Assembly: GCA_017557535.1 (NCBI GenBank)
Contig: JAFYYM010000038.1
Location: 1 to 52,137 of the forward strand
Direction: 5' to 3'
Origin: Bacteroidales bacterium
GTDB taxonomy: Bacteria > Bacteroidota > Bacteroidia > Bacteroidales > UBA932
Length of the DNA: 52,137 nt
Position numbers and translations under genes: made by a program. The notes under the pieces were generated by a model. It saw only the letters and a list, made by a program, of their open reading frames with translations. It made no database searches and was not told where the DNA came from. Positions 1 to 52,137 of the stretch are shown one piece after another. Position 1 is the first letter of the stretch. Every line of letters begins with the position of its first letter.

Positions 1-72
1 CTGCTATTGAAGCCGCTGGTCACCGCCATCCTGCGCGGCCTGGGCAGCTCGGAGCATCGGCGGGACAGATAG
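1..72 (+). CDS. C-terminal end of a truncated gene, unknown
   Basis: An open frame enters from the window edge and ends in TAG at 70-72. It encodes the last 23 residues of some protein (ending SSEHRRDR). Nothing in it allows a family call. The reading is plausible because frame 1 is open right from the edge, but such a short stretch could be open by chance. Confidence 0.3.
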   Translation: MLLKPLVTAILRGLGSSEHRRDR

Positions 73-76
73 TAGC

Positions 77-93
77 GCGAAAACGATTTTCGC
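77..93. repeat. Isolated copy of the GCGAA-N7-TTCGC inverted repeat
   Basis: Perfect GCGAA / TTCGC half-sites separated by 7 nt. The same 17-bp pattern precedes several promoters in this window. Here the sequence 10 bp downstream (104-111) does not match TAnnTTTG, so no promoter is assigned. A second short hairpin (GGAAAG...CTTTCC) follows at about 99-120. Confidence 0.5.
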
Positions 94-183
94 TGAAGGA
101 AAGGGAATCTCCTCTTTCCCGGATAACTATGCCCAATCAAACCGATTGTGTTCCTTGCAACGCCCCTGCGGCGAAAAAATGAT

Positions 184-191
184 TATCTTTG
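184..191 (+). promoter_or_regulatory. -7 promoter element TATCTTTG for the AlbA_2/OB gene
   Basis: Exact match to the Bacteroidota -7 consensus TAnnTTTG. Transcription would start near 198. That excludes an upstream in-frame TTG at 189 as start codon, because it lies inside the box, and favours the ATG at 216. The TTCG half-site seen at other promoters here is absent at the expected place. Confidence 0.7.
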
Positions 192-215
192 TTGAATGTG
201 CAAAGAATCATTCCA

Positions 216-3167
216 ATGACACTGAAAGAACTCGAGAACCAATATTCATCTTTGACTACAGAAACCATCAAAGGCTTCATCAAAGGCATTCATTCCTCCT
301 ATGTCAGCGATGATGTCAGCACTCTCTCTTTGCTAGGCTTTCTGGAAAAGATCTTGACATCCTTTCTCCCGGAGGGAAGAAGGATATGCGCTTTGAGGGG
401 AAAGATTTCTTCAACGGATCGTAACAGCATTACGCTGCATGGAAAAATTGTTGCTGCAATGATGATCATTCTTCAGCAGACAAAGTCCTATTCTGACCTT
501 AGGTCGAAAACACTTATCCTCCTTGCATATTCAGCCGCAGTTGTTAAGACTAAATATGATTTTGCCGCACTTTTCCTTGATTCCCTGAGTTATCGTATTG
601 TAGAAACTGGCCTGACTTGGAGGTCTGTACAAGAAGACTCTTTGGATGTCTTGTGTTACTCATTGGAGAATGGAATACGATTCGATAAGGGGCATTCTGA
701 TTTTTTTTCGTTCTCTGGAAACGGTAAAGCTGAATGCCGAAACGGTAAGCTCAGAATATGCTCCTCCGATGTGATAGAGGCTGGAAATCAAGCCTTTTCT
801 ATTTTTGATGAGAGAATCGCAGTAGTGACAAAAAACACGAGAGAGGAAAGGCTCAAGTCTTCAACTCGAGACGATGCCGAATCTCTTGCCGCCTTTGCCG
901 ATACTTTCATTCAGACGCAGGATTCATTTTCCAAGGAAAAACAACATAAGAAAGAGATTAATCCAGGCGACATAGTCAGTATTATGGTGACCGATTGGGA
1001 GACATTGCTTTGCTCAACGGTTGATTCAGACGATACTCTGGAGGGTGAGATTATCAATGAGGAACTCATAAAGGGTACATGGACCAGGAATATAAAACCG
1101 TATCTTTTTGATGGCGATTGCATTCGTGACGCGGTTGTGGTTGAGAAAGAGGATAACTATTGTTATTTTTCTATCCGTGATGCTTATATGGCTTATGCCA
1201 AGAGAATAGCGGAAGAAGACTCCAGGAACAGCATTGTCATGGAGGCAGTGGTTTCGGAAGTCAAGAAGGAATGGTATGACGGAAGAGTTACCTGGATGAC
1301 TCCTTCAGGTTATGGCGGCGTATCCTTCCCTCTGGCAGGAAGAGAATTGAAGCCAGGAGACAAAGTCGTCATGTCCATTCTAAACATCCAAACCACAGGT
1401 ACATCCTTTTTCATAAATCTTTCTCAGCCTAAATATGGCTATGAAAGGATTGACAAACCGTTTGAATCAGAAGAAGATGTTTTAGCCGATTTCGTCACGA
1501 CAGCAAATAAGATTCACGCCGAATTTGCGGTAAAAGAAGACGATGAAGCACGGAACGAAGATGCTGAAATTATCCGGCTTCTTGCTTCAATTCTTGCAAA
1601 TCGGGCTACCAAAAGGATTAGCTTGAATACCTACAGGCAAAGACTGGTATCATTATTCCTTCTGAATATGATTGGTGATAAGGCATTCTTCGATGACCTT
1701 AAACCAGAGACATGTTTCCTGCGGTGCTGCATATCCTATGCTCAGGGCAACAAAATCCGGGGTATTAACAGTGCCTTTACAGGTGAGCAAGAATCAATAT
1801 ACAAACTTCTGTCTTTTGGAGAGGGGCAGGAACAAGAACTGATGAATCTGGTAGCATCAATACCTGCTCAGTCCGTTCCTAGAAAGATCGGGACACTCAT
1901 GCTTGGTCTGAAGATCAGCGAACGTTTCAAGGATGAGTTCAGAGCTGATGAAGACACGATTCGAAGAAAGATCTGCGCACTTCTTGGTGTCGGAGACTTG
2001 TTCCGAAATAGTGTGACGACTAAGTATGGCAAGTACGGCAAAACTGAAAACAGAGAAGTTGAGTTCAAGTCATCATACATCTATCGCAATGATGACAAAG
2101 GTCCTGATATCGATTATCAGGGACGCGGGCAGGTGTTTGAGGCAGTATGTGGCCTTCTGAACGCAGACGGTGGGACGGTCTATATCGGTGTGAATAATAA
2201 TGGTGATCCCATCGTATCTGAGGACTCAGGCTTGAACGCCGACATCGGATGGCTGAGGGAAAACTTCAAGTTCCTGAACGGAATGAGGGCCAGACAACTC
2301 GGCCACGCCATATGTGAAGTGAAAGACTTCGATAGCTATGTGCAGTTCCTGAATTCTGAGAAAGAATTATACTTCAAGGAATCTCTCCTCGGCAATATTA
2401 TCATAGAGGTTACAGAAGATGCAGATGCTATCCGCATCACCGTGAATCCTTCGGAATATGAGATAGCATATCTTTATCCTGATATGACTCGCAATGGCGG
2501 GCGTGCATTTGTTCGCGACGGTGGCCGCACCGTTGAAATGACTCGCGTCCAGAAGGAACGACGTCTGGCTTCACTGAAAAACATTACCAAGGAAATGGGA
2601 TTTGTCGTTGCCATTCAGGAGGCGATTGACCGGCAGGGGAAACTCCTTTTCAAAGGATATGCTAGCGGCAACAGCGGGGAGGTGAAGGACCGGCTTGTTG
2701 TCCCGATCAATCTGTTCTACAACGACGAGAATGTCTATTGCTTTGATCTCCTCAGTAAAAAGTACAAGCAGTTCAGACTGCATAGAATCACGTCAATTGA
2801 AACGGTGCCAGAAACATATCACCTGCAAAAGTCCTTACCCAAGGAGGCTGATGTTTTCCGATGGCTCGATGAAGGAGGAAGAAAGTATCATATCAAGTTT
2901 CGGATGGACGTCGGTGCCAGGAACTACCTTTTGGAGGAATACTCTTGTGCAGAGCGATTACCTGTTTCTGAATTGTACGAGGAGAAGAAGAACAAGTGGA
3001 TCCTTGACACACGGGTTAATGGACTTGGAGCCGTAAGGCGGTTCTACTTGGGACTGGCCGACAAGATAGAGATTCTTGACACGGAGGATTCCGAGGAATT
3101 GAAGAAATGCATCTACGATTTCGTCCGCGAAAATGTTATTCCTGACTCAGAAGTGTTAACACGATAA
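216..3167 (+). CDS. Large protein with OB/S1-like segments and an AlbA_2 (Schlafen-type) domain
   Basis: About 983 residues. The clearest domain, at roughly residues 610-680, has the AlbA_2 pattern: EFKSSYIY followed by GGTVYIGVNNNGDP. This nucleic-acid-binding fold occurs in Schlafen-like and many defence-associated proteins. Upstream, at roughly 250-425, are two stretches of the form GDIVSIMV... and LKPGDKVVMSILN that look like S1/OB folds; this is inferred from pattern only. The N-terminal quarter is not recognised. I chose ATG 216 because the -7 box at 184-191 overlaps the in-frame TTG at 189. The gene ends 4 nt before the giant helicase-exonuclease gene, so the two are almost certainly cotranscribed and probably act together on DNA or RNA. 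No catalytic residues can be named and the function is unknown. Cytoplasmic: no signal peptide. Confidence 0.8.
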   Translation: MTLKELENQYSSLTTETIKGFIKGIHSSYVSDDVSTLSLLGFLEKILTSFLPEGRRICALRGKISSTDRNSITLHGKIVAAMMIILQQTKSYSDLRSKTLILLAYSAAVVKTKYDFAALFLDSLSYRIVETGLTWRSVQEDSLDVLCYSLENGIRFDKGHSDFFSFSGNGKAECRNGKLRICSSDVIEAGNQAFSIFDERIAVVTKNTREERLKSSTRDDAESLAAFADTFIQTQDSFSKEKQHKKEINPGDIVSIMVTDWETLLCSTVDSDDTLEGEIINEELIKGTWTRNIKPYLFDGDCIRDAVVVEKEDNYCYFSIRDAYMAYAKRIAEEDSRNSIVMEAVVSEVKKEWYDGRVTWMTPSGYGGVSFPLAGRELKPGDKVVMSILNIQTTGTSFFINLSQPKYGYERIDKPFESEEDVLADFVTTANKIHAEFAVKEDDEARNEDAEIIRLLASILANRATKRISLNTYRQRLVSLFLLNMIGDKAFFDDLKPETCFLRCCISYAQGNKIRGINSAFTGEQESIYKLLSFGEGQEQELMNLVASIPAQSVPRKIGTLMLGLKISERFKDEFRADEDTIRRKICALLGVGDLFRNSVTTKYGKYGKTENREVEFKSSYIYRNDDKGPDIDYQGRGQVFEAVCGLLNADGGTVYIGVNNNGDPIVSEDSGLNADIGWLRENFKFLNGMRARQLGHAICEVKDFDSYVQFLNSEKELYFKESLLGNIIIEVTEDADAIRITVNPSEYEIAYLYPDMTRNGGRAFVRDGGRTVEMTRVQKERRLASLKNITKEMGFVVAIQEAIDRQGKLLFKGYASGNSGEVKDRLVVPINLFYNDENVYCFDLLSKKYKQFRLHRITSIETVPETYHLQKSLPKEADVFRWLDEGGRKYHIKFRMDVGARNYLLEEYSCAERLPVSELYEEKKNKWILDTRVNGLGAVRRFYLGLADKIEILDTEDSEELKKCIYDFVRENVIPDSEVLTR

Positions 3168-3171
3168 GCGT

Positions 3172-6100
3172 ATGGCCTTGACAGATAATGCCCCACAAAA
3201 CGGTTTGAAGATCCTTGGACAGATAGAGCTTCCCGAGATCAAGCAGGAGAATAAATCCCTGCAAGGTAAGGGCAGTGCTGTCTCAGTCCTTCCCAACGGC
3301 TCATATCAGCTGGACCTTAACCAAAAATGGCAGATTGGCGCAGTTATTTTTTATGACGGCGTTGTCAACAACTTCGGCATGATAGCCGTCAAGGCAAAGA
3401 AGGCAAGAACCTATCGTTTCACGAGTGATGTAAAAAGAGGCAGACTTCCTCTAGACCGAGGCGATCTTGTCGTTTTCCGGGCTGATGGCAATGCGGTGAA
3501 GGACCTTGTGCCTATTCGTTCGACCAGTACGTTACCTTGGTCGATGATCCTTCGCCATATTGATTTCTGTGAAGTCATCGAATTTGAGTACAACATAAGT
3601 AAGTATTCGGGATCAAAAGGACATATGTCCATCCCTGTCATCGAAGGCTGTGTCTCCGGAATGAGCAGTTCCGATGAGCCAAACATGTTGACGGAACTGT
3701 ACAAAAAGCTTGAATCCTTTGAGCAAGATGAACAGAAAGATGGATACCTGAAAAAGATACTCCCCTTAGGTATACAGTCTTTCTTTGTGAAGAAATGCCT
3801 TAACCAGGAATACGCCGCTTCACTTTTGAACGAAGAGAGTCCCTATCTAGCGGAGTACCACTTCGTTGTCTCAGCCATCCTTAACGGCTCTATTGAAAAA
3901 GGGGACTTGTCAACCGCTTCGCAGATTTTTTCATCTTTTTCAGGGCTGGAAAGCTCATATGAGGCTTTTTTGTCTGCTCTTAATAATAAATCAAGTGACT
4001 GGAACGTTCTGACTGCACAAATAAAGGCATTCCAGAAAGAGGAAGATGGTAATGACTTCTTACTTGATATTTTACAGAGCGAATTAGATGTTAAGCCTAC
4101 CCCAAATGTCCTGTTAGCATCCGCTGTAATAAAAAAGGCTCCGGAATATGAAATACTGCTCAAGAAGGCTAATCCCGACGGTTTCAGCAAAGAGTTCGTC
4201 GTTCAATCGATTCAAGCCGAGCATAGTGTGGAGGGCAAGGAAACAATCTTGAGTTTTCTTCCAGACGATCTGGCTACTGAAATTGTCACCGAATCGTTTA
4301 CTGGCTCCGTTCTGGAACGTCGATATTTCACATCAAGATGGAAACGTGACAGTGAACTGAATTTTGCTTCATTTGACATTGAATCTGACGGAAAGTATAT
4401 TTCCCAGGCCGCTGTCATCAACGAGAAAGGAGAAGTCATTGAAGATCCTCACTCAAGTGACCTCTTCCCGATTATCAATGCCATCAGAAAGGCGGAGGTT
4501 CTGATTGGACATAATATTAAAGAATGGGATATCCCTATTCTGAAAAGTGAAGGTCTGTCAGTCTCCGAAGCCCAATTCATCTGGGACACGATGGAAATGG
4601 AGCTCATTCTTGAACCTACACGTTATTCATATGCCCTTGAAACGGCCCACACGGCATCCCAGGATGCAGTATTAAGCCTGAAGCTTTTTTGGAATCAAGT
4701 CTATAGAATTGTAGAAGGCGGAGAAAGGTATTCCCATGTCAAGGAGATACTTCCCACCTTCCTTCAAGACTTCCTGAAGCGGGTGTCTTTGGAAGAATAC
4801 AGCACTTTTTTGAAAGAGGCATCAGGTGGAACGACATCTTTTTTCAGGGAAAGATCTGAACTTGATTCGTCTCTGAAAAACAAACTGTCAGAGATTTCCG
4901 GACGCTCTCTTATCCTCGCCCCACAAGACCTATGGCCCATCATTGCCTCACATGTTGACACGTCCTTTCCGACAGCGAATGGAAACCAGTATCTAAGTGT
5001 TTCTTCTTCGGCTGTAGAAGAAGATGGCAATCTGAGTTCCCTTTGCAAAGTGATACTGAGGACATTTGTGAAGTCAGTATCGAATCCGTTGGTAATCAAG
5101 CTTTCTGCGGCGGCTCGCCGCATTATTACAGATGAAATCCTTTCAACCTGCTTGGTTGACACTGGCGCTGGTGACGGCATTATCTGCACAGATACTTTCG
5201 GAGTCGAGGAGCTGGGAGATCTCGTAGCTTTAGGTATTTCAGATATTTATTCTACAGGATATGAGATTGAGAGCCGGATGAATCGCTTTCCGGTCGGCGA
5301 GCCCTTCTGCGCAGCCGATCTTCTGAAGAGTCCATTGGGGGCTAAATTGCTTATGCAGCTTTCCGGTGCGACTGTCGTTCCTGTTGGGAAAGCTGATTGT
5401 CCAAAACTCCACCTCCCTAAATTCCCCGAAGATGCTCAGAATGTGTGGATGCATAAGGACGAAAAAGGCCTTTTCCAGGTGTACTGCAACCGGAATTATT
5501 CTGAGTACATCGGTTGTCTGTACGCCACATATCCATCTGTCTCGCAGCACCAAATAGAGTGGGTCTTCTCCGACTCGAAGGAATCCCACATATCTGTCAT
5601 GGCAACCAGGCGGAATCCCCATTTCGATGCAAGAATGAAACGAGTCAACCCTACGTCCCTATACCGATCCATGTATTGGGCGTACCAGTTTGGGTTGATA
5701 GAGGGAATTCCTAATACATCCGTCAAGGTCCTATATGTCAACAACCAGGCTGAGGTCGAAGCTGTCAGACGCTATGCCGAGTCTTTGGGGTATTATTCTC
5801 CGGCAATTGATATCCCCGTTCAGCGCAGGATTGAACTTTGCTCTAATCATACAACCAATCGTCGTATTGTTGTAATCGGTGACTCTGATTTCCGGAAACT
5901 CCGACAAGCTAAGATCAGCCAGCCGATTTGCCTGGTCTGGGATAATCTGGACATTGATTCTCTTCAAGTGATGTGGAGAGGGCTTATCCCATTCGGAGAT
6001 GAGCCGGAGTATGGTGCTGAAAGCATTGAGCCGGAAGAAGGGATTCCAAGTGCCCTTTCATGTATCCTTGCCGTATGGCCAATGGTGAAGTATTATTATC

Positions 6101-9100
6101 ATCAACTTGCCCGGCAAAATCCTTTCAATGAGATATGCCTGCTTGATCCCAGTTTCGACGATTACAGGGAACTGGAAAAGAGTTTTATGGCATCGCGCCA
6201 TGAAGTCACATTGTGGCAGGACGAAGAATCATATAAAGAAGTTGTGAAGAATGCCCAGCAGTTCTTTGCTGGTGCTAAACGGGAAGAGGATCTGGACATC
6301 GATTTTGAGCATGCGAAAGAGACAATCCGCCAGATTATGCTCGACCCGAAGGTGAAGAATCCTCCTGCACAGTGGACACCTATTCAGGAAAAAGCATTGC
6401 CGCAGGTTTTCAATCGCAAGTCGCATAGTCTGATCTCCATTCCAACCGGTGGCGGTAAGTCGGTACTCTTTCAAGGTCCGGCTCTATACCGTGCCGCATT
6501 TACGAACCGACTGTCCATTGTGATCACTCCTCTGAAAGCTCTCATGCAGGATCAGGTGAACGGCTTGCAAGAATTGGGGTTCCTGACGAATGTTGAATAT
6601 CTGAACTCTGACAAATCGCGTCCGGAGACTTCCCGGATTTACCGTAAGGTAACAGGGGGAGAAATCGCACTTCTGTATGTCACGCCGGAGCGATTTCGTT
6701 CCCGGGGATTCCGCAACGCCTTGGAATCCAGAATGGAGGCTGATTCCGGCCTCGAATACATCATCTTTGATGAAGCCCACTGCATCTCTCAATGGGGGCT
6801 GGACTTCCGCCCGGAATATCTTAGCACGGCTCAGACGTGCGCTAAAATGGCAGAAAGGTTTCCTGACACCCGGATTGAACTCTTCTCGGCTACGGTTACC
6901 GGCCAGGTTCGTGACGACATTGAGAGTTTTATCACTCCTCTGACAGGCATCGGGACCGATGAGGCATACAATCCCGTTCGGAATCATATCGGAATGGAAT
7001 TCACGATGACCGATGATTCGACAGAAGGCAGGGCAACTCTTTTGTTCCATAAGATAGAGGAATCCGGATTCGACCCATCTATCAGCAGAGTGCTTGTCTT
7101 TTCTAGGACTAGAAAGATGACAGAGGAAGTCTGTACACTTCTCGCAGATAAGCTGAAAAGTTCTTCCATCTATGCCTCATTGGCAGAAAAAGTGGGTTAT
7201 TTCCATGCCGGGATGGATGCCGAGGACCGCTCGGAAGCCTTCGACAAGTTCCGTGACGGCGAATATGTAATACTCATTGCCACAAAGGCTTTCGGTATGG
7301 GAATGGATATCCCGAATATCCATTTCATTTACCACCTCAGTCCGCCTCAATTCATCGAGGATTATCTACAGGAAGTCGGGCGAGCCGGTAGAAGCCGGGA
7401 AATGTATGAGCAGGCCGGTTTCAATCCTGATCATCCTATACCCACGCAATGCTTCGTCTCAGTAGAGGATTTCCGAAACTTGAGAACACTCCTTGCACAG
7501 GGCATGCTCAATTGGGAAGATGTCCGGTCAATTTATGTGGCTGTCAGGGATTTCGTGGAGAAATTCCAGCCGGAGGGAGCGGAGCAGACAGTCCCTATCG
7601 CCGTACCTGACAATGTCTGGAAAAAAGAAACCGCAAACGGTGCCGTTGCAGATCCGACTGCCTTCAGACTGGGACTGTATTGGCTGGAAAGGATGCAGCG
7701 TATCACCATGGGGTATTATGCCTCTACGACCATAGATCTCGCTCTACATGACAGCGGGAAGAGGCCGCCTATCCGTGATGAGAAACTGAGCGCCGTTTAT
7801 GATTTTGTCCTGAATGAGGCCGCCAAATGGAAGAACCCCGATAACGTTCAGATATACATCAATGAGATCTGTTCGCAGCTTTCTATCGGTCAGAATTCTC
7901 TCTTCCGGTATATCATTCAGGGATCCCGCAGTGGTCTTTTCTCCGTCATTAACAGGACCGCATTTACGTTGACGAAACTTCGCATGGACGAAATGCATTA
8001 CTGCATTGAGAATAGAGCCCCCCTTTTCGTCATTAATGTGGTTTTTGAAGCCACAAGACTGCTGCTATCCTCAATGGAAGTAAGAAAATCAACGCTGGTT
8101 GACATCCAGAAGCGGAATGCCATTCTTGAGGAGGCTCTTGCATCATCAGGGGTAATAGAAGCGACTGATGATAACCAGAACAGGGACCATATGCCATGGT
8201 ATAAACCCAATGGCACCGGCATCTCGACCAAGAAGACATATGTCAAAGATCTGTCCATGAAGCGGGCAAAGTACATGTTCACGATTGTGGATATGCTTAC
8301 GGGAACGTCTGTCAAATCCCAGATCGATGACAGAAAGCGTCAGGTCGTCCAAGAGGTATACGTCTCATCCGGTCGTTGGAAGGATCATCTTTCAAAAATG
8401 AAAGATGACTGCATCAAGTTGGCAAAGTATCTTGCCGAACGATTCTTCAGAAATGAGCGGGACTTTGTCTGGACAGAGGCAATCAGCGAACTGCGGCTTC
8501 CGGAAGATTATCAGTACCTATGCGACCTGGTCAGCATCCTTCGTATGCTTGGCTTCATCAATGCGGACGGTATCTTATCTACTGGCATTGAAATTAATCT
8601 GACAGATAATCGCAATGAAATTCCTGAATCCATAGGGGAGGACCAGGTAGAGGTACATATCGATCCTCTGGACAAGGACGTAATGGATGATTTCTCCGAG
8701 GTTAACTTCTTGAAGGAACTTAAGTTCTCCTTGATGGACACCTTCCGGGATATCCCGAAAGAAAGATTCTCAGAATTCATCCAGGCATATTTCAGCTGTA
8801 AGACCAGAGAGGACTACATGCGGGTCATGGGGCAGTATAATGAGGAGGGGAGTGACCGGATGAAAGCCCTGCAAAAAGTCGCCATCAAAACGCAGGAGGA
8901 CCGTCTGGATGACATGCAGCGGGCGATCTACCGAGAAAGCATTGACGAGGATATCAATGTCATCGCCGGACCCGGTTCAGGAAAAACCCATGTCCTTACG
9001 CTACGTTGCGCAAAGCTTGTCTACCATCATAAGGTTCTTCCTCAGAATATCCTTGTCCTCGCCTATAACCGAGCCGTTGTCGAGGAACTCAAGACGAGGT

Positions 9101-10857
9101 TGTCAAGACTGTTTAATGAGCTGGGATATGGGCGCTCGATGAGCCAATTGCAGATATACACCTTCCATGGTCTGGCCAAGAAGTATTGCTATGACCAGAT
9201 TAAGGACAAGCCGATGGAAGAGTGGGAGAGCACATTCCTGGGTTATATCACTGCTCCTCGGACTAAGGGTGTCTTCCGTGCGGCAATGGGGAATGTCCAG
9301 TACGTCCTGATCGATGAGTTTCAGGATATCACGCAGACACGTTTGGAGTTGATGCTTCAGATGCGAAAGCTCCTGAAACGCGACAACGTGGAACCCCGTT
9401 TCTTCACGATTGGAGACATCAACCAGAGCATTTATGGCTTTGACAAGCTTAAGCAGGGCTATCCGATGGATCCGCAGTATTATTATGACAATCTGCGGAA
9501 ATCCATCAAGCCTAAAGAGATGTGGATGACAACGAACTACCGCTCCTATCAAGGTATTCTGAATGCCGCATTTAAGTTTATCCCCGGAGACGACAAGAGG
9601 CTTCTGCCGCATTCTTCCGAGAAGATAGTCGCACCGAAGGAGCAGTATGTCTTCATCAAGGATTCGGCCAGTTGGTTTCAGGAGTTTCCGAGCCTTATTC
9701 AGCAGTTTAAGTTCATTAATGACAAGGAAGAGGACGGGACTAGGCGGATCCTTTCTGTGGCAGTTTTCTTTAGGAGTAACGCCGAAGTATATCGCGGTTA
9801 TTCTCATTTAAAGAAAATGATGCTCGGTGATGTCCGGATCAGAATTCAGGGAGCGTCAGGAGAGTTCTTCCGTACAAGGGAGTGCTATTCATTGATTTCA
9901 TCTTTACGAAGAAATCCTGATACAGTCGTAAGGGAAGATATGAAAGAAAAGGTCAAGGCATTCCTTGATGGTCAGAGAAACCAGTATCCCAATTGGGATC
10001 CATATTATCTTGATTTGACGTATGCCCTTGCCTTGGATTATCTTTCCATTACGGCCCCTGGAAGTACCTTGTATTCAGACATGGCCGACTATCTCGAAGA
10101 TATAGGAGAGCGGGATGACGGACAACTGTCTAAGATACTCCAGAAACATAGGAGTGAATTCCCGCATTTCGGGGAGAAGATTGAGATTATCTTGACTACA
10201 ATGCACAAGGTCAAGGGGCTGGAGTTCGATGCCGTGATTATAACGCCTTCTTACCAGCCGCTTGGATATGACCGGGATGGTAATCTTGAAGAGCACTGGC
10301 AAGATTTGATAGGCGAGGAACGGCGTCTGTATTATGTCGCATATACCAGAGCAAAGAAACGCCTATACGCGTATCGCTACCCTCGAGAGTTGAATGTTGA
10401 AGCCTGTGCCTGCTATATGCCGAGCCTTCAGCTTCAGCAAAAACTTGGGCACAGCTTCGATCAGGGACTGGACAAGTTCAATATTAGTTATACTGTCACG
10501 AACTTTGCGGTCAACGAGATGATTCGCTCGAGGATATCGAAGAATGACAATGTATTCCTGCAGCGGAATCGATTTGGTGATGGCTGGAATGTCATGTATG
10601 TGGATAAGACCAGTGGGCGTATCTGGCAGATTGGCGCTTTAGCTAGAGGAGAGAACTGGTATGTGAACCGGGCATGTCAGGGAGTTTCACGGGTTGACGG
10701 TCTCTTTGTCAGCGACGTCTATACATGGAGGTACGAGGACACGCTTCGTACAGATGCCGCAAAGAACACCTCGTATGCATCCCAATGGACTCCAGAGGCA
10801 ATCCAATATGGATCTGTTCTGATTGTTGATATTGCAGGATATACCGGGAATCAGTGA
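3172..10857 (+). CDS. Giant fusion: cold-shock-like / DEDD exonuclease / RecQ-like helicase / UvrD-like helicase
   Basis: 2561 residues in one open frame. Order: a cold-shock-like beta segment (about 50-115); a DnaQ-like 3'-5' exonuclease (about 393-510, with FDIES, GHNIKEWDIP and HTASQDA, which supply the acidic residues and a DEDDh-type histidine); a RecQ-type superfamily 2 helicase with PTGGGKS near 1089, DEAH near 1198 (FDEAHCISQWG) and QEVGRAGR near 1401; then a UvrD/Rep-type superfamily 1 helicase with AGPGSGKT near 1930, DEFQD near 2045, MHKVKGLEFD near 2342 and YVAYTRAKKRL near 2387. All core motifs look intact, so both motors and the nuclease should be active. The gene follows the AlbA_2/OB gene by 4 nt. 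The combination suggests DNA unwinding coupled to degradation, as in genome defence or repair; this is inference from architecture. Confidence 0.88.
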   Translation: MALTDNAPQNGLKILGQIELPEIKQENKSLQGKGSAVSVLPNGSYQLDLNQKWQIGAVIFYDGVVNNFGMIAVKAKKARTYRFTSDVKRGRLPLDRGDLVVFRADGNAVKDLVPIRSTSTLPWSMILRHIDFCEVIEFEYNISKYSGSKGHMSIPVIEGCVSGMSSSDEPNMLTELYKKLESFEQDEQKDGYLKKILPLGIQSFFVKKCLNQEYAASLLNEESPYLAEYHFVVSAILNGSIEKGDLSTASQIFSSFSGLESSYEAFLSALNNKSSDWNVLTAQIKAFQKEEDGNDFLLDILQSELDVKPTPNVLLASAVIKKAPEYEILLKKANPDGFSKEFVVQSIQAEHSVEGKETILSFLPDDLATEIVTESFTGSVLERRYFTSRWKRDSELNFASFDIESDGKYISQAAVINEKGEVIEDPHSSDLFPIINAIRKAEVLIGHNIKEWDIPILKSEGLSVSEAQFIWDTMEMELILEPTRYSYALETAHTASQDAVLSLKLFWNQVYRIVEGGERYSHVKEILPTFLQDFLKRVSLEEYSTFLKEASGGTTSFFRERSELDSSLKNKLSEISGRSLILAPQDLWPIIASHVDTSFPTANGNQYLSVSSSAVEEDGNLSSLCKVILRTFVKSVSNPLVIKLSAAARRIITDEILSTCLVDTGAGDGIICTDTFGVEELGDLVALGISDIYSTGYEIESRMNRFPVGEPFCAADLLKSPLGAKLLMQLSGATVVPVGKADCPKLHLPKFPEDAQNVWMHKDEKGLFQVYCNRNYSEYIGCLYATYPSVSQHQIEWVFSDSKESHISVMATRRNPHFDARMKRVNPTSLYRSMYWAYQFGLIEGIPNTSVKVLYVNNQAEVEAVRRYAESLGYYSPAIDIPVQRRIELCSNHTTNRRIVVIGDSDFRKLRQAKISQPICLVWDNLDIDSLQVMWRGLIPFGDEPEYGAESIEPEEGIPSALSCILAVWPMVKYYYHQLARQNPFNEICLLDPSFDDYRELEKSFMASRHEVTLWQDEESYKEVVKNAQQFFAGAKREEDLDIDFEHAKETIRQIMLDPKVKNPPAQWTPIQEKALPQVFNRKSHSLISIPTGGGKSVLFQGPALYRAAFTNRLSIVITPLKALMQDQVNGLQELGFLTNVEYLNSDKSRPETSRIYRKVTGGEIALLYVTPERFRSRGFRNALESRMEADSGLEYIIFDEAHCISQWGLDFRPEYLSTAQTCAKMAERFPDTRIELFSATVTGQVRDDIESFITPLTGIGTDEAYNPVRNHIGMEFTMTDDSTEGRATLLFHKIEESGFDPSISRVLVFSRTRKMTEEVCTLLADKLKSSSIYASLAEKVGYFHAGMDAEDRSEAFDKFRDGEYVILIATKAFGMGMDIPNIHFIYHLSPPQFIEDYLQEVGRAGRSREMYEQAGFNPDHPIPTQCFVSVEDFRNLRTLLAQGMLNWEDVRSIYVAVRDFVEKFQPEGAEQTVPIAVPDNVWKKETANGAVADPTAFRLGLYWLERMQRITMGYYASTTIDLALHDSGKRPPIRDEKLSAVYDFVLNEAAKWKNPDNVQIYINEICSQLSIGQNSLFRYIIQGSRSGLFSVINRTAFTLTKLRMDEMHYCIENRAPLFVINVVFEATRLLLSSMEVRKSTLVDIQKRNAILEEALASSGVIEATDDNQNRDHMPWYKPNGTGISTKKTYVKDLSMKRAKYMFTIVDMLTGTSVKSQIDDRKRQVVQEVYVSSGRWKDHLSKMKDDCIKLAKYLAERFFRNERDFVWTEAISELRLPEDYQYLCDLVSILRMLGFINADGILSTGIEINLTDNRNEIPESIGEDQVEVHIDPLDKDVMDDFSEVNFLKELKFSLMDTFRDIPKERFSEFIQAYFSCKTREDYMRVMGQYNEEGSDRMKALQKVAIKTQEDRLDDMQRAIYRESIDEDINVIAGPGSGKTHVLTLRCAKLVYHHKVLPQNILVLAYNRAVVEELKTRLSRLFNELGYGRSMSQLQIYTFHGLAKKYCYDQIKDKPMEEWESTFLGYITAPRTKGVFRAAMGNVQYVLIDEFQDITQTRLELMLQMRKLLKRDNVEPRFFTIGDINQSIYGFDKLKQGYPMDPQYYYDNLRKSIKPKEMWMTTNYRSYQGILNAAFKFIPGDDKRLLPHSSEKIVAPKEQYVFIKDSASWFQEFPSLIQQFKFINDKEEDGTRRILSVAVFFRSNAEVYRGYSHLKKMMLGDVRIRIQGASGEFFRTRECYSLISSLRRNPDTVVREDMKEKVKAFLDGQRNQYPNWDPYYLDLTYALALDYLSITAPGSTLYSDMADYLEDIGERDDGQLSKILQKHRSEFPHFGEKIEIILTTMHKVKGLEFDAVIITPSYQPLGYDRDGNLEEHWQDLIGEERRLYYVAYTRAKKRLYAYRYPRELNVEACACYMPSLQLQQKLGHSFDQGLDKFNISYTVTNFAVNEMIRSRISKNDNVFLQRNRFGDGWNVMYVDKTSGRIWQIGALARGENWYVNRACQGVSRVDGLFVSDVYTWRYEDTLRTDAAKNTSYASQWTPEAIQYGSVLIVDIAGYTGNQ

Positions 10858-10878
10858 GAAGCTATATCATCGAGTTTC

Positions 10879-12672
10879 TTATGTCCGTGAAAGGGTGATG
10901 ATGGAGTCAGCAATCCCGGAGACTCTTTGATCATGTGATATCAATAATGTCGAGCGGGATTTCATTAACTCTACTATCACCTTCAGAATGGAGTCTGAGG
11001 TTGCAGGATCCAATGACGATGTGGCTTCGTCGAGTATCAATATCGGAGCATTCTTAATAAATGCACGGGCTAGTGCAATCTGCTGTTTCTGCCCTCCTGA
11101 AAGCCGAGAGCCCCTGTCGCCAATAACTGTCCCATAGCCGTCAGGCAGACTCATGATGAAACTATGTAGGCCAGCCTTCGTGGCTGCTTCTTCCACATCA
11201 TCGAAAGTTGGATTATCGACTCCCAATGCGATATTGTTAAAGATGGTATCATTGAATAGAATCGCATCCTGGGGAACATAACCGACAATGTCTCTGACGT
11301 TTGCAGCCGGAATTTTAGATATGTCCTTTCCAAAAACCTTTATTGTGCCGTTCTTTGGAGAGAACAGCTTAATTGCCATTTCTGCTGCCGTTGTCTTTCC
11401 CACCCCGACGCTACCAATAATCGCAAGGCTTTTACCTTGATTGAGCTTGAAAGAGAGATTGTCGAGGACGGGAACATCTTTCTCATATGAATATGATACG
11501 TGAGAGAACTCTATCGCGGGTACGTCTGAATCGATATCCGAAAAAGAAGTGACATCCAATTGGAGGGTTTCATTTTTGGAGTCGTCCTGCATATTGAGCA
11601 CTTTGTTTATTCTCTCAAGCGATGCGATCTGCTTTCTGATGCTATAAGATGCCTTGGCGATCCCACGGACCGGTGCTATGATGGAATGGAAAATCAACAG
11701 GTAGTATACGAATTCGGCACCTGAAAGATTGATTCCTCCGGCAAGAATACTGTTCCCGCCAAACCAAAGAAGGGCTGCCAATACAGTGGAGACAGTGAAT
11801 TGTGTAACTGGTGAAGAAAGAGCTAATACCCTGTTCAGTTTCCTGAAAGTCTTCCGATTTCTCTCATTAATAATCTCAAAACGGGACGAGGCTTGTTTCT
11901 CCGCATTAAAAGAATGGATAACAGCTAAGCCGCCTAACGTCTCTTCATATTCGGAAAGAATAGCCCCTCTTTCGCTCTGCCCCTTGTGTGCAAGCCGTTT
12001 CAATGACCGGCCAATCACTATGATGATCAAGGCGCAGATGACAAGAAGAGCAAATGCGAAAAGGGTTAGCTTTGGAGAGATCGAGAAGAGAGTAATAAGA
12101 TAAATGATAATGGGAATAGGATGCTCAATCAACAGATCCAACGTATTGTTGACGCACCATTCGACCTCTAGAACATCGTTGGTGGTTCTGGAAACCAAAT
12201 CACCTCTGTTATCCTTGCTTAAAAGATTTGAGGGGAAGTCGAGGATCTTGTCATATAACTCCTTGCGTAAATCCCTAAGGATACCGACACGCATCGGAAT
12301 CCTGAAATACTCTGCCAGGTATGAACACCCGTTGCTGAGAAAAGACGTGGCAACGATGAAAACCACAATAATCAACAAGCCGTAACCGACGCCGTGTTCA
12401 ACAGAGGTTTCTTGGAGATAATATAGCGTATTGTTTTTAAAGAAGTCTGAGTAGTCCTGCAACGAAGATCCAGAAGGCCCAGTCATCAGTTCGATCGATT
12501 CACCAGAAACGCCAAACAGCATATTGATGATAGGGATCACGGCCGTAAATCCCACAATGCTGAAGATAGAACTCAAGACCATAAACAGGATGTTCAGTCC
12601 GATACTTCCCTTATATCTTGGGAAGTACCGGCCAAGCAGCCCGAGGTAATTCATGCCTCTTTTCGCAGCCAT
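10879..12672 (-). CDS. ABC exporter, fused permease and ATPase
   Basis: About 597 residues from the ATG at 12672; ATG 12654 is a credible alternative. The first half holds about six hydrophobic membrane segments of the ABC type 1 exporter fold. The C-terminal ATPase has a Walker A sequence GSVGVGKTTAAE, the signature LSGGQKQQ and Walker B LILDEATSSLD. It resembles MsbA-like homodimeric exporters of lipids, peptides or drugs; the substrate cannot be told. The upstream TonB receptor gene stops at 12678, 5 nt before this start, so they are cotranscribed. An in-frame ATG at 12708 lies inside the receptor gene and is less likely. The gene converges on the giant helicase gene with 21 nt between stop codons. 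The coupling of outer-membrane receptor and exporter suggests handling of a small molecule such as a siderophore or peptide. Confidence 0.9.
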   Translation of the reverse strand: MAAKRGMNYLGLLGRYFPRYKGSIGLNILFMVLSSIFSIVGFTAVIPIINMLFGVSGESIELMTGPSGSSLQDYSDFFKNNTLYYLQETSVEHGVGYGLLIIVVFIVATSFLSNGCSYLAEYFRIPMRVGILRDLRKELYDKILDFPSNLLSKDNRGDLVSRTTNDVLEVEWCVNNTLDLLIEHPIPIIIYLITLFSISPKLTLFAFALLVICALIIIVIGRSLKRLAHKGQSERGAILSEYEETLGGLAVIHSFNAEKQASSRFEIINERNRKTFRKLNRVLALSSPVTQFTVSTVLAALLWFGGNSILAGGINLSGAEFVYYLLIFHSIIAPVRGIAKASYSIRKQIASLERINKVLNMQDDSKNETLQLDVTSFSDIDSDVPAIEFSHVSYSYEKDVPVLDNLSFKLNQGKSLAIIGSVGVGKTTAAEMAIKLFSPKNGTIKVFGKDISKIPAANVRDIVGYVPQDAILFNDTIFNNIALGVDNPTFDDVEEAATKAGLHSFIMSLPDGYGTVIGDRGSRLSGGQKQQIALARAFIKNAPILILDEATSSLDPATSDSILKVIVELMKSRSTLLISHDQRVSGIADSIITLSRT

Positions 12673-12677
12673 ACCGA

Positions 12678-15374
12678 CTAGAACCGTAATTGCAGCTTCA
12701 GGTTCCACATACGCCCTAACGAGTAGAACATATAGACATCATCCGGATTAACTTCCTTTGAGGATACTCCCACATTGGACGGATTCCAAGATTTTTCTAT
12801 ATAATGATTGTTCAAAACATTATTGACTTGTCCTATCAATGAGGCATTCATCCCGGCAATCTTGAATGAATAGGCTGCTCTAGCATCGAGGGAGCCACCT
12901 GCAGGTGCTTTCCAAGGCTCGCTTACAAATACTTCTTTACCGATTGAAAGATTGCTGCCGGAAAGAGAGTAATAGGCATAATTCCTGTCAAAGAAGGTGT
13001 AGCCAGCGCCTACTTTAAAGTCCTTAAACGGTTTGAAAAGGGCGTCAATGGACGCGGTCGTCTGCGCAGAGCCGCCAACATGGATGCCCTTCATGTTGAT
13101 CAGAGCCCAGGCGTGATCCTCGGCACCAGGTGTCGTGGTACTTCCATCAGAAGTAATCGCCTGGCCGGAAAGGTTGTAAGCATACCCTTTGACCTTGTCA
13201 CTGTCCCACCGCCAGTCACCAACCGAAAGCATCCCGGACAGTTCCATCCAACGGGCAGGTCGGGCATTGATTTCAAGCTCAACTCCCATATGCCTAGAAT
13301 TGACCCCTGTCATATTCAGATAGTATTGCCCTCCAAGCTTCCCCCTCTTCGCCATGGCTTTGTCAATCCATTCAATGAAATACCCGTTCAATGCGATGTC
13401 GATGAAATTATCATGGAATCCATATCCAATCTCGGCTGATGCCGCTTTTTCGTTTGCCACACGCTCATTGATGGTGTGTGATGACGTGGCGGACATAAAG
13501 ACGCCGCCCTTGAATTTTGGCGCCCTTGAAACGTACCCCAGATTGGCATATACGTTATTATGCTCGTCAAGCCTATAGTTGGCTCCCAGTTTTACATTTC
13601 CGCCCCAAAAACCGGCTACTCCGGACTTTGCGTTGTCGGAAGAATAATAAAACCGATCAAATCTCCAAAAATGGGAGTAGTTCAGCGCACCGGAAAAGAA
13701 GGCGTTGAAGGCGTTTTTTGAGAATTCGATTTGAGCGAAGCCTCCTTCTTGAACAATATGGGAATCGTAGTCCCGATAAAGGATGTCTCCAATTCCGAGA
13801 TGAGCTTGCTTCCAGGAGTCTGTTGCGATCGGGTTATTCTCGGCTTTCACATCCAGTCGACCGGGGTCAATATAATACTCACCTCCTAACAGATCTTCGA
13901 GCGTGTTCTGGTGCAATGCCTTATACGACCGGATGTCCAAACCCGCTGTAAGATCAAAGAGCGAAGAAAGGGAGTTCTTATATGTGGAAACAAGTCCATA
14001 CGTACCGTAATTGCCGATAGTGTTGGACATGACAAGGAGGGATCCGCGTGTCGATGAGCCGTTAATACCTTCAATTTTGGCATAGTCAAAAGTGCCGTCA
14101 GCAGCCCTGAAGCTCATGTTCAGTTTGCCATAATCTGCCGCATACCAGTCATATTCAGAATATGTGTCTTCATCGGCTAGGCCAGAGTGGGAATAGCCCT
14201 TCCCGAAGGAATAATAACCGCTGGTGCTTAAACTTGATTGAGGGTTAATCTGCCATACGTGAGTAAGAAAGGCCATTCCATTGGTAAAATGCTCAAGGCC
14301 TGTTGAGCGTCGCTGACCATGACTATTGAATCCCAACTCGGGATTATATCTTGTCCAATGCTCTTCAACAGTATAGGTGGATTTCACCCGCTCCCATTCC
14401 GCTTTAGTCAAAGCGTCCGAGCGTGAGTAGTGTTCCTGAGATGATCCGAAAGCAGTGAGACTCAACTGATGAGAGGCGTTGAGTCTTTTGGATACATTTA
14501 AGAAGGTATCTCCCACCTTGAACTCTCCTCCCTGGAAATATCCATCTCCAGAGGAATAGCCACCACGGAAGGTCATGGACCAGCCATTGTCCATTAGGCC
14601 TGTGCTGACTGAGAACGCAGTCTTCTGGAAGCCATTATTACCAAGCGTGTAGCTAACATCGCCACCTTTTTGAGTTTCGATTCCTTTTGTGACGATATTG
14701 ATTGTTCCTCCAACTGAGGGTGACGCCACTTTCCCGGAGCCGATACCTCTCTGAGATTGAATTACAGAGGCTGCATCAGCAAGACTGGCCCAATTAGACC
14801 AGTAAACAATCCCATTCTCTGGGTCATTCACCGGAATGCCATTGATCATTACGGCAATGTTGCTGTTGTCAAATCCTCGCATGTATATTTCGCCATCGGA
14901 CCAACCTCCCCCTTGACGATTGATATGAACTCCGGGAGTGCTTTTAAGCAACTCCACAAGCTCCTGATTGCCGAGCCTTTCATTGATAATGGCAGAGGTG
15001 ACTGAGCTAACCGCCATTGGAGTCTTTCGTGGAATGGCTATCTGGCTCACGACCATAGCATCCGTCAAATAGAGATTCTCCAGAGTGAGAGAAATAATCC
15101 CAAGGTCATTATGCTTATTATCTATGCTTACCTTTTTCTCCTGATAGCCAAGAAGAGTAATCAAAAGGGAAGAGGCCTCGGAACTGGCTTTAATCCTAAA
15201 AGATCCGTCGACCTGAGAGATTGCCCCAATGCCGGATTCTTGAATGATTACGGATGCTCCGACAACAGGTTCAGAAGAATTCTCATCAATGATGCGTCCA
15301 ACAATAGTTCTTTCCTGGCACCAAAGATTTGCGGCAATCAGAAAAGCGCCTATAATAAGTGATATCTTTTTCAT
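12678..15374 (-). CDS. TonB-dependent outer-membrane receptor
   Basis: About 898 residues. A signal peptide (MKKISLIIGAFLIAANLWC) is followed by a CarboxypepD_reg-like beta domain (GRIIDENSSEPVVGASVIIQ...GYQEKKVSI), a plug domain (TPGVHINRQGGG, MRGFDNSNIAVMINGIPVNDP, PSVGGTINIVTKG) and a 22-strand-type barrel ending in aromatic KLQLRF. This is the usual Bacteroidota receptor architecture. No SusD-like partner is present, so it is more likely a metal-chelate or small-molecule receptor than a polysaccharide one. The ATG at 15374 gives the signal peptide; the open frame extends 44 codons further upstream into the retron 1 accessory gene and that part is ignored. Only 28 nt separate it from the HEPN-candidate gene, and I see no TAnnTTTG box in the gap. 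Confidence 0.93.
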   Translation of the reverse strand: MKKISLIIGAFLIAANLWCQERTIVGRIIDENSSEPVVGASVIIQESGIGAISQVDGSFRIKASSEASSLLITLLGYQEKKVSIDNKHNDLGIISLTLENLYLTDAMVVSQIAIPRKTPMAVSSVTSAIINERLGNQELVELLKSTPGVHINRQGGGWSDGEIYMRGFDNSNIAVMINGIPVNDPENGIVYWSNWASLADAASVIQSQRGIGSGKVASPSVGGTINIVTKGIETQKGGDVSYTLGNNGFQKTAFSVSTGLMDNGWSMTFRGGYSSGDGYFQGGEFKVGDTFLNVSKRLNASHQLSLTAFGSSQEHYSRSDALTKAEWERVKSTYTVEEHWTRYNPELGFNSHGQRRSTGLEHFTNGMAFLTHVWQINPQSSLSTSGYYSFGKGYSHSGLADEDTYSEYDWYAADYGKLNMSFRAADGTFDYAKIEGINGSSTRGSLLVMSNTIGNYGTYGLVSTYKNSLSSLFDLTAGLDIRSYKALHQNTLEDLLGGEYYIDPGRLDVKAENNPIATDSWKQAHLGIGDILYRDYDSHIVQEGGFAQIEFSKNAFNAFFSGALNYSHFWRFDRFYYSSDNAKSGVAGFWGGNVKLGANYRLDEHNNVYANLGYVSRAPKFKGGVFMSATSSHTINERVANEKAASAEIGYGFHDNFIDIALNGYFIEWIDKAMAKRGKLGGQYYLNMTGVNSRHMGVELEINARPARWMELSGMLSVGDWRWDSDKVKGYAYNLSGQAITSDGSTTTPGAEDHAWALINMKGIHVGGSAQTTASIDALFKPFKDFKVGAGYTFFDRNYAYYSLSGSNLSIGKEVFVSEPWKAPAGGSLDARAAYSFKIAGMNASLIGQVNNVLNNHYIEKSWNPSNVGVSSKEVNPDDVYMFYSLGRMWNLKLQLRF

Positions 15375-15402
15375 TATTGTAAAAATGTCGCTTGGTAAGA
15401 GA

Positions 15403-16221
15403 TTATTTCGACAGCTCTGAGGAAATAGACTCTGCAAGAGAGCGGATGCATGAAATGATGTCATTATACGGCTGCCTTTCAAACCACACCTGAAACTTGT
15501 ACTCATTCATCTCATCCTGAGAAACGACACCCTGTTCCACAGCCTTTTTAAACATCGGCACATCCTCTCGGTAAAACCAGACTTTTCCATCTTTAAGACG
15601 TTTCTCGTATTCCAGAATCTTGTCCTTTTCCAACCGGAGACTTCTATGACTCTGGCGATTTCGCACCTCAATTCCGTTCAGGATAGGGGAGATAGTGCTA
15701 TTGTCCCAGTTCAGTTCATATCGAATACGGTATACTTTTGTTTTAAGTGGAATGTCAGATATCTGTGACAGATAGTCTCCAGGGATGTATTTGGGATTAG
15801 TGAGTTGAATAGCATGTACGACCCGGTCAAGATCGGATTGGTATTTCTTCTCAAAGAAGTAGTTCACCAACATCTCGATCTGCATGACACCGAAACGACA
15901 GAACTCAGGGAAATCAATCCTATGGCTGCGGGTACCGTACTGATAACGAAGCATTTCGCGAAAATCGGCTTGCAGGGATTCTCTGACAGGCTCTTCATCG
16001 ATAAAGGAATAGTCCGGAAAATCCTTGTCATCCAACTCGTAGTCAAGGGACAAATATGATGAGATTCTTTTCAAGGAGGGTGTGTCATCAAGCACTTGAT
16101 AGTCTTTGTCGTTCTTGACGATGTCCCGAATCCCGGCAGCAAACTCCTTGTTGTCGGGGTTGTCATAGAGTTCCTTGACGAAAGCCAGAAGCTTCGTCAG
16201 TTGCTTTTTATCTTGTCCCAT
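15403..16221 (-). CDS. Retron 1 accessory protein, HEPN-motif candidate effector
   Basis: 272 residues with no family I can name. Residues 187-192 read RNRQSH, which fits the RNxxxH catalytic motif of HEPN RNases. It sits in a helix-like context (SPILNGIEVRNRQSHRSL) late in the protein, as usual for HEPN domains. The start overlaps the end of the retron reverse transcriptase by 25 nt, so translation is coupled and the two proteins should be made together. Retrons typically carry such an effector, held inactive by the RT-msDNA complex and released on phage attack. By that model this protein would be the toxin. The HEPN call rests on one motif and needs a structure prediction; the operon link is direct. 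Confidence 0.75.
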   Translation of the reverse strand: MGQDKKQLTKLLAFVKELYDNPDNKEFAAGIRDIVKNDKDYQVLDDTPSLKRISSYLSLDYELDDKDFPDYSFIDEEPVRESLQADFREMLRYQYGTRSHRIDFPEFCRFGVMQIEMLVNYFFEKKYQSDLDRVVHAIQLTNPKYIPGDYLSQISDIPLKTKVYRIRYELNWDNSTISPILNGIEVRNRQSHRSLRLEKDKILEYEKRLKDGKVWFYREDVPMFKKAVEQGVVSQDEMNEYKFQVWFERQPYNDIISCIRSLAESISSELSK

Positions 16222-17756
16222 TTGTCAAGGGTATTTAAATCAAAGTCAGAGGATACAAGAGCCTCCAGTGTCGCATCTGTCGTAAGACTGTCAGCGGAAT
16301 CCGTTTCTCCGTTTTCTGGCAAACCTACATAATCTGTCAAAGAGAGGATCTCATCTACATCGGTTATCTCGAGACCCTTTGCTCTGGGAGGGCGGCGGAA
16401 GATCAGCCAGAAATGGTCTTCCTCGGGAGTCCCGTCCATATGGCAGAAACCGATATGAAATTTCTCCTTAAACTTCAGCATGGCGTCTTCATTGCCACTT
16501 TCCAAAATACTTCTGATTCGGGTCTTGGCGTATTTGCCGAGACGGGCGGAATGTGCCGACCCGTTGAGAGTGAATGAACATCTGACGAAATCATCTTCGA
16601 GGGTAAACGAGACGTCCGTTCCAACTGCCTTCTCAAACGCCTCAATAGGATAGGCGTGCAGATATTGGATATTCGTCCCTCCGCACGATTCTTTCTTGTC
16701 GGCCAGGCGGTTGAACCTCTTCTGAAGACGACGCCAGACAAGACTGTCTTCACCTTTGACCATCCGGAGGTACATCAGGCGTCCCATTATTACAGATTTC
16801 ATGTCTGGGGAGCTCTGTTTCAAATCTTGTTTGGGAGTATAACGGGCGATGAATTTGGCAAAGGCGGCATTGTGTCCATGTTTCTCCCAGATATAGAGGA
16901 GATTGTCAAGATCCCGTACATACTCGCGAGCAACGTTCGCTCGGTCACTGACGACAAGACCGGTCACCTCCTGACGCTCACCTCTTTTCTGGGTTCGAGT
17001 CTTCTTCTCATTCAGTTTGAAGTGTTGTTCCGCAACAATTCTTCGGAATTCCCGAAAGAACTCTCCATCATCTTGATATACATAATGATCGCTGGAGAAA
17101 GTTATGTCGTCTGCATAGCGGGAATACTTCAAGTGGAACCGTTTCGCCAGACCGTTGAGTTTCCAATCGAGATTATGGCAAACAATGTTCGTTAATGTAG
17201 GGGAGCATGGTGAACCTTGTGGAAGAACGTGGATAAGTTTTCCATTCTCATCACGAGCCTCAACACAGCAGAGGCCAGCGATGGCACTTGCAATCTCCTT
17301 GGAAAATGAAAAAGGACGGGTCTGCAGTGTACCCCAAACTCTTGCCTGAGGAATGCTAGGGAAGAAATCCTTCAAATCAGAATTGAAGATGTACCGCATA
17401 CCGATATGCCGCTCAGCATTGTCAACAATGGATTTCGAGGGTACAAAACCTGTTACATATTCAGGAGCCTCGTAGAAGGCCTGAAGAATCCTGTTCATAT
17501 ATGTCTGGAGGGACTTCAGGATATGTGTCGGAGCTGAAATCTCGCGTTGTCCTCCAGATTTCTTCGGGATATAGAAGGTCTTATAATGACTGCTATTCCG
17601 CTTGGGATTGATGAAGTAATTAAGCTGCGGCATCGTAAAAGGGTGTCCCTTATCTCCCAGCTCGTCCATCTTGATTCTGTTCAAAAGGACGAGGAGATCG
17701 TGAGTTGTCTCCAACTTGGATGCTGCATGTACAATTGCTTCTCTAGTCATTAGCAT
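16197..17756 (-). CDS. Retron 1 reverse transcriptase with C-terminal extension
   Basis: 519 residues. RT motifs are complete: SDLKDFFPSI (catalytic Asp near 127), PQGSPCSP (179-186) and YADD (214-217). The two retron signatures are present: NAERH (113-117, NAxxH) and VTGLVV (264-269, VTG). The catalytic region ends near 370. A further 150 or so residues, containing KYAKTR and FHIGFC...FWLIFRRPP, form an extension shared with the interrupted RT of retron 2. The start may be ATG 17756 or ATG 17750. An msr-msd RNA with matched a1/a2 repeats lies directly upstream, the a2 repeat ending 16 nt before the start. It reverse transcribes this RNA into msDNA. The downstream HEPN-candidate gene overlaps by 25 nt. 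Confidence 0.95.
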   Translation of the reverse strand: MLMTREAIVHAASKLETTHDLLVLLNRIKMDELGDKGHPFTMPQLNYFINPKRNSSHYKTFYIPKKSGGQREISAPTHILKSLQTYMNRILQAFYEAPEYVTGFVPSKSIVDNAERHIGMRYIFNSDLKDFFPSIPQARVWGTLQTRPFSFSKEIASAIAGLCCVEARDENGKLIHVLPQGSPCSPTLTNIVCHNLDWKLNGLAKRFHLKYSRYADDITFSSDHYVYQDDGEFFREFRRIVAEQHFKLNEKKTRTQKRGERQEVTGLVVSDRANVAREYVRDLDNLLYIWEKHGHNAAFAKFIARYTPKQDLKQSSPDMKSVIMGRLMYLRMVKGEDSLVWRRLQKRFNRLADKKESCGGTNIQYLHAYPIEAFEKAVGTDVSFTLEDDFVRCSFTLNGSAHSARLGKYAKTRIRSILESGNEDAMLKFKEKFHIGFCHMDGTPEEDHFWLIFRRPPRAKGLEITDVDEILSLTDYVGLPENGETDSADSLTTDATLEALVSSDFDLNTLDKWDKIKSN

Positions 17757-17772
17757 GTGATTAAGAAAGGGA

Positions 17773-17785
17773 TTGACATACCGGA
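17773..17785 (-). repeat. Retron 1 a2 repeat
   Basis: TCCGGTATGTCAA on the minus strand, perfect complement of the a1 repeat at 18002-18014. The pairing closes the msr-msd RNA and primes reverse transcription in known retrons. The RT start codon follows after 16 nt. Confidence 0.9.
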
Positions 17786-18001
17786 CTCGTTTTCTTTGTA
17801 TACGTTCTCTTCAGAGAACGGGATAGAGAGAGAATCTCTATATCCGTAAATACATCACCACACAATGTGAGCATCGCTCACATATTCCGCCAGAATGCGG
17901 AACGCAGTGCAGCGTTGTGGCGAAGTAACGCAGAACCCTTTGGTTTTTCCGGCGAAAGCCGGACATCTGTCAAACATGACAGACAAAAGTCAAAAGTTTG
18001 T

Positions 18002-18014
18002 TCCGGTATGTCAA
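18002..18014 (-). repeat. Retron 1 a1 repeat
   Basis: TTGACATACCGGA on the minus strand, pairing with a2 at 17773-17785 over 13 bp without mismatch. Twelve of its bases are shared with the corresponding position of retron 2 (TTGACATACCGG). Confidence 0.9.
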
Positions 18015-18029
18015 AGACCTCTCAGGTTA

Positions 18030-18037
18030 CAAAGATA
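18030..18037 (-). promoter_or_regulatory. -7 promoter element TATCTTTG, retron 1 proximal
   Basis: Exact TAnnTTTG on the minus strand, about 16 nt before the a1 repeat, so the transcript would begin just upstream of the msr. A TTCG tetramer lies exactly 11 nt upstream (18049-18052), as at other promoters here, but the left half of the inverted repeat is missing. Confidence 0.75.
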
Positions 18038-18060
18038 CGGATTTGTTCCGAATCCGACGG

Positions 18061-18095
18061 CAAAGATAGATCTGTTGCGCGAAATGATTTTTCGC
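18061..18095 (-). promoter_or_regulatory. Retron 1 distal promoter with GCGAA-N7-TTCGC inverted repeat
   Basis: TATCTTTG at 18068-18061 on the minus strand, preceded by 10 bp and then a perfect GCGAA-N7-TTCGC repeat at 18079-18095. It sits 31 bp upstream of the proximal box, giving tandem promoter-like elements. The repeat lies only about 20 bp from the stop codon of the SNF2 helicase gene. Confidence 0.65.
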
Positions 18096-18113
18096 GAAAC
18101 AGAACATAAATAA

Positions 18114-20972
18114 TTATTTAAGGGTCCAATGAACGATGAACAGTCTCTCCGACGAAACAGTATTCATTAAACTCAACTGAAGGCGTTCTATTTGTCTTTC
18201 AGATTCCGTATCGTAGTACTCGCGGGCCTCATTACACTTTCTTTCTGCCTCATGGAGTTTCTTACTGAGATCCAATTCATGTTTTCTAAGTTCAACTCTT
18301 TCCGATATGGAAGTGGCTTTTTTTGAGGATCGTCTAATTGTTTGAATCTCCTTACGCAGTGCAATAACTTCATCTTCTAAAGGATACACATTATCATCTG
18401 CCCATGCGTATAGTTTGTCTATCTCCTGATTTAGGAAGTTCTGCATCCTATTAGCTAAATCAACCTTGTATGCCTCTAATGATGCACGAAACTCTTGATC
18501 CAACCTATTAAGGATTCTCTTTGGGACAGGTTCCGTTCGGGTTGTAATGGCTTCCAGTTCCAAGAGTTTCTTGCCAAAATCATCGGGTGTTAATACTCCA
18601 TCTTCTGAAAGGCCACAAATCAGGAGATCTTCTTCATTGTCATGTGAATTACATGCTGACACTCGGTAACCAATGCAGTAGCCACTCTTTCCCTTATACT
18701 TTTCCAAAGTGGCGGAATGGAAGGGATAACCAGATAAATCAAATGTTGTAGCAGATGGTGCCACATCAATGGATAAAGCTTGGTGAATGACGTGTTGACC
18801 AATAGGCGAACTAAGACGTATCTGATGAATATCAGGAGTCTTCTGAAGCGAATACCTTCCAGGCATAATACCATCAAGTCCCTCCTTCAGGGTGAAACTA
18901 TAGCTATCGAAGTCTATATCGCAAATACTGTCATCTAACTCAGCCAGGGTAAGATTCCATAAATGACGGTTGAACTGGTTAATTCGTTCCGAATCTACTC
19001 CTTGTCGGGTCTTAAGTTTCTTGATGACATCTTCATCGAAGTGCTCAAGAAGGGTGCTCTTCGTCTTTCTCATCCTCTCCGAGATGATCTCTTCTAGTTC
19101 AGCCTGGAGGGCGTCAAAAGCGGCATTGATCTCGGATTCGGTGCGGCAGGTCTGATAGATGGCGCAGAGCCGCTGCTCGAAATCGATGTTGGACTCGATG
19201 GCTCCCAACACCTCGTCACTGCTTCCGAAGACTCCCTCAAAGAGCTGGAACTTCGAGTTGAGCAGCTGATAGACCCTGCGGTCTGCGGCGTTGGACTGGT
19301 TGACGAAATTCACCACCACGACGTCATGCTTCTGCCCGTATCGGTGCACGCGCCCGATGCGCTGCTCGATGCGCTGCGGGTTCCAGGGCATGTCATAGTT
19401 GACGACCATGGAACAGAACTGGAGGTTGATGCCTTCCGCTCCGGCCTCCGTGGCGATCATGATGTCGGCATGCTCCTCGAAATAGTCCGTGAGGGCCTGC
19501 TTCCTGTCGATGAGCGGATCTCCGGTCACGCGGTCGCTCCCTTTATGGACGGACAGCCATCGGGTATAGATGCTCTTCGCCTCCGGACCGTTGTTCGTTC
19601 CGTTGAAACAGACGATCTTCCCTCCATAGCCGTGGGCGCTCAGATAATCCTTGAGATACTCCTGGGTTCTGCAGCTCTCGGTGAAGATGAGGGCTTTCCG
19701 GTTGGCGCCCAGTTCGGACATCTTCTGGAATGCAAGCCCCAGAGCTTCGACAAGCGCCTTGGCCTTGCTCTCCTCCCCGATGCTCCTAGCCAGCTGCGCG
19801 TAGCTCTCCAGGTCCGCCATCTCCTCCCTCATGGCCTTCTCGGCCATCTTGTCGCAGGGGAAGAGTTCGCCCTGCGGACCGGCTACGGACTCGTCCGCAT
19901 CGTCTTCGTCAAGAACCTCGTCCTCTTCCGACAGAACGTCCAGAATTCGCCTTGCCTTCCCCGTCGCCAGGTACTCCTGTATGCGGCGTCTGATCCTCTC
20001 TAGGGTGAAGCTGAGCGCATAGGACGACGATGCCATGATTTTTCGGATCGTGATGGTCATCAGGGGGCGTGTGTTGTCGGGAACGCCGAACAGGAACGGC
20101 CTCATCAGGTAATCGGTAACCTTGTCGTACAGTTCCTGCTCCTTCGGGCTCAGGGAGAAATCCTGGACCATGGCCGACCGTTTCGTATACCGGACGTACT
20201 CCTGAACCTGACGGCGCAGCGTCCGCTGGATGATGTGCTGAAGCCGTCCTTTTAACTCGCCGAACCGGGCGCTGTCCCGCGTAGAAATGGCGTTGTACTC
20301 CTCCGAGAAATTGTCAATGCTGGAGAAATACTGTCCGTCGATGATGCTGACGAGTCCGTAGAGCTCGTTGAGGTTGTTCTGGAGCGGTGTGGCTGTCAGG
20401 AGGACTTTCTTGTAAGGAAGAAGGGCGCGCCGGATCGCGGCAGCGATCTTGTTCTTCTTCTTGAAGACGTTCCGGAGCTTGTGCGCCTCGTCAAGGACGA
20501 CGAGATCCCACGGGGTCTTGCCGATCTCCTCGGCATGCTTGGCGGCAAAATGATAGGAGCAGATGATGATTCCGTCCTGATCGAAAGGGTCTTCGTCCGC
20601 GGCCTTCATCTCTTCATAGGTCTTGCCGACCAGGACGGAGGAGGGGAGGAAGAACTTCTCCCGAAGCTCGAAGCACCACTGGTTGCGGAGAGAGGCCGGA
20701 ACGATCACCAGGATCCTCCGTTTGTGCTCAGCCCAGCTCTGGGACAGGATGATTCCCGCCTCGATGGTCTTCCCGAGGCCCACCTCGTCGGCGAGGATTG
20801 CCCCCTTGCTGAGAGGCGACTTGAACGCGAAGAGGGCGGCGTCAACCTGATGGGGGTTGAGGTCCACGCGCGCTTCGGACAGCACCCCCGTGAAACGGGA
20901 GTCGTCCGCGGTGGATTTCTTGTGGGAGATGTCCCAGGCGAAGTATCTCTTCTGAAGGTCGGTCAGGCGCAT
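18114..20972 (-). CDS. SNF2/RapA-type helicase of the Zorya-like operon
   Basis: 952 residues. SWI2/SNF2 ATPase motifs: DEVGLGKTIEAG (62-73), DEAH (161-164, followed by KLRN), TATPLQNN, and a second RecA-like lobe with ATEAGAEGINLQF and QRIGRVHRYGQ near 534-545. A long coiled-coil-rich C-terminal part follows. It plays the role that ZorD, also an SNF2 helicase, plays in classical Zorya, or that RapA/DrmD-like proteins play in other defence systems. It is the last gene of a four-gene operon, 6 nt after the GHKL ATPase gene. Composition breaks inside the gene: the line at 19741 is 65% GC by hand count, the line at 18301 is 40%, with the shift near 19080. That suggests the 3' third was exchanged by recombination. 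Confidence 0.9.
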   Translation of the reverse strand: MRLTDLQKRYFAWDISHKKSTADDSRFTGVLSEARVDLNPHQVDAALFAFKSPLSKGAILADEVGLGKTIEAGIILSQSWAEHKRRILVIVPASLRNQWCFELREKFFLPSSVLVGKTYEEMKAADEDPFDQDGIIICSYHFAAKHAEEIGKTPWDLVVLDEAHKLRNVFKKKNKIAAAIRRALLPYKKVLLTATPLQNNLNELYGLVSIIDGQYFSSIDNFSEEYNAISTRDSARFGELKGRLQHIIQRTLRRQVQEYVRYTKRSAMVQDFSLSPKEQELYDKVTDYLMRPFLFGVPDNTRPLMTITIRKIMASSSYALSFTLERIRRRIQEYLATGKARRILDVLSEEDEVLDEDDADESVAGPQGELFPCDKMAEKAMREEMADLESYAQLARSIGEESKAKALVEALGLAFQKMSELGANRKALIFTESCRTQEYLKDYLSAHGYGGKIVCFNGTNNGPEAKSIYTRWLSVHKGSDRVTGDPLIDRKQALTDYFEEHADIMIATEAGAEGINLQFCSMVVNYDMPWNPQRIEQRIGRVHRYGQKHDVVVVNFVNQSNAADRRVYQLLNSKFQLFEGVFGSSDEVLGAIESNIDFEQRLCAIYQTCRTESEINAAFDALQAELEEIISERMRKTKSTLLEHFDEDVIKKLKTRQGVDSERINQFNRHLWNLTLAELDDSICDIDFDSYSFTLKEGLDGIMPGRYSLQKTPDIHQIRLSSPIGQHVIHQALSIDVAPSATTFDLSGYPFHSATLEKYKGKSGYCIGYRVSACNSHDNEEDLLICGLSEDGVLTPDDFGKKLLELEAITTRTEPVPKRILNRLDQEFRASLEAYKVDLANRMQNFLNQEIDKLYAWADDNVYPLEDEVIALRKEIQTIRRSSKKATSISERVELRKHELDLSKKLHEAERKCNEAREYYDTESERQIERLQLSLMNTVSSERLFIVHWTLK

Positions 20973-20978
20973 GGCTAT

Positions 20979-23900
20979 CTATACTCTTGGAAGCTTTTCA
21001 ATCTTAATTCCGTACTCGGGAGAGGCGCTGTCGAACTCTTCGATCTCGGCCCCCCTCCAGTATTTCTTCGCAATATCCTGGCAGGCCTTCTTGAGCGCCG
21101 GGTTCGCCTCGTAGTCGGCTTCGGCACCGTACAGGTCCCTGATGCGCTCATAGGATTTGTTCAGGTCCAGGTCGGTGAGGGAGATGCGTACGATGCGGAA
21201 CTGCTCATCGGGATGCATCTGCATGAAGCGGTTCTGGGACTTGTGGATGTAGAACGGGACCGCCTCCTCCTTAAACGAGTAGAGGTTGGTCTTCACGTCG
21301 ACATAAATCGCGGGGCGGGCAGTGGTCGCCTTGAGCTTGAAGTCATAGTCCCCGACTCCCTGGGCGGCGGCGTATTCGTGCTCGATATGATTGTTCTTCA
21401 GATACTGCTCGTAAATAAGCTCGCCAATGTATCCGATGGTCTTGCGGACCTTGGACTGCATGGATTCGTCATCGTCGTCGGGCATGTCTTCGAGAAGGTT
21501 CCGGATCTTGTCCTTGTTCTCGGCGACCGTCTTGAGCTCCTCCTCGGTCAGACCCTCGACGATATCCTTGATGGTGTCAAGGTTCTCGTTGATCTTGTCG
21601 ACGGTCTCCTCACCCAGCGCCTGGGCCATCTCGACCGCCTTCTTCTCGCTTTCGCTCAGGGCGTTGGGGTCGATGCCCTGCTCGACCATGTCCACATAAA
21701 TGCTTTGCAGGGCGATGAACGGGTCCTTGAAGAACTGGGTGGCCTTGGCGACACGCTCGAGAGTCTTCATCTCGGTGAGACCCTCCTGGTTGGGGTGCTG
21801 GATGATCACCTTCTTCTCGTCGGCGTCATAGCCGAACAGGTCGCTCTTGGAGGCGATCTTCACGGCCTGCTCCCCGGTGGATTCGTTGATGACAGAGAGG
21901 ATGATGCCCACGGGGGCCTGACTGAGGAAGATCCTGACTCCTCCGGACTCGTCAGAATCCTTCCATTGCGCGTAGGCGTTCGTGTTCCATTCCTCGTAAT
22001 CCTTCTTTTCGGCCGTCGTCCTTATGACATAGCGCGTCCTGTCGTTGAGCCCCTGGCTCATGAGGAAGTTGAGGTTCAAGCCGTTGTATCCGTAGATCTT
22101 GTTCTGAGCGAAGAACTGCTTGAGCGGGACTTTCCTGTCGATCTGATCCACATTGGAACGAACGTTTTCGAAGGTCATGAGAGCCCCATCAGCGGCCATG
22201 TACTCGAACGAGAGGATCGGGACGGGAAGGCCCAACTCGTCCTTGGCCAAGGTGGCCGGAAACCGAAGCCCCGGAAGGGGATTCATATCCTCCGGCAACT
22301 TGTCGAGGAGATTGCTCAGCACGACGAAGCGCGCATCCGTGTATAGAAGAGGGATGTTGAAATGCTGATCGACGATCCACCGGACGGTACGATGGAGGCA
22401 GGCCTCGTCATTGACGACGGCCTGGATGCTCTGGAAAGAGGCGTTCTCTTTCAGGGCGGCACGAATCGCGATGTTCTCGCAGGCCTCGGTCTTCAGCCCC
22501 CTCAGGAGCAGGAGCGCCTTCTCCCTGTCCTTCCCGATCCAAGCGGAAACGGCCTCTGGGAGCTGTTCCTCCGCCAGGAGGAGCTCCTTCGGAGCGTACA
22601 CCTGCTTGTCCTTGTCGAAGTCCTTCATCGTAAAGTACTCGTCGAATCCGACGAACCCGTATTGGCTGATCATGTCCAGGGCTTCGGAAAGGGATTCGTC
22701 CTCATCGATTTCCAGGTCTTTGTAGCTCACCTTCTTCGTGATGGAGTAGTCCAGGCAGAAACGAAGCTGCTCGACTGAGAGATAAGTGTTGTAAAGCTCG
22801 TCGTATACATCCTCGGCGCTCTTCGCCTCCTCGCTGTCGGAGTAGACGAACTTCCGGAACAGGGCAGGGTCGGGGAGGCAGCCGAAGAAGCTGTCGGCCA
22901 GTTCGTTCTCGGTCTGGGCGTCCCCGAGCAGGAGGTACAGGTCGTAGTCCGTTCCGTTGAAACTGACGATGTTGGACTTGATGGTCTCCGGCAGATGCTG
23001 GCCCTTGTGCGTGATGAGCCTCATCAGGCGGGCTCGGTAATAGCCGTCCGACTGGTCCTTGCCCAGTGCGTAGCGGATGATCTGCCACGTGATGTCGTCC
23101 TCCTCCAGCGCACTGTCGACGGCGAGTCCCTGGAGATTTTCGAAGAAAATCCTGTTGATGGAGTCGTTGTGCAGTTTCACCACGGGAAGGAGCACCGGGA
23201 GCTTGTCCTTGGGAAGCCTCCCGAGGACGGATTCCATCATGGCGTTGTTCGTTGTAAGCTCGTATTCGGCGAGCTGGTTGACGAAGTAACGGCACACTTC
23301 GGGATCGATCCGGTTGTATCCGATGCCCTTAAGGGCCGCGTCAAGCGGCTCTGAATCTATCGCACACGTGTAATTGCTGCCTCCGGCAAGTTTGGTGACG
23401 GCATAGTTGTCGTTCCCTGAGAAACTGACCTTGAATGCCCGGAGGATGGAGGCTCCGGTAATCTTGACGATGCACTGGAGAAGACGGGCGTCGACCGTCG
23501 CGCCGCTGTCCAAAATTTCGCTGACCGATACGGAATCCGTCTCGAAAGGCGCTTCGGAAAGGGTGCCCTTGAACTGGTACGGGACGAGGGGATATCCCTT
23601 CGTCGAGGCGAACATGGCCATCCTGTCGTACTGCTCGCTGTCGAGTTTGTCGCTGGAGCGTAGCAGGAAGCATTTCTCGTCGGTGGGGACGCCGTTCTCG
23701 TCAAGATACAGGGCGATCCTTCCCGAAGGCCTTTCGGCCGTCTCGAAGATGGAGCGGATGTCCTTCAGATACTGCCTGTTCTGATCCGCCCAATCCGGAA
23801 GAGCTTCAATCGCGGCCATGTGGCCGAGCAGCCAGGACCAGATGTCCTTGGGCGTGGAGATGAAGAGGTCGTCCGGAAGGATGTCCGGCACATATCCCGC

Positions 23901-25934
23901 GACGCAGCAGTTGTCGAACAGGATGCTTCCCTCGGGCTTCCTGCGTATCAGCTCTGCCATCGGCCGGTAAACGCCGTCCAGACTCTGGAACAGGAGGACC
24001 TTCTCCTTGATGGCGGTCAGGGTCCGGGGAAGGCGTCTTGCATCGACCAGGATATGGCCGGCAACGTCTGTCCTGGCCGATCCTTCCCGGTAAAAGCCGA
24101 TATGTGAGGCGATCTTGGATATGTTGATCGTGCCGATATTGAGGGTCTGGTCTTCACTGAAATAAGTGATGGGCCCCAGGACATACTCTATTTCGGGACA
24201 ACGGTCCAGATGGTTATGTCCCGCCGTGGCATCATACAAGATGACGGGATTCTCAAATGTCAGGAGCTCATCCAAGCTGTAAACATTACCCTTGTTGGTA
24301 AGGAAGACGTGCTTGCGGGCGATGGTACTTTCTTCCTTGCTTAGCCGCAGGAATTCACCATGGAGACCTTCGTACCGGTCCTTGCCGATGGTCTTGATCC
24401 ATTCGGCGAGCATCTTGTCGTCGGCCGCCAACAGGATGTCCTTGAGGGTGAGGCTGTCCAGCTTGATCCCGAAACGCTGTATCTGCCCCTTCGAGATGTC
24501 CTCGCTGACCCATCGGTACGCCTTGATTCCCAGTTTGTCAAGGGGAATCATATCGCTACCTTCGGGCTTCCTGACCATGCTCATCGGGAGATAGTCCCCC
24601 TCCTGGGTCTTCACGTTGTCCCTGATGAAAGGCAGGAACGTAGCATAGAAAGGACGGCTGATGAACTGCACGTCCTCATTGTCCTTCAGCGGCTGGGATG
24701 CAAGGATGGACTGGTAGATGTAGTCGAACTGCTCCTTGTCGTCCGCCTTGATTCTCTTGATCTGCTCGAGGAGATGACGGAACGCTTCAGTCAGCTGAAG
24801 TTCGGTTTTCCTGGTGTCGTTGATGCGCTGGCGGCTGTCGTCATGGTCGAAGTTCTGGGAGTCGATGATGAATCCCATTTTGTACCTGGTCTCCGTGATG
24901 GGGAGGGTCCTGAACAGCGTGACGGTTCCGTCCTTTGCAAAAGCCGGGTTGAAGGCGAACTGATAAGAGAAGGATCCTTCGGTGTCCGGAATCGTGAAAT
25001 CCACGGACAGGGAGTGAACGACATGCTGCATCTCCACCTCCTGATGGTTGATGTAGATGTGGTCGAGACGACGCCCCTTGTTCTTCTCCTTGTCGGCGGT
25101 GAGGACGGTGAAGCCCGCCAGCCGCGTCAGTACCTTGCCGATGTTCTTCTCGTCGGCGATGGCTTCGTATTGTCCCTTTCCAAGGGGGATGATGATCGCG
25201 GTACCCGTCTTGAGGCGGTTGATGTTCCGCTTGGGGTCCACGAGCCTCTCGAAGGCGGCGCGGATGTCATGGAACTCCTTCCTGGAGAAGAGCGAATTGT
25301 CCACTCCCGGGGCTATCGGGAAGTAGGTCATCAGGATCTTGCAGACGAGAAGGTCCGGGTCTTCCTTGTATGGGTCGGTATACGTCCAGCCGTCAGTGCT
25401 CTGGAGGCGGAAGTTGTCAAGCTGGACACGGTTTCCCCAGCTGACGAGGTACGGCCCTTTCCGGCATTCCTTTATGGCCTTCAGCAGAAGCGTGCTGTTG
25501 CTGGCGACGCTCTTGTCCGCAATGAGGTTGTAAAGGAGCTTCGAGCCCTGGCCGAACTCTCCGCTCTTGCTGTCGTCGCCCGCCTTGAGGGATTTCCCCT
25601 TGGTGAGGAAATTGTACAGCTGGCCGTCCCTGGGATCGGGGCCGATGGGGTCGGTGAAGAATGGCTCGCCGTTGTTGAGGACAATAAGATAATCCTTGTC
25701 GAAAAAGAAGCAGAGGGAATCCGCATTGGCGTCGAATGCGTTCTGCACGAATTCATAGAACAGCTGCTCTTCGCTGTCCTTGGCGAACCTGGCAACGTTG
25801 GTGACGGTGGGGTCGATCCTTTGCCCGAAACCGTGCAGCACGCTAAGGAAGGGCTCTTCGTCCGTGCCGAGCTTCTCTATGGAAGCGTCCTTGCAGTAAC
25901 CTTGGATGTATGTCTTTATGTCGCGGACTTTCAT
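20979..25934 (-). CDS. GHKL (sacsin/Hsp90-like) ATPase with C-terminal DUF3883 / PD-(D/E)XK-like domain
   Basis: 1651 residues. The N-terminus has a GHKL ATPase fold: N box EFVQNAFDANAD (61-72, Asn65), G1 box VLNNGEPF (85-92) and G2 box GEFGQGSK (125-132), resembling sacsin-like or Hsp90-like ATPases. The middle thousand residues are not recognised. A DUF3883-like region at about 1495-1600 has GELIYEQYL, GDYDFKL and VDVKTN, consistent with a PD-(D/E)XK nuclease core (an Asp then DxK). The gene lies between zorB-like and SNF2 genes with 6-nt gaps on each side, so it is a core component. It takes the place that ZorC holds in type I Zorya, with no visible similarity. Expected role: ATP-dependent sensing or clamp coupled to DNA cleavage; inferred. 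Cytoplasmic. Confidence 0.85.
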   Translation of the reverse strand: MKVRDIKTYIQGYCKDASIEKLGTDEEPFLSVLHGFGQRIDPTVTNVARFAKDSEEQLFYEFVQNAFDANADSLCFFFDKDYLIVLNNGEPFFTDPIGPDPRDGQLYNFLTKGKSLKAGDDSKSGEFGQGSKLLYNLIADKSVASNSTLLLKAIKECRKGPYLVSWGNRVQLDNFRLQSTDGWTYTDPYKEDPDLLVCKILMTYFPIAPGVDNSLFSRKEFHDIRAAFERLVDPKRNINRLKTGTAIIIPLGKGQYEAIADEKNIGKVLTRLAGFTVLTADKEKNKGRRLDHIYINHQEVEMQHVVHSLSVDFTIPDTEGSFSYQFAFNPAFAKDGTVTLFRTLPITETRYKMGFIIDSQNFDHDDSRQRINDTRKTELQLTEAFRHLLEQIKRIKADDKEQFDYIYQSILASQPLKDNEDVQFISRPFYATFLPFIRDNVKTQEGDYLPMSMVRKPEGSDMIPLDKLGIKAYRWVSEDISKGQIQRFGIKLDSLTLKDILLAADDKMLAEWIKTIGKDRYEGLHGEFLRLSKEESTIARKHVFLTNKGNVYSLDELLTFENPVILYDATAGHNHLDRCPEIEYVLGPITYFSEDQTLNIGTINISKIASHIGFYREGSARTDVAGHILVDARRLPRTLTAIKEKVLLFQSLDGVYRPMAELIRRKPEGSILFDNCCVAGYVPDILPDDLFISTPKDIWSWLLGHMAAIEALPDWADQNRQYLKDIRSIFETAERPSGRIALYLDENGVPTDEKCFLLRSSDKLDSEQYDRMAMFASTKGYPLVPYQFKGTLSEAPFETDSVSVSEILDSGATVDARLLQCIVKITGASILRAFKVSFSGNDNYAVTKLAGGSNYTCAIDSEPLDAALKGIGYNRIDPEVCRYFVNQLAEYELTTNNAMMESVLGRLPKDKLPVLLPVVKLHNDSINRIFFENLQGLAVDSALEEDDITWQIIRYALGKDQSDGYYRARLMRLITHKGQHLPETIKSNIVSFNGTDYDLYLLLGDAQTENELADSFFGCLPDPALFRKFVYSDSEEAKSAEDVYDELYNTYLSVEQLRFCLDYSITKKVSYKDLEIDEDESLSEALDMISQYGFVGFDEYFTMKDFDKDKQVYAPKELLLAEEQLPEAVSAWIGKDREKALLLLRGLKTEACENIAIRAALKENASFQSIQAVVNDEACLHRTVRWIVDQHFNIPLLYTDARFVVLSNLLDKLPEDMNPLPGLRFPATLAKDELGLPVPILSFEYMAADGALMTFENVRSNVDQIDRKVPLKQFFAQNKIYGYNGLNLNFLMSQGLNDRTRYVIRTTAEKKDYEEWNTNAYAQWKDSDESGGVRIFLSQAPVGIILSVINESTGEQAVKIASKSDLFGYDADEKKVIIQHPNQEGLTEMKTLERVAKATQFFKDPFIALQSIYVDMVEQGIDPNALSESEKKAVEMAQALGEETVDKINENLDTIKDIVEGLTEEELKTVAENKDKIRNLLEDMPDDDDESMQSKVRKTIGYIGELIYEQYLKNNHIEHEYAAAQGVGDYDFKLKATTARPAIYVDVKTNLYSFKEEAVPFYIHKSQNRFMQMHPDEQFRIVRISLTDLDLNKSYERIRDLYGAEADYEANPALKKACQDIAKKYWRGAEIEEFDSASPEYGIKIEKLPRV

Positions 25935-25940
25935 GCTGTT

Positions 25941-26717
25941 CTAGAAATTGATGTACGGGATGATCTGAATGATGAATGTCTTGTTCTTGTCCTCTCCCCT
26001 CGGGTCCTGGGGCGAATACTTGTACCGGTTCTGCCCGCCATACCCCGAGCCGCTGACAAACAGCTCTCCCGGGTACTTGTGCCCGGTGTCGACCCTCGCT
26101 GCGGAAGTGGCGGGATCGTTATACAAGAGGTCGCTCAGGATGTCGTTGCTCCGCCAGAGTTCGACCACGGTAAGCGCCCGCTTGTAACTGTTCTCGAGCC
26201 CCTGCTTCCAGGCTGAAGGATTCCCTTCTGGAGTCACCCAATGGATGCCGCCGTCCTTTAGGTTGTTCGCAAGACGGCCTTCGACGACCACCTTGAACAT
26301 CACGCCGGTGGTTTTGGTGAACTGGGTGAGGATGGAGTCCAGTTCACGTCCCGCGCTCTTCAAGTCTTCGACATATTCCGGCCGGATGTGTTCGAAGTCG
26401 TTCGACGTGAACTGTACGTCAATCTTGCATTCAAACCGCTTGTATTGCTCGTTGTATCGGAAATACTTCGATTTGAGAGCCTTCTGCGCATCCTGGAAAT
26501 CACGGATCTTTTCATAGAGCTCAGCGTTGATGATGATGTCGTTGACGTTCGCCTCCGTTATGCCTTTCTCGTGGTACAGGTCGACGTAGATCTTGTAGCT
26601 GGAGTAAGCCACGAGACTTGCGACGATGAACACGATGAGGAACCCGGACATGAGGTCCGTATAGTTCTGCCAGAAGTTATGCTCCTCGCCGTCGTTATGA
26701 AGATTCAGACGTTTCAT
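25941..26717 (-). CDS. zorB: ZorB-like (MotB/OmpA-type) membrane protein
   Basis: 258 residues. One N-terminal membrane helix (about 22-42) begins with YTDLMSGFLIVFI, in which Asp21 corresponds to the proton-binding aspartate of MotB and ZorB. The periplasmic C-terminus has an OmpA-like pattern (VVVEGRL... then NSYKRALTVVELWRSN) expected to bind peptidoglycan. The start codon overlaps the stop of the ZorA-like gene as ATGA, so the pair is translationally coupled. In Zorya, ZorA5-ZorB2 forms a proton-driven motor in the inner membrane that signals phage entry. The motor pair is recognised by membrane topology, the key Asp and gene order; assignment to Zorya rather than another MotAB/TolQR relative also depends on the neighbouring SNF2 helicase. 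Confidence 0.8.
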   Translation of the reverse strand: MKRLNLHNDGEEHNFWQNYTDLMSGFLIVFIVASLVAYSSYKIYVDLYHEKGITEANVNDIIINAELYEKIRDFQDAQKALKSKYFRYNEQYKRFECKIDVQFTSNDFEHIRPEYVEDLKSAGRELDSILTQFTKTTGVMFKVVVEGRLANNLKDGGIHWVTPEGNPSAWKQGLENSYKRALTVVELWRSNDILSDLLYNDPATSAARVDTGHKYPGELFVSGSGYGGQNRYKYSPQDPRGEDKNKTFIIQIIPYINF

Positions 26718-28090
26718 TTGGGCGCGATTCTGGACAGTACGGATTCAAGCTTCTGGAGGGAGACGATGGCCTTCCCGAGTTCCTCGATACGCATGACGAT
26801 CGCCTCCATGTTGGCCTCTTTCTCCTTGACGACGGAAATGACCTTCTCCACGCTCTCGTTGGTCTTCCCTACGCTCTTCAGTCCGCTTTCGACTTCTGCG
26901 AGCTCCTTCTCGACCTTCTCGTTGAGGTCATGCGCATTCTGGACGGCGTCGCGGTAGGCCTCAGAGGCCTGCTCGTAATTGGAGACGATACTGGCGGACT
27001 GGTCGCTGATGAACTCGTAGGATTCGTTGAGCTTCTGGACGTTCTCCGCTACGGCAGCTTCCAGGAGGGTGATCTGTTCGGAAACGGAGGAGATGATCCG
27101 GGTCGCCGTCTCGCTGAGAGATGTGGACATCTGCGACAGGAGGTTGCTGTTGAAGGCGCTCTGGTTTTCGACGGACTGCTTCTGGAGGGCAAGCGAATCG
27201 TCGGCCAGTTGCTTGAGGGCGGCCGTCTGCTGCGTCGTCAGGTTTTCAATGCCGGAAACCGTGTCGGCCTTGAGGCCATCAACGGCCGTCTTCAGGGAGT
27301 CTCGGATATCCGCAAGATCCGCGGAACTGGCCTCGGTCAGCGTCCTGACGGACTCCTGATGGGAGGCGAGGATTCCTAGTGCGTCGTTATCGAGCTGCTT
27401 CGTGAGACCTTCCAGAAGCTCGCGGCTCTGGTTGAACTGCGTCGTACCGAAGTTGGTGACCCTCTCTTCGATGACGGTGTTCATTGCCTGGAAGCAATTC
27501 TCCATCTCCTTCACAAACTTGTCGACGAACTTGTCGAGAATGTCGCTCTGCGCGGCAATGCTGTCGGTCAGCTTTTGGTTGTTCTCCTTGTTTGCGGCCA
27601 CCTCGTTGTCGATGGCTTCCGTCATCTTCGTGACGTGCTCGTCGAGGGCTTCGAGAGCGCGTTCGGGTTCCTTGTATTTGAGCGACTCCACCAGAACCGA
27701 GTCTTCCTTTGCGAAATGCAGTTTGGTGAAAATGGTCGCGATGAACGCGAACACCAGTCCATAGATGGAGGTCGAGAAAGCGGGGATCAAGTTTGCTATG
27801 ATCTCTTTCAAGTCGAGGGTGTTATGCGCCACTTCGCCGACAGTTTTCCCAACTTCAGGAACTGCGACAGCGGTTTCGGAAGAGATGCCCGCGAGAGAGT
27901 AGCAGATGGCCCCGAAGGTCCCGAGGATACCAAGGGAAGTGAAGAGACCGGGCATGGAGGTCAGCAGATTCCGGGACTTGGTCTTGTTGTAATGGTACAG
28001 GAAGACTACCACGACGATGATGTCCAAAGACAAGATCAAGGCGTTCCACCAGTTCGCCCAAGGGATAAGCGTTCTTAAAAAGTCACTCAT
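26714..28090 (-). CDS. zorA: ZorA-like (MotA/ExbB-type) motor protein with long coiled-coil tail
   Basis: 458 residues. Three membrane helices at about 16-35, 46-66 and 103-124, the last two carrying PGLFTSLGILGTFGAICYSL and LIPAFSTSIYGLVFAF, the typical MotA/ExbB/ZorA helix-3 and helix-4 motifs. Residues about 135-458 are a long heptad-like, Ala/Glu/Ser-rich coiled coil that would form the cytoplasmic tail characteristic of ZorA. It is the first gene of the Zorya-like operon. A TAAATTTG box lies 48 nt upstream. In known Zorya the tail transmits the signal from the ZorAB motor to cytoplasmic effectors, here presumably the GHKL ATPase/nuclease and the SNF2 helicase. Confidence 0.82.
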   Translation of the reverse strand: MSDFLRTLIPWANWWNALILSLDIIVVVVFLYHYNKTKSRNLLTSMPGLFTSLGILGTFGAICYSLAGISSETAVAVPEVGKTVGEVAHNTLDLKEIIANLIPAFSTSIYGLVFAFIATIFTKLHFAKEDSVLVESLKYKEPERALEALDEHVTKMTEAIDNEVAANKENNQKLTDSIAAQSDILDKFVDKFVKEMENCFQAMNTVIEERVTNFGTTQFNQSRELLEGLTKQLDNDALGILASHQESVRTLTEASSADLADIRDSLKTAVDGLKADTVSGIENLTTQQTAALKQLADDSLALQKQSVENQSAFNSNLLSQMSTSLSETATRIISSVSEQITLLEAAVAENVQKLNESYEFISDQSASIVSNYEQASEAYRDAVQNAHDLNEKVEKELAEVESGLKSVGKTNESVEKVISVVKEKEANMEAIVMRIEELGKAIVSLQKLESVLSRIAPK

Positions 28091-28137
28091 ATTACTCGAA
28101 TGAATGCTTGTTTAAATAATCGACTATGGATAAAAGA

Positions 28138-28145
28138 CAAATTTA
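28138..28145 (-). promoter_or_regulatory. -7 promoter element TAAATTTG for the Zorya-like operon
   Basis: Exact TAnnTTTG on the minus strand, predicting a start near 28131 and a leader of about 40 nt. It separates the four-gene operon from the UvrD-like gene upstream. The TTCG half-site is not present. The rest of the 172-nt gap shows nothing else. Confidence 0.55.
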
Positions 28146-28262
28146 CTCGATTTCTTTAAAAACGATGAGGCTTTGGACTATACCTCTTTTCTTTAATAAA
28201 GCGTGCGAAGTGATTGTTCGTTGAATCGTATGCTGATTGATTAGATAATTGCGCGATACTCT

Positions 28263-30401
28263 TTATCTATGTACAATCGTCCGAAGAAATCTTGACGGCA
28301 TCTGGGCATAACCCCATTGGTTCTTCTGCGCATATGTCAGGTACAGGTCTCCCTTAGTGCGGGTCGCAGCGACGAACATGGACTTGAGAAGGTCATTGAG
28401 GTAGACCGCCTTGCCGTGGTCATCCTTTTCACGGGCGAACCACATATTTGGGAAATTACCCTCGGAGAGTCCCATGACGATGACGTTCTTCCATTCCAAC
28501 CCCTTTGCAGAGTGGATGGTAGAGACTGTTAGATACTTGTCCGTAACCGGGACCTTGCATTCCACATAGTTCTTCTCGATGAACCGGGAAAAGGTTTCTC
28601 GGTCAATGGCAAAAGATAATAGAAAGTCTGCAATGGTGTTGTACTGGGCGGTCATCTCCTCCAGAGCCTTAAGGTCTTCCTTGATGACTGCATCTTCATA
28701 ATAGAAATAATGGTCGATCAAGGTGGCTGCGATGGTCTTCAGAGAGACGTCTTCCTTGATGCGTGCCTTTCTTTCAATGTCTTCTTTGATTTCCTTAAGG
28801 AAGCGTCCTTCGTTGGTGTTATAGAACCTTTCAGTGACGTTCCTTCCATTCATGTTGTCGAGTTTGAGCATGAACACCCTGCCGATAGCATTGATGCTAT
28901 ACACATTGTCGCTGTCGATGATGCGAAGGAGATGGTTGAATATCTTGATGTGTTTCTTGACGAGCTTCTGCCCTCCGAATACCTTGTAGGGGATTCCTGC
29001 CTTTCCAAGAAGGTCGATAAACTTTTCGAGGTATTTCAAGTTCTGGCAAAGAACGGCCGTGTTATTGAGGTCGTTGATACGCTGAACCCTTCCGAGCACA
29101 TTGAGCGCTTCGCTATCAGGATTGTCGCATCCCGTCACCTGCACTTCTCCTGTTGTCCCACCTACGCTCCTGAGAGGCGTATTGTCACAGTCAAGGAACT
29201 GGAAAGTGTTGACATAGTTGCAGACCGGCTGCGGGCAACGGTATGTTCCAGTAAGATTCTTTCTGGTATAGTTGCTGTGACGTCTCAGGAAGGCGTCGAG
29301 ATGTTCATAGGAACCACCATTGAATCCAAAGATGTTCTGGCGGGAATCTCCGACAAGGAACATCTTTACATCTGGGTTGACCTGGAGGATAAGATCGAAG
29401 ATCCTGTAATTGAGCTCGGTCAGATCCTGAGCCTCATCGATTACAAGTACAGAGATCTGGTTTTTGAACCACATACGGAATTCCATTTTCCCCAGCAGGT
29501 CGATGAAATTCGTAAGGATATCATCAATGGAAATGATGTTGTAGCGGCTCTTCATATCGCTGATGAGCTGCTGGAGCTGGGGGTTATCTGAGCGTAAACG
29601 CGACTTGAGGCAGACCTTGATGGCATCCTTTGTATACTTGTCATTGAACTGGATGCGGAATTCTTCAGCGAGTTCCTCGATGTCGGTATCATCGATAATG
29701 ATGAAGTTGAAATCCTTGCCGATGTTCGTATAGTAACTCTTCATCATCTTGAAACAGAAGGAATGCAGAGTTCCGTTATAGAAATCATAGGGGCGTGTGA
29801 TTCCACTCTCGAAAGCTGCACGACGGAACTTCTCGCCGAGCTCATAGGCGGCGGTATTGGTGTAGGAAAGGGCAACTATCTTCTCCTGTTTTGAGGATGA
29901 ACTGATGTAATGGAGGAGTTTGTTGATCAGCAGGTGAGTCTTGCCGGTACCAGGACCAGCGCTGACATAGATAATCTGTGCATCACAGAGGACGGCATCC
30001 TTCTGCTCGTCATTGAGACCGGCAAGCTCATCGGAAGAAGTGTACCCGATGAATTCTATCGTGGTCTGGTCGGGGAGCACTTCCGTAGCGAGGTAAATAA
30101 GCCTCACAAGCATATTGTAGTACAGAATGTAGGTAGACTTGTCAACCTTGAGATTATGATGGACGACATCATTCAACTGGTCCTTCAAAGCAAAAGCAGC
30201 TTTGGAGACATCATTGTATTTGTTCCACTTGTAGAACTCTTTCAACGCCTCCGCAAAAGTCCCGTATGTCCTCGTGATTTCATTGTAAAAATCATGGGCT
30301 ACGGTCCGGATGGACTTTGCCTTGTCCGTCCAGTCACTATCCGGTTTCAGATAGTAGAATTTGAGCATTTCGTAGTACTCATGTACCCTTTCCTGTGTCA
30401 T
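28263..30401 (-). CDS. UvrD/Rep-family superfamily 1 helicase
   Basis: 712 residues. Motifs: SAGPGTGKTHLL (Walker A, near 150), SYTNTAAYELGEKFR (Ia), DEAQDLTELNYRIF (II), VGDSRQNIFGFNG (III), GTYRCP (IV), TIHSAKGLEWKNVIVMG (V) and VAATRTKGDLYLTYA (VI). All seem intact, so it should be an active 3'-5' DNA translocase. Residues 1-140 are unrecognised. It is 172 nt upstream of the zorA-like gene on the same strand; it may be an extra component of that system or a separate gene. Its ATG is preceded by an unusually good Shine-Dalgarno sequence. The UvrD-like half of the giant protein at 3172-10857 is a second helicase of this superfamily in the window. Confidence 0.93.
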   Translation of the reverse strand: MTQERVHEYYEMLKFYYLKPDSDWTDKAKSIRTVAHDFYNEITRTYGTFAEALKEFYKWNKYNDVSKAAFALKDQLNDVVHHNLKVDKSTYILYYNMLVRLIYLATEVLPDQTTIEFIGYTSSDELAGLNDEQKDAVLCDAQIIYVSAGPGTGKTHLLINKLLHYISSSSKQEKIVALSYTNTAAYELGEKFRRAAFESGITRPYDFYNGTLHSFCFKMMKSYYTNIGKDFNFIIIDDTDIEELAEEFRIQFNDKYTKDAIKVCLKSRLRSDNPQLQQLISDMKSRYNIISIDDILTNFIDLLGKMEFRMWFKNQISVLVIDEAQDLTELNYRIFDLILQVNPDVKMFLVGDSRQNIFGFNGGSYEHLDAFLRRHSNYTRKNLTGTYRCPQPVCNYVNTFQFLDCDNTPLRSVGGTTGEVQVTGCDNPDSEALNVLGRVQRINDLNNTAVLCQNLKYLEKFIDLLGKAGIPYKVFGGQKLVKKHIKIFNHLLRIIDSDNVYSINAIGRVFMLKLDNMNGRNVTERFYNTNEGRFLKEIKEDIERKARIKEDVSLKTIAATLIDHYFYYEDAVIKEDLKALEEMTAQYNTIADFLLSFAIDRETFSRFIEKNYVECKVPVTDKYLTVSTIHSAKGLEWKNVIVMGLSEGNFPNMWFAREKDDHGKAVYLNDLLKSMFVAATRTKGDLYLTYAQKNQWGYAQMPSRFLRTIVHR

Positions 30402-30408
30402 GTTATAT

Positions 30409-30413
30409 CCTCC
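30409..30413 (-). promoter_or_regulatory. Canonical Shine-Dalgarno GGAGG before the UvrD-like gene
   Basis: On the minus strand GGAGG lies 7 nt before the ATG at 30401, in an A-rich run. Such a strong site is uncommon in Bacteroidota, which mostly initiate without Shine-Dalgarno pairing, and no other gene in the window has a comparable one. It fixes the start codon. Confidence 0.7.
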
Positions 30414-30421
30414 TTTTTGTC

Positions 30422-30456
30422 GCGAAAAACGGGTTCGCTTTCCGTTAATATCTTTG
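30422..30456 (+). promoter_or_regulatory. Promoter with GCGAA-N7-TTCGC inverted repeat
   Basis: GCGAA at 30422-30426 and TTCGC at 30434-30438, then 10 bp, then TATCTTTG at 30449-30456. It reads toward the small gene at 30477 with a leader of about 14 nt, and lies in the 75-nt divergent gap shared with the UvrD-like helicase, whose leader it overlaps. Confidence 0.75.
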
Positions 30457-30476
30457 CAGTGTTAATTCAACAGACA

Positions 30477-30779
30477 ATGACTTATAAAGATCTAATATTT
30501 AGTCGGATTGACTCGACTCCTCGAGGTGATGTTTCCCAGGCAATTGTCAGGTTCGAGAATAATCTCGGCCTTTCTGTCCTCAGTGGTCCCGGAACTCTCA
30601 CATCTGCCGATCGACCATATGAGGTTGCCGTAATATCTTTCTCCCCGGATGGGGAGTATAAGATCATATATCCTGAGTTTACCCACGATGATGTCTTGTC
30701 TTTTCTTACCGGAGAGCAGGTGTCAGATTATATGGTTATGGTCAGCGCGGGAACCCATATAGCTTCTCTCGAAGCCTAA
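30477..30779 (+). CDS. Small protein, unknown
   Basis: 100 residues beginning MTYKDLIFSRIDST. No family recognised; no signal peptide or membrane segment. The gene has a well-formed promoter directly upstream, which is the main reason to accept it. The open frame continues upstream of 30477 but there it is antisense to the helicase gene and is not used. Its last 57 nt overlap, on the opposite strand, the end of the gene at 30723-31028. It is divergent from the UvrD-like helicase, so it may be a partner or regulator of that gene; this is a guess from position. Confidence 0.6.
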   Translation: MTYKDLIFSRIDSTPRGDVSQAIVRFENNLGLSVLSGPGTLTSADRPYEVAVISFSPDGEYKIIYPEFTHDDVLSFLTGEQVSDYMVMVSAGTHIASLEA

Positions 30780-31028
30780 ATCGTCGCAACAAGCGTAATC
30801 GTCCCCGTACTTGTTAAGATAATAGGGATTGTTTTGGATGTCGCGACCTACAATCTGGACACCGATCTGGGGTACAGTCTCCACGACCTTGACGGACTCT
30901 GCCAGCGAAACGAGGAATGCTGTGATATCCGCAGGATTTGATTCGCCTTCAATACGAACATCGATAGGAGAGAGCGGAAGGGCACGCTCGACATTGTTGT
31001 TCTGTCTGTTGTAAACTGCTGTTATCAT
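30723..31028 (-). CDS. Small protein, unknown
   Basis: 101 residues beginning MITAVYNRQNNNVERALPLSPIDVRIEGE. No recognised domain; two Cys (CC) near residue 84 and a His-rich end (ADHNHII). It follows the 159-residue gene by 19 nt on the same strand and is probably cotranscribed with it. Its 3' end overlaps the convergent gene at 30477-30779 by 57 nt; one of the two could be shorter than drawn, but both end in clear stops with no better alternative. Confidence 0.6.
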   Translation of the reverse strand: MITAVYNRQNNNVERALPLSPIDVRIEGESNPADITAFLVSLAESVKVVETVPQIGVQIVGRDIQNNPYYLNKYGDDYACCDDLGFERSYMGSRADHNHII

Positions 31029-31047
31029 GGCTATTAGTTTTTAGTTA

Positions 31048-31527
31048 CTATTGATTGACAATGGATATGAACCTGACGGAGGCGGCTCCTGCTTTTTCCA
31101 TGCATGCTTCGACCTCGCTCCAATCGAAGCACCTGTCACTAATGACAATGATCGAACAGCCTCTGATGATATCTTCGCGGCAGTTGAGACTTCCATCCAT
31201 CCCTCTGCTCAGAAGATCAGACACAATACGGCAAGGGACTTCTGGGGAAAGATACAACGCAAGCTCCCCGTAGTGATCCTGAGTGACATCCTCGGGATAT
31301 GGGATAGGGAAATGCTTCACCAAATCCCTTCCTTCCGTCGATACCGGATAGAAACCAACGACGTTTTCTTTGTTGCTCCCGGAGCAGATCTCACGGATAG
31401 TTGCAAGAATCTTTGACTTAACTCTGATGGGGTAGTCTCCGTCAAGAACTCGGGCGACGGAATCATCATCCAGCCGAACGGTATCGGCCGAGAAGAGAGT
31501 GATGATTATGTTCGATGTCTTTTCCAT
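31048..31527 (-). CDS. Protein of unknown function
   Basis: 159 residues beginning MEKTSNIIITLFSADTVRLDDDSVARVLDGDYPIRV. Not recognised. Predicted soluble, with alternating beta/alpha character. First gene of a two-gene unit with the 101-residue gene, transcribed from a TACCTTTG box at 31555-31548 and a leader of about 14 nt. The unit lies upstream of the UvrD-like helicase on the same strand, but the plus-strand gene at 30477 lies between them. Confidence 0.75.
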   Translation of the reverse strand: MEKTSNIIITLFSADTVRLDDDSVARVLDGDYPIRVKSKILATIREICSGSNKENVVGFYPVSTEGRDLVKHFPIPYPEDVTQDHYGELALYLSPEVPCRIVSDLLSRGMDGSLNCREDIIRGCSIIVISDRCFDWSEVEACMEKAGAASVRFISIVNQ

Positions 31528-31547
31528 TATGCTTGTCTTTCTGGAAG

Positions 31548-31555
31548 CAAAGGTA
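31548..31555 (-). promoter_or_regulatory. -7 promoter element TACCTTTG
   Basis: Exact TAnnTTTG on the minus strand, 20 nt before the ATG at 31527. No TTCG half-site at the usual distance. Confidence 0.65.
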
Positions 31556-31684
31556 TGATGAAATGATAGGGGGTGTTAAAAAAGTAATGTATAAGAGAAA
31601 TGTTACATATTTATAATACGCTATAAATCAGTAAAATAATAAATCTATAGATCATTTATTGTTGTTAGTTTATGTAAAAATACC

Positions 31685-31692
31685 TACATTTG
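31685..31692 (+). promoter_or_regulatory. -7 promoter element TACATTTG
   Basis: Exact TAnnTTTG in an AT-rich stretch, 14 nt before the ATG at 31707. Predicts a leader of only about 8 nt and rules out upstream in-frame start codons. No inverted repeat. Confidence 0.65.
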
Positions 31693-31706
31693 TTACGAAA
31701 TTCAGT

Positions 31707-33152
31707 ATGGAAAACACAAAACTCAAAAGTGCGATAAGTCGCATCATGTCCGATTTGGTGAAACTGGACGACCTTATTACGGCCTCTGAGCTTGAATTCC
31801 TCGATGACGTATTTAGGAAGTATGGTGTTACAGATCAAGACAGGAAGATGGGATTCTATATGACTTTGTCAGAAGCTGTAGACATCTTGTCTGGACAGTC
31901 ACAGAGATTCTGCCGGGAGTTCTACGACTTGATGGAAGAAGGATCGAAGGCTGACGGCCTTTGCAGTCGCCCCGAGGCTCTGCTTCTTATGTCATTTGCC
32001 TGCTCCTGCGGGATAAGTGATAAAGGAAAGGGGAGAGTATACTCCTTTGAATCGAAGGGAATTCCCCTACATCGGGATCAGCTGATCTATGTGAGCCGTG
32101 AGGATCGGGTTGACTATTCTCCACTGTCAGATGGGGAACTGTACGAGGATATAAACAATATCGCCCGCCTGGCTGGATTTGAGCTAGTTTACGTGCCGAG
32201 AATAGCGCGACATTTCAACACCTACGATAATACTGAGATTCTCAGAAAGGTATTGACTCTGGTCCGTCCGACTCTTGACCGCAGCGAAGATGAACTTATC
32301 CGACAACTTCGTGCGATGACTCCGTACAAGTTCTATACAAATATTCTTGAAAGGAGGATGAAGATGTCTCTGGACCTGACCGATTCACCGTGCTGGCTGA
32401 TCAAACTTGGCGGAAGCCAGGTTGCCGGAGTCGAATACTCGAATTTCTTCCTTTTGACTATTGACTGGAACCATATGAAGAGGCAGTTGAAAAGCTTTAT
32501 GTCAGAACTGCTTCTTATGCAACCGGAGCACATGGTGGCCGTGTCGACTGTAGAGGAAGACGCGAACAATTTCCGGTACGGGGGCTTTATCAAATCTATA
32601 CTTGATATGATTTCCCTGGGAACTGAAGACCGGTGGGATATCGTAATCCGGCTTCGCGGCTGCAAGGAGTTCCACGATGGTGACGGCAAGGAACAGCGTG
32701 CGGCGGTTACTATTAGACGTGGAGAAGAAGAATGGCCGCTGATCGTACCAGACAGAGATGCTGCTTTCTATATACTAGTCCTTTGCGCCACAGCAGATAA
32801 TCCAAGTGGGGTGTTGCTTCATAGGGAACTAGAACAAGGGTGTAGAACTCAGCGCCAGTATGAAGAAATCTATCGGAACTTAAGTGTTCGTGATGAGAGT
32901 GGTTGCCCGGACATCTGCTTCTCGGAAACAAGACGTCCGATAAAATCTCGAATAACCAAACTGATACAGAAGCATGATTACCTGACAGAAAAAGACCTCT
33001 ATCAGCTATCGGCTTCCCAACATCGCCTGTTCGTGGTCTTAAACCCCTCAAACGTGGTGGTCTGTTCGAAACAGGATAAGAAAGTAGTTGAGCGTCCTCT
33101 GAAAGAGTCCGCTCTATACAGCTCCGTCTCATCGATTAAATGCACAGAATAG
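31707..33152 (+). CDS. TerB-like domain protein
   Basis: About 481 residues. The N-terminus (roughly 10-60: LVKLDDLITASELEFLDDVFRKYGV) resembles the acidic, metal-binding helical TerB/DjlA-N domain (D-x-x-I-x-x-x-E-x-x-FL). The central and C-terminal parts are not recognised; the stretch around 240-330 has a charged alpha/beta appearance, and the end (KSRITKLIQKHDYLTEKDLYQLSASQHRLFVVL) looks like a small DNA-binding or winged-helix-like segment, a weak impression only. Its start is set by the promoter box at 31685-31692. It stands alone: it diverges from the gene at 31048-31527 and converges on the one at 33228. TerB domains are common in stress and phage-response loci, but no specific role can be given. 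Confidence 0.75.
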   Translation: MENTKLKSAISRIMSDLVKLDDLITASELEFLDDVFRKYGVTDQDRKMGFYMTLSEAVDILSGQSQRFCREFYDLMEEGSKADGLCSRPEALLLMSFACSCGISDKGKGRVYSFESKGIPLHRDQLIYVSREDRVDYSPLSDGELYEDINNIARLAGFELVYVPRIARHFNTYDNTEILRKVLTLVRPTLDRSEDELIRQLRAMTPYKFYTNILERRMKMSLDLTDSPCWLIKLGGSQVAGVEYSNFFLLTIDWNHMKRQLKSFMSELLLMQPEHMVAVSTVEEDANNFRYGGFIKSILDMISLGTEDRWDIVIRLRGCKEFHDGDGKEQRAAVTIRRGEEEWPLIVPDRDAAFYILVLCATADNPSGVLLHRELEQGCRTQRQYEEIYRNLSVRDESGCPDICFSETRRPIKSRITKLIQKHDYLTEKDLYQLSASQHRLFVVLNPSNVVVCSKQDKKVVERPLKESALYSSVSSIKCTE

Positions 33153-33227
33153 GAGAGGGCCAAATCGAAAAGCGGAGTCTCTCAATATGCTCAAAACCCA
33201 GTAGATGAGATTAATAGCCAACTTTCA

Positions 33228-33665
33228 CTATTCTTTCACCTCACCTGTTGGGATGATGCAACACACGGCGTCATTAATATCTGGACTCGACAGATGCTTA
33301 ACTGTTGCAATAGCATTTGCTGGACTGGTAGCCATTATATATGCGCTCGCTGTAACTTTGACCTCATATCTCTTTAGCGAGGCAAGAGTTTCATTAAGTG
33401 CGCTCTCGACTAATAAGACTTTTTGATCTTCAAAGCCCTGAGCATCCATACCCACATTGTAATCACTCCAGAACTGCCAGAACCGCAAACTATCATCTTT
33501 AGCATCATAATACACTTCATTAATTGTATAGGGGCGATTGTCGGAATTGGGCTTGTCATATCCCGGGTGAGTTGTGTAAATGGGTTGCTTAAGAAAAACA
33601 TACTTCACGTTGTGTTCCTTCATGAGGTTTTTCATCCGCTGGATGGCTGCAAACTTTTCTGTCAT
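33228..33665 (-). CDS. Protein of unknown function, partner of HD hydrolase
   Basis: 145 residues beginning MTEKFAAIQRMKNLMKEHNVKYVFLKQP. Soluble, no recognised family. It starts 19 nt after the stop of the HD-domain gene on the same strand and has no promoter box of its own, so the two form an operon. The C-terminal half (SLKRYEVKVTASAYIMATSPANAIATVKHL) looks alpha/beta. No function assigned. Confidence 0.75.
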   Translation of the reverse strand: MTEKFAAIQRMKNLMKEHNVKYVFLKQPIYTTHPGYDKPNSDNRPYTINEVYYDAKDDSLRFWQFWSDYNVGMDAQGFEDQKVLLVESALNETLASLKRYEVKVTASAYIMATSPANAIATVKHLSSPDINDAVCCIIPTGEVKE

Positions 33666-33684
33666 AATAATTTAAGTGTTACTA

Positions 33685-34281
33685 TTATAAACGTTCAATA
33701 AGCCCTGTCGCGAAACCGTCTGCTAACTGAACCAGTGACACAAGTGGTGTTTTCGCCTTGGCAGCGTTCAGGCTCTCCTTATGTTCCGGGCTCTGCATCG
33801 GCAAGTCCCAAGCAGTCATGTGCCAGCGGATAGCGAGCATTTCTTCAGGTTTGAGCTCAAGCCCCCACGAAAGGAGCATGATGACGGATTTCTCTCCGTG
33901 TCCCAAAGGTAGTCCCGTGTTGTAGTCAACCTGGAAGCCGACATACTTCTCCCAGTATCCGTCCGCATTCTTTCTGCTGAGAATACCTTCCTTATATATA
34001 TCCGTTTTGCAGGTGTCATGAAGGAGCGTGCAGATGGCCACGCTGTCAAGAGGTAGCTGCTCCTCTAATTCGGGATGCACCTTAATAGCCTGCTCACGAA
34101 TCAAGGTTGCTGCCTCGTATACATTCATTGAATGCTCAAGAAGACCGCCCTTGCAAGAGAGGTGAAACTTCGACGAAGCAGGAGCATCATAAAAGCCCAA
34201 CTCTTCCAGCTTGGCCAGAACGTTTTCAATACCTTTCCTGTTTGTAGACGAGAGAGTCTCAACGAATAACTGCTTATCCAT
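33685..34281 (-). CDS. HD-domain phosphohydrolase
   Basis: About 198 residues. Contains LLEHSMNVYEAA and, about 40 residues on, TLLHDTCK, the metal-binding H...HD pattern of the HD superfamily, with a further His in GHGEKSVIMLL and RWHMTAWD, as in HD hydrolases acting on nucleotides. The ATG at 34281 was chosen because a TACCTTTG box with an inverted repeat lies just upstream (34321-34314); the open frame runs 32 codons further but those lie in the promoter. First gene of a two-gene operon. Likely substrates are nucleotides or cyclic/alarmone nucleotides; not determinable here. Confidence 0.88.
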   Translation of the reverse strand: MDKQLFVETLSSTNRKGIENVLAKLEELGFYDAPASSKFHLSCKGGLLEHSMNVYEAATLIREQAIKVHPELEEQLPLDSVAICTLLHDTCKTDIYKEGILSRKNADGYWEKYVGFQVDYNTGLPLGHGEKSVIMLLSWGLELKPEEMLAIRWHMTAWDLPMQSPEHKESLNAAKAKTPLVSLVQLADGFATGLIERL

Positions 34282-34313
34282 CTTTCGAAATAGTTCTTGT
34301 TTTCCAGTTTTTA

Positions 34314-34348
34314 CAAAGGTACAACCAAAATGCGAAATGTATATTCGT
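34314..34348 (-). promoter_or_regulatory. HD-gene promoter with ACGAA-N7-TTCGC inverted repeat
   Basis: On the minus strand ACGAA (34348-34344), 7 nt, TTCGC (34336-34332), 10 bp, then TACCTTTG (34321-34314). Spacing is identical to the other copies. Predicted leader about 26 nt. Confidence 0.75.
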
Positions 34349-34447
34349 GGCGAACAATAGAATGCTAGATTATTCATTCTCGTTACTTAACTACATCTCT
34401 CTGCCAAGAGGCCTGCATACGAATACAATTTTCGCCTTATGACAGTA

Positions 34448-34482
34448 GCGAACAAACAGTTCGCCGGAAGGCGGTTCCTTTG
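34448..34482 (+). promoter_or_regulatory. Promoter-like site with GCGAA-N7-TTCGC repeat and TTCCTTTG box
   Basis: GCGAA 34448-34452, TTCGC 34460-34464, 10 bp, then TTCCTTTG at 34475-34482, one mismatch to TAnnTTTG. It would start transcription near 34489, more than 200 nt before the next gene and 170 nt before a second promoter of the same design. Confidence 0.5.
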
Positions 34483-34488
34483 TGGTTG

Positions 34489-34626
34489 GAATCAGGGAGC
34501 AGACCTTTCTCCCTAAGACCCAAACCGATGACAGAACATATACGAAAGACACGAAAACACCTCCCAGCGACCAGGGAAGGGCTTCTCGGATATTATCCGA
34601 GAAAGAATCTTCAAACTATTTTTTGG
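34489..34626 (+). other. Structured intergenic segment, possible small RNA
   Basis: Between the two tandem promoter-like sites. It holds a 5-bp hairpin GGGAG/CTCCC at 34495-34513 and a perfect 9-bp hairpin with a 3-nt loop at 34583-34603 (arm TTCTCGGAT), followed by a T-run at about 34619-34624. No convincing open frame. It may be an untranslated RNA or a long leader. The rest of the 434-nt gap between the HD gene and 34716 is otherwise unremarkable. Confidence 0.3.
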
Positions 34627-34661
34627 GCGAAGCGTCAGTTCGCGGCCCGCGATTATATTTG
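34627..34661 (+). promoter_or_regulatory. Promoter with GCGAA-N7-TTCGC inverted repeat, TATATTTG box
   Basis: GCGAA 34627-34631, TTCGC 34639-34643, 10 bp, TATATTTG 34654-34661. Drives the gene at 34716 with a leader of about 48 nt, and probably the following three genes. Confidence 0.75.
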
Positions 34662-34715
34662 TACCGGGAGATGCTCCCGAATCCACTGCTAACATACACC
34701 CAGAAACCAACTGAT

Positions 34716-35678
34716 ATGGACTTATTCTATAAGGACGCTGTCACAGTCGTCCGTAAAAAAGGTGACGAATACATCCGGGAGGCGATCAATACAGCCCCTG
34801 TCCTCTCTGGCGCTTCCGGTGATCCGGAGTCACTCCGCCACAGTGTGATCGATCGTCTTCGGAAGGATCCGGCAGTCATCCTCGTTCTGGAGGAACAGGG
34901 AGACGGATGCTATGAGGACTTTCGTGCCCCTCACGGTTTCTCTTTCCTGGTCGCCATCCAGATGGAAGGTGACTCTGCCATAGGAAAGCTGACGGCCCGG
35001 TACAAGGGTGCCATAGCCTTGGAATACGAATATGCGACGGATTCGGACGACGAGGATTACAATCTGGTGTCCGACCTCACGGACGATGTCATCGAAATAC
35101 TCACCTGTATTGACGACGGGGACTACTCCTTCATAGACGAGGCCAGTCCCGTCTACGCGGAGCTGAACCCGGACGAGGAAGACGCGGAAGACATTGAGCT
35201 CTACGAGGCAAAACGCATCATGGAGGACGAGGGATTCGAGGTAGAAGTGATCAACACGAACGCCCATATTTCCGGCGCGATGCTCTTTGTCCACGAGAAC
35301 GAGGTCCTGCTCCTGGGGACCCGCCACCTCGACGGCTGTTCCTTCTTTGTCGAGATGAAACGTCTCTTCTCCGGACTCAGGCAGGATGAGGTCGCATCCG
35401 CCGTCGACTCGGTAAGGAAGGACTTGCCGCTCGTGCAGATGCGGCAACTGGCAGACGCCTCATGGTCCTTCCGGATCGAGATGGACATGGACACTAACAG
35501 GAAGAACTTCACGGCCAAGCTGCTTGAGGACATCAGCCAGCTCCGCGAGGCCGTCGGGAAGGTGGAAGCCATCGACGGGATCGGCCCGGAGATCTGGTCC
35601 ATCATGCAGCAGCAGCGCCACCTCTTCATCTACGAGGTGGTCGACGCCTCCGTCCGCATTCAGGATCTTCCGATGTAG
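34716..35678 (+). CDS. Acidic protein of unknown function
   Basis: 320 residues, strongly acidic in the middle (ELNPDEEDAEDIELYEAKRIMEDEGFE). Two halves each look like an alpha/beta domain: about 60-110, and about 150-260 with an EVEVINTNAHISGAMLFVHENEVLLLGTRH stretch. No signal peptide and no family recognised. ATG 34716 follows the promoter at 34627-34661; the open frame is longer upstream but covers that promoter. The gene starts a GC-rich run of four genes ending at the terminator 39023-39084. Its fold is faintly like type III secretion chaperone or YbjN-type proteins, only an impression. Confidence 0.8.
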   Translation: MDLFYKDAVTVVRKKGDEYIREAINTAPVLSGASGDPESLRHSVIDRLRKDPAVILVLEEQGDGCYEDFRAPHGFSFLVAIQMEGDSAIGKLTARYKGAIALEYEYATDSDDEDYNLVSDLTDDVIEILTCIDDGDYSFIDEASPVYAELNPDEEDAEDIELYEAKRIMEDEGFEVEVINTNAHISGAMLFVHENEVLLLGTRHLDGCSFFVEMKRLFSGLRQDEVASAVDSVRKDLPLVQMRQLADASWSFRIEMDMDTNRKNFTAKLLEDISQLREAVGKVEAIDGIGPEIWSIMQQQRHLFIYEVVDASVRIQDLPM

Positions 35679-35731
35679 GCGGGTTACCTTTCAACGAAAC
35701 TGACATTAACCCTATATAAACTTTCACGCAC

Positions 35732-37792
35732 ATGAGAAGACTGCTCCTCATCCTGTCAGCCCTGCTGCTGACGCTCACGGGCACCGATGTCCTCGCCCAG
35801 AAGAAGGACTCAGCGAACGACTACAACCTCCAGAGAGCCTGGGAAGCCCTCCGGGAGGACAACGACGAGGCGAAGGCCTTCGACCTGGTGAACCAACAGC
35901 TGAAGGACACGCCGGACAATGTCCAGGCGCTCCTTCTCCGGGTCCGTCTGCAACACAGGAAGGGGGAGTACGGAGCCGCGCTCCAGGATCTCAACCACGC
36001 TATGAAGGTGAACAAGCCCAAAAAGAGCGAGATAGCCATGTCTACCGTCCACTGGTGGAAGGGTTACGTATACCAGGCTATGCGGGAGAAGAATCTTGCG
36101 GCGGAGTCCTTCAGGAAAGCCTATGAACTGGCGGCGAAGGATAACAAGGAGAATCTACAGAGCATCGCGTTCGATTACGCGCAGTCCCTCTATTATCTGG
36201 ATGACCGGGATGGAGCGGATGCCATCTACCGCAAGATGATAGCCGAGGACGAATCCGATACCGGGGCGATGGTCGGCCTGTCACGCAACATGGTAGACCG
36301 CGGCCAGTACAAAGAAGCAATAGAGATGCTGGACAAGGCTGCCCGTCTCGACTCGGACTATAGTGAGATATACCGATTCCGCATGACGGCCTACAACAGG
36401 CTCGGCGAAAGGAACAAGTCCGTCGATGCCGGGCTGGACTGGTACGACAAGGCCGAGAACGCCAATATGGACACAATCCTCGTCGTACTGGCCAAGAGCC
36501 CGAACTACGCTGTCGCCTCGATAAAGAACAGAGGGAAGAAGAGTGACGAGCCGATCGTCTGGACGATGCTTCTCTGCGATTTCTACGACCATACGCACCA
36601 GTACGCGGAGGCCGTGAAAAGCTATGACGAGATGGAGGAGACCTACGGCCATTATGACCAGATCAACGTCCGGCGCAGCGATGCCTACCGGGAACTGGGA
36701 CTCTATGAGCGGGCCATCGCCGACATCTCGAAGGCGATGGAGAAGGAGGCTGACATCTACAACCTCTGCATGCGGGGCGACTATTACCGGCTGTCGGGCC
36801 AGCTTGACAAGGCCATCGAGGATTTCACGGCGGCGATCGAGGAGGATCCAACCCTCAGCTTCCCTTATTACAGAAGAGGATGGTGCGAGGAGATGGCCGG
36901 TGACCCGAAGAAAGCCATGGAGGATTACAACCTCGGCCTGGAGATGGATGAAGACTACCCTTACCTCTACCTGATGCGTGGCGAGCTTAAGTTGCAGGAA
37001 GGCGACAAGAAAGGCGCGGAGGCTGATTTCGGTGAGGTTCTCCGGCGGGATACCGTCGCAAACGTGAACAGCTGCAGGATGTACGCCCTACATTTCCTGG
37101 GCAAGGACAAGGAGGCTGAGGAATGGATGGACAGGATCATTGCCGATGACCCGAATGAAGCGGGGAACTACTACGACCAGGCATGCCTGTACTCGAGGAT
37201 GGGCCGCCCGGAAGAGTCCGTCAAGGCTCTTCGCACTGCCTTCGAGAAGGGCTACCGCAGCTTCGCGCACATCCGCCAGGACGATGACATGGATTCGGTC
37301 AGGGATCTCCCCGAATTCAAAGCCCTGATGGAGGAGTACGAATCCCGTCATGAGGAATACCTGAAGGAGTTCGAGTTATCGGAGCCCGAAAGGGGAGAGT
37401 CAGTCACGGAGATTGCCTTCCAGAGGAAGTCCGGCGGGACCTTCGAGATCCCCTGCGACATCAACGGCCTCCCGCTCCAGATGATCTTCGATACCGGGGC
37501 ATCCGACGTCACCATCTCCTCGGTCGAGGCGAACTTCATGCTGAAGAACGGCTATCTCTCCGAGAAGGACATCAAGGGGAAGCGGTATTATCAGGTGGCG
37601 AACGGCCAGATCAGCGAAGGGACGGTCATCACGCTCCGGGAAGTGAAGATTGGTGACGCCTCCCTCAGGAACGTCGACGCCTCCGTCGTGAAGAGCCAAA
37701 AGGCTCCGCTCCTCCTTGGCCAAAGCGCCATGGAACGCTTCGGGACGATCACCATCGACAACATCAACAACAAACTCCTCATCAAACACTAG
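35732..37792 (+). CDS. Exported TPR protein with C-terminal retropepsin-like aspartic protease
   Basis: 686 residues. Signal peptide MRRLLLILSALLLTLTGTDVLA. Residues about 30-540 are TPR-type helical pairs (repeated A-x-x-x-Y-x-x-A and DPN/EDP turns). The C-terminal 110 residues form a retropepsin-like aspartic protease: MIFDTGASDVTIS with DTG at 587-589, a flap-like ANGQISEGTVITL, and LLLGQSAMERFGTITID near the end. Such domains act as single-domain dimers in bacterial clan AA proteases. The protein should be periplasmic. A weak -7-like TACCTTTC lies at 35685. It is 53 nt after the acidic gene and 4 nt before the membrane-anchored gene, so an operon is likely. The substrate is unknown. Confidence 0.88.
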   Translation: MRRLLLILSALLLTLTGTDVLAQKKDSANDYNLQRAWEALREDNDEAKAFDLVNQQLKDTPDNVQALLLRVRLQHRKGEYGAALQDLNHAMKVNKPKKSEIAMSTVHWWKGYVYQAMREKNLAAESFRKAYELAAKDNKENLQSIAFDYAQSLYYLDDRDGADAIYRKMIAEDESDTGAMVGLSRNMVDRGQYKEAIEMLDKAARLDSDYSEIYRFRMTAYNRLGERNKSVDAGLDWYDKAENANMDTILVVLAKSPNYAVASIKNRGKKSDEPIVWTMLLCDFYDHTHQYAEAVKSYDEMEETYGHYDQINVRRSDAYRELGLYERAIADISKAMEKEADIYNLCMRGDYYRLSGQLDKAIEDFTAAIEEDPTLSFPYYRRGWCEEMAGDPKKAMEDYNLGLEMDEDYPYLYLMRGELKLQEGDKKGAEADFGEVLRRDTVANVNSCRMYALHFLGKDKEAEEWMDRIIADDPNEAGNYYDQACLYSRMGRPEESVKALRTAFEKGYRSFAHIRQDDDMDSVRDLPEFKALMEEYESRHEEYLKEFELSEPERGESVTEIAFQRKSGGTFEIPCDINGLPLQMIFDTGASDVTISSVEANFMLKNGYLSEKDIKGKRYYQVANGQISEGTVITLREVKIGDASLRNVDASVVKSQKAPLLLGQSAMERFGTITIDNINNKLLIKH

Positions 37793-37796
37793 CCCT

Positions 37797-38522
37797 ATGA
37801 ACGCTTTTGTCATATGCTGCGTAGCCCTGATGGCCGTACTGTTTCTGGTCCAATGGTTCGACGTCCGCACAAGGGAACGCGCCAACAGGGCCAACAAGAC
37901 TCTGGAGGGGAAAGTCGATTCCCTCCAGAAGACGATGGACGGGGCCCTTGTGCGGGTCATGCGTATGGAGGAATCCATGAAGATGGCCAAGCGGGATGAG
38001 GCCGAAAAGGTAGAATCGGACAAGGAAGCCGAAAAGAAGCACCTCTCGATTGAGTCTGTCCGGATCGCCCTCCGGTATAACGGATATTCTCCGGACATTA
38101 ACGGCACGAACCTGGATGACTGGCAGATCGTGAATTTCAAGATTGAAGACACCTTGTTCCGGATCGACACATCCCGGCTTCCTTTCCTTACCCTGGAACT
38201 GGGGTACAGGCTGGATCCGGAAAAGGAAGATGTCGAACTCCTGCGGCGGGCAGCCGCGGAAGTGACAGGGGGCATCTTCATCGCCAAAGTCAACATCCAT
38301 GGGGAAGGGCAGGGCGTCGTGTTCTGTGCGGAATTCATTTGTGACAACTACATCCACCTGCGCGATAACCTAAAACGCTATTTGGAAATCGTCATTGAGG
38401 CTCAGAGGCGCTTCTTCGACACCTATGAGAAGATGAAGACGGAGAAACAGAAAGTGCTGGAGGCGGCCCAGTCTTTCAAGCCTACAATGGGCGAAAACAC
38501 TTCCAAGAAGGCTTTGTCATGA
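37797..38522 (+). CDS. Membrane-anchored coiled-coil protein, unknown
   Basis: 241 residues from ATG 37797. An N-terminal membrane helix (MNAFVICCVALMAVLFLVQWF), then a coiled coil (about 28-80, rich in E/K/R), then an unrecognised globular domain with LRYNGYSPDINGTNLDDWQIVNFKIED. The open frame is longer upstream but overlaps the protease gene. The stop overlaps the next start as ATGA, indicating coupled translation. N-in or N-out topology cannot be told. Possibly a scaffold working with the 164-residue protein that follows. Confidence 0.8.
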   Translation: MNAFVICCVALMAVLFLVQWFDVRTRERANRANKTLEGKVDSLQKTMDGALVRVMRMEESMKMAKRDEAEKVESDKEAEKKHLSIESVRIALRYNGYSPDINGTNLDDWQIVNFKIEDTLFRIDTSRLPFLTLELGYRLDPEKEDVELLRRAAAEVTGGIFIAKVNIHGEGQGVVFCAEFICDNYIHLRDNLKRYLEIVIEAQRRFFDTYEKMKTEKQKVLEAAQSFKPTMGENTSKKALS

Positions 38523-39013
38523 TGGGGATTCAGTCATCAAAGGAGATTGGTTTCGCTCTCATGCAGGCCGGCCTGTCTCCGTTCTCGCTGGACACGGACA
38601 TGTTCCAGATTGTCCATATGGGGGAGAACTTCATCGTCTATACCGACAGACTGCCGGAAGTCTATATCGAAAAGAGAGTTCCGCTTGACCTGTTCGAGTA
38701 CAAGAGGGAGAACTGGATCGTGTGTTTCGCGATGGACCGGGTCAACCTCCGCAGGACAACTGTCGTGGTGTTCCGTGGGGAAGCCCTGGACACGGTCACG
38801 TTCAGGATATGCATCAGGCCCGGAGCAATAGAAGAGTTCCGCGCTGAACTCGACTCATGTTTCACCAGAATCGAACAGGCCATCGATGCTTTCGGCCAGG
38901 CCTGTGAGGTCGCAGTCAGGGATGATGACAAGGATACTATGTCGGAATTGATGGAAGGTCTTTCCGACCCTTCCGCGGCCAGCATCTGGCTCCATGGGAA
39001 GATAAGCTCATAA
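38519..39013 (+). CDS. Protein of unknown function
   Basis: 164 residues beginning MMGIQSSKEIGFALMQAGLSPFS; the second ATG (38522) is equally possible. Soluble, mostly beta in the first two thirds (TVVVFRGEALDTVTFRICI), then helical. The start overlaps the preceding stop by 4 nt. Not recognised. The preceding 241-residue protein also carries a domain with IRL/DTLFRID beta strands, so the two may form a complex. Last gene before a strong terminator. Confidence 0.75.
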   Translation: MMGIQSSKEIGFALMQAGLSPFSLDTDMFQIVHMGENFIVYTDRLPEVYIEKRVPLDLFEYKRENWIVCFAMDRVNLRRTTVVVFRGEALDTVTFRICIRPGAIEEFRAELDSCFTRIEQAIDAFGQACEVAVRDDDKDTMSELMEGLSDPSAASIWLHGKISS

Positions 39014-39022
39014 CCAAACCAT

Positions 39023-39084
39023 AACGGCAACCACGGCCCGCCTCCTGTGAGGCGTGAAAGGCAGAGGGCGGGCCAGCCGTTTTT
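39023..39084 (+). terminator. Rho-independent terminator
   Basis: An outer AACGGC/GCCGTT stem encloses GGCCCGCC/GGCGGGCC, and the downstream arm runs into five T residues (39080-39084). It lies 10 nt after the stop codon at 39013, closing the GC-rich operon 34716-39013. The next gene starts only 13 nt later, so read-through or an unseen promoter must serve it. Confidence 0.8.
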
Positions 39085-39096
39085 GAACCTATCAAT

Positions 39097-40269
39097 ATGA
39101 AACGCATGAAAATCCTTATCACAATACTGGCCATCCTGCTTCTCATTATCGTCGCGAAGGCGATATGGGTTGTAACCATGACAAGAAACCAGGGCTCGTT
39201 CGAATCGGAGAAGAAAGAGATTCTCCAGAGAAGGAACTATCTTATTGAAAAGGTCATCACCTCGCCTAAGAATCTGATTGATGAGATGCCGTCCGCCATT
39301 GGCGCCCACTATCAGGGAGAATGGGCAATCTACTCGACATCGATGCTGTCCACGGCATTGGTGAACACCGCGATCATTTATCCGGAAACCAGGGAAGAGG
39401 CTGTCACTGCTATAGACAGCCTGATCCGGATAACCATGTCTCCTGAACTGCGGTGGTATGACGCATCCTCATGGGGAGAAGATCCGCTCGAAACCCTCAA
39501 AGGGAACAACAGCCACATCTCCTACATCAGTCTTCTTGCGTGGATGATCAGCGGATACAAAACGATTGGAGGAGATGGACGGTACGACAGCCTTTTCGAC
39601 TCTCTTTGCGAGGCCATGGCGAGAAGACTGAAGAGCAGCCAAAATTTCAATGTTACCACTTTCCCGGGATCCACTGTATTTATTCCTGATGTCCTCGTCG
39701 CCATTGTCGCCCTTTCAAACTACGCCAAGCTGAACGGAGGCAAGTACAGGGATGTAGTGGATGGCTGGCTGGCAAACATGAAAGCTAACCATATGGACCC
39801 AAAGACAGGATTGATTGCATCAGTCCTCAGCGACAGCCAGCGCAAAGGAAAGGGACGCGCCTTGATGGGGTCTTACACCTCCCTTAGCGTATACTACCTC
39901 ACATTCGTCGATGAGGAGTTTGCCGGAGAGCAGTATGAACTGCTGAAGAAGTCATTTTACAAGAAAGGCCTGTTCACCGGTCTACGGGAGAAGACCAGGG
40001 GTTCCAAGGGGAGATACTATATGTTCGACTCGGGGCCTGTCATCTTCGGCCTTAGTCCCAGTGGGACGGCTTTCGGGATTGGCGGAGCAACTTTTTTCGG
40101 AGACGATAGGACAAGGGCTCATTTCCTGCGGACAGGGGAGTGGGCAGGATTCACGGTTGCAGGAAAAGATTCCCGCCATTACCTCCTTGCCAATGTCGCA
40201 CTCGTTGGTGAAGCTATCACGCTTGCCATGCGAACGGCCATCCCCTGGTATGACGAACAGACAGATTAA
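39097..40269 (+). CDS. Membrane-anchored protein, possible alpha/alpha-toroid enzyme
   Basis: 390 residues. N-terminal hydrophobic helix (ILITILAILLLIIVAKAIWVV), either an uncleaved signal anchor or a signal peptide, so the bulk is outside the cytoplasm. The rest shows repeated helical pairs with aromatic and Gly-rich loops (MLSTALVNTAIIYPET, SHISYISLLAWMISGYKTIGGD, GSYTSLSVYYLTFVDEEFAGEQYELLKKSF) reminiscent of (alpha/alpha)6-toroid glycosidases, lyases or linalool dehydratase-like proteins. I cannot name catalytic residues. It is 14 nt upstream of the dnaB-like gene on the same strand, an odd pairing. Confidence 0.75.
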   Translation: MKRMKILITILAILLLIIVAKAIWVVTMTRNQGSFESEKKEILQRRNYLIEKVITSPKNLIDEMPSAIGAHYQGEWAIYSTSMLSTALVNTAIIYPETREEAVTAIDSLIRITMSPELRWYDASSWGEDPLETLKGNNSHISYISLLAWMISGYKTIGGDGRYDSLFDSLCEAMARRLKSSQNFNVTTFPGSTVFIPDVLVAIVALSNYAKLNGGKYRDVVDGWLANMKANHMDPKTGLIASVLSDSQRKGKGRALMGSYTSLSVYYLTFVDEEFAGEQYELLKKSFYKKGLFTGLREKTRGSKGRYYMFDSGPVIFGLSPSGTAFGIGGATFFGDDRTRAHFLRTGEWAGFTVAGKDSRHYLLANVALVGEAITLAMRTAIPWYDEQTD

Positions 40270-40283
40270 AACTCAAGACAAAA

Positions 40284-41810
40284 ATGGCAAAGGATTATAA
40301 AGGAAAGAGGAAACAGGAGGTTGATTATGTTACTGACGCTGCGCATGAGACGGGCAATCGTCCGCCTCATGCGCCGGAGATTGAGGAAGCAGTCGTCGGT
40401 GCCATGATGGTCGACAGCGAATGTGTTTATCCGGCGATAGAGGCACTGACTGAAAAAAGCTTCTATACGCCTAAAATACGTCTCATCTTCAAGGCAATCC
40501 TGACCTTGTTCAACAAACGGTCGGCAATTGATATAATGACTGTCTCCGAGCAGCTCCGTGAAGATGGGGTTCTCGATGAGGTTGGAGGACCGACTAAACT
40601 CGCAAGCCTGACTACAAATGTTGGATCCGCCGCCAATATAGAATACTACATAAAGATACTCCAGCAGAAGACAATCCAACGAGACCTGATAGCTGCTGGG
40701 TACGGGATTCTGAAGAAAGCATTCGATGAGACCTATGATGTGGATAGGTTAATGGACGAATCCCAGACAGAAGTATACAATGCGATTCAGGGGAATATGC
40801 GTAGCGCTTATACAGACTTGAGTGTAGCCCTGAACCTCGCGCTTGATCGTATCCAGCGCTCCCAACAGTCTACGGGACTGACAGGCATTCCATCCGGGTT
40901 CCCTACGCTGGACAAGATCACAATGGGCTGGCAGGAAGGAAACCTTATTGTCATTGGAGCACGCCCCGGTCACGGAAAGACGGCGATCGCGCTTAACATG
41001 GCAAGGTGCGCGGCGGTTGACCACGGTATTCCTACGGCTTTCTTCACGCTTGAGATGACATCACTGGAACTTGCCGATCGCATCATCGGGACAGAGACCG
41101 GTTTGTCTTCTGACAAAAGAAAAGGCAGGGTGAAGATGAAGGATGACGAGTGGGAACAGCTGGAACGCGGTCTTGCAAGGGCGGCAAAAGCGCCGTTATA
41201 TATAGATGAAACTCCGGGACTTACTATTTCGGAATTCACATCCAAGATCAAGCGGATGAAGGCAGAAAAGGATATCAAGATTGCTTTTGTCGACTATCTC
41301 CAGCTCATGCATGTCTCTGCTGCATTTGCACAATACAGGGCGCTTGAGATAGGGGAGATATCGCGCCAATTGAAGGAGACTGCCAAAGAACTGAAGATAC
41401 CCATTATTGCACTGGCCCAGCTGAACCGAAACCTCACTACCAGAATTGGCACGAGCAACGGGAGACCGAGACTGAGTGACCTCAAGGACTCCGGATCGAT
41501 CGAGCAGGATGCAGACATGGTTCTTTTCATTCATCGACCTGCTCTCCTCGGCTTGTCGGAGAGCAATGAAGACCAGGCTGAACTGATTATCGAGAAAAAC
41601 CGTTCCGGCGAGACCGCTATCATCAAGATGACTTTCAGCGGTGACCAGGTGAAGTTCACGGATAATGCCGTTTCGCTTCAGAGCTATGCCGACGCCATTG
41701 CCGAAAAACAGATGTCTGGGCCTTCAGAGGCACCTGCCTGGGATGTGGTATCCGGAGTCGTAGGAGGCTACAATCCATTTGACACGTTCGAGGGAAATCA
41801 ACAGTTTTAA
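40284..41810 (+). CDS. dnaB: DnaB-family replicative helicase, divergent paralogue
   Basis: 508 residues. DnaB N-terminal helical domain (PEIEEAVVGAMMVDSECVYPAIEAL), RecA-like domain with Walker A GARPGHGKTAIAL, Walker B IAFVDYLQLM, ALAQLNR, and the arginine-finger region DLKDSGSIEQDADMVLFIHR. Length is normal and all motifs are intact, so it should be an active hexameric helicase. It departs at several conserved positions from the Bacteroidota chromosomal DnaB as I remember it (for example DLKDSGSIEQ where DLRESGAIEQ is usual), and it sits in an accessory setting 13 nt before an mreB-like gene. It is more likely a second copy, from a mobile element or phage, than the housekeeping helicase. 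Confidence 0.9.
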   Translation: MAKDYKGKRKQEVDYVTDAAHETGNRPPHAPEIEEAVVGAMMVDSECVYPAIEALTEKSFYTPKIRLIFKAILTLFNKRSAIDIMTVSEQLREDGVLDEVGGPTKLASLTTNVGSAANIEYYIKILQQKTIQRDLIAAGYGILKKAFDETYDVDRLMDESQTEVYNAIQGNMRSAYTDLSVALNLALDRIQRSQQSTGLTGIPSGFPTLDKITMGWQEGNLIVIGARPGHGKTAIALNMARCAAVDHGIPTAFFTLEMTSLELADRIIGTETGLSSDKRKGRVKMKDDEWEQLERGLARAAKAPLYIDETPGLTISEFTSKIKRMKAEKDIKIAFVDYLQLMHVSAAFAQYRALEIGEISRQLKETAKELKIPIIALAQLNRNLTTRIGTSNGRPRLSDLKDSGSIEQDADMVLFIHRPALLGLSESNEDQAELIIEKNRSGETAIIKMTFSGDQVKFTDNAVSLQSYADAIAEKQMSGPSEAPAWDVVSGVVGGYNPFDTFEGNQQF

Positions 41811-41823
41811 CAGAGGGATAAAT

Positions 41824-42858
41824 ATGGCTTTTTTCAGACAGGAGTTGGCAATAGACCTGGGCACGGCCAACACCGTTATCTTCAAGGATGATCAGGTGAT
41901 CCTCGATGAGCCCAGCATCATCGCACTTGAAACCAAGACCGATAAGCTCGTCGCCATCGGTAACGAGGCTCAACTAATGGAGGAATTCACGCCTCCGAGA
42001 CTGTACACAATCCGCCCTTTGATGAATGGAGTGATTGCCGACTATGACGCTGCGGAGAAGATGCTCACAGGATTTATCAACAAGGCCATAGGAAGGAAGA
42101 CCGGCCTAGCCCGGAGTGTCTTCAAGCCTGCTTTGAAAATAGTGATTGGCATCCCTGGCGGAAGCACACCGGTTGATATGCGCTCCATCAGGGACTCATC
42201 GTCACATGCCGGTGCTCATGACCTGTACATGATATATGAGCCGATGGCATCCGCCATGGGAATCGGAATCGATGTGACGGAGCCAAATGGAAACATGATT
42301 GTTGATATTGGCGGAGGAACTACAGAAATAGCTGTAATATCGCTGGGTGGTATAATCGAGTCCTCAAGTATTCATGTCGCCGGGAACGAGATCACGACCG
42401 ATATTATTGACTATATGAACCAGCAGCACAACATCAGCATTGGGAGAACCACAGCGGAGCATATCAAGTTCTCCGTAGGTTCGGTCCTTCCAGAACTACC
42501 ACAGGAGGAAGAACCGGCTCCTTTCGTGGTGGAAGGGAAGAACATCGTCACAGCCCATCCGGCCACTGCCTCCATTTCATACAGCGAGATTTCCGCCTGC
42601 ATCGACAAGACAATCACGAAGATTGAGAGTGAAATCATCAAGGTCCTCCAGCGAACACCGCCAGAGCTATACTCGAATATCGTTCGCAATGGAATCTGGC
42701 TTGCCGGGGGAGGGTCACTGCTGAGAGGAATAGCTAAGCGTTTCACAGACAAAGTGAATATTCAGTTCCGAGTTGCCGAGGATCCACTCAAGGCTGTGGC
42801 AAGAGGAACATGCCTGGCATTGAAGGGAACAGATAGATATCCATTCCTGATGAAATAG
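41824..42858 (+). CDS. mreB: MreB-like actin homologue
   Basis: 344 residues. Actin-fold nucleotide motifs: phosphate-1 AIDLGTANTVIF, phosphate-2 VDIGGGTTEIAVISLGG, adenosine LAGGGSLLRG. Length and motifs match MreB. ATG 41824 is used; the frame is open upstream but overlaps the dnaB-like gene. No mreC or mreD follows, unlike the normal cell-shape cluster; instead retron 2 follows. Forming an operon with a dnaB-like gene, it may be a plasmid- or phage-style filament or an accessory paralogue. The housekeeping copy may lie elsewhere in the genome; this cannot be told from the window. Confidence 0.88.
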   Translation: MAFFRQELAIDLGTANTVIFKDDQVILDEPSIIALETKTDKLVAIGNEAQLMEEFTPPRLYTIRPLMNGVIADYDAAEKMLTGFINKAIGRKTGLARSVFKPALKIVIGIPGGSTPVDMRSIRDSSSHAGAHDLYMIYEPMASAMGIGIDVTEPNGNMIVDIGGGTTEIAVISLGGIIESSSIHVAGNEITTDIIDYMNQQHNISIGRTTAEHIKFSVGSVLPELPQEEEPAPFVVEGKNIVTAHPATASISYSEISACIDKTITKIESEIIKVLQRTPPELYSNIVRNGIWLAGGGSLLRGIAKRFTDKVNIQFRVAEDPLKAVARGTCLALKGTDRYPFLMK

Positions 42859-42905
42859 TTCATGCTCCAACCAATTGATTCAGAATAATTATTGTTGCGC
42901 TCTTT

Positions 42906-43079
42906 GACATACCGGGATTACATTTGACTTTTGTCCGTCATAGTTGACGGATGTTCGGGAAACCGAACAGGAATGTTTACCCAGCAATTAAGCCCTTCTA
43001 AACGGCAACTTCTTTGCCGTTTAGAAGCCCAATAGATCGGCTAGCCGACTTTATTATTAGAAAAGATTCCCGGTATGTC
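42906..43079 (+). ncRNA. Retron 2 msr-msd RNA
   Basis: A 174-nt region between a perfect 12-bp inverted repeat: a1 42906-42917 (GACATACCGGGA) and a2 43068-43079. After a1 comes TTTGACTTTTGTC (identical to retron 1), a 6-bp hairpin CCGTCA/TGACGG with loop TAGT, then a 5-bp hairpin TTCGG/CCGAA closed by GAAA. The msd has a perfect 14-bp hairpin at 42995-43027 (arm CTTCTAAACGGCAA, loop CTTCT) and a 12-bp palindrome TCGGCTAGCCGA at 43037-43048. A weak -7-like TATTGTTG lies about 9 nt before a1. The RT start is 25 nt after a2. Confidence 0.9.
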
Positions 43080-43104
43080 TTGAGCGTATTATGAATAACA
43101 AGTG

Positions 43105-44379
43105 ATGGAAGATATAGATACAAAGCCACGCTCGGGCCCTTCAACGGTATTCCATCTATTAGGCCTGCTCAACAAAGCCAAACGTCAAGAGTTCGGTTAT
43201 CGTGCTTGGCCTTTCACATTGGAACAGCTATTCTTCTTCTCGGACCCCAAGAAGAATCATATCTATTATCTTCATCACTTTATACCTAAGAAATCAGGAG
43301 GTGTAAGGGAGATATCTTCGCCCAGTTGGATGTTGAAAATGTTTCAAGCCTCTGCAAAAAGGTTGCTGCAGGACAAGTATGTTGCGCCGGATAACGTGAT
43401 GGGATTTGTTTCTGGTCGCTCTGTTGCAGACAATGCAGCAAGACATATCGGGAAAAACTACGTGTTCAATGCGGACCTGAAAGACTTTTTCCCTTCCATT
43501 ACGAGGGATAGAGTTATATCTTCCTTAATGAAGCCCCCTTTCTGTTTCGGAAAGGAGGCGGCTCTCCTTCTTTCCGGTATATGCTGTGCTCATGCTGACC
43601 TTACTCAGAAAGGAAAGGATACCTACTGGGTGGTTCGTGGCGAGGGAAAACGAGGAAAGCTGATGGACGCCTCAAATTATCATCCGGCTGTACCAGCTAC
43701 TCTGCCTCAAGGCGCGCCGTCTTCGCCTGTGCTCTCGAATGCAGTATGCCTTACGCTAGACAAGAGACTCGATGGACTGGCTAAGCGATACAAGGTAACC
43801 TATACTCGCTATGCTGACGATATCACTTTCAGCAGCAATCATAACGTTTTCCGGGAGGGGGACTCCTTCTTGAAGGAGTTTCGCAATATTATTAAAAGTG
43901 AGGGGTTCATTTTGAATGAAGATAAACTACGTCTTCAGAATAAAGGGCAGCGTCAAGAAGTAACCGGCCTCATTGTAAACAAGAAAATCAGTGTATCCCG
44001 GCAATACATACGGAGTATCGGAAGCCTTCTCTATATCTGGGAGCGTTATGGGGTAGATGCGGCGTACGGTAGATTCCTAAAGTACAAGACAGATTTGGAA
44101 GTAACCGCAGATAATCGTCAGTTATGCACCTATGTCCATCCACATTTGCTGGAGACCATGCAAGGACGAATCGCATATGTCCGGATGGTGCGAGGAGAAG
44201 ATGATCCAGTATGGAAGAGACTCAATGAGAGGTTCCTTAAACTGAAAGCCCAATATGAATCCCGGGGAGTTATAGGTAATCCAACACGTATTCTTCACAG
44301 CTGGACAATCAAGCGATTCGAACAGCTGAGTGGTTTCCATTTACGGTACGGACCTTTGTATAGTTTTATGAGTCCGTAG
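43105..44379 (+). CDS. Retron 2 reverse transcriptase, catalytic part up to an in-frame TAG
   Basis: 424 residues from ATG 43105; a GTG at 43102 is directly upstream. RT motifs: NADLKDFFPSI, LPQGAPSSP, YADD (236-239). Retron signatures: NAARH (110-114) and VTGLIV (286-291). Clearly homologous to the retron 1 RT, with an insertion of about 25 residues before motif B (KGKDTYWVVRGEGKRGKLMDASNY). The catalytic core is complete, so cDNA synthesis may be possible. The frame ends in TAG at 44377-44379, but the same frame stays open to 44718 and continues to resemble the C-terminal extension of the retron 1 RT, so this is a premature stop. No effector gene follows; the next gene has its own promoter. 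Confidence 0.9.
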   Translation: MEDIDTKPRSGPSTVFHLLGLLNKAKRQEFGYRAWPFTLEQLFFFSDPKKNHIYYLHHFIPKKSGGVREISSPSWMLKMFQASAKRLLQDKYVAPDNVMGFVSGRSVADNAARHIGKNYVFNADLKDFFPSITRDRVISSLMKPPFCFGKEAALLLSGICCAHADLTQKGKDTYWVVRGEGKRGKLMDASNYHPAVPATLPQGAPSSPVLSNAVCLTLDKRLDGLAKRYKVTYTRYADDITFSSNHNVFREGDSFLKEFRNIIKSEGFILNEDKLRLQNKGQRQEVTGLIVNKKISVSRQYIRSIGSLLYIWERYGVDAAYGRFLKYKTDLEVTADNRQLCTYVHPHLLETMQGRIAYVRMVRGEDDPVWKRLNERFLKLKAQYESRGVIGNPTRILHSWTIKRFEQLSGFHLRYGPLYSFMSP

Positions 44380-44718
44380 GGACCAGACATCGAGAATCAC
44401 TACTTCCATCAGCATTTTTACATAGAGAAAAATGGATTCAAAACGCCAGTGTATCCCAGCCGATACTGTAAGACTCGGATGAGCGGAGCTAACGGAAAAG
44501 GAAATATAGATGAGATAGAACGGCTCAAATCTATATTTCGCATCGGCCTTTGTGCCTATAATATGGGACATGGATTCTGTTCAAATAGCTGGTCTGAAAA
44601 GGAAGATGACCAGATGCTTGAAAGACGAGCAAAAAAGCTAACCTATACATATAGGAACATGGATGTCTGTTGGAAAATATTCAGGAAGCCCCCCGATATT
44701 GAAGATTTGCCATATTAG
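44380..44718 (+). pseudogene. Severed C-terminal extension of retron 2 RT, in frame after TAG
   Basis: 113 codons in the same frame as the RT, with no further stop until 44716-44718. It encodes SRYCKTRM, LKSIFRIGLC and CWKIFRKPP, which align with KYAKTRI, FKEKFHIGFC and FWLIFRRPP in the retron 1 RT. Similarity also runs up to the stop on the other side (LHSWTIKRFEQLSG versus LHAYPIEAFEKAVG). So one TAG interrupts an otherwise continuous homologue. Internal initiation (ATG 44479 or GTG 44449) or read-through could still produce it. Other genes here end in TAG, so TAG is a normal stop. Confidence 0.8.
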
Positions 44719-44776
44719 AAGTTCCTTTCAATAAGAACAGCCATAGAGATGTCATTTATCGGCAATAGGGCTATTA

Positions 44777-44811
44777 ACGAATATTCAGTTCGTTTATTAT
44801 CGTTATCTTTG
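44777..44811 (+). promoter_or_regulatory. Promoter with ACGAA-N7-TTCGT inverted repeat, TATCTTTG box
   Basis: ACGAA 44777-44781, TTCGT 44789-44793, 10 bp, TATCTTTG 44804-44811. The ATG of the next gene begins at 44816, so a start about 7 nt after the box falls on or just beside the start codon: a leaderless or nearly leaderless transcript. Confidence 0.75.
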
Positions 44812-44815
44812 TTTT

Positions 44816-45874
44816 ATGAAGAGTATATCGCGGTTAATATCATTGCTATCAGTGCTGCTTTTGGGTTGTGGATGTTCCGAAAATACCCATTCTGTCATAG
44901 ATTCCCAGCAGAGGGATCATGAGAACGCCGTCTATTTCTGGAAGACGCGATTCGAATTGGGAGGCTCAGAAACATCTTTTCTCAAAGAACACAGTATCAA
45001 ACGGATTTACCTCAAGTATTTCGACGTCGATTACGAGAGTAATCCTGTTACACAGGAGGAAGGTGTTGTTCCGGTCGGTACCACCTCCTTCGTCTCTGGC
45101 CGCCCGAAAGACATAGAAATTGTGCCGACGGTTTTTATCACAATCAAGGCTCTGGTATATATCCGGGATAAAAAACTCGTCACAGATTCAGCCTGGAAAA
45201 TTGTTCAACGGATACTTAACATGAGTTCCTACAATGAGATGGGTAATATACGGGAAGTCCAGCTTGACTGCGACTGGACGGAAAGCACACAGGAGACGTA
45301 TTTTGCCCTTTGCCGCGCTACCAAGGATCTCTTGAAAAATGATAACATAATCATCAGTTCAACAATCAGACTGCATCAGCTTCGTCTTCCAGCCCCGCCG
45401 GTTGAAAGGGGAGTGCTCATGCTGTACAATACCGGGGCGATGAGAAATCCCGCGACGAACAATTCCATTCTGGACATCAACGACGTGAAAGTGTATCTCA
45501 AGGGGACTCCGGTTAAGTATGAGCTGCCGCTAGATTTTGCTTATCCTATTTACAGTTGGGGATTGTGGTACCGTGACCACGAATTCATGGGCATCCTCCA
45601 CCAGAATGATTATTTAGATGCCAGCCGTTATACGGTCTCTGAGGAGAACGGATCATCTTTCATCGTCCAAAAAGAACATATCCTGGAGGGACACCGCCTC
45701 ATCCCGGGTGACATGATACGTTTGGAGACATCTGATTCAAACACGATCAAGGAAACAGCCTCTCTTGTCACCGCAGCATTCCCCGGAAAGCATAGCAATA
45801 TCATCTATCACCTCGACAGCAAGAACCTCAAACAATACAGCCAAGATGAAATCAAGGGTATTTATAGCTACTAG
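44816..45874 (+). CDS. Lipoprotein of unknown function
   Basis: 352 residues. Lipoprotein signal peptide MKSISRLISLLSVLLLGC with the lipobox cysteine at residue 18. The middle (NIREVQLDCDWTESTQETYFALCRATKDLL, then IIISSTIRLHQLRLPAPP) looks like an alpha/beta barrel core with acidic residues after a strand, vaguely like DUF3142 or glycosidase-type barrels. First gene of a plus-strand operon reaching 50183. The end overlaps the next gene by 29 nt. Likely in the outer or inner membrane facing the periplasm. Confidence 0.85.
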   Translation: MKSISRLISLLSVLLLGCGCSENTHSVIDSQQRDHENAVYFWKTRFELGGSETSFLKEHSIKRIYLKYFDVDYESNPVTQEEGVVPVGTTSFVSGRPKDIEIVPTVFITIKALVYIRDKKLVTDSAWKIVQRILNMSSYNEMGNIREVQLDCDWTESTQETYFALCRATKDLLKNDNIIISSTIRLHQLRLPAPPVERGVLMLYNTGAMRNPATNNSILDINDVKVYLKGTPVKYELPLDFAYPIYSWGLWYRDHEFMGILHQNDYLDASRYTVSEENGSSFIVQKEHILEGHRLIPGDMIRLETSDSNTIKETASLVTAAFPGKHSNIIYHLDSKNLKQYSQDEIKGIYSY

Positions 45875-48098
45875 CATCCTCCTTCTCACCTTGTCGGTGA
45901 AGGTTTTTGCGTGCGGGCCATGGTATTATGATCCACAGACATATCTGATGTATCGGCCCTATTCGTATCCTTCTGAAGAATGGGAATATAATACCGGTGC
46001 GAAGGAGAATTGTCTTCTTTGGCAGAAGCAGTGCAAGACCTCAGCCTCAACCGAGGATATTTGTCAGATCGTCTACAAAACATCCCTGGAGGATTTGAAA
46101 GGACTCCTCAACCATTCGTTCAAGGCAAGGAAGCTCTCCCGGTCGAATGCTTTCGCACGCACATTGTGGAATGACAGGGAGGCGGCAGAACTGCTGGTCC
46201 TTGCGAAAGAATGCGAGATCGTACGATCAGATCTCAACTCTCCCTGGTATTATCCGGCTTCAAAGGAAGAAAGGCCATACGGGCTCGACCAGATTGCCGC
46301 CAAAGCCGGGGATTATAAGGGGACGCGCTTCCTGAACAGATATGCACTCCAGAAGATAAGGGCTCTATTCTCCTTGAGAGAGTATGACGAATGCCTCAAT
46401 TACTGGAATGAGGTGTCAGCATCAATGGCCGATGACGTCAACAAGAGAATGGCAGAGCGGTACGTCGCCGGTGCCTATTTCAGGATTGGCGAAACTGAAA
46501 CGGCTAAGGATTACTACCTGAAATTGGAGGATATCGATGGTCTGTATTTCTGCTTCCGTGACGGGCAAACTCCATGGGAGGAGGTATTGTATCAGTATGC
46601 TCCAGACTGTAAGGAGCTGCGCGAGTGGATGTCATCCCGGATCAAATATGAAGAGCATCTCTTTTATGACACATATGACGATTACTGGAAGGAGGGAACG
46701 GTCCCCGGAGAAGATGCGGACAAATGCAAGGAACTCGCACGTTTCTGTGCCCGTGTCGCGAGTGAAGGGAAAGTAAAGGACCCGGATTTCTGGTACTATT
46801 CACAGGCGTATCTGATGCTGATGACCGGGAGACCGACAGAAGCTTCTTCCTTGTTGACGAAGGCTTCGAGAAGCGAGGGCTCCAGGGAGATGAAGGACAA
46901 TATCCGTGTATTCAAGCTTTACCTGGATTCCGTACTGAAGCCATGGTCGCAGAGCTACGAAAACGAGATGGTCGAAGGACTAAAGTGGCTCGACGGAATG
47001 ATTGTAGATCATCTGGATGAAGCCAAGAGGGAAACGATCGAAGGCGGCGTCTACAAGATGGGAATCAATCTGAGTTACTATTATTGGAACGATATGATGA
47101 GAAAGATCGTCCTCTCATCAATCGTACCGAAACTGTTGAAGAACCATCGCGAAACCAGCGCCATCCGATTCGCTAACATGGCGGACAACAGGCTGCTCAA
47201 TCTCGTCGGCAAGTCTAGGGTCTGGTATCAGGATAAAGACAGCAGGGAATGGGTGGAAGAAGATCTGAGCTTGGGACAGTTGCGCACAGGTAATCTCTTC
47301 AACGAACATGACTACAGCAATGCCCTTTTCGAATTGATCGACACACTGGATGTCATTCACCTGGAAAGATATGTGGCTTCATTAGGGAAAGCAGGCTCGA
47401 AGACCGACGCTTTCCTTGATGAGCGTGGTTATACAGACAAGGCTTTCTTCCAGGAGGTTATAGGGACTAAGCATATCCGGGAAATGCGGTACAAAGATGC
47501 CGTCAAGTGGTTGTCCATGCTCCCGAAGGGTTTTCAGACAAGGCTCAACACTTACAAACACGGTTACATGGACCTCGATCCCTTCGCTCAATCCAAGCAG
47601 AATCTGAAGGACAAAAGCGAGTATAAGCTAACTTTCGCGCGGAAGATGGCGGATCTTGAATCTGCAATAACGAAAGAGAAGAACGCGTCAGAGAGGGCCC
47701 GGAAGACAGTTCAGTATGCCACAGGAATGAGGAATTCAGTCTCTATGTGCTGGGGAATGTCTTTCTACCGGAAATCCGTAGCCGACACTGACACAGAGTA
47801 TTTCGGCCCCACCTATTTCTCACGGAAGCAGGATGCAGTATTCTCCAAATCTGAAAAGCTCTTCCAACAGGCCATCCGCAACTGCCCGGATAGGGAAACC
47901 GCCGCTTCAATTCTCTATGAGTTGGGTAACATGAAGACTGTGACCGAATGCTATCCGGAGACAAAATCTGCGGTCATTGTCAAAGGAGAATGCGACAAAC
48001 TCGTTGATTACCACCTAGAAAGGCGAACCCATTACGTAGAGAGTTATGGTAACGGACCCTATGAATTTGAGCGGAAAGCCGCAACAACAATGAGATAA
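45846..48098 (+). CDS. Exported ACGPW-family protein, unknown function
   Basis: 750 residues from ATG 45846, which gives a signal peptide (MKSRVFIATSILLLTLSVKVFA) followed directly by CGPWYYDPQTYLMYRPY. This ACGPW start is familiar from a group of large uncharacterised Bacteroidota exported proteins. The body is almost all helical with TPR- or SEL1-like repeats (RYVAGAYFRIGETETAKDYYLKL; FWYYSQAYLMLMTGRPTEASSLL). The open frame is longer upstream but lies inside the lipoprotein gene; the true overlap is 29 nt, consistent with coupled translation. Probably acts with the lipoprotein at the cell envelope. Confidence 0.85.
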   Translation: MKSRVFIATSILLLTLSVKVFACGPWYYDPQTYLMYRPYSYPSEEWEYNTGAKENCLLWQKQCKTSASTEDICQIVYKTSLEDLKGLLNHSFKARKLSRSNAFARTLWNDREAAELLVLAKECEIVRSDLNSPWYYPASKEERPYGLDQIAAKAGDYKGTRFLNRYALQKIRALFSLREYDECLNYWNEVSASMADDVNKRMAERYVAGAYFRIGETETAKDYYLKLEDIDGLYFCFRDGQTPWEEVLYQYAPDCKELREWMSSRIKYEEHLFYDTYDDYWKEGTVPGEDADKCKELARFCARVASEGKVKDPDFWYYSQAYLMLMTGRPTEASSLLTKASRSEGSREMKDNIRVFKLYLDSVLKPWSQSYENEMVEGLKWLDGMIVDHLDEAKRETIEGGVYKMGINLSYYYWNDMMRKIVLSSIVPKLLKNHRETSAIRFANMADNRLLNLVGKSRVWYQDKDSREWVEEDLSLGQLRTGNLFNEHDYSNALFELIDTLDVIHLERYVASLGKAGSKTDAFLDERGYTDKAFFQEVIGTKHIREMRYKDAVKWLSMLPKGFQTRLNTYKHGYMDLDPFAQSKQNLKDKSEYKLTFARKMADLESAITKEKNASERARKTVQYATGMRNSVSMCWGMSFYRKSVADTDTEYFGPTYFSRKQDAVFSKSEKLFQQAIRNCPDRETAASILYELGNMKTVTECYPETKSAVIVKGECDKLVDYHLERRTHYVESYGNGPYEFERKAATTMR

Positions 48099-48115
48099 TC
48101 AAAAAAGCTAGTATC

Positions 48116-48571
48116 ATGATTGCCTGGGGACACAAAATCATTGAATTCGGAGAAAAAGAGGCCGAGAGACTAATCGGCAAGGACATAGTTGCCTGTCAGA
48201 TAGCTGAAGGCGGGGCAATGGGGTATCACGGAGGGGTATTTCTTGTATCCTCATCCGGAGAAATATTCTTTACTTGTCTCCTGGAGCCAAGTGACTATTC
48301 AGGTAACAGAAAGCATACACCAAGACATGTCCTTTGTGAGTATTACCCTCCATTGAAGGAGTTTGAATGCGGACTCATGGGTCGAGGAGTGACTTCTCCC
48401 AGCGGATTCAAACACGAATATCTCGGGATGGGGAACCACCTCCTCGTCAAAGATTGCATTTATCAGGAGTTCCAGGAACTCGCTTCCGTCAGTCTCAAGG
48501 AACATCCTGAAAGCATCCTTTACAACCTATGGATGGATATCGTGAGTGATATCCTCGATAAAAGCAAATAG
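48116..48571 (+). CDS. Protein of unknown function
   Basis: 151 residues beginning MIAWGHKIIEFGEKEAERLIGKDIVACQIAEGGAMGYHGGV. Soluble, apparently beta-rich then helical, with no recognised family. It starts 17 nt after the ACGPW gene and 21 nt before the zinc-ribbon gene, without a promoter box, so it belongs to the same operon. Confidence 0.75.
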   Translation: MIAWGHKIIEFGEKEAERLIGKDIVACQIAEGGAMGYHGGVFLVSSSGEIFFTCLLEPSDYSGNRKHTPRHVLCEYYPPLKEFECGLMGRGVTSPSGFKHEYLGMGNHLLVKDCIYQEFQELASVSLKEHPESILYNLWMDIVSDILDKSK

Positions 48572-48592
48572 TTATTGAACAACACCCTCGAT

Positions 48593-49141
48593 ATGAAATC
48601 ATTATCAAAAGAAGAACTGGTCGTCCGTCTTCGTGCTATTGCAGCCGACGAGACACCCCGCGAGGAGCACTTTGGTGCCATGTGCTACAGTCAAATGGCT
48701 CCGCCCACAAAGAAAGCAACATGTGACCTGTGTAAAAAAGAATTCACATACACGGGCTGGAATGAAGGCAAAAGGATTAAAGCCTTTGTTAAAGAGATGG
48801 CGAAACTTGGCTATGACGTCAAGGTTGAAACTGTATGCCGCTCTTGTGCGGGAGCCCTCATGGCGGAACTGCACCCGGATGAACCAGACTACTGGACCGC
48901 TTATAAAGAAGGGAAAAAGTGTCATGTGAGTGTTCGTGATATCAATTTCTTGTTCTCCTTCAGAACATCTCCCGACGTTGAGTATCACAGAGCCATAGCG
49001 AACAATGACGATTATTACGCATCACTGCTGTCACTGCTTCAGAACGCCCCGATGTATTTCGATAATTATGATCGGAATCATTATATCGCGGATGAAAGAG
49101 ATGTCCTGCAGTTTATGACGGGTATCGACTTCAATGAGTAG
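48593..49141 (+). CDS. Small protein with a four-cysteine zinc-binding motif
   Basis: 182 residues from ATG 48593; an in-frame TTG at 48575 is less likely. It has CDLC (about 43-46) and CRSC (about 83-86), a CxxC...CxxC arrangement expected to bind one zinc. The C-terminal half is acidic and aromatic (DYYASLLSLLQNAPMYFDNYDRNHY). The stop overlaps the radical SAM gene start by 8 nt. It may be a partner or substrate of that enzyme; inferred from coupling only. Confidence 0.8.
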   Translation: MKSLSKEELVVRLRAIAADETPREEHFGAMCYSQMAPPTKKATCDLCKKEFTYTGWNEGKRIKAFVKEMAKLGYDVKVETVCRSCAGALMAELHPDEPDYWTAYKEGKKCHVSVRDINFLFSFRTSPDVEYHRAIANNDDYYASLLSLLQNAPMYFDNYDRNHYIADERDVLQFMTGIDFNE

Positions 49142-50183
49142 TCCGAGGATACCAGTATCAGTCGTTCTGGAACTCACGTACCGGTGCAATCACCGGTGCG
49201 TCTTCTGCTCTTGCCCCTGGGAAGCCCCCAATTCCCGTTATCCGAAAGGCCGGGAGCTTGAGCTGAAGGAATGGATATCCGCCATTGACCGGTTATACGA
49301 CTCAGGGGTACAGTCTTTCTCTATATCTGGAGGGGAAGCGACTCTTAAGGATTGCATGCCCGACATTGTGAAGTATATTCACGACGAAGGGATAAGAAGG
49401 GGGTGCGCCAATCCGATCGTACTTATTTCAAACGGCCTGGCCATGAAAGAAGAGTACTTGCACCTCTTCAAGGAAAACGACGTCCATCTCAGCATGAGCC
49501 TTCCCGGATACGAGACCTTCAGGGAGCATACTGGCGTTGATAATGCAGACGGGGTCCTACGATGGTTTTCAAGGGCCAAAGAAATCGGCCTCAGCACGAC
49601 ACTCAACGTGACGGTAACGCGAATGAACTACCATGAATTGTTCGAAACACTCTCTATGGGACTGATTAATGGTGCCACTTCCATCCTGCTGAACCGATTC
49701 CTTCCAGGAGGTAGGGGGTTATCTCACATGAAAGAATTGACTCTGTCCAACGAACAGATTAATGGGATGATGGATACCGCAGAAGAGGTATTGACCGAAG
49801 CAAATAGATACGGTAATCTGGGAACAGAAGTAGCTATTTGTTCCATAAGGAGTCCCGAGAGGTATAAACGCCTTCATGTCGGGTTCGAATGTGCTGCTGC
49901 CCGGGGATTCTTCGTGGTAGATCCAGCAGGGAAGATCAGGACCTGCAACCATTCTCCTCGTGTGGTAGGTCATGTCCTTGAAGAACCTATGATTTCTGAT
50001 GTGGTGTATTGGAACTTGTTCTCAAGAGGCCAATGCAAGCCGAGTGCCTGCAATGGTTGCATAAGTGCCGATAAGTGCGATTGTGGTTGCAGGGAAGTTG
50101 CACATATATTAAGCGGAAGCCCCCTGGACCCCGATTGCTCATTGGGCATCGAAATCGGCTCGGCCAGGAAACCAATGATATAG
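49134..50183 (+). CDS. Radical SAM enzyme with SPASM-like C-terminus
   Basis: 349 residues. The iron-sulfur motif CNHRCVFC (Cys18, Cys22, Cys25; CxxxCxxC) is followed by SISGGEATL, the GGE motif for SAM binding. The C-terminal region has several cysteines (CNHSP, CNGC, CDCGC) typical of SPASM/twitch auxiliary cluster domains that modify peptides or proteins. Length is normal. The gene overlaps the zinc-ribbon gene by 8 nt. No obvious short precursor peptide is adjacent, so the target may be one of the small operon proteins or lie elsewhere. It lacks the features of viperin-type antiviral enzymes, which have no SPASM domain. Confidence 0.9.
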   Translation: MSSPRIPVSVVLELTYRCNHRCVFCSCPWEAPNSRYPKGRELELKEWISAIDRLYDSGVQSFSISGGEATLKDCMPDIVKYIHDEGIRRGCANPIVLISNGLAMKEEYLHLFKENDVHLSMSLPGYETFREHTGVDNADGVLRWFSRAKEIGLSTTLNVTVTRMNYHELFETLSMGLINGATSILLNRFLPGGRGLSHMKELTLSNEQINGMMDTAEEVLTEANRYGNLGTEVAICSIRSPERYKRLHVGFECAAARGFFVVDPAGKIRTCNHSPRVVGHVLEEPMISDVVYWNLFSRGQCKPSACNGCISADKCDCGCREVAHILSGSPLDPDCSLGIEIGSARKPMI

Positions 50184-50208
50184 TTTTCAGCACGTCTCTC
50201 TTCTTTGG

Positions 50209-50242
50209 CGAACATAGATTTCGTTTTTAATCCGTACCTTTG
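50209..50242 (+). promoter_or_regulatory. WYL-gene promoter with GCGAA-N6-TTCGT inverted repeat, TACCTTTG box
   Basis: GCGAA 50209-50213, TTCGT 50220-50224 (6 nt apart here, not 7), 10 bp, TACCTTTG 50235-50242. Leader about 13 nt. Confidence 0.7.
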
Positions 50243-50262
50243 CATTATCAAACCTCAGTGAT

Positions 50263-51315
50263 ATGCCTGTAAACAAAGACGCAATGGCCCGCTACCGCAT
50301 CATCGACCGGATGCTGGCCGATCCGCACAAGGACTATACGACCAAAGAGATTGAGAAGGCCGTTTCCCGTGAATGCCCCAAGGTGTCCACTAGGATGATC
50401 CAGAAGGACATTAAGGCTCTGGAAGAAGAATTTGGGAAAGCGATGGTCCGCAACAAAGGCGGGCGGGGGACTGTCCGATATGAAGATCAGGCAACGCCCC
50501 TTTTCTATCAGGAACTGACCTCCGACGAGGAAGAGATCCTGAAGGAGGCTCTCAGCAGCTTAGGGCAATTCGAGGGACTGGAGAACTTCAAGTGGCTGGA
50601 GATCCTCAAGCGCAAGCTTGACATGCCCCATGAGAAGAAGGATAGGCCTGTCATCTCATTTGCGAAAAACGATATTCTCCAGATTCCGGAAAACCTTCTC
50701 GGACATCTGTACTCGGCCATCTCCAGAAGGAAGGTAATCCGCTTCGGGTACCGCAAATTCCAGGATACAGGTAAACCTTACACCAGTGTGACTGTCTACC
50801 CGTACCAGCTCAGGCAGTACAACAACCGTTGGTTCCTTCTCTGCAATCCTGTCGGAAACGAAGAGTTCCCTTTTGACCCGAAACTGATTTACAACTACGC
50901 CCTCGACCGGATGGACGGCAAGGTGGAGTATGTGGAGGACCTGCCATTTATCGACACCCCGGTCGATATCGATGCACGATTCGACGAAATCATCGGTGTA
51001 ACATACAGAGAGGACATTCCGATCCAGGACATCTACTTCGCAGTAAAACCCCAGTCGGTGAACTATGTTCTCACGAAGTATATCCATCCTTCCCAGGATG
51101 AGGTCAACCCGGAGGCGGAGAAAGAGTTCAAGGCCAAGTATCCCAGCCTGAAGGACTGCAAGTTCTTCTTCATCAGTTGTCGCCCCAACGTGGAACTCTA
51201 TGCCCTGTTCGCTTCATACAGGGATTCGATCGTGGTAGTTGAGCCTACGAATGTCCGTTACGCTCTGGTCAGTTATTTGGCTGACGCAGTCAAGAACTAC
51301 GACGAACTGGACTAG
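50263..51315 (+). CDS. WYL-domain transcriptional regulator
   Basis: 350 residues. The N-terminal winged helix (about 9-75: RYRIIDRMLADPHKDYTTKEIEKAVSRE...STRMIQKDIKALEEEFG) is followed by a WYL domain (about 150-215: ISRRKVIRFGYRKF...SVTVYPYQLRQYNNRWFLLC) and a C-terminal WCX-like region. WYL regulators bind nucleic acid or nucleotide ligands and commonly control defence islands (as BrxR or CapW). It is a single gene with its own promoter, 80 nt after the radical SAM gene. If it recognises the inverted repeat found before its own promoter and others, it would be a good candidate for an island-wide regulator; this is speculation. Confidence 0.93.
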   Translation: MPVNKDAMARYRIIDRMLADPHKDYTTKEIEKAVSRECPKVSTRMIQKDIKALEEEFGKAMVRNKGGRGTVRYEDQATPLFYQELTSDEEEILKEALSSLGQFEGLENFKWLEILKRKLDMPHEKKDRPVISFAKNDILQIPENLLGHLYSAISRRKVIRFGYRKFQDTGKPYTSVTVYPYQLRQYNNRWFLLCNPVGNEEFPFDPKLIYNYALDRMDGKVEYVEDLPFIDTPVDIDARFDEIIGVTYREDIPIQDIYFAVKPQSVNYVLTKYIHPSQDEVNPEAEKEFKAKYPSLKDCKFFFISCRPNVELYALFASYRDSIVVVEPTNVRYALVSYLADAVKNYDELD

Positions 51316-51331
51316 CTTCAGTTTCTTCCTT

Positions 51332-51366
51332 GCGCAGATACAGTTCGCTCAAGCAGTTTACCTTTG
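51332..51366 (+). promoter_or_regulatory. Promoter with GCGCA-N7-TTCGC repeat, TACCTTTG box
   Basis: GCGCA 51332-51336 (one mismatch in the left half), TTCGC 51344-51348, 10 bp, TACCTTTG 51359-51366. Predicts a leader of about 55 nt before the 47-residue gene. Confidence 0.65.
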
Positions 51367-51428
51367 TTCTTGGGAAATAAAGCAGGGCGGTCCTGTGGAT
51401 GACCCCGGAACCATTAATCCATCTGACT

Positions 51429-51572
51429 ATGTACGAGGATGATTATTACGAGGAAGAGAAGACCTACGAGCGCTACAATGGCTCTTACGCCCAGGATGTA
51501 GAAGGCTGGAGCGATCAGGACATCGACGATGTGTTCGACGGTGATCCGGAAGCCTACTGGAACATTGACTAG
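51429..51572 (+). CDS. Conserved small acidic protein ending AYWNID
   Basis: 47 residues, MYEDDYYEEEKTYERYNGSY at the start and DDVFDGDPEAYWNID at the end, with 18 acidic residues and six tyrosines. I recall similar short acidic proteins with a DGDP-x-x-YWNID tail in many Bacteroidota; the function is unknown. It has its own promoter. It converges on the nitroreductase gene with 21 nt between stops. Confidence 0.75.
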   Translation: MYEDDYYEEEKTYERYNGSYAQDVEGWSDQDIDDVFDGDPEAYWNID

Positions 51573-51593
51573 AATACTGTTACTCCAAGGCGA

Positions 51594-52137
51594 TCAGACC
51601 CACTCGAAAGACTCCTTTCCGGCGCCAAGCTCGAAGTGGTATTTGACGATACCCAGGTCCATCTTGCTGTATCCTATCATCGAGAAGACAGGTCTCGCTG
51701 CAACCTTGGGCAGCTTGCTGTAATCCTTGAATCCCACATATTCAAGGTAGAACTTCTGCTGGTTAACTGCCGTAGGTGCGAGCAGGGCGGCATCTACGCC
51801 CTTCCTGAACCACTTCGGGGTCAGGTCGCTGGCGTTGCTGATATCCCGGACATCCTTGACTTTGTGGCCGGATCCCTGGGTCTGTCCGTAGCCGAGTGCG
51901 ATGTAACAGCCGATCTTCTCTCCGTCCTCCAGTTCATAGGTTCCGGGGACCTTGCTGTATGACAATCCCGTCCAGCAGGTATTCAGTCCGAGGGTTTGTG
52001 CCAGCAGGACAAGCTGCTCGCCGTAGTAGCCGATCTTCTCGTCCAGGTCATCGGCTTTCTTCCCGGCCATCACGAAATAGTTCCTTACTCCGGAAAATGA
52101 GCCGTATGACATGATTCCGGAATAGGCCTTCGGCTCA
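51594..52137 (-). CDS. Nitroreductase-family protein, 5' truncated by the window edge
   Basis: The last 180 or so residues of an FMN-dependent nitroreductase. Recognised by DEKIGYYGEQLVLLAQTLGLNTCWTG (the conserved helix and Gly-Leu-x-x-x-W turn of the family), IGCYIALGYGQ and APTAVNQQKFYLEYV. The frame is open to the window edge, so the N-terminus with its RxSxRxF-type motif is outside. These enzymes reduce nitro compounds, quinones or flavins with NAD(P)H in the cytoplasm. It is oriented against the rest of the right flank and is likely ordinary chromosome beyond the island. Confidence 0.85.
   Translation of the reverse strand, partial: EPKAYSGIMSYGSFSGVRNYFVMAGKKADDLDEKIGYYGEQLVLLAQTLGLNTCWTGLSYSKVPGTYELEDGEKIGCYIALGYGQTQGSGHKVKDVRDISNASDLTPKWFRKGVDAALLAPTAVNQQKFYLEYVGFKDYSKLPKVAARPVFSMIGYSKMDLGIVKYHFELGAGKESFEWV

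Follow-up and report, generated by a model that had tools for sequence, protein, structure and literature searches.

A four-gene cluster conserved in some Bacteroidales

The window, that is, the whole 52,137-nucleotide stretch of Bacteroidales DNA that was analysed, carries a four-gene cluster on its minus strand, running from 28090 to 18114 (ORF coordinates), in which genes for a ZorA-like and a ZorB-like protein are followed by those for a large GHKL protein and an SNF2 protein. The ZorA- and ZorB-like genes overlap by 4 nt, and gaps of 6 nt separate the ZorB-like gene from the GHKL gene and the latter from the SNF2 gene. These coordinates, the protein lengths, the overlap, the gaps and the motifs all agree with the first-pass annotation, which had described a Zorya-like operon with a GHKL protein in place of ZorC. 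The features are as follows:

28263..30401, minus strand: UvrD/GajB-like SF1 helicase, 712 aa; upstream of ZorA in three of five loci
26714..28090, minus strand: ZorA-like motor subunit, 458 aa; membrane motifs PGLFTSLGILGTFGAI and IPAFSTSIYGLVFAF, long helical cytoplasmic tail; PADLOC and PDB profile matches
25941..26717, minus strand: ZorB-like subunit, 258 aa; one transmembrane helix with Asp21, OmpA-like periplasmic part; PADLOC and PDB matches
20979..25934, minus strand: TmtA (Tiamat) homologue, 1651 aa; GHKL ATPase domain at about 40–420, long middle region, C-terminal PD-(D/E)XK/NOV_C-like domain at about 1490–1651; PADLOC match end to end, with support from a predicted structure and a C-terminal alignment
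18114..20972, minus strand: DrmD-like SNF2 translocase, 952 aa; PADLOC, Pfam and NCBIfam matches

Two other genomes carry the four genes together, as the first-pass proposal had required, and the full order is thus found in three. In Bacteroidales bacterium UBA1237 (locus L006, genome G024), a member of the window's genus, UvrD, ZorA, ZorB, TmtA and SNF2 are arranged as in the window; in locus L069 (G178), from a different family of the same order, ZorA, ZorB, TmtA and SNF2 keep the same order at 35, 48, 39 and 50% identity, respectively, to the window's proteins (pairwise alignments). Two further loci, L007 (RUG12619) and L120 (G956; same family, different genus), extend through ZorA and ZorB into the beginning of TmtA, and there reach the contig end. 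Over these five loci, two of them ended by contig ends, the ZorA-ZorB/ZorB-TmtA junctions measure -4/+6, -4/+5, +2/+9, -4/+1 and -4/+3 nt. Between the window and L006, whose four proteins are 82–86% identical, dN is 0.09–0.11 and dS 0.77–1.08, and the low dN relative to dS indicates that the four genes are coding and constrained by purifying selection. With this constraint and an order kept across families at 35–50% identity, the four-gene arrangement exceeds chance.

L006, L007 and L069 came from searches that used the large protein itself or the PADLOC model of it, and L120 alone from one with ZorB, using a profile built from the window, L006, L007 and L069. To report all five loci as linked would be circular, since four are TmtA-derived and these same four supplied the ZorB profile. 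The one motor-side test that is independent of TmtA (L120 in G956) is positive: TmtA again follows ZorB.

The large protein is found in two of the 101 genomes of the genus, counting the window's own. With the PADLOC TmtA model, matches were obtained in 43 of the 393 genomes scanned for the order and in 43 of the 395 scanned for the phylum, a large share of them short or weak. ZorB profile matches occur in 15 of 249 genomes of the family, 2 of 5 of the G178 family and 17 of 395 of the class, with E below 1e-100 in G000, G956 and G178. In the ORFs of 82 records, ZorA and ZorB of the window's type were confined to the window, L006, L007 and L069, and among 13 tabulated TmtA neighbourhoods ZorAB was present in one (L069). 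The scan reaching beyond Bacteroidota covered genome contigs, with peptide patterns limited to close relatives, and gave two loci. Carriage by phages or plasmids was rejected as an account of the cluster: plasmids lacked TmtA and phages lacked ZorB, and no relative of TmtA, ZorA or ZorB was confirmed in pattern scans of viral contigs. A plasmid search for a full Zorya ZorB returned one Parabacteroides record.

Neighbouring genes

The UvrD/GajB-like helicase gene lies 172 bp upstream of ZorA in the window. It is also present in L006 (76% identity to the window's protein) and L120 (55%), so that it precedes ZorA by about 171–583 bp in three of the five loci, with a DUF1810 gene in between in L120. 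No UvrD match below E 4.9 was obtained in the 654 nt before ZorA in L007, nor was UvrD found in the region upstream of ZorA in L069, where the genes encode T5orf172 and ResIII/RE_endonuc proteins. Its GC content is 0.47, compared with 0.53–0.57 for the four genes, and its dS was not computable. The presence in three of five loci, the distance to ZorA and the lower GC weaken the case for a fifth core gene, and UvrD is probably a frequent neighbour and not a core part. The reverse transcriptase (RT) operon downstream (10879–17756) was likewise considered as a part of the system and found unsupported: when the RT and the adjacent 272-aa protein were used as tblastn queries, nothing was obtained at E 1e-3 in L006, L003, L005, L069, L120 and L007.

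A ZorAB-like motor

The best PADLOC match of the ZorA-like protein is ZorA2 (4.7e-07), and that of the ZorB-like protein is ZorB1 (5.1e-08); because the library holds defence models only, such matches alone cannot show a role in defence. Profiles of four homologues each were compared with the PDB, where the ZorA profile best matched 8vvn_C (E 1.6e-06, residues 37–395) and the ZorB profile 8vvn_B (E 4.4e-06), followed by an unrelated ribosomal protein (0.048) and 8qyd_F (0.089). We take 8vvn to be ZorAB of Shewanella Zorya I, since its ZorA has 696 residues, the length given in the sections of PMC11890865 consulted. The NCBIfam ZorA models gave no match and ZorB1 reached 15.9 bits against a cut-off of 400; in Pfam neither motor protein matched MotA or OmpA, and the ZorB-like protein had no match of any kind. 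As in Zorya, the ZorA-like protein, whose matches to ZorA are weak, combines motor transmembrane motifs with a long tail, and the ZorB-like protein joins its 8vvn_B match to an ion-path aspartate. This residue, Asp21, is invariant in all four aligned homologues and sits within an invariant HNFWQNYTDLM stretch. The ZorAB-like motor proposed from the first reading is borne out by these matches.

Along the ZorA-like proteins of the window and L069, identity in 30-residue blocks is 63% at 31–60 and 57% at 91–120, 13–17% over 241–300 and 53% at 361–390. Conservation is higher in the distal tail than in the middle, a pattern that would be compatible with a docking site there.

OmpA-type proteins carry a GHTD motif. 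Set against its ZorB-like relatives, the periplasmic part of the window's protein has EGRLA at the position of GHTD and NKTF where the relatives have NxRF, and it retains R180, the arginine of the RA motif. By this comparison the peptidoglycan motif appears altered. The placement of EGRLA and NKTF is uncertain, because HMMER, in aligning the protein to 8vvn_B, matches a different part of it to the ZorB motif region. The sections of PMC11890865 consulted state that His and Arg residues of this motif are needed in Zorya; if the motif is altered here, the peptidoglycan-sensing model of Zorya would not be simply transferable.

A full-length TmtA homologue

The 1651-aa protein aligns with the PADLOC TmtA model (PDLC03970, for which no cut-off is given) over residues 1–1609 and profile positions 1–1544 of 1552 (4.8e-188, 626 bits). 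TmtA is the protein of Tiamat; no paper naming both was found in the literature searched. Alignments of the window's protein with the two other full-length relatives of TmtA give identities of 21 and 19%, and a sequence search of the PDB gave nothing of note, the best match being an epoxide hydrolase at E 0.37.

At the N terminus, N65 and the glycines G125, G128 and G130 of the GEFGQG box are invariant in all 24 aligned N-terminal domains, as are E61, D68, G89 and K132. The domain therefore has the E..N of a GHKL N-box and the glycine box GxxGxG, with a preceding box that reads NNG. Pfam SACS matches the whole set of 24 at E up to 0.1, the window's at 2.9e-05 (24.4 bits, under the curated cut-off of 32.8), HATPase_c_3 matches 11 of the 24, and the NCBIfam sacsin-type domain scores 31.4 bits in the window's protein against a cut-off of 50. 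A model of residues 1–420 (pLDDT 74.4) gave 67 Foldseek matches at E 0.001, the best being MORC3, MORC4 and Hsp90-type proteins with E from 2.3e-07; TM-scores are modest, 0.24–0.47 among the 50 matches listed. By this predicted structure, the N terminus is a MORC/Hsp90-like GHKL ATPase fold.

The C-terminal alignment comprised seven domains, among them three of the DUF3883 type and one from another relative of TmtA (L068). G1501, E1505, D1531 and K1548 are invariant in all seven, and Pfam NOV_C (PF13020), the former DUF3883, matches four of them, the window's own domain being without a match. For the C-terminal model (pLDDT 79.9), Foldseek returned nothing at E 0.001; its best match, at E 0.061 and probability 0.99, is to a SPARDA chain, and the later ones mix nucleases with unrelated proteins. 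The alignment suggests PD-(D/E)XK-like residues and a putative nuclease. Both ends of the protein as first annotated, a GHKL ATPase and a nuclease-like end, have conserved motif residues. In one TmtA-like protein (L076) the C terminus is a DarT domain.

A DrmD-like SNF2 protein and comparison with known systems

Pfam identifies SNF2-rel_dom (1.5e-36) and Helicase_C (1.1e-18) in the fourth protein, in agreement with its annotation as an SNF2 ATPase. Its best PADLOC family is DrmD (2.1e-193, among the best 25 of 50 matches), which is also its best family in NCBIfam, a general library; both NCBIfam DrmD scores lie under their cut-offs (DrmD_b 650.6 bits against 950, the other 247.4 against 610). 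NCBIfam ZorD scores 75.4 bits against a cut-off of 1500, as befits a distant SNF2 relative, and the best solved relative is RapA. By sequence, then, a DrmD-like protein and not ZorD occupies the place of ZorD.

The cluster resembles Zorya type I in that its motor genes precede one for a large protein and one for an SNF2-type ATPase, and also in the ion-path aspartate and the long ZorA tail; with types II and III it shares the ZorA/ZorB core. It differs from type I in having TmtA in the place of ZorC, which is absent among the matches listed, a DrmD-like SNF2 protein and an apparently altered peptidoglycan motif. Among the PADLOC and Pfam matches listed for the four proteins there is no ZorC, ZorE, ZorF (DUF3348) or ZorG (DUF2894), and hence none of the accessory sets of Zorya (ZorC with ZorD, ZorE, or ZorF with ZorG); the scores for ZorB1 and ZorD also fall under the NCBIfam equivalog cut-offs. 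With no accessory genes among the matches listed and scores under the cut-offs, we do not claim membership of Zorya. An identity with type III was rejected, since its ZorF and ZorG are DUF3348 and DUF2894 proteins according to the sections of PMC8565338 consulted. Types I–III, as described in the consulted parts of PMC8565338 and PMC11890865, contain neither TmtA-like nor DrmD-like parts; the cluster fits none of them, and the GHKL protein is no Zorya component in those descriptions, both as first proposed.

Tiamat is a single-gene system. The window's protein shares with it the full-length TmtA alignment, the GHKL N terminus and the DUF3883/NOV_C-like C terminus; here, in contrast, TmtA does not stand alone and is fixed between motor and SNF2 genes in an operon-like arrangement. 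DISARM shares an SNF2 protein closest to DrmD, although its scores lie under the DrmD cut-offs and DrmB, DrmC and the DISARM methylase are not among the matches listed; DrmA appears only as a weaker SNF2-type match of the same SNF2 protein.

Among the matches listed, the literature searched, in the parts consulted and with subscription papers and preprints mostly outside its scope, held no such combination. The claim of a new arrangement stands in this respect, with the correction that the GHKL protein belongs to the described family TmtA and that the SNF2 protein is DrmD-like. In the literature covered, the parts of the four-gene unit are known and their combination is new.

A candidate motor-gated defence system

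The conserved four-gene cluster of these Bacteroidales is probably a new motor-driven defence system, and we consider it likely that the four genes form a motor-coupled anti-invader system, most likely directed against phages. The best reading is a motor-gated, DNA-targeting system with a Zorya I-like layout (motor, large partner, SNF2 ATPase), assembled from Zorya-, Tiamat- and DISARM-type parts. What we infer comprises stoichiometry, ion flow, the sensing of phage entry, tail recruitment, the clamp and DNA cleavage, and also defence as such. Located in the inner membrane, ZorAB-like complexes would let ions pass along a path containing Asp21 of ZorB, and the motor would turn or tense the long helical cytoplasmic tail. 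A disturbance of the envelope at DNA entry would open the motor, and the activated tail may then bring in TmtA or load it. Driven by ATP, the MORC/Hsp90-like GHKL domain of TmtA would shut like a clamp. On the incoming DNA the DrmD-like SNF2 protein would act as a translocase, and the PD-(D/E)XK-like C terminus of TmtA may cut or nick this DNA.

It is unlikely, in our estimate, that two independent systems merely adjoin here, a ZorAB-like motor on one side and, on the other, a Tiamat-like TmtA with an SNF2 protein that do not need it. The window-type ZorA and ZorB profiles gave no match beside the other TmtA relatives examined, ZorB-like motors of Bacteroidota have other partners or form an apparently bare pair, and the linkage is lightly tested from the motor side because TmtA was the route to four of the five loci. 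Against such independence stand the tight ZorA-ZorB and ZorB-TmtA junctions (-4 to +9 nt) in five loci, a linkage that persists through 35–50% identity, and the strong ZorB homologue of G956, which was found without a TmtA query and again precedes TmtA.

GHKL and SNF2 ATPases can sense DNA, and this counts for an inverted order of events, in which TmtA and the SNF2 protein sense foreign DNA and the ion-conducting motor kills the cell by depolarisation. Such an order was earlier proposed for Zorya (PMC8565338, sections consulted), yet the later structural work, in the parts of PMC11890865 consulted, favours the motor first and the nuclease last, and the C terminus of TmtA retains nuclease-like residues. 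An abortive-infection device of this kind seems to us quite improbable. A role outside defence, as a machine that acts in the envelope or under stress together with DNA-repair partners, is very improbable: ZorA/ZorB-like pairs lacking an evident effector in one Bacteroidota family (nine loci in six genomes) and a peptidoglycan motif apparently unlike that of Zorya would agree with it, but TmtA and DrmD are the described families closest to the two large proteins, the distribution is patchy within the genus, and L069 has restriction-type neighbours.

The motor-gated reading raises the question of whether an ion motor gates a GHKL ATPase with a nuclease-like end. Tiamat is listed among systems of unknown mechanism in the sections of PMC10482375 consulted, and a natural operon that joins a ZorAB-like motor to TmtA makes both this mechanism and the motor-to-effector signalling of Zorya testable.

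ZorAB-like motors beside other partners in Bacteroidota

The annotation as a Zorya-like operon holds for the motor, with the qualification that this motor comes from a Bacteroidota ZorB-like family found in other operons too. Distant ZorB homologues form one family with the window's (hhalign E 2.2e-38), and their best solved relative is ZorB of Zorya (8vvn_B, 7e-13). Their ZorA-like partners are more remote, aligning with the window's at E 5.4e-10 over residues 52–197 only; in the PDB they match coiled-coil apolipoproteins first and then ZorA (8vvi_F, 1.2e-05), and of four scanned with PADLOC one (L122) had no match.

We compared 35 ZorB-like neighbourhoods, to which four genomes contributed two each. 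Related ZorB-like proteins lie beside DarT genes and in a tubulin-like operon, which makes the motor look like a plug-in module. We consider it nearly as likely as not that ZorAB-like ion motors in Bacteroidota are a universal front end for unrelated back ends (TmtA with a DrmD-like SNF2 protein, a DarT ADP-ribosyltransferase accompanied by a putative antidote gene, an operon of several genes with a tubulin-like protein). The present locus would then be a new motor-gated defence type in which the motor gates the Tiamat ATPase-nuclease as its effector, and gating by a motor would be general in bacterial immunity and not a peculiarity of Zorya. Comparing the loci with DarT and tubulin-like partners may help to show what ZorAB-like motors sense.

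The tubulin-like protein of L132, the only one scored by Pfam Tubulin_2 (27.8 bits, cut-off 27), has a relative in 17 of the 35 neighbourhoods, and its 1135-aa neighbour has one in 19. In family f174 (L140–L142, L144, L146–L150; neighbours unscanned) the ZorA-/ZorB-like pair has no evident effector. In L121, L122 and L155 (a Parabacteroides distasonis plasmid), DarT (PF14487) and a DUF6939 gene precede the motor pair, and a NADAR-DarT1 antitoxin match, under its cut-off, is seen in L155 only. L139 holds the motor pair and a second ZorB-like gene, flanked by DarT and an ADP-ribosylglycohydrolase.

Settings of the ZorA/ZorB-like motor pair

In Bacteroidota, the ZorA/ZorB-like motor pair recurs in an operon with a protein of roughly 1130 aa and a tubulin-like one, for which PF13809 was scored in L132. 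Relatives of the tubulin-like protein are present in 17 of the 35 neighbourhoods (L numbers) examined around ZorB-like matches.

L124, L127-L138, L143, L145, L152, L154: tubulin-like operon with motor pair
L132:106-10675: example of this operon

The pair also adjoins DarT and a DUF6939 gene, whose product is possibly a NADAR-type antitoxin, or sits between DarT and an ADP-ribosylglycohydrolase, and such loci are a possible motor-coupled DarT system.

L121:9674-13618, L122:3641-7647, L155:5499-9621 (Parabacteroides distasonis plasmid): pair with DarT and DUF6939 gene
L139:6320-12399: pair between DarT and ADP-ribosylglycohydrolase

Nine loci from six genomes of one Bacteroidota family (L140-L142, L144, L146-L150) carry a ZorA-like and ZorB-like pair with no evident effector.

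TmtA-like proteins and further genes of the window

A TmtA-like N-terminus is fused to a C-terminal DarT domain (PADLOC DarT 7.5e-10, residues 1434-1636) in a protein adjoined by a Macro/HsdM_N protein. At another locus, same-strand PglZ (1.4e-48) and DUF4268 genes flank a TmtA-like protein.

L076:6529-12351: TmtA-like/DarT fusion
L077:3040-11887: TmtA-like protein with PglZ and DUF4268

Within the window, the gene of an SLFN_AlbA_2/WYL protein lies 4 nt ahead of one for a 2561-aa protein that combines DEAD/Helicase_C and UvrD helicase domains; the two are possibly a further defence pair.

189-10857: SLFN_AlbA_2/WYL and 2561-aa helicase genes
16197-18113: reverse transcriptase with preceding 357 nt (PADLOC, folding)

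The window reverse transcriptase is close to PADLOC RT-Protease_XI (3.4e-103). The 357 nt ahead of it give a very stable fold (z -9.57 against 100 shuffles) that is closed by a long stem, a structure that a retron RNA might show.
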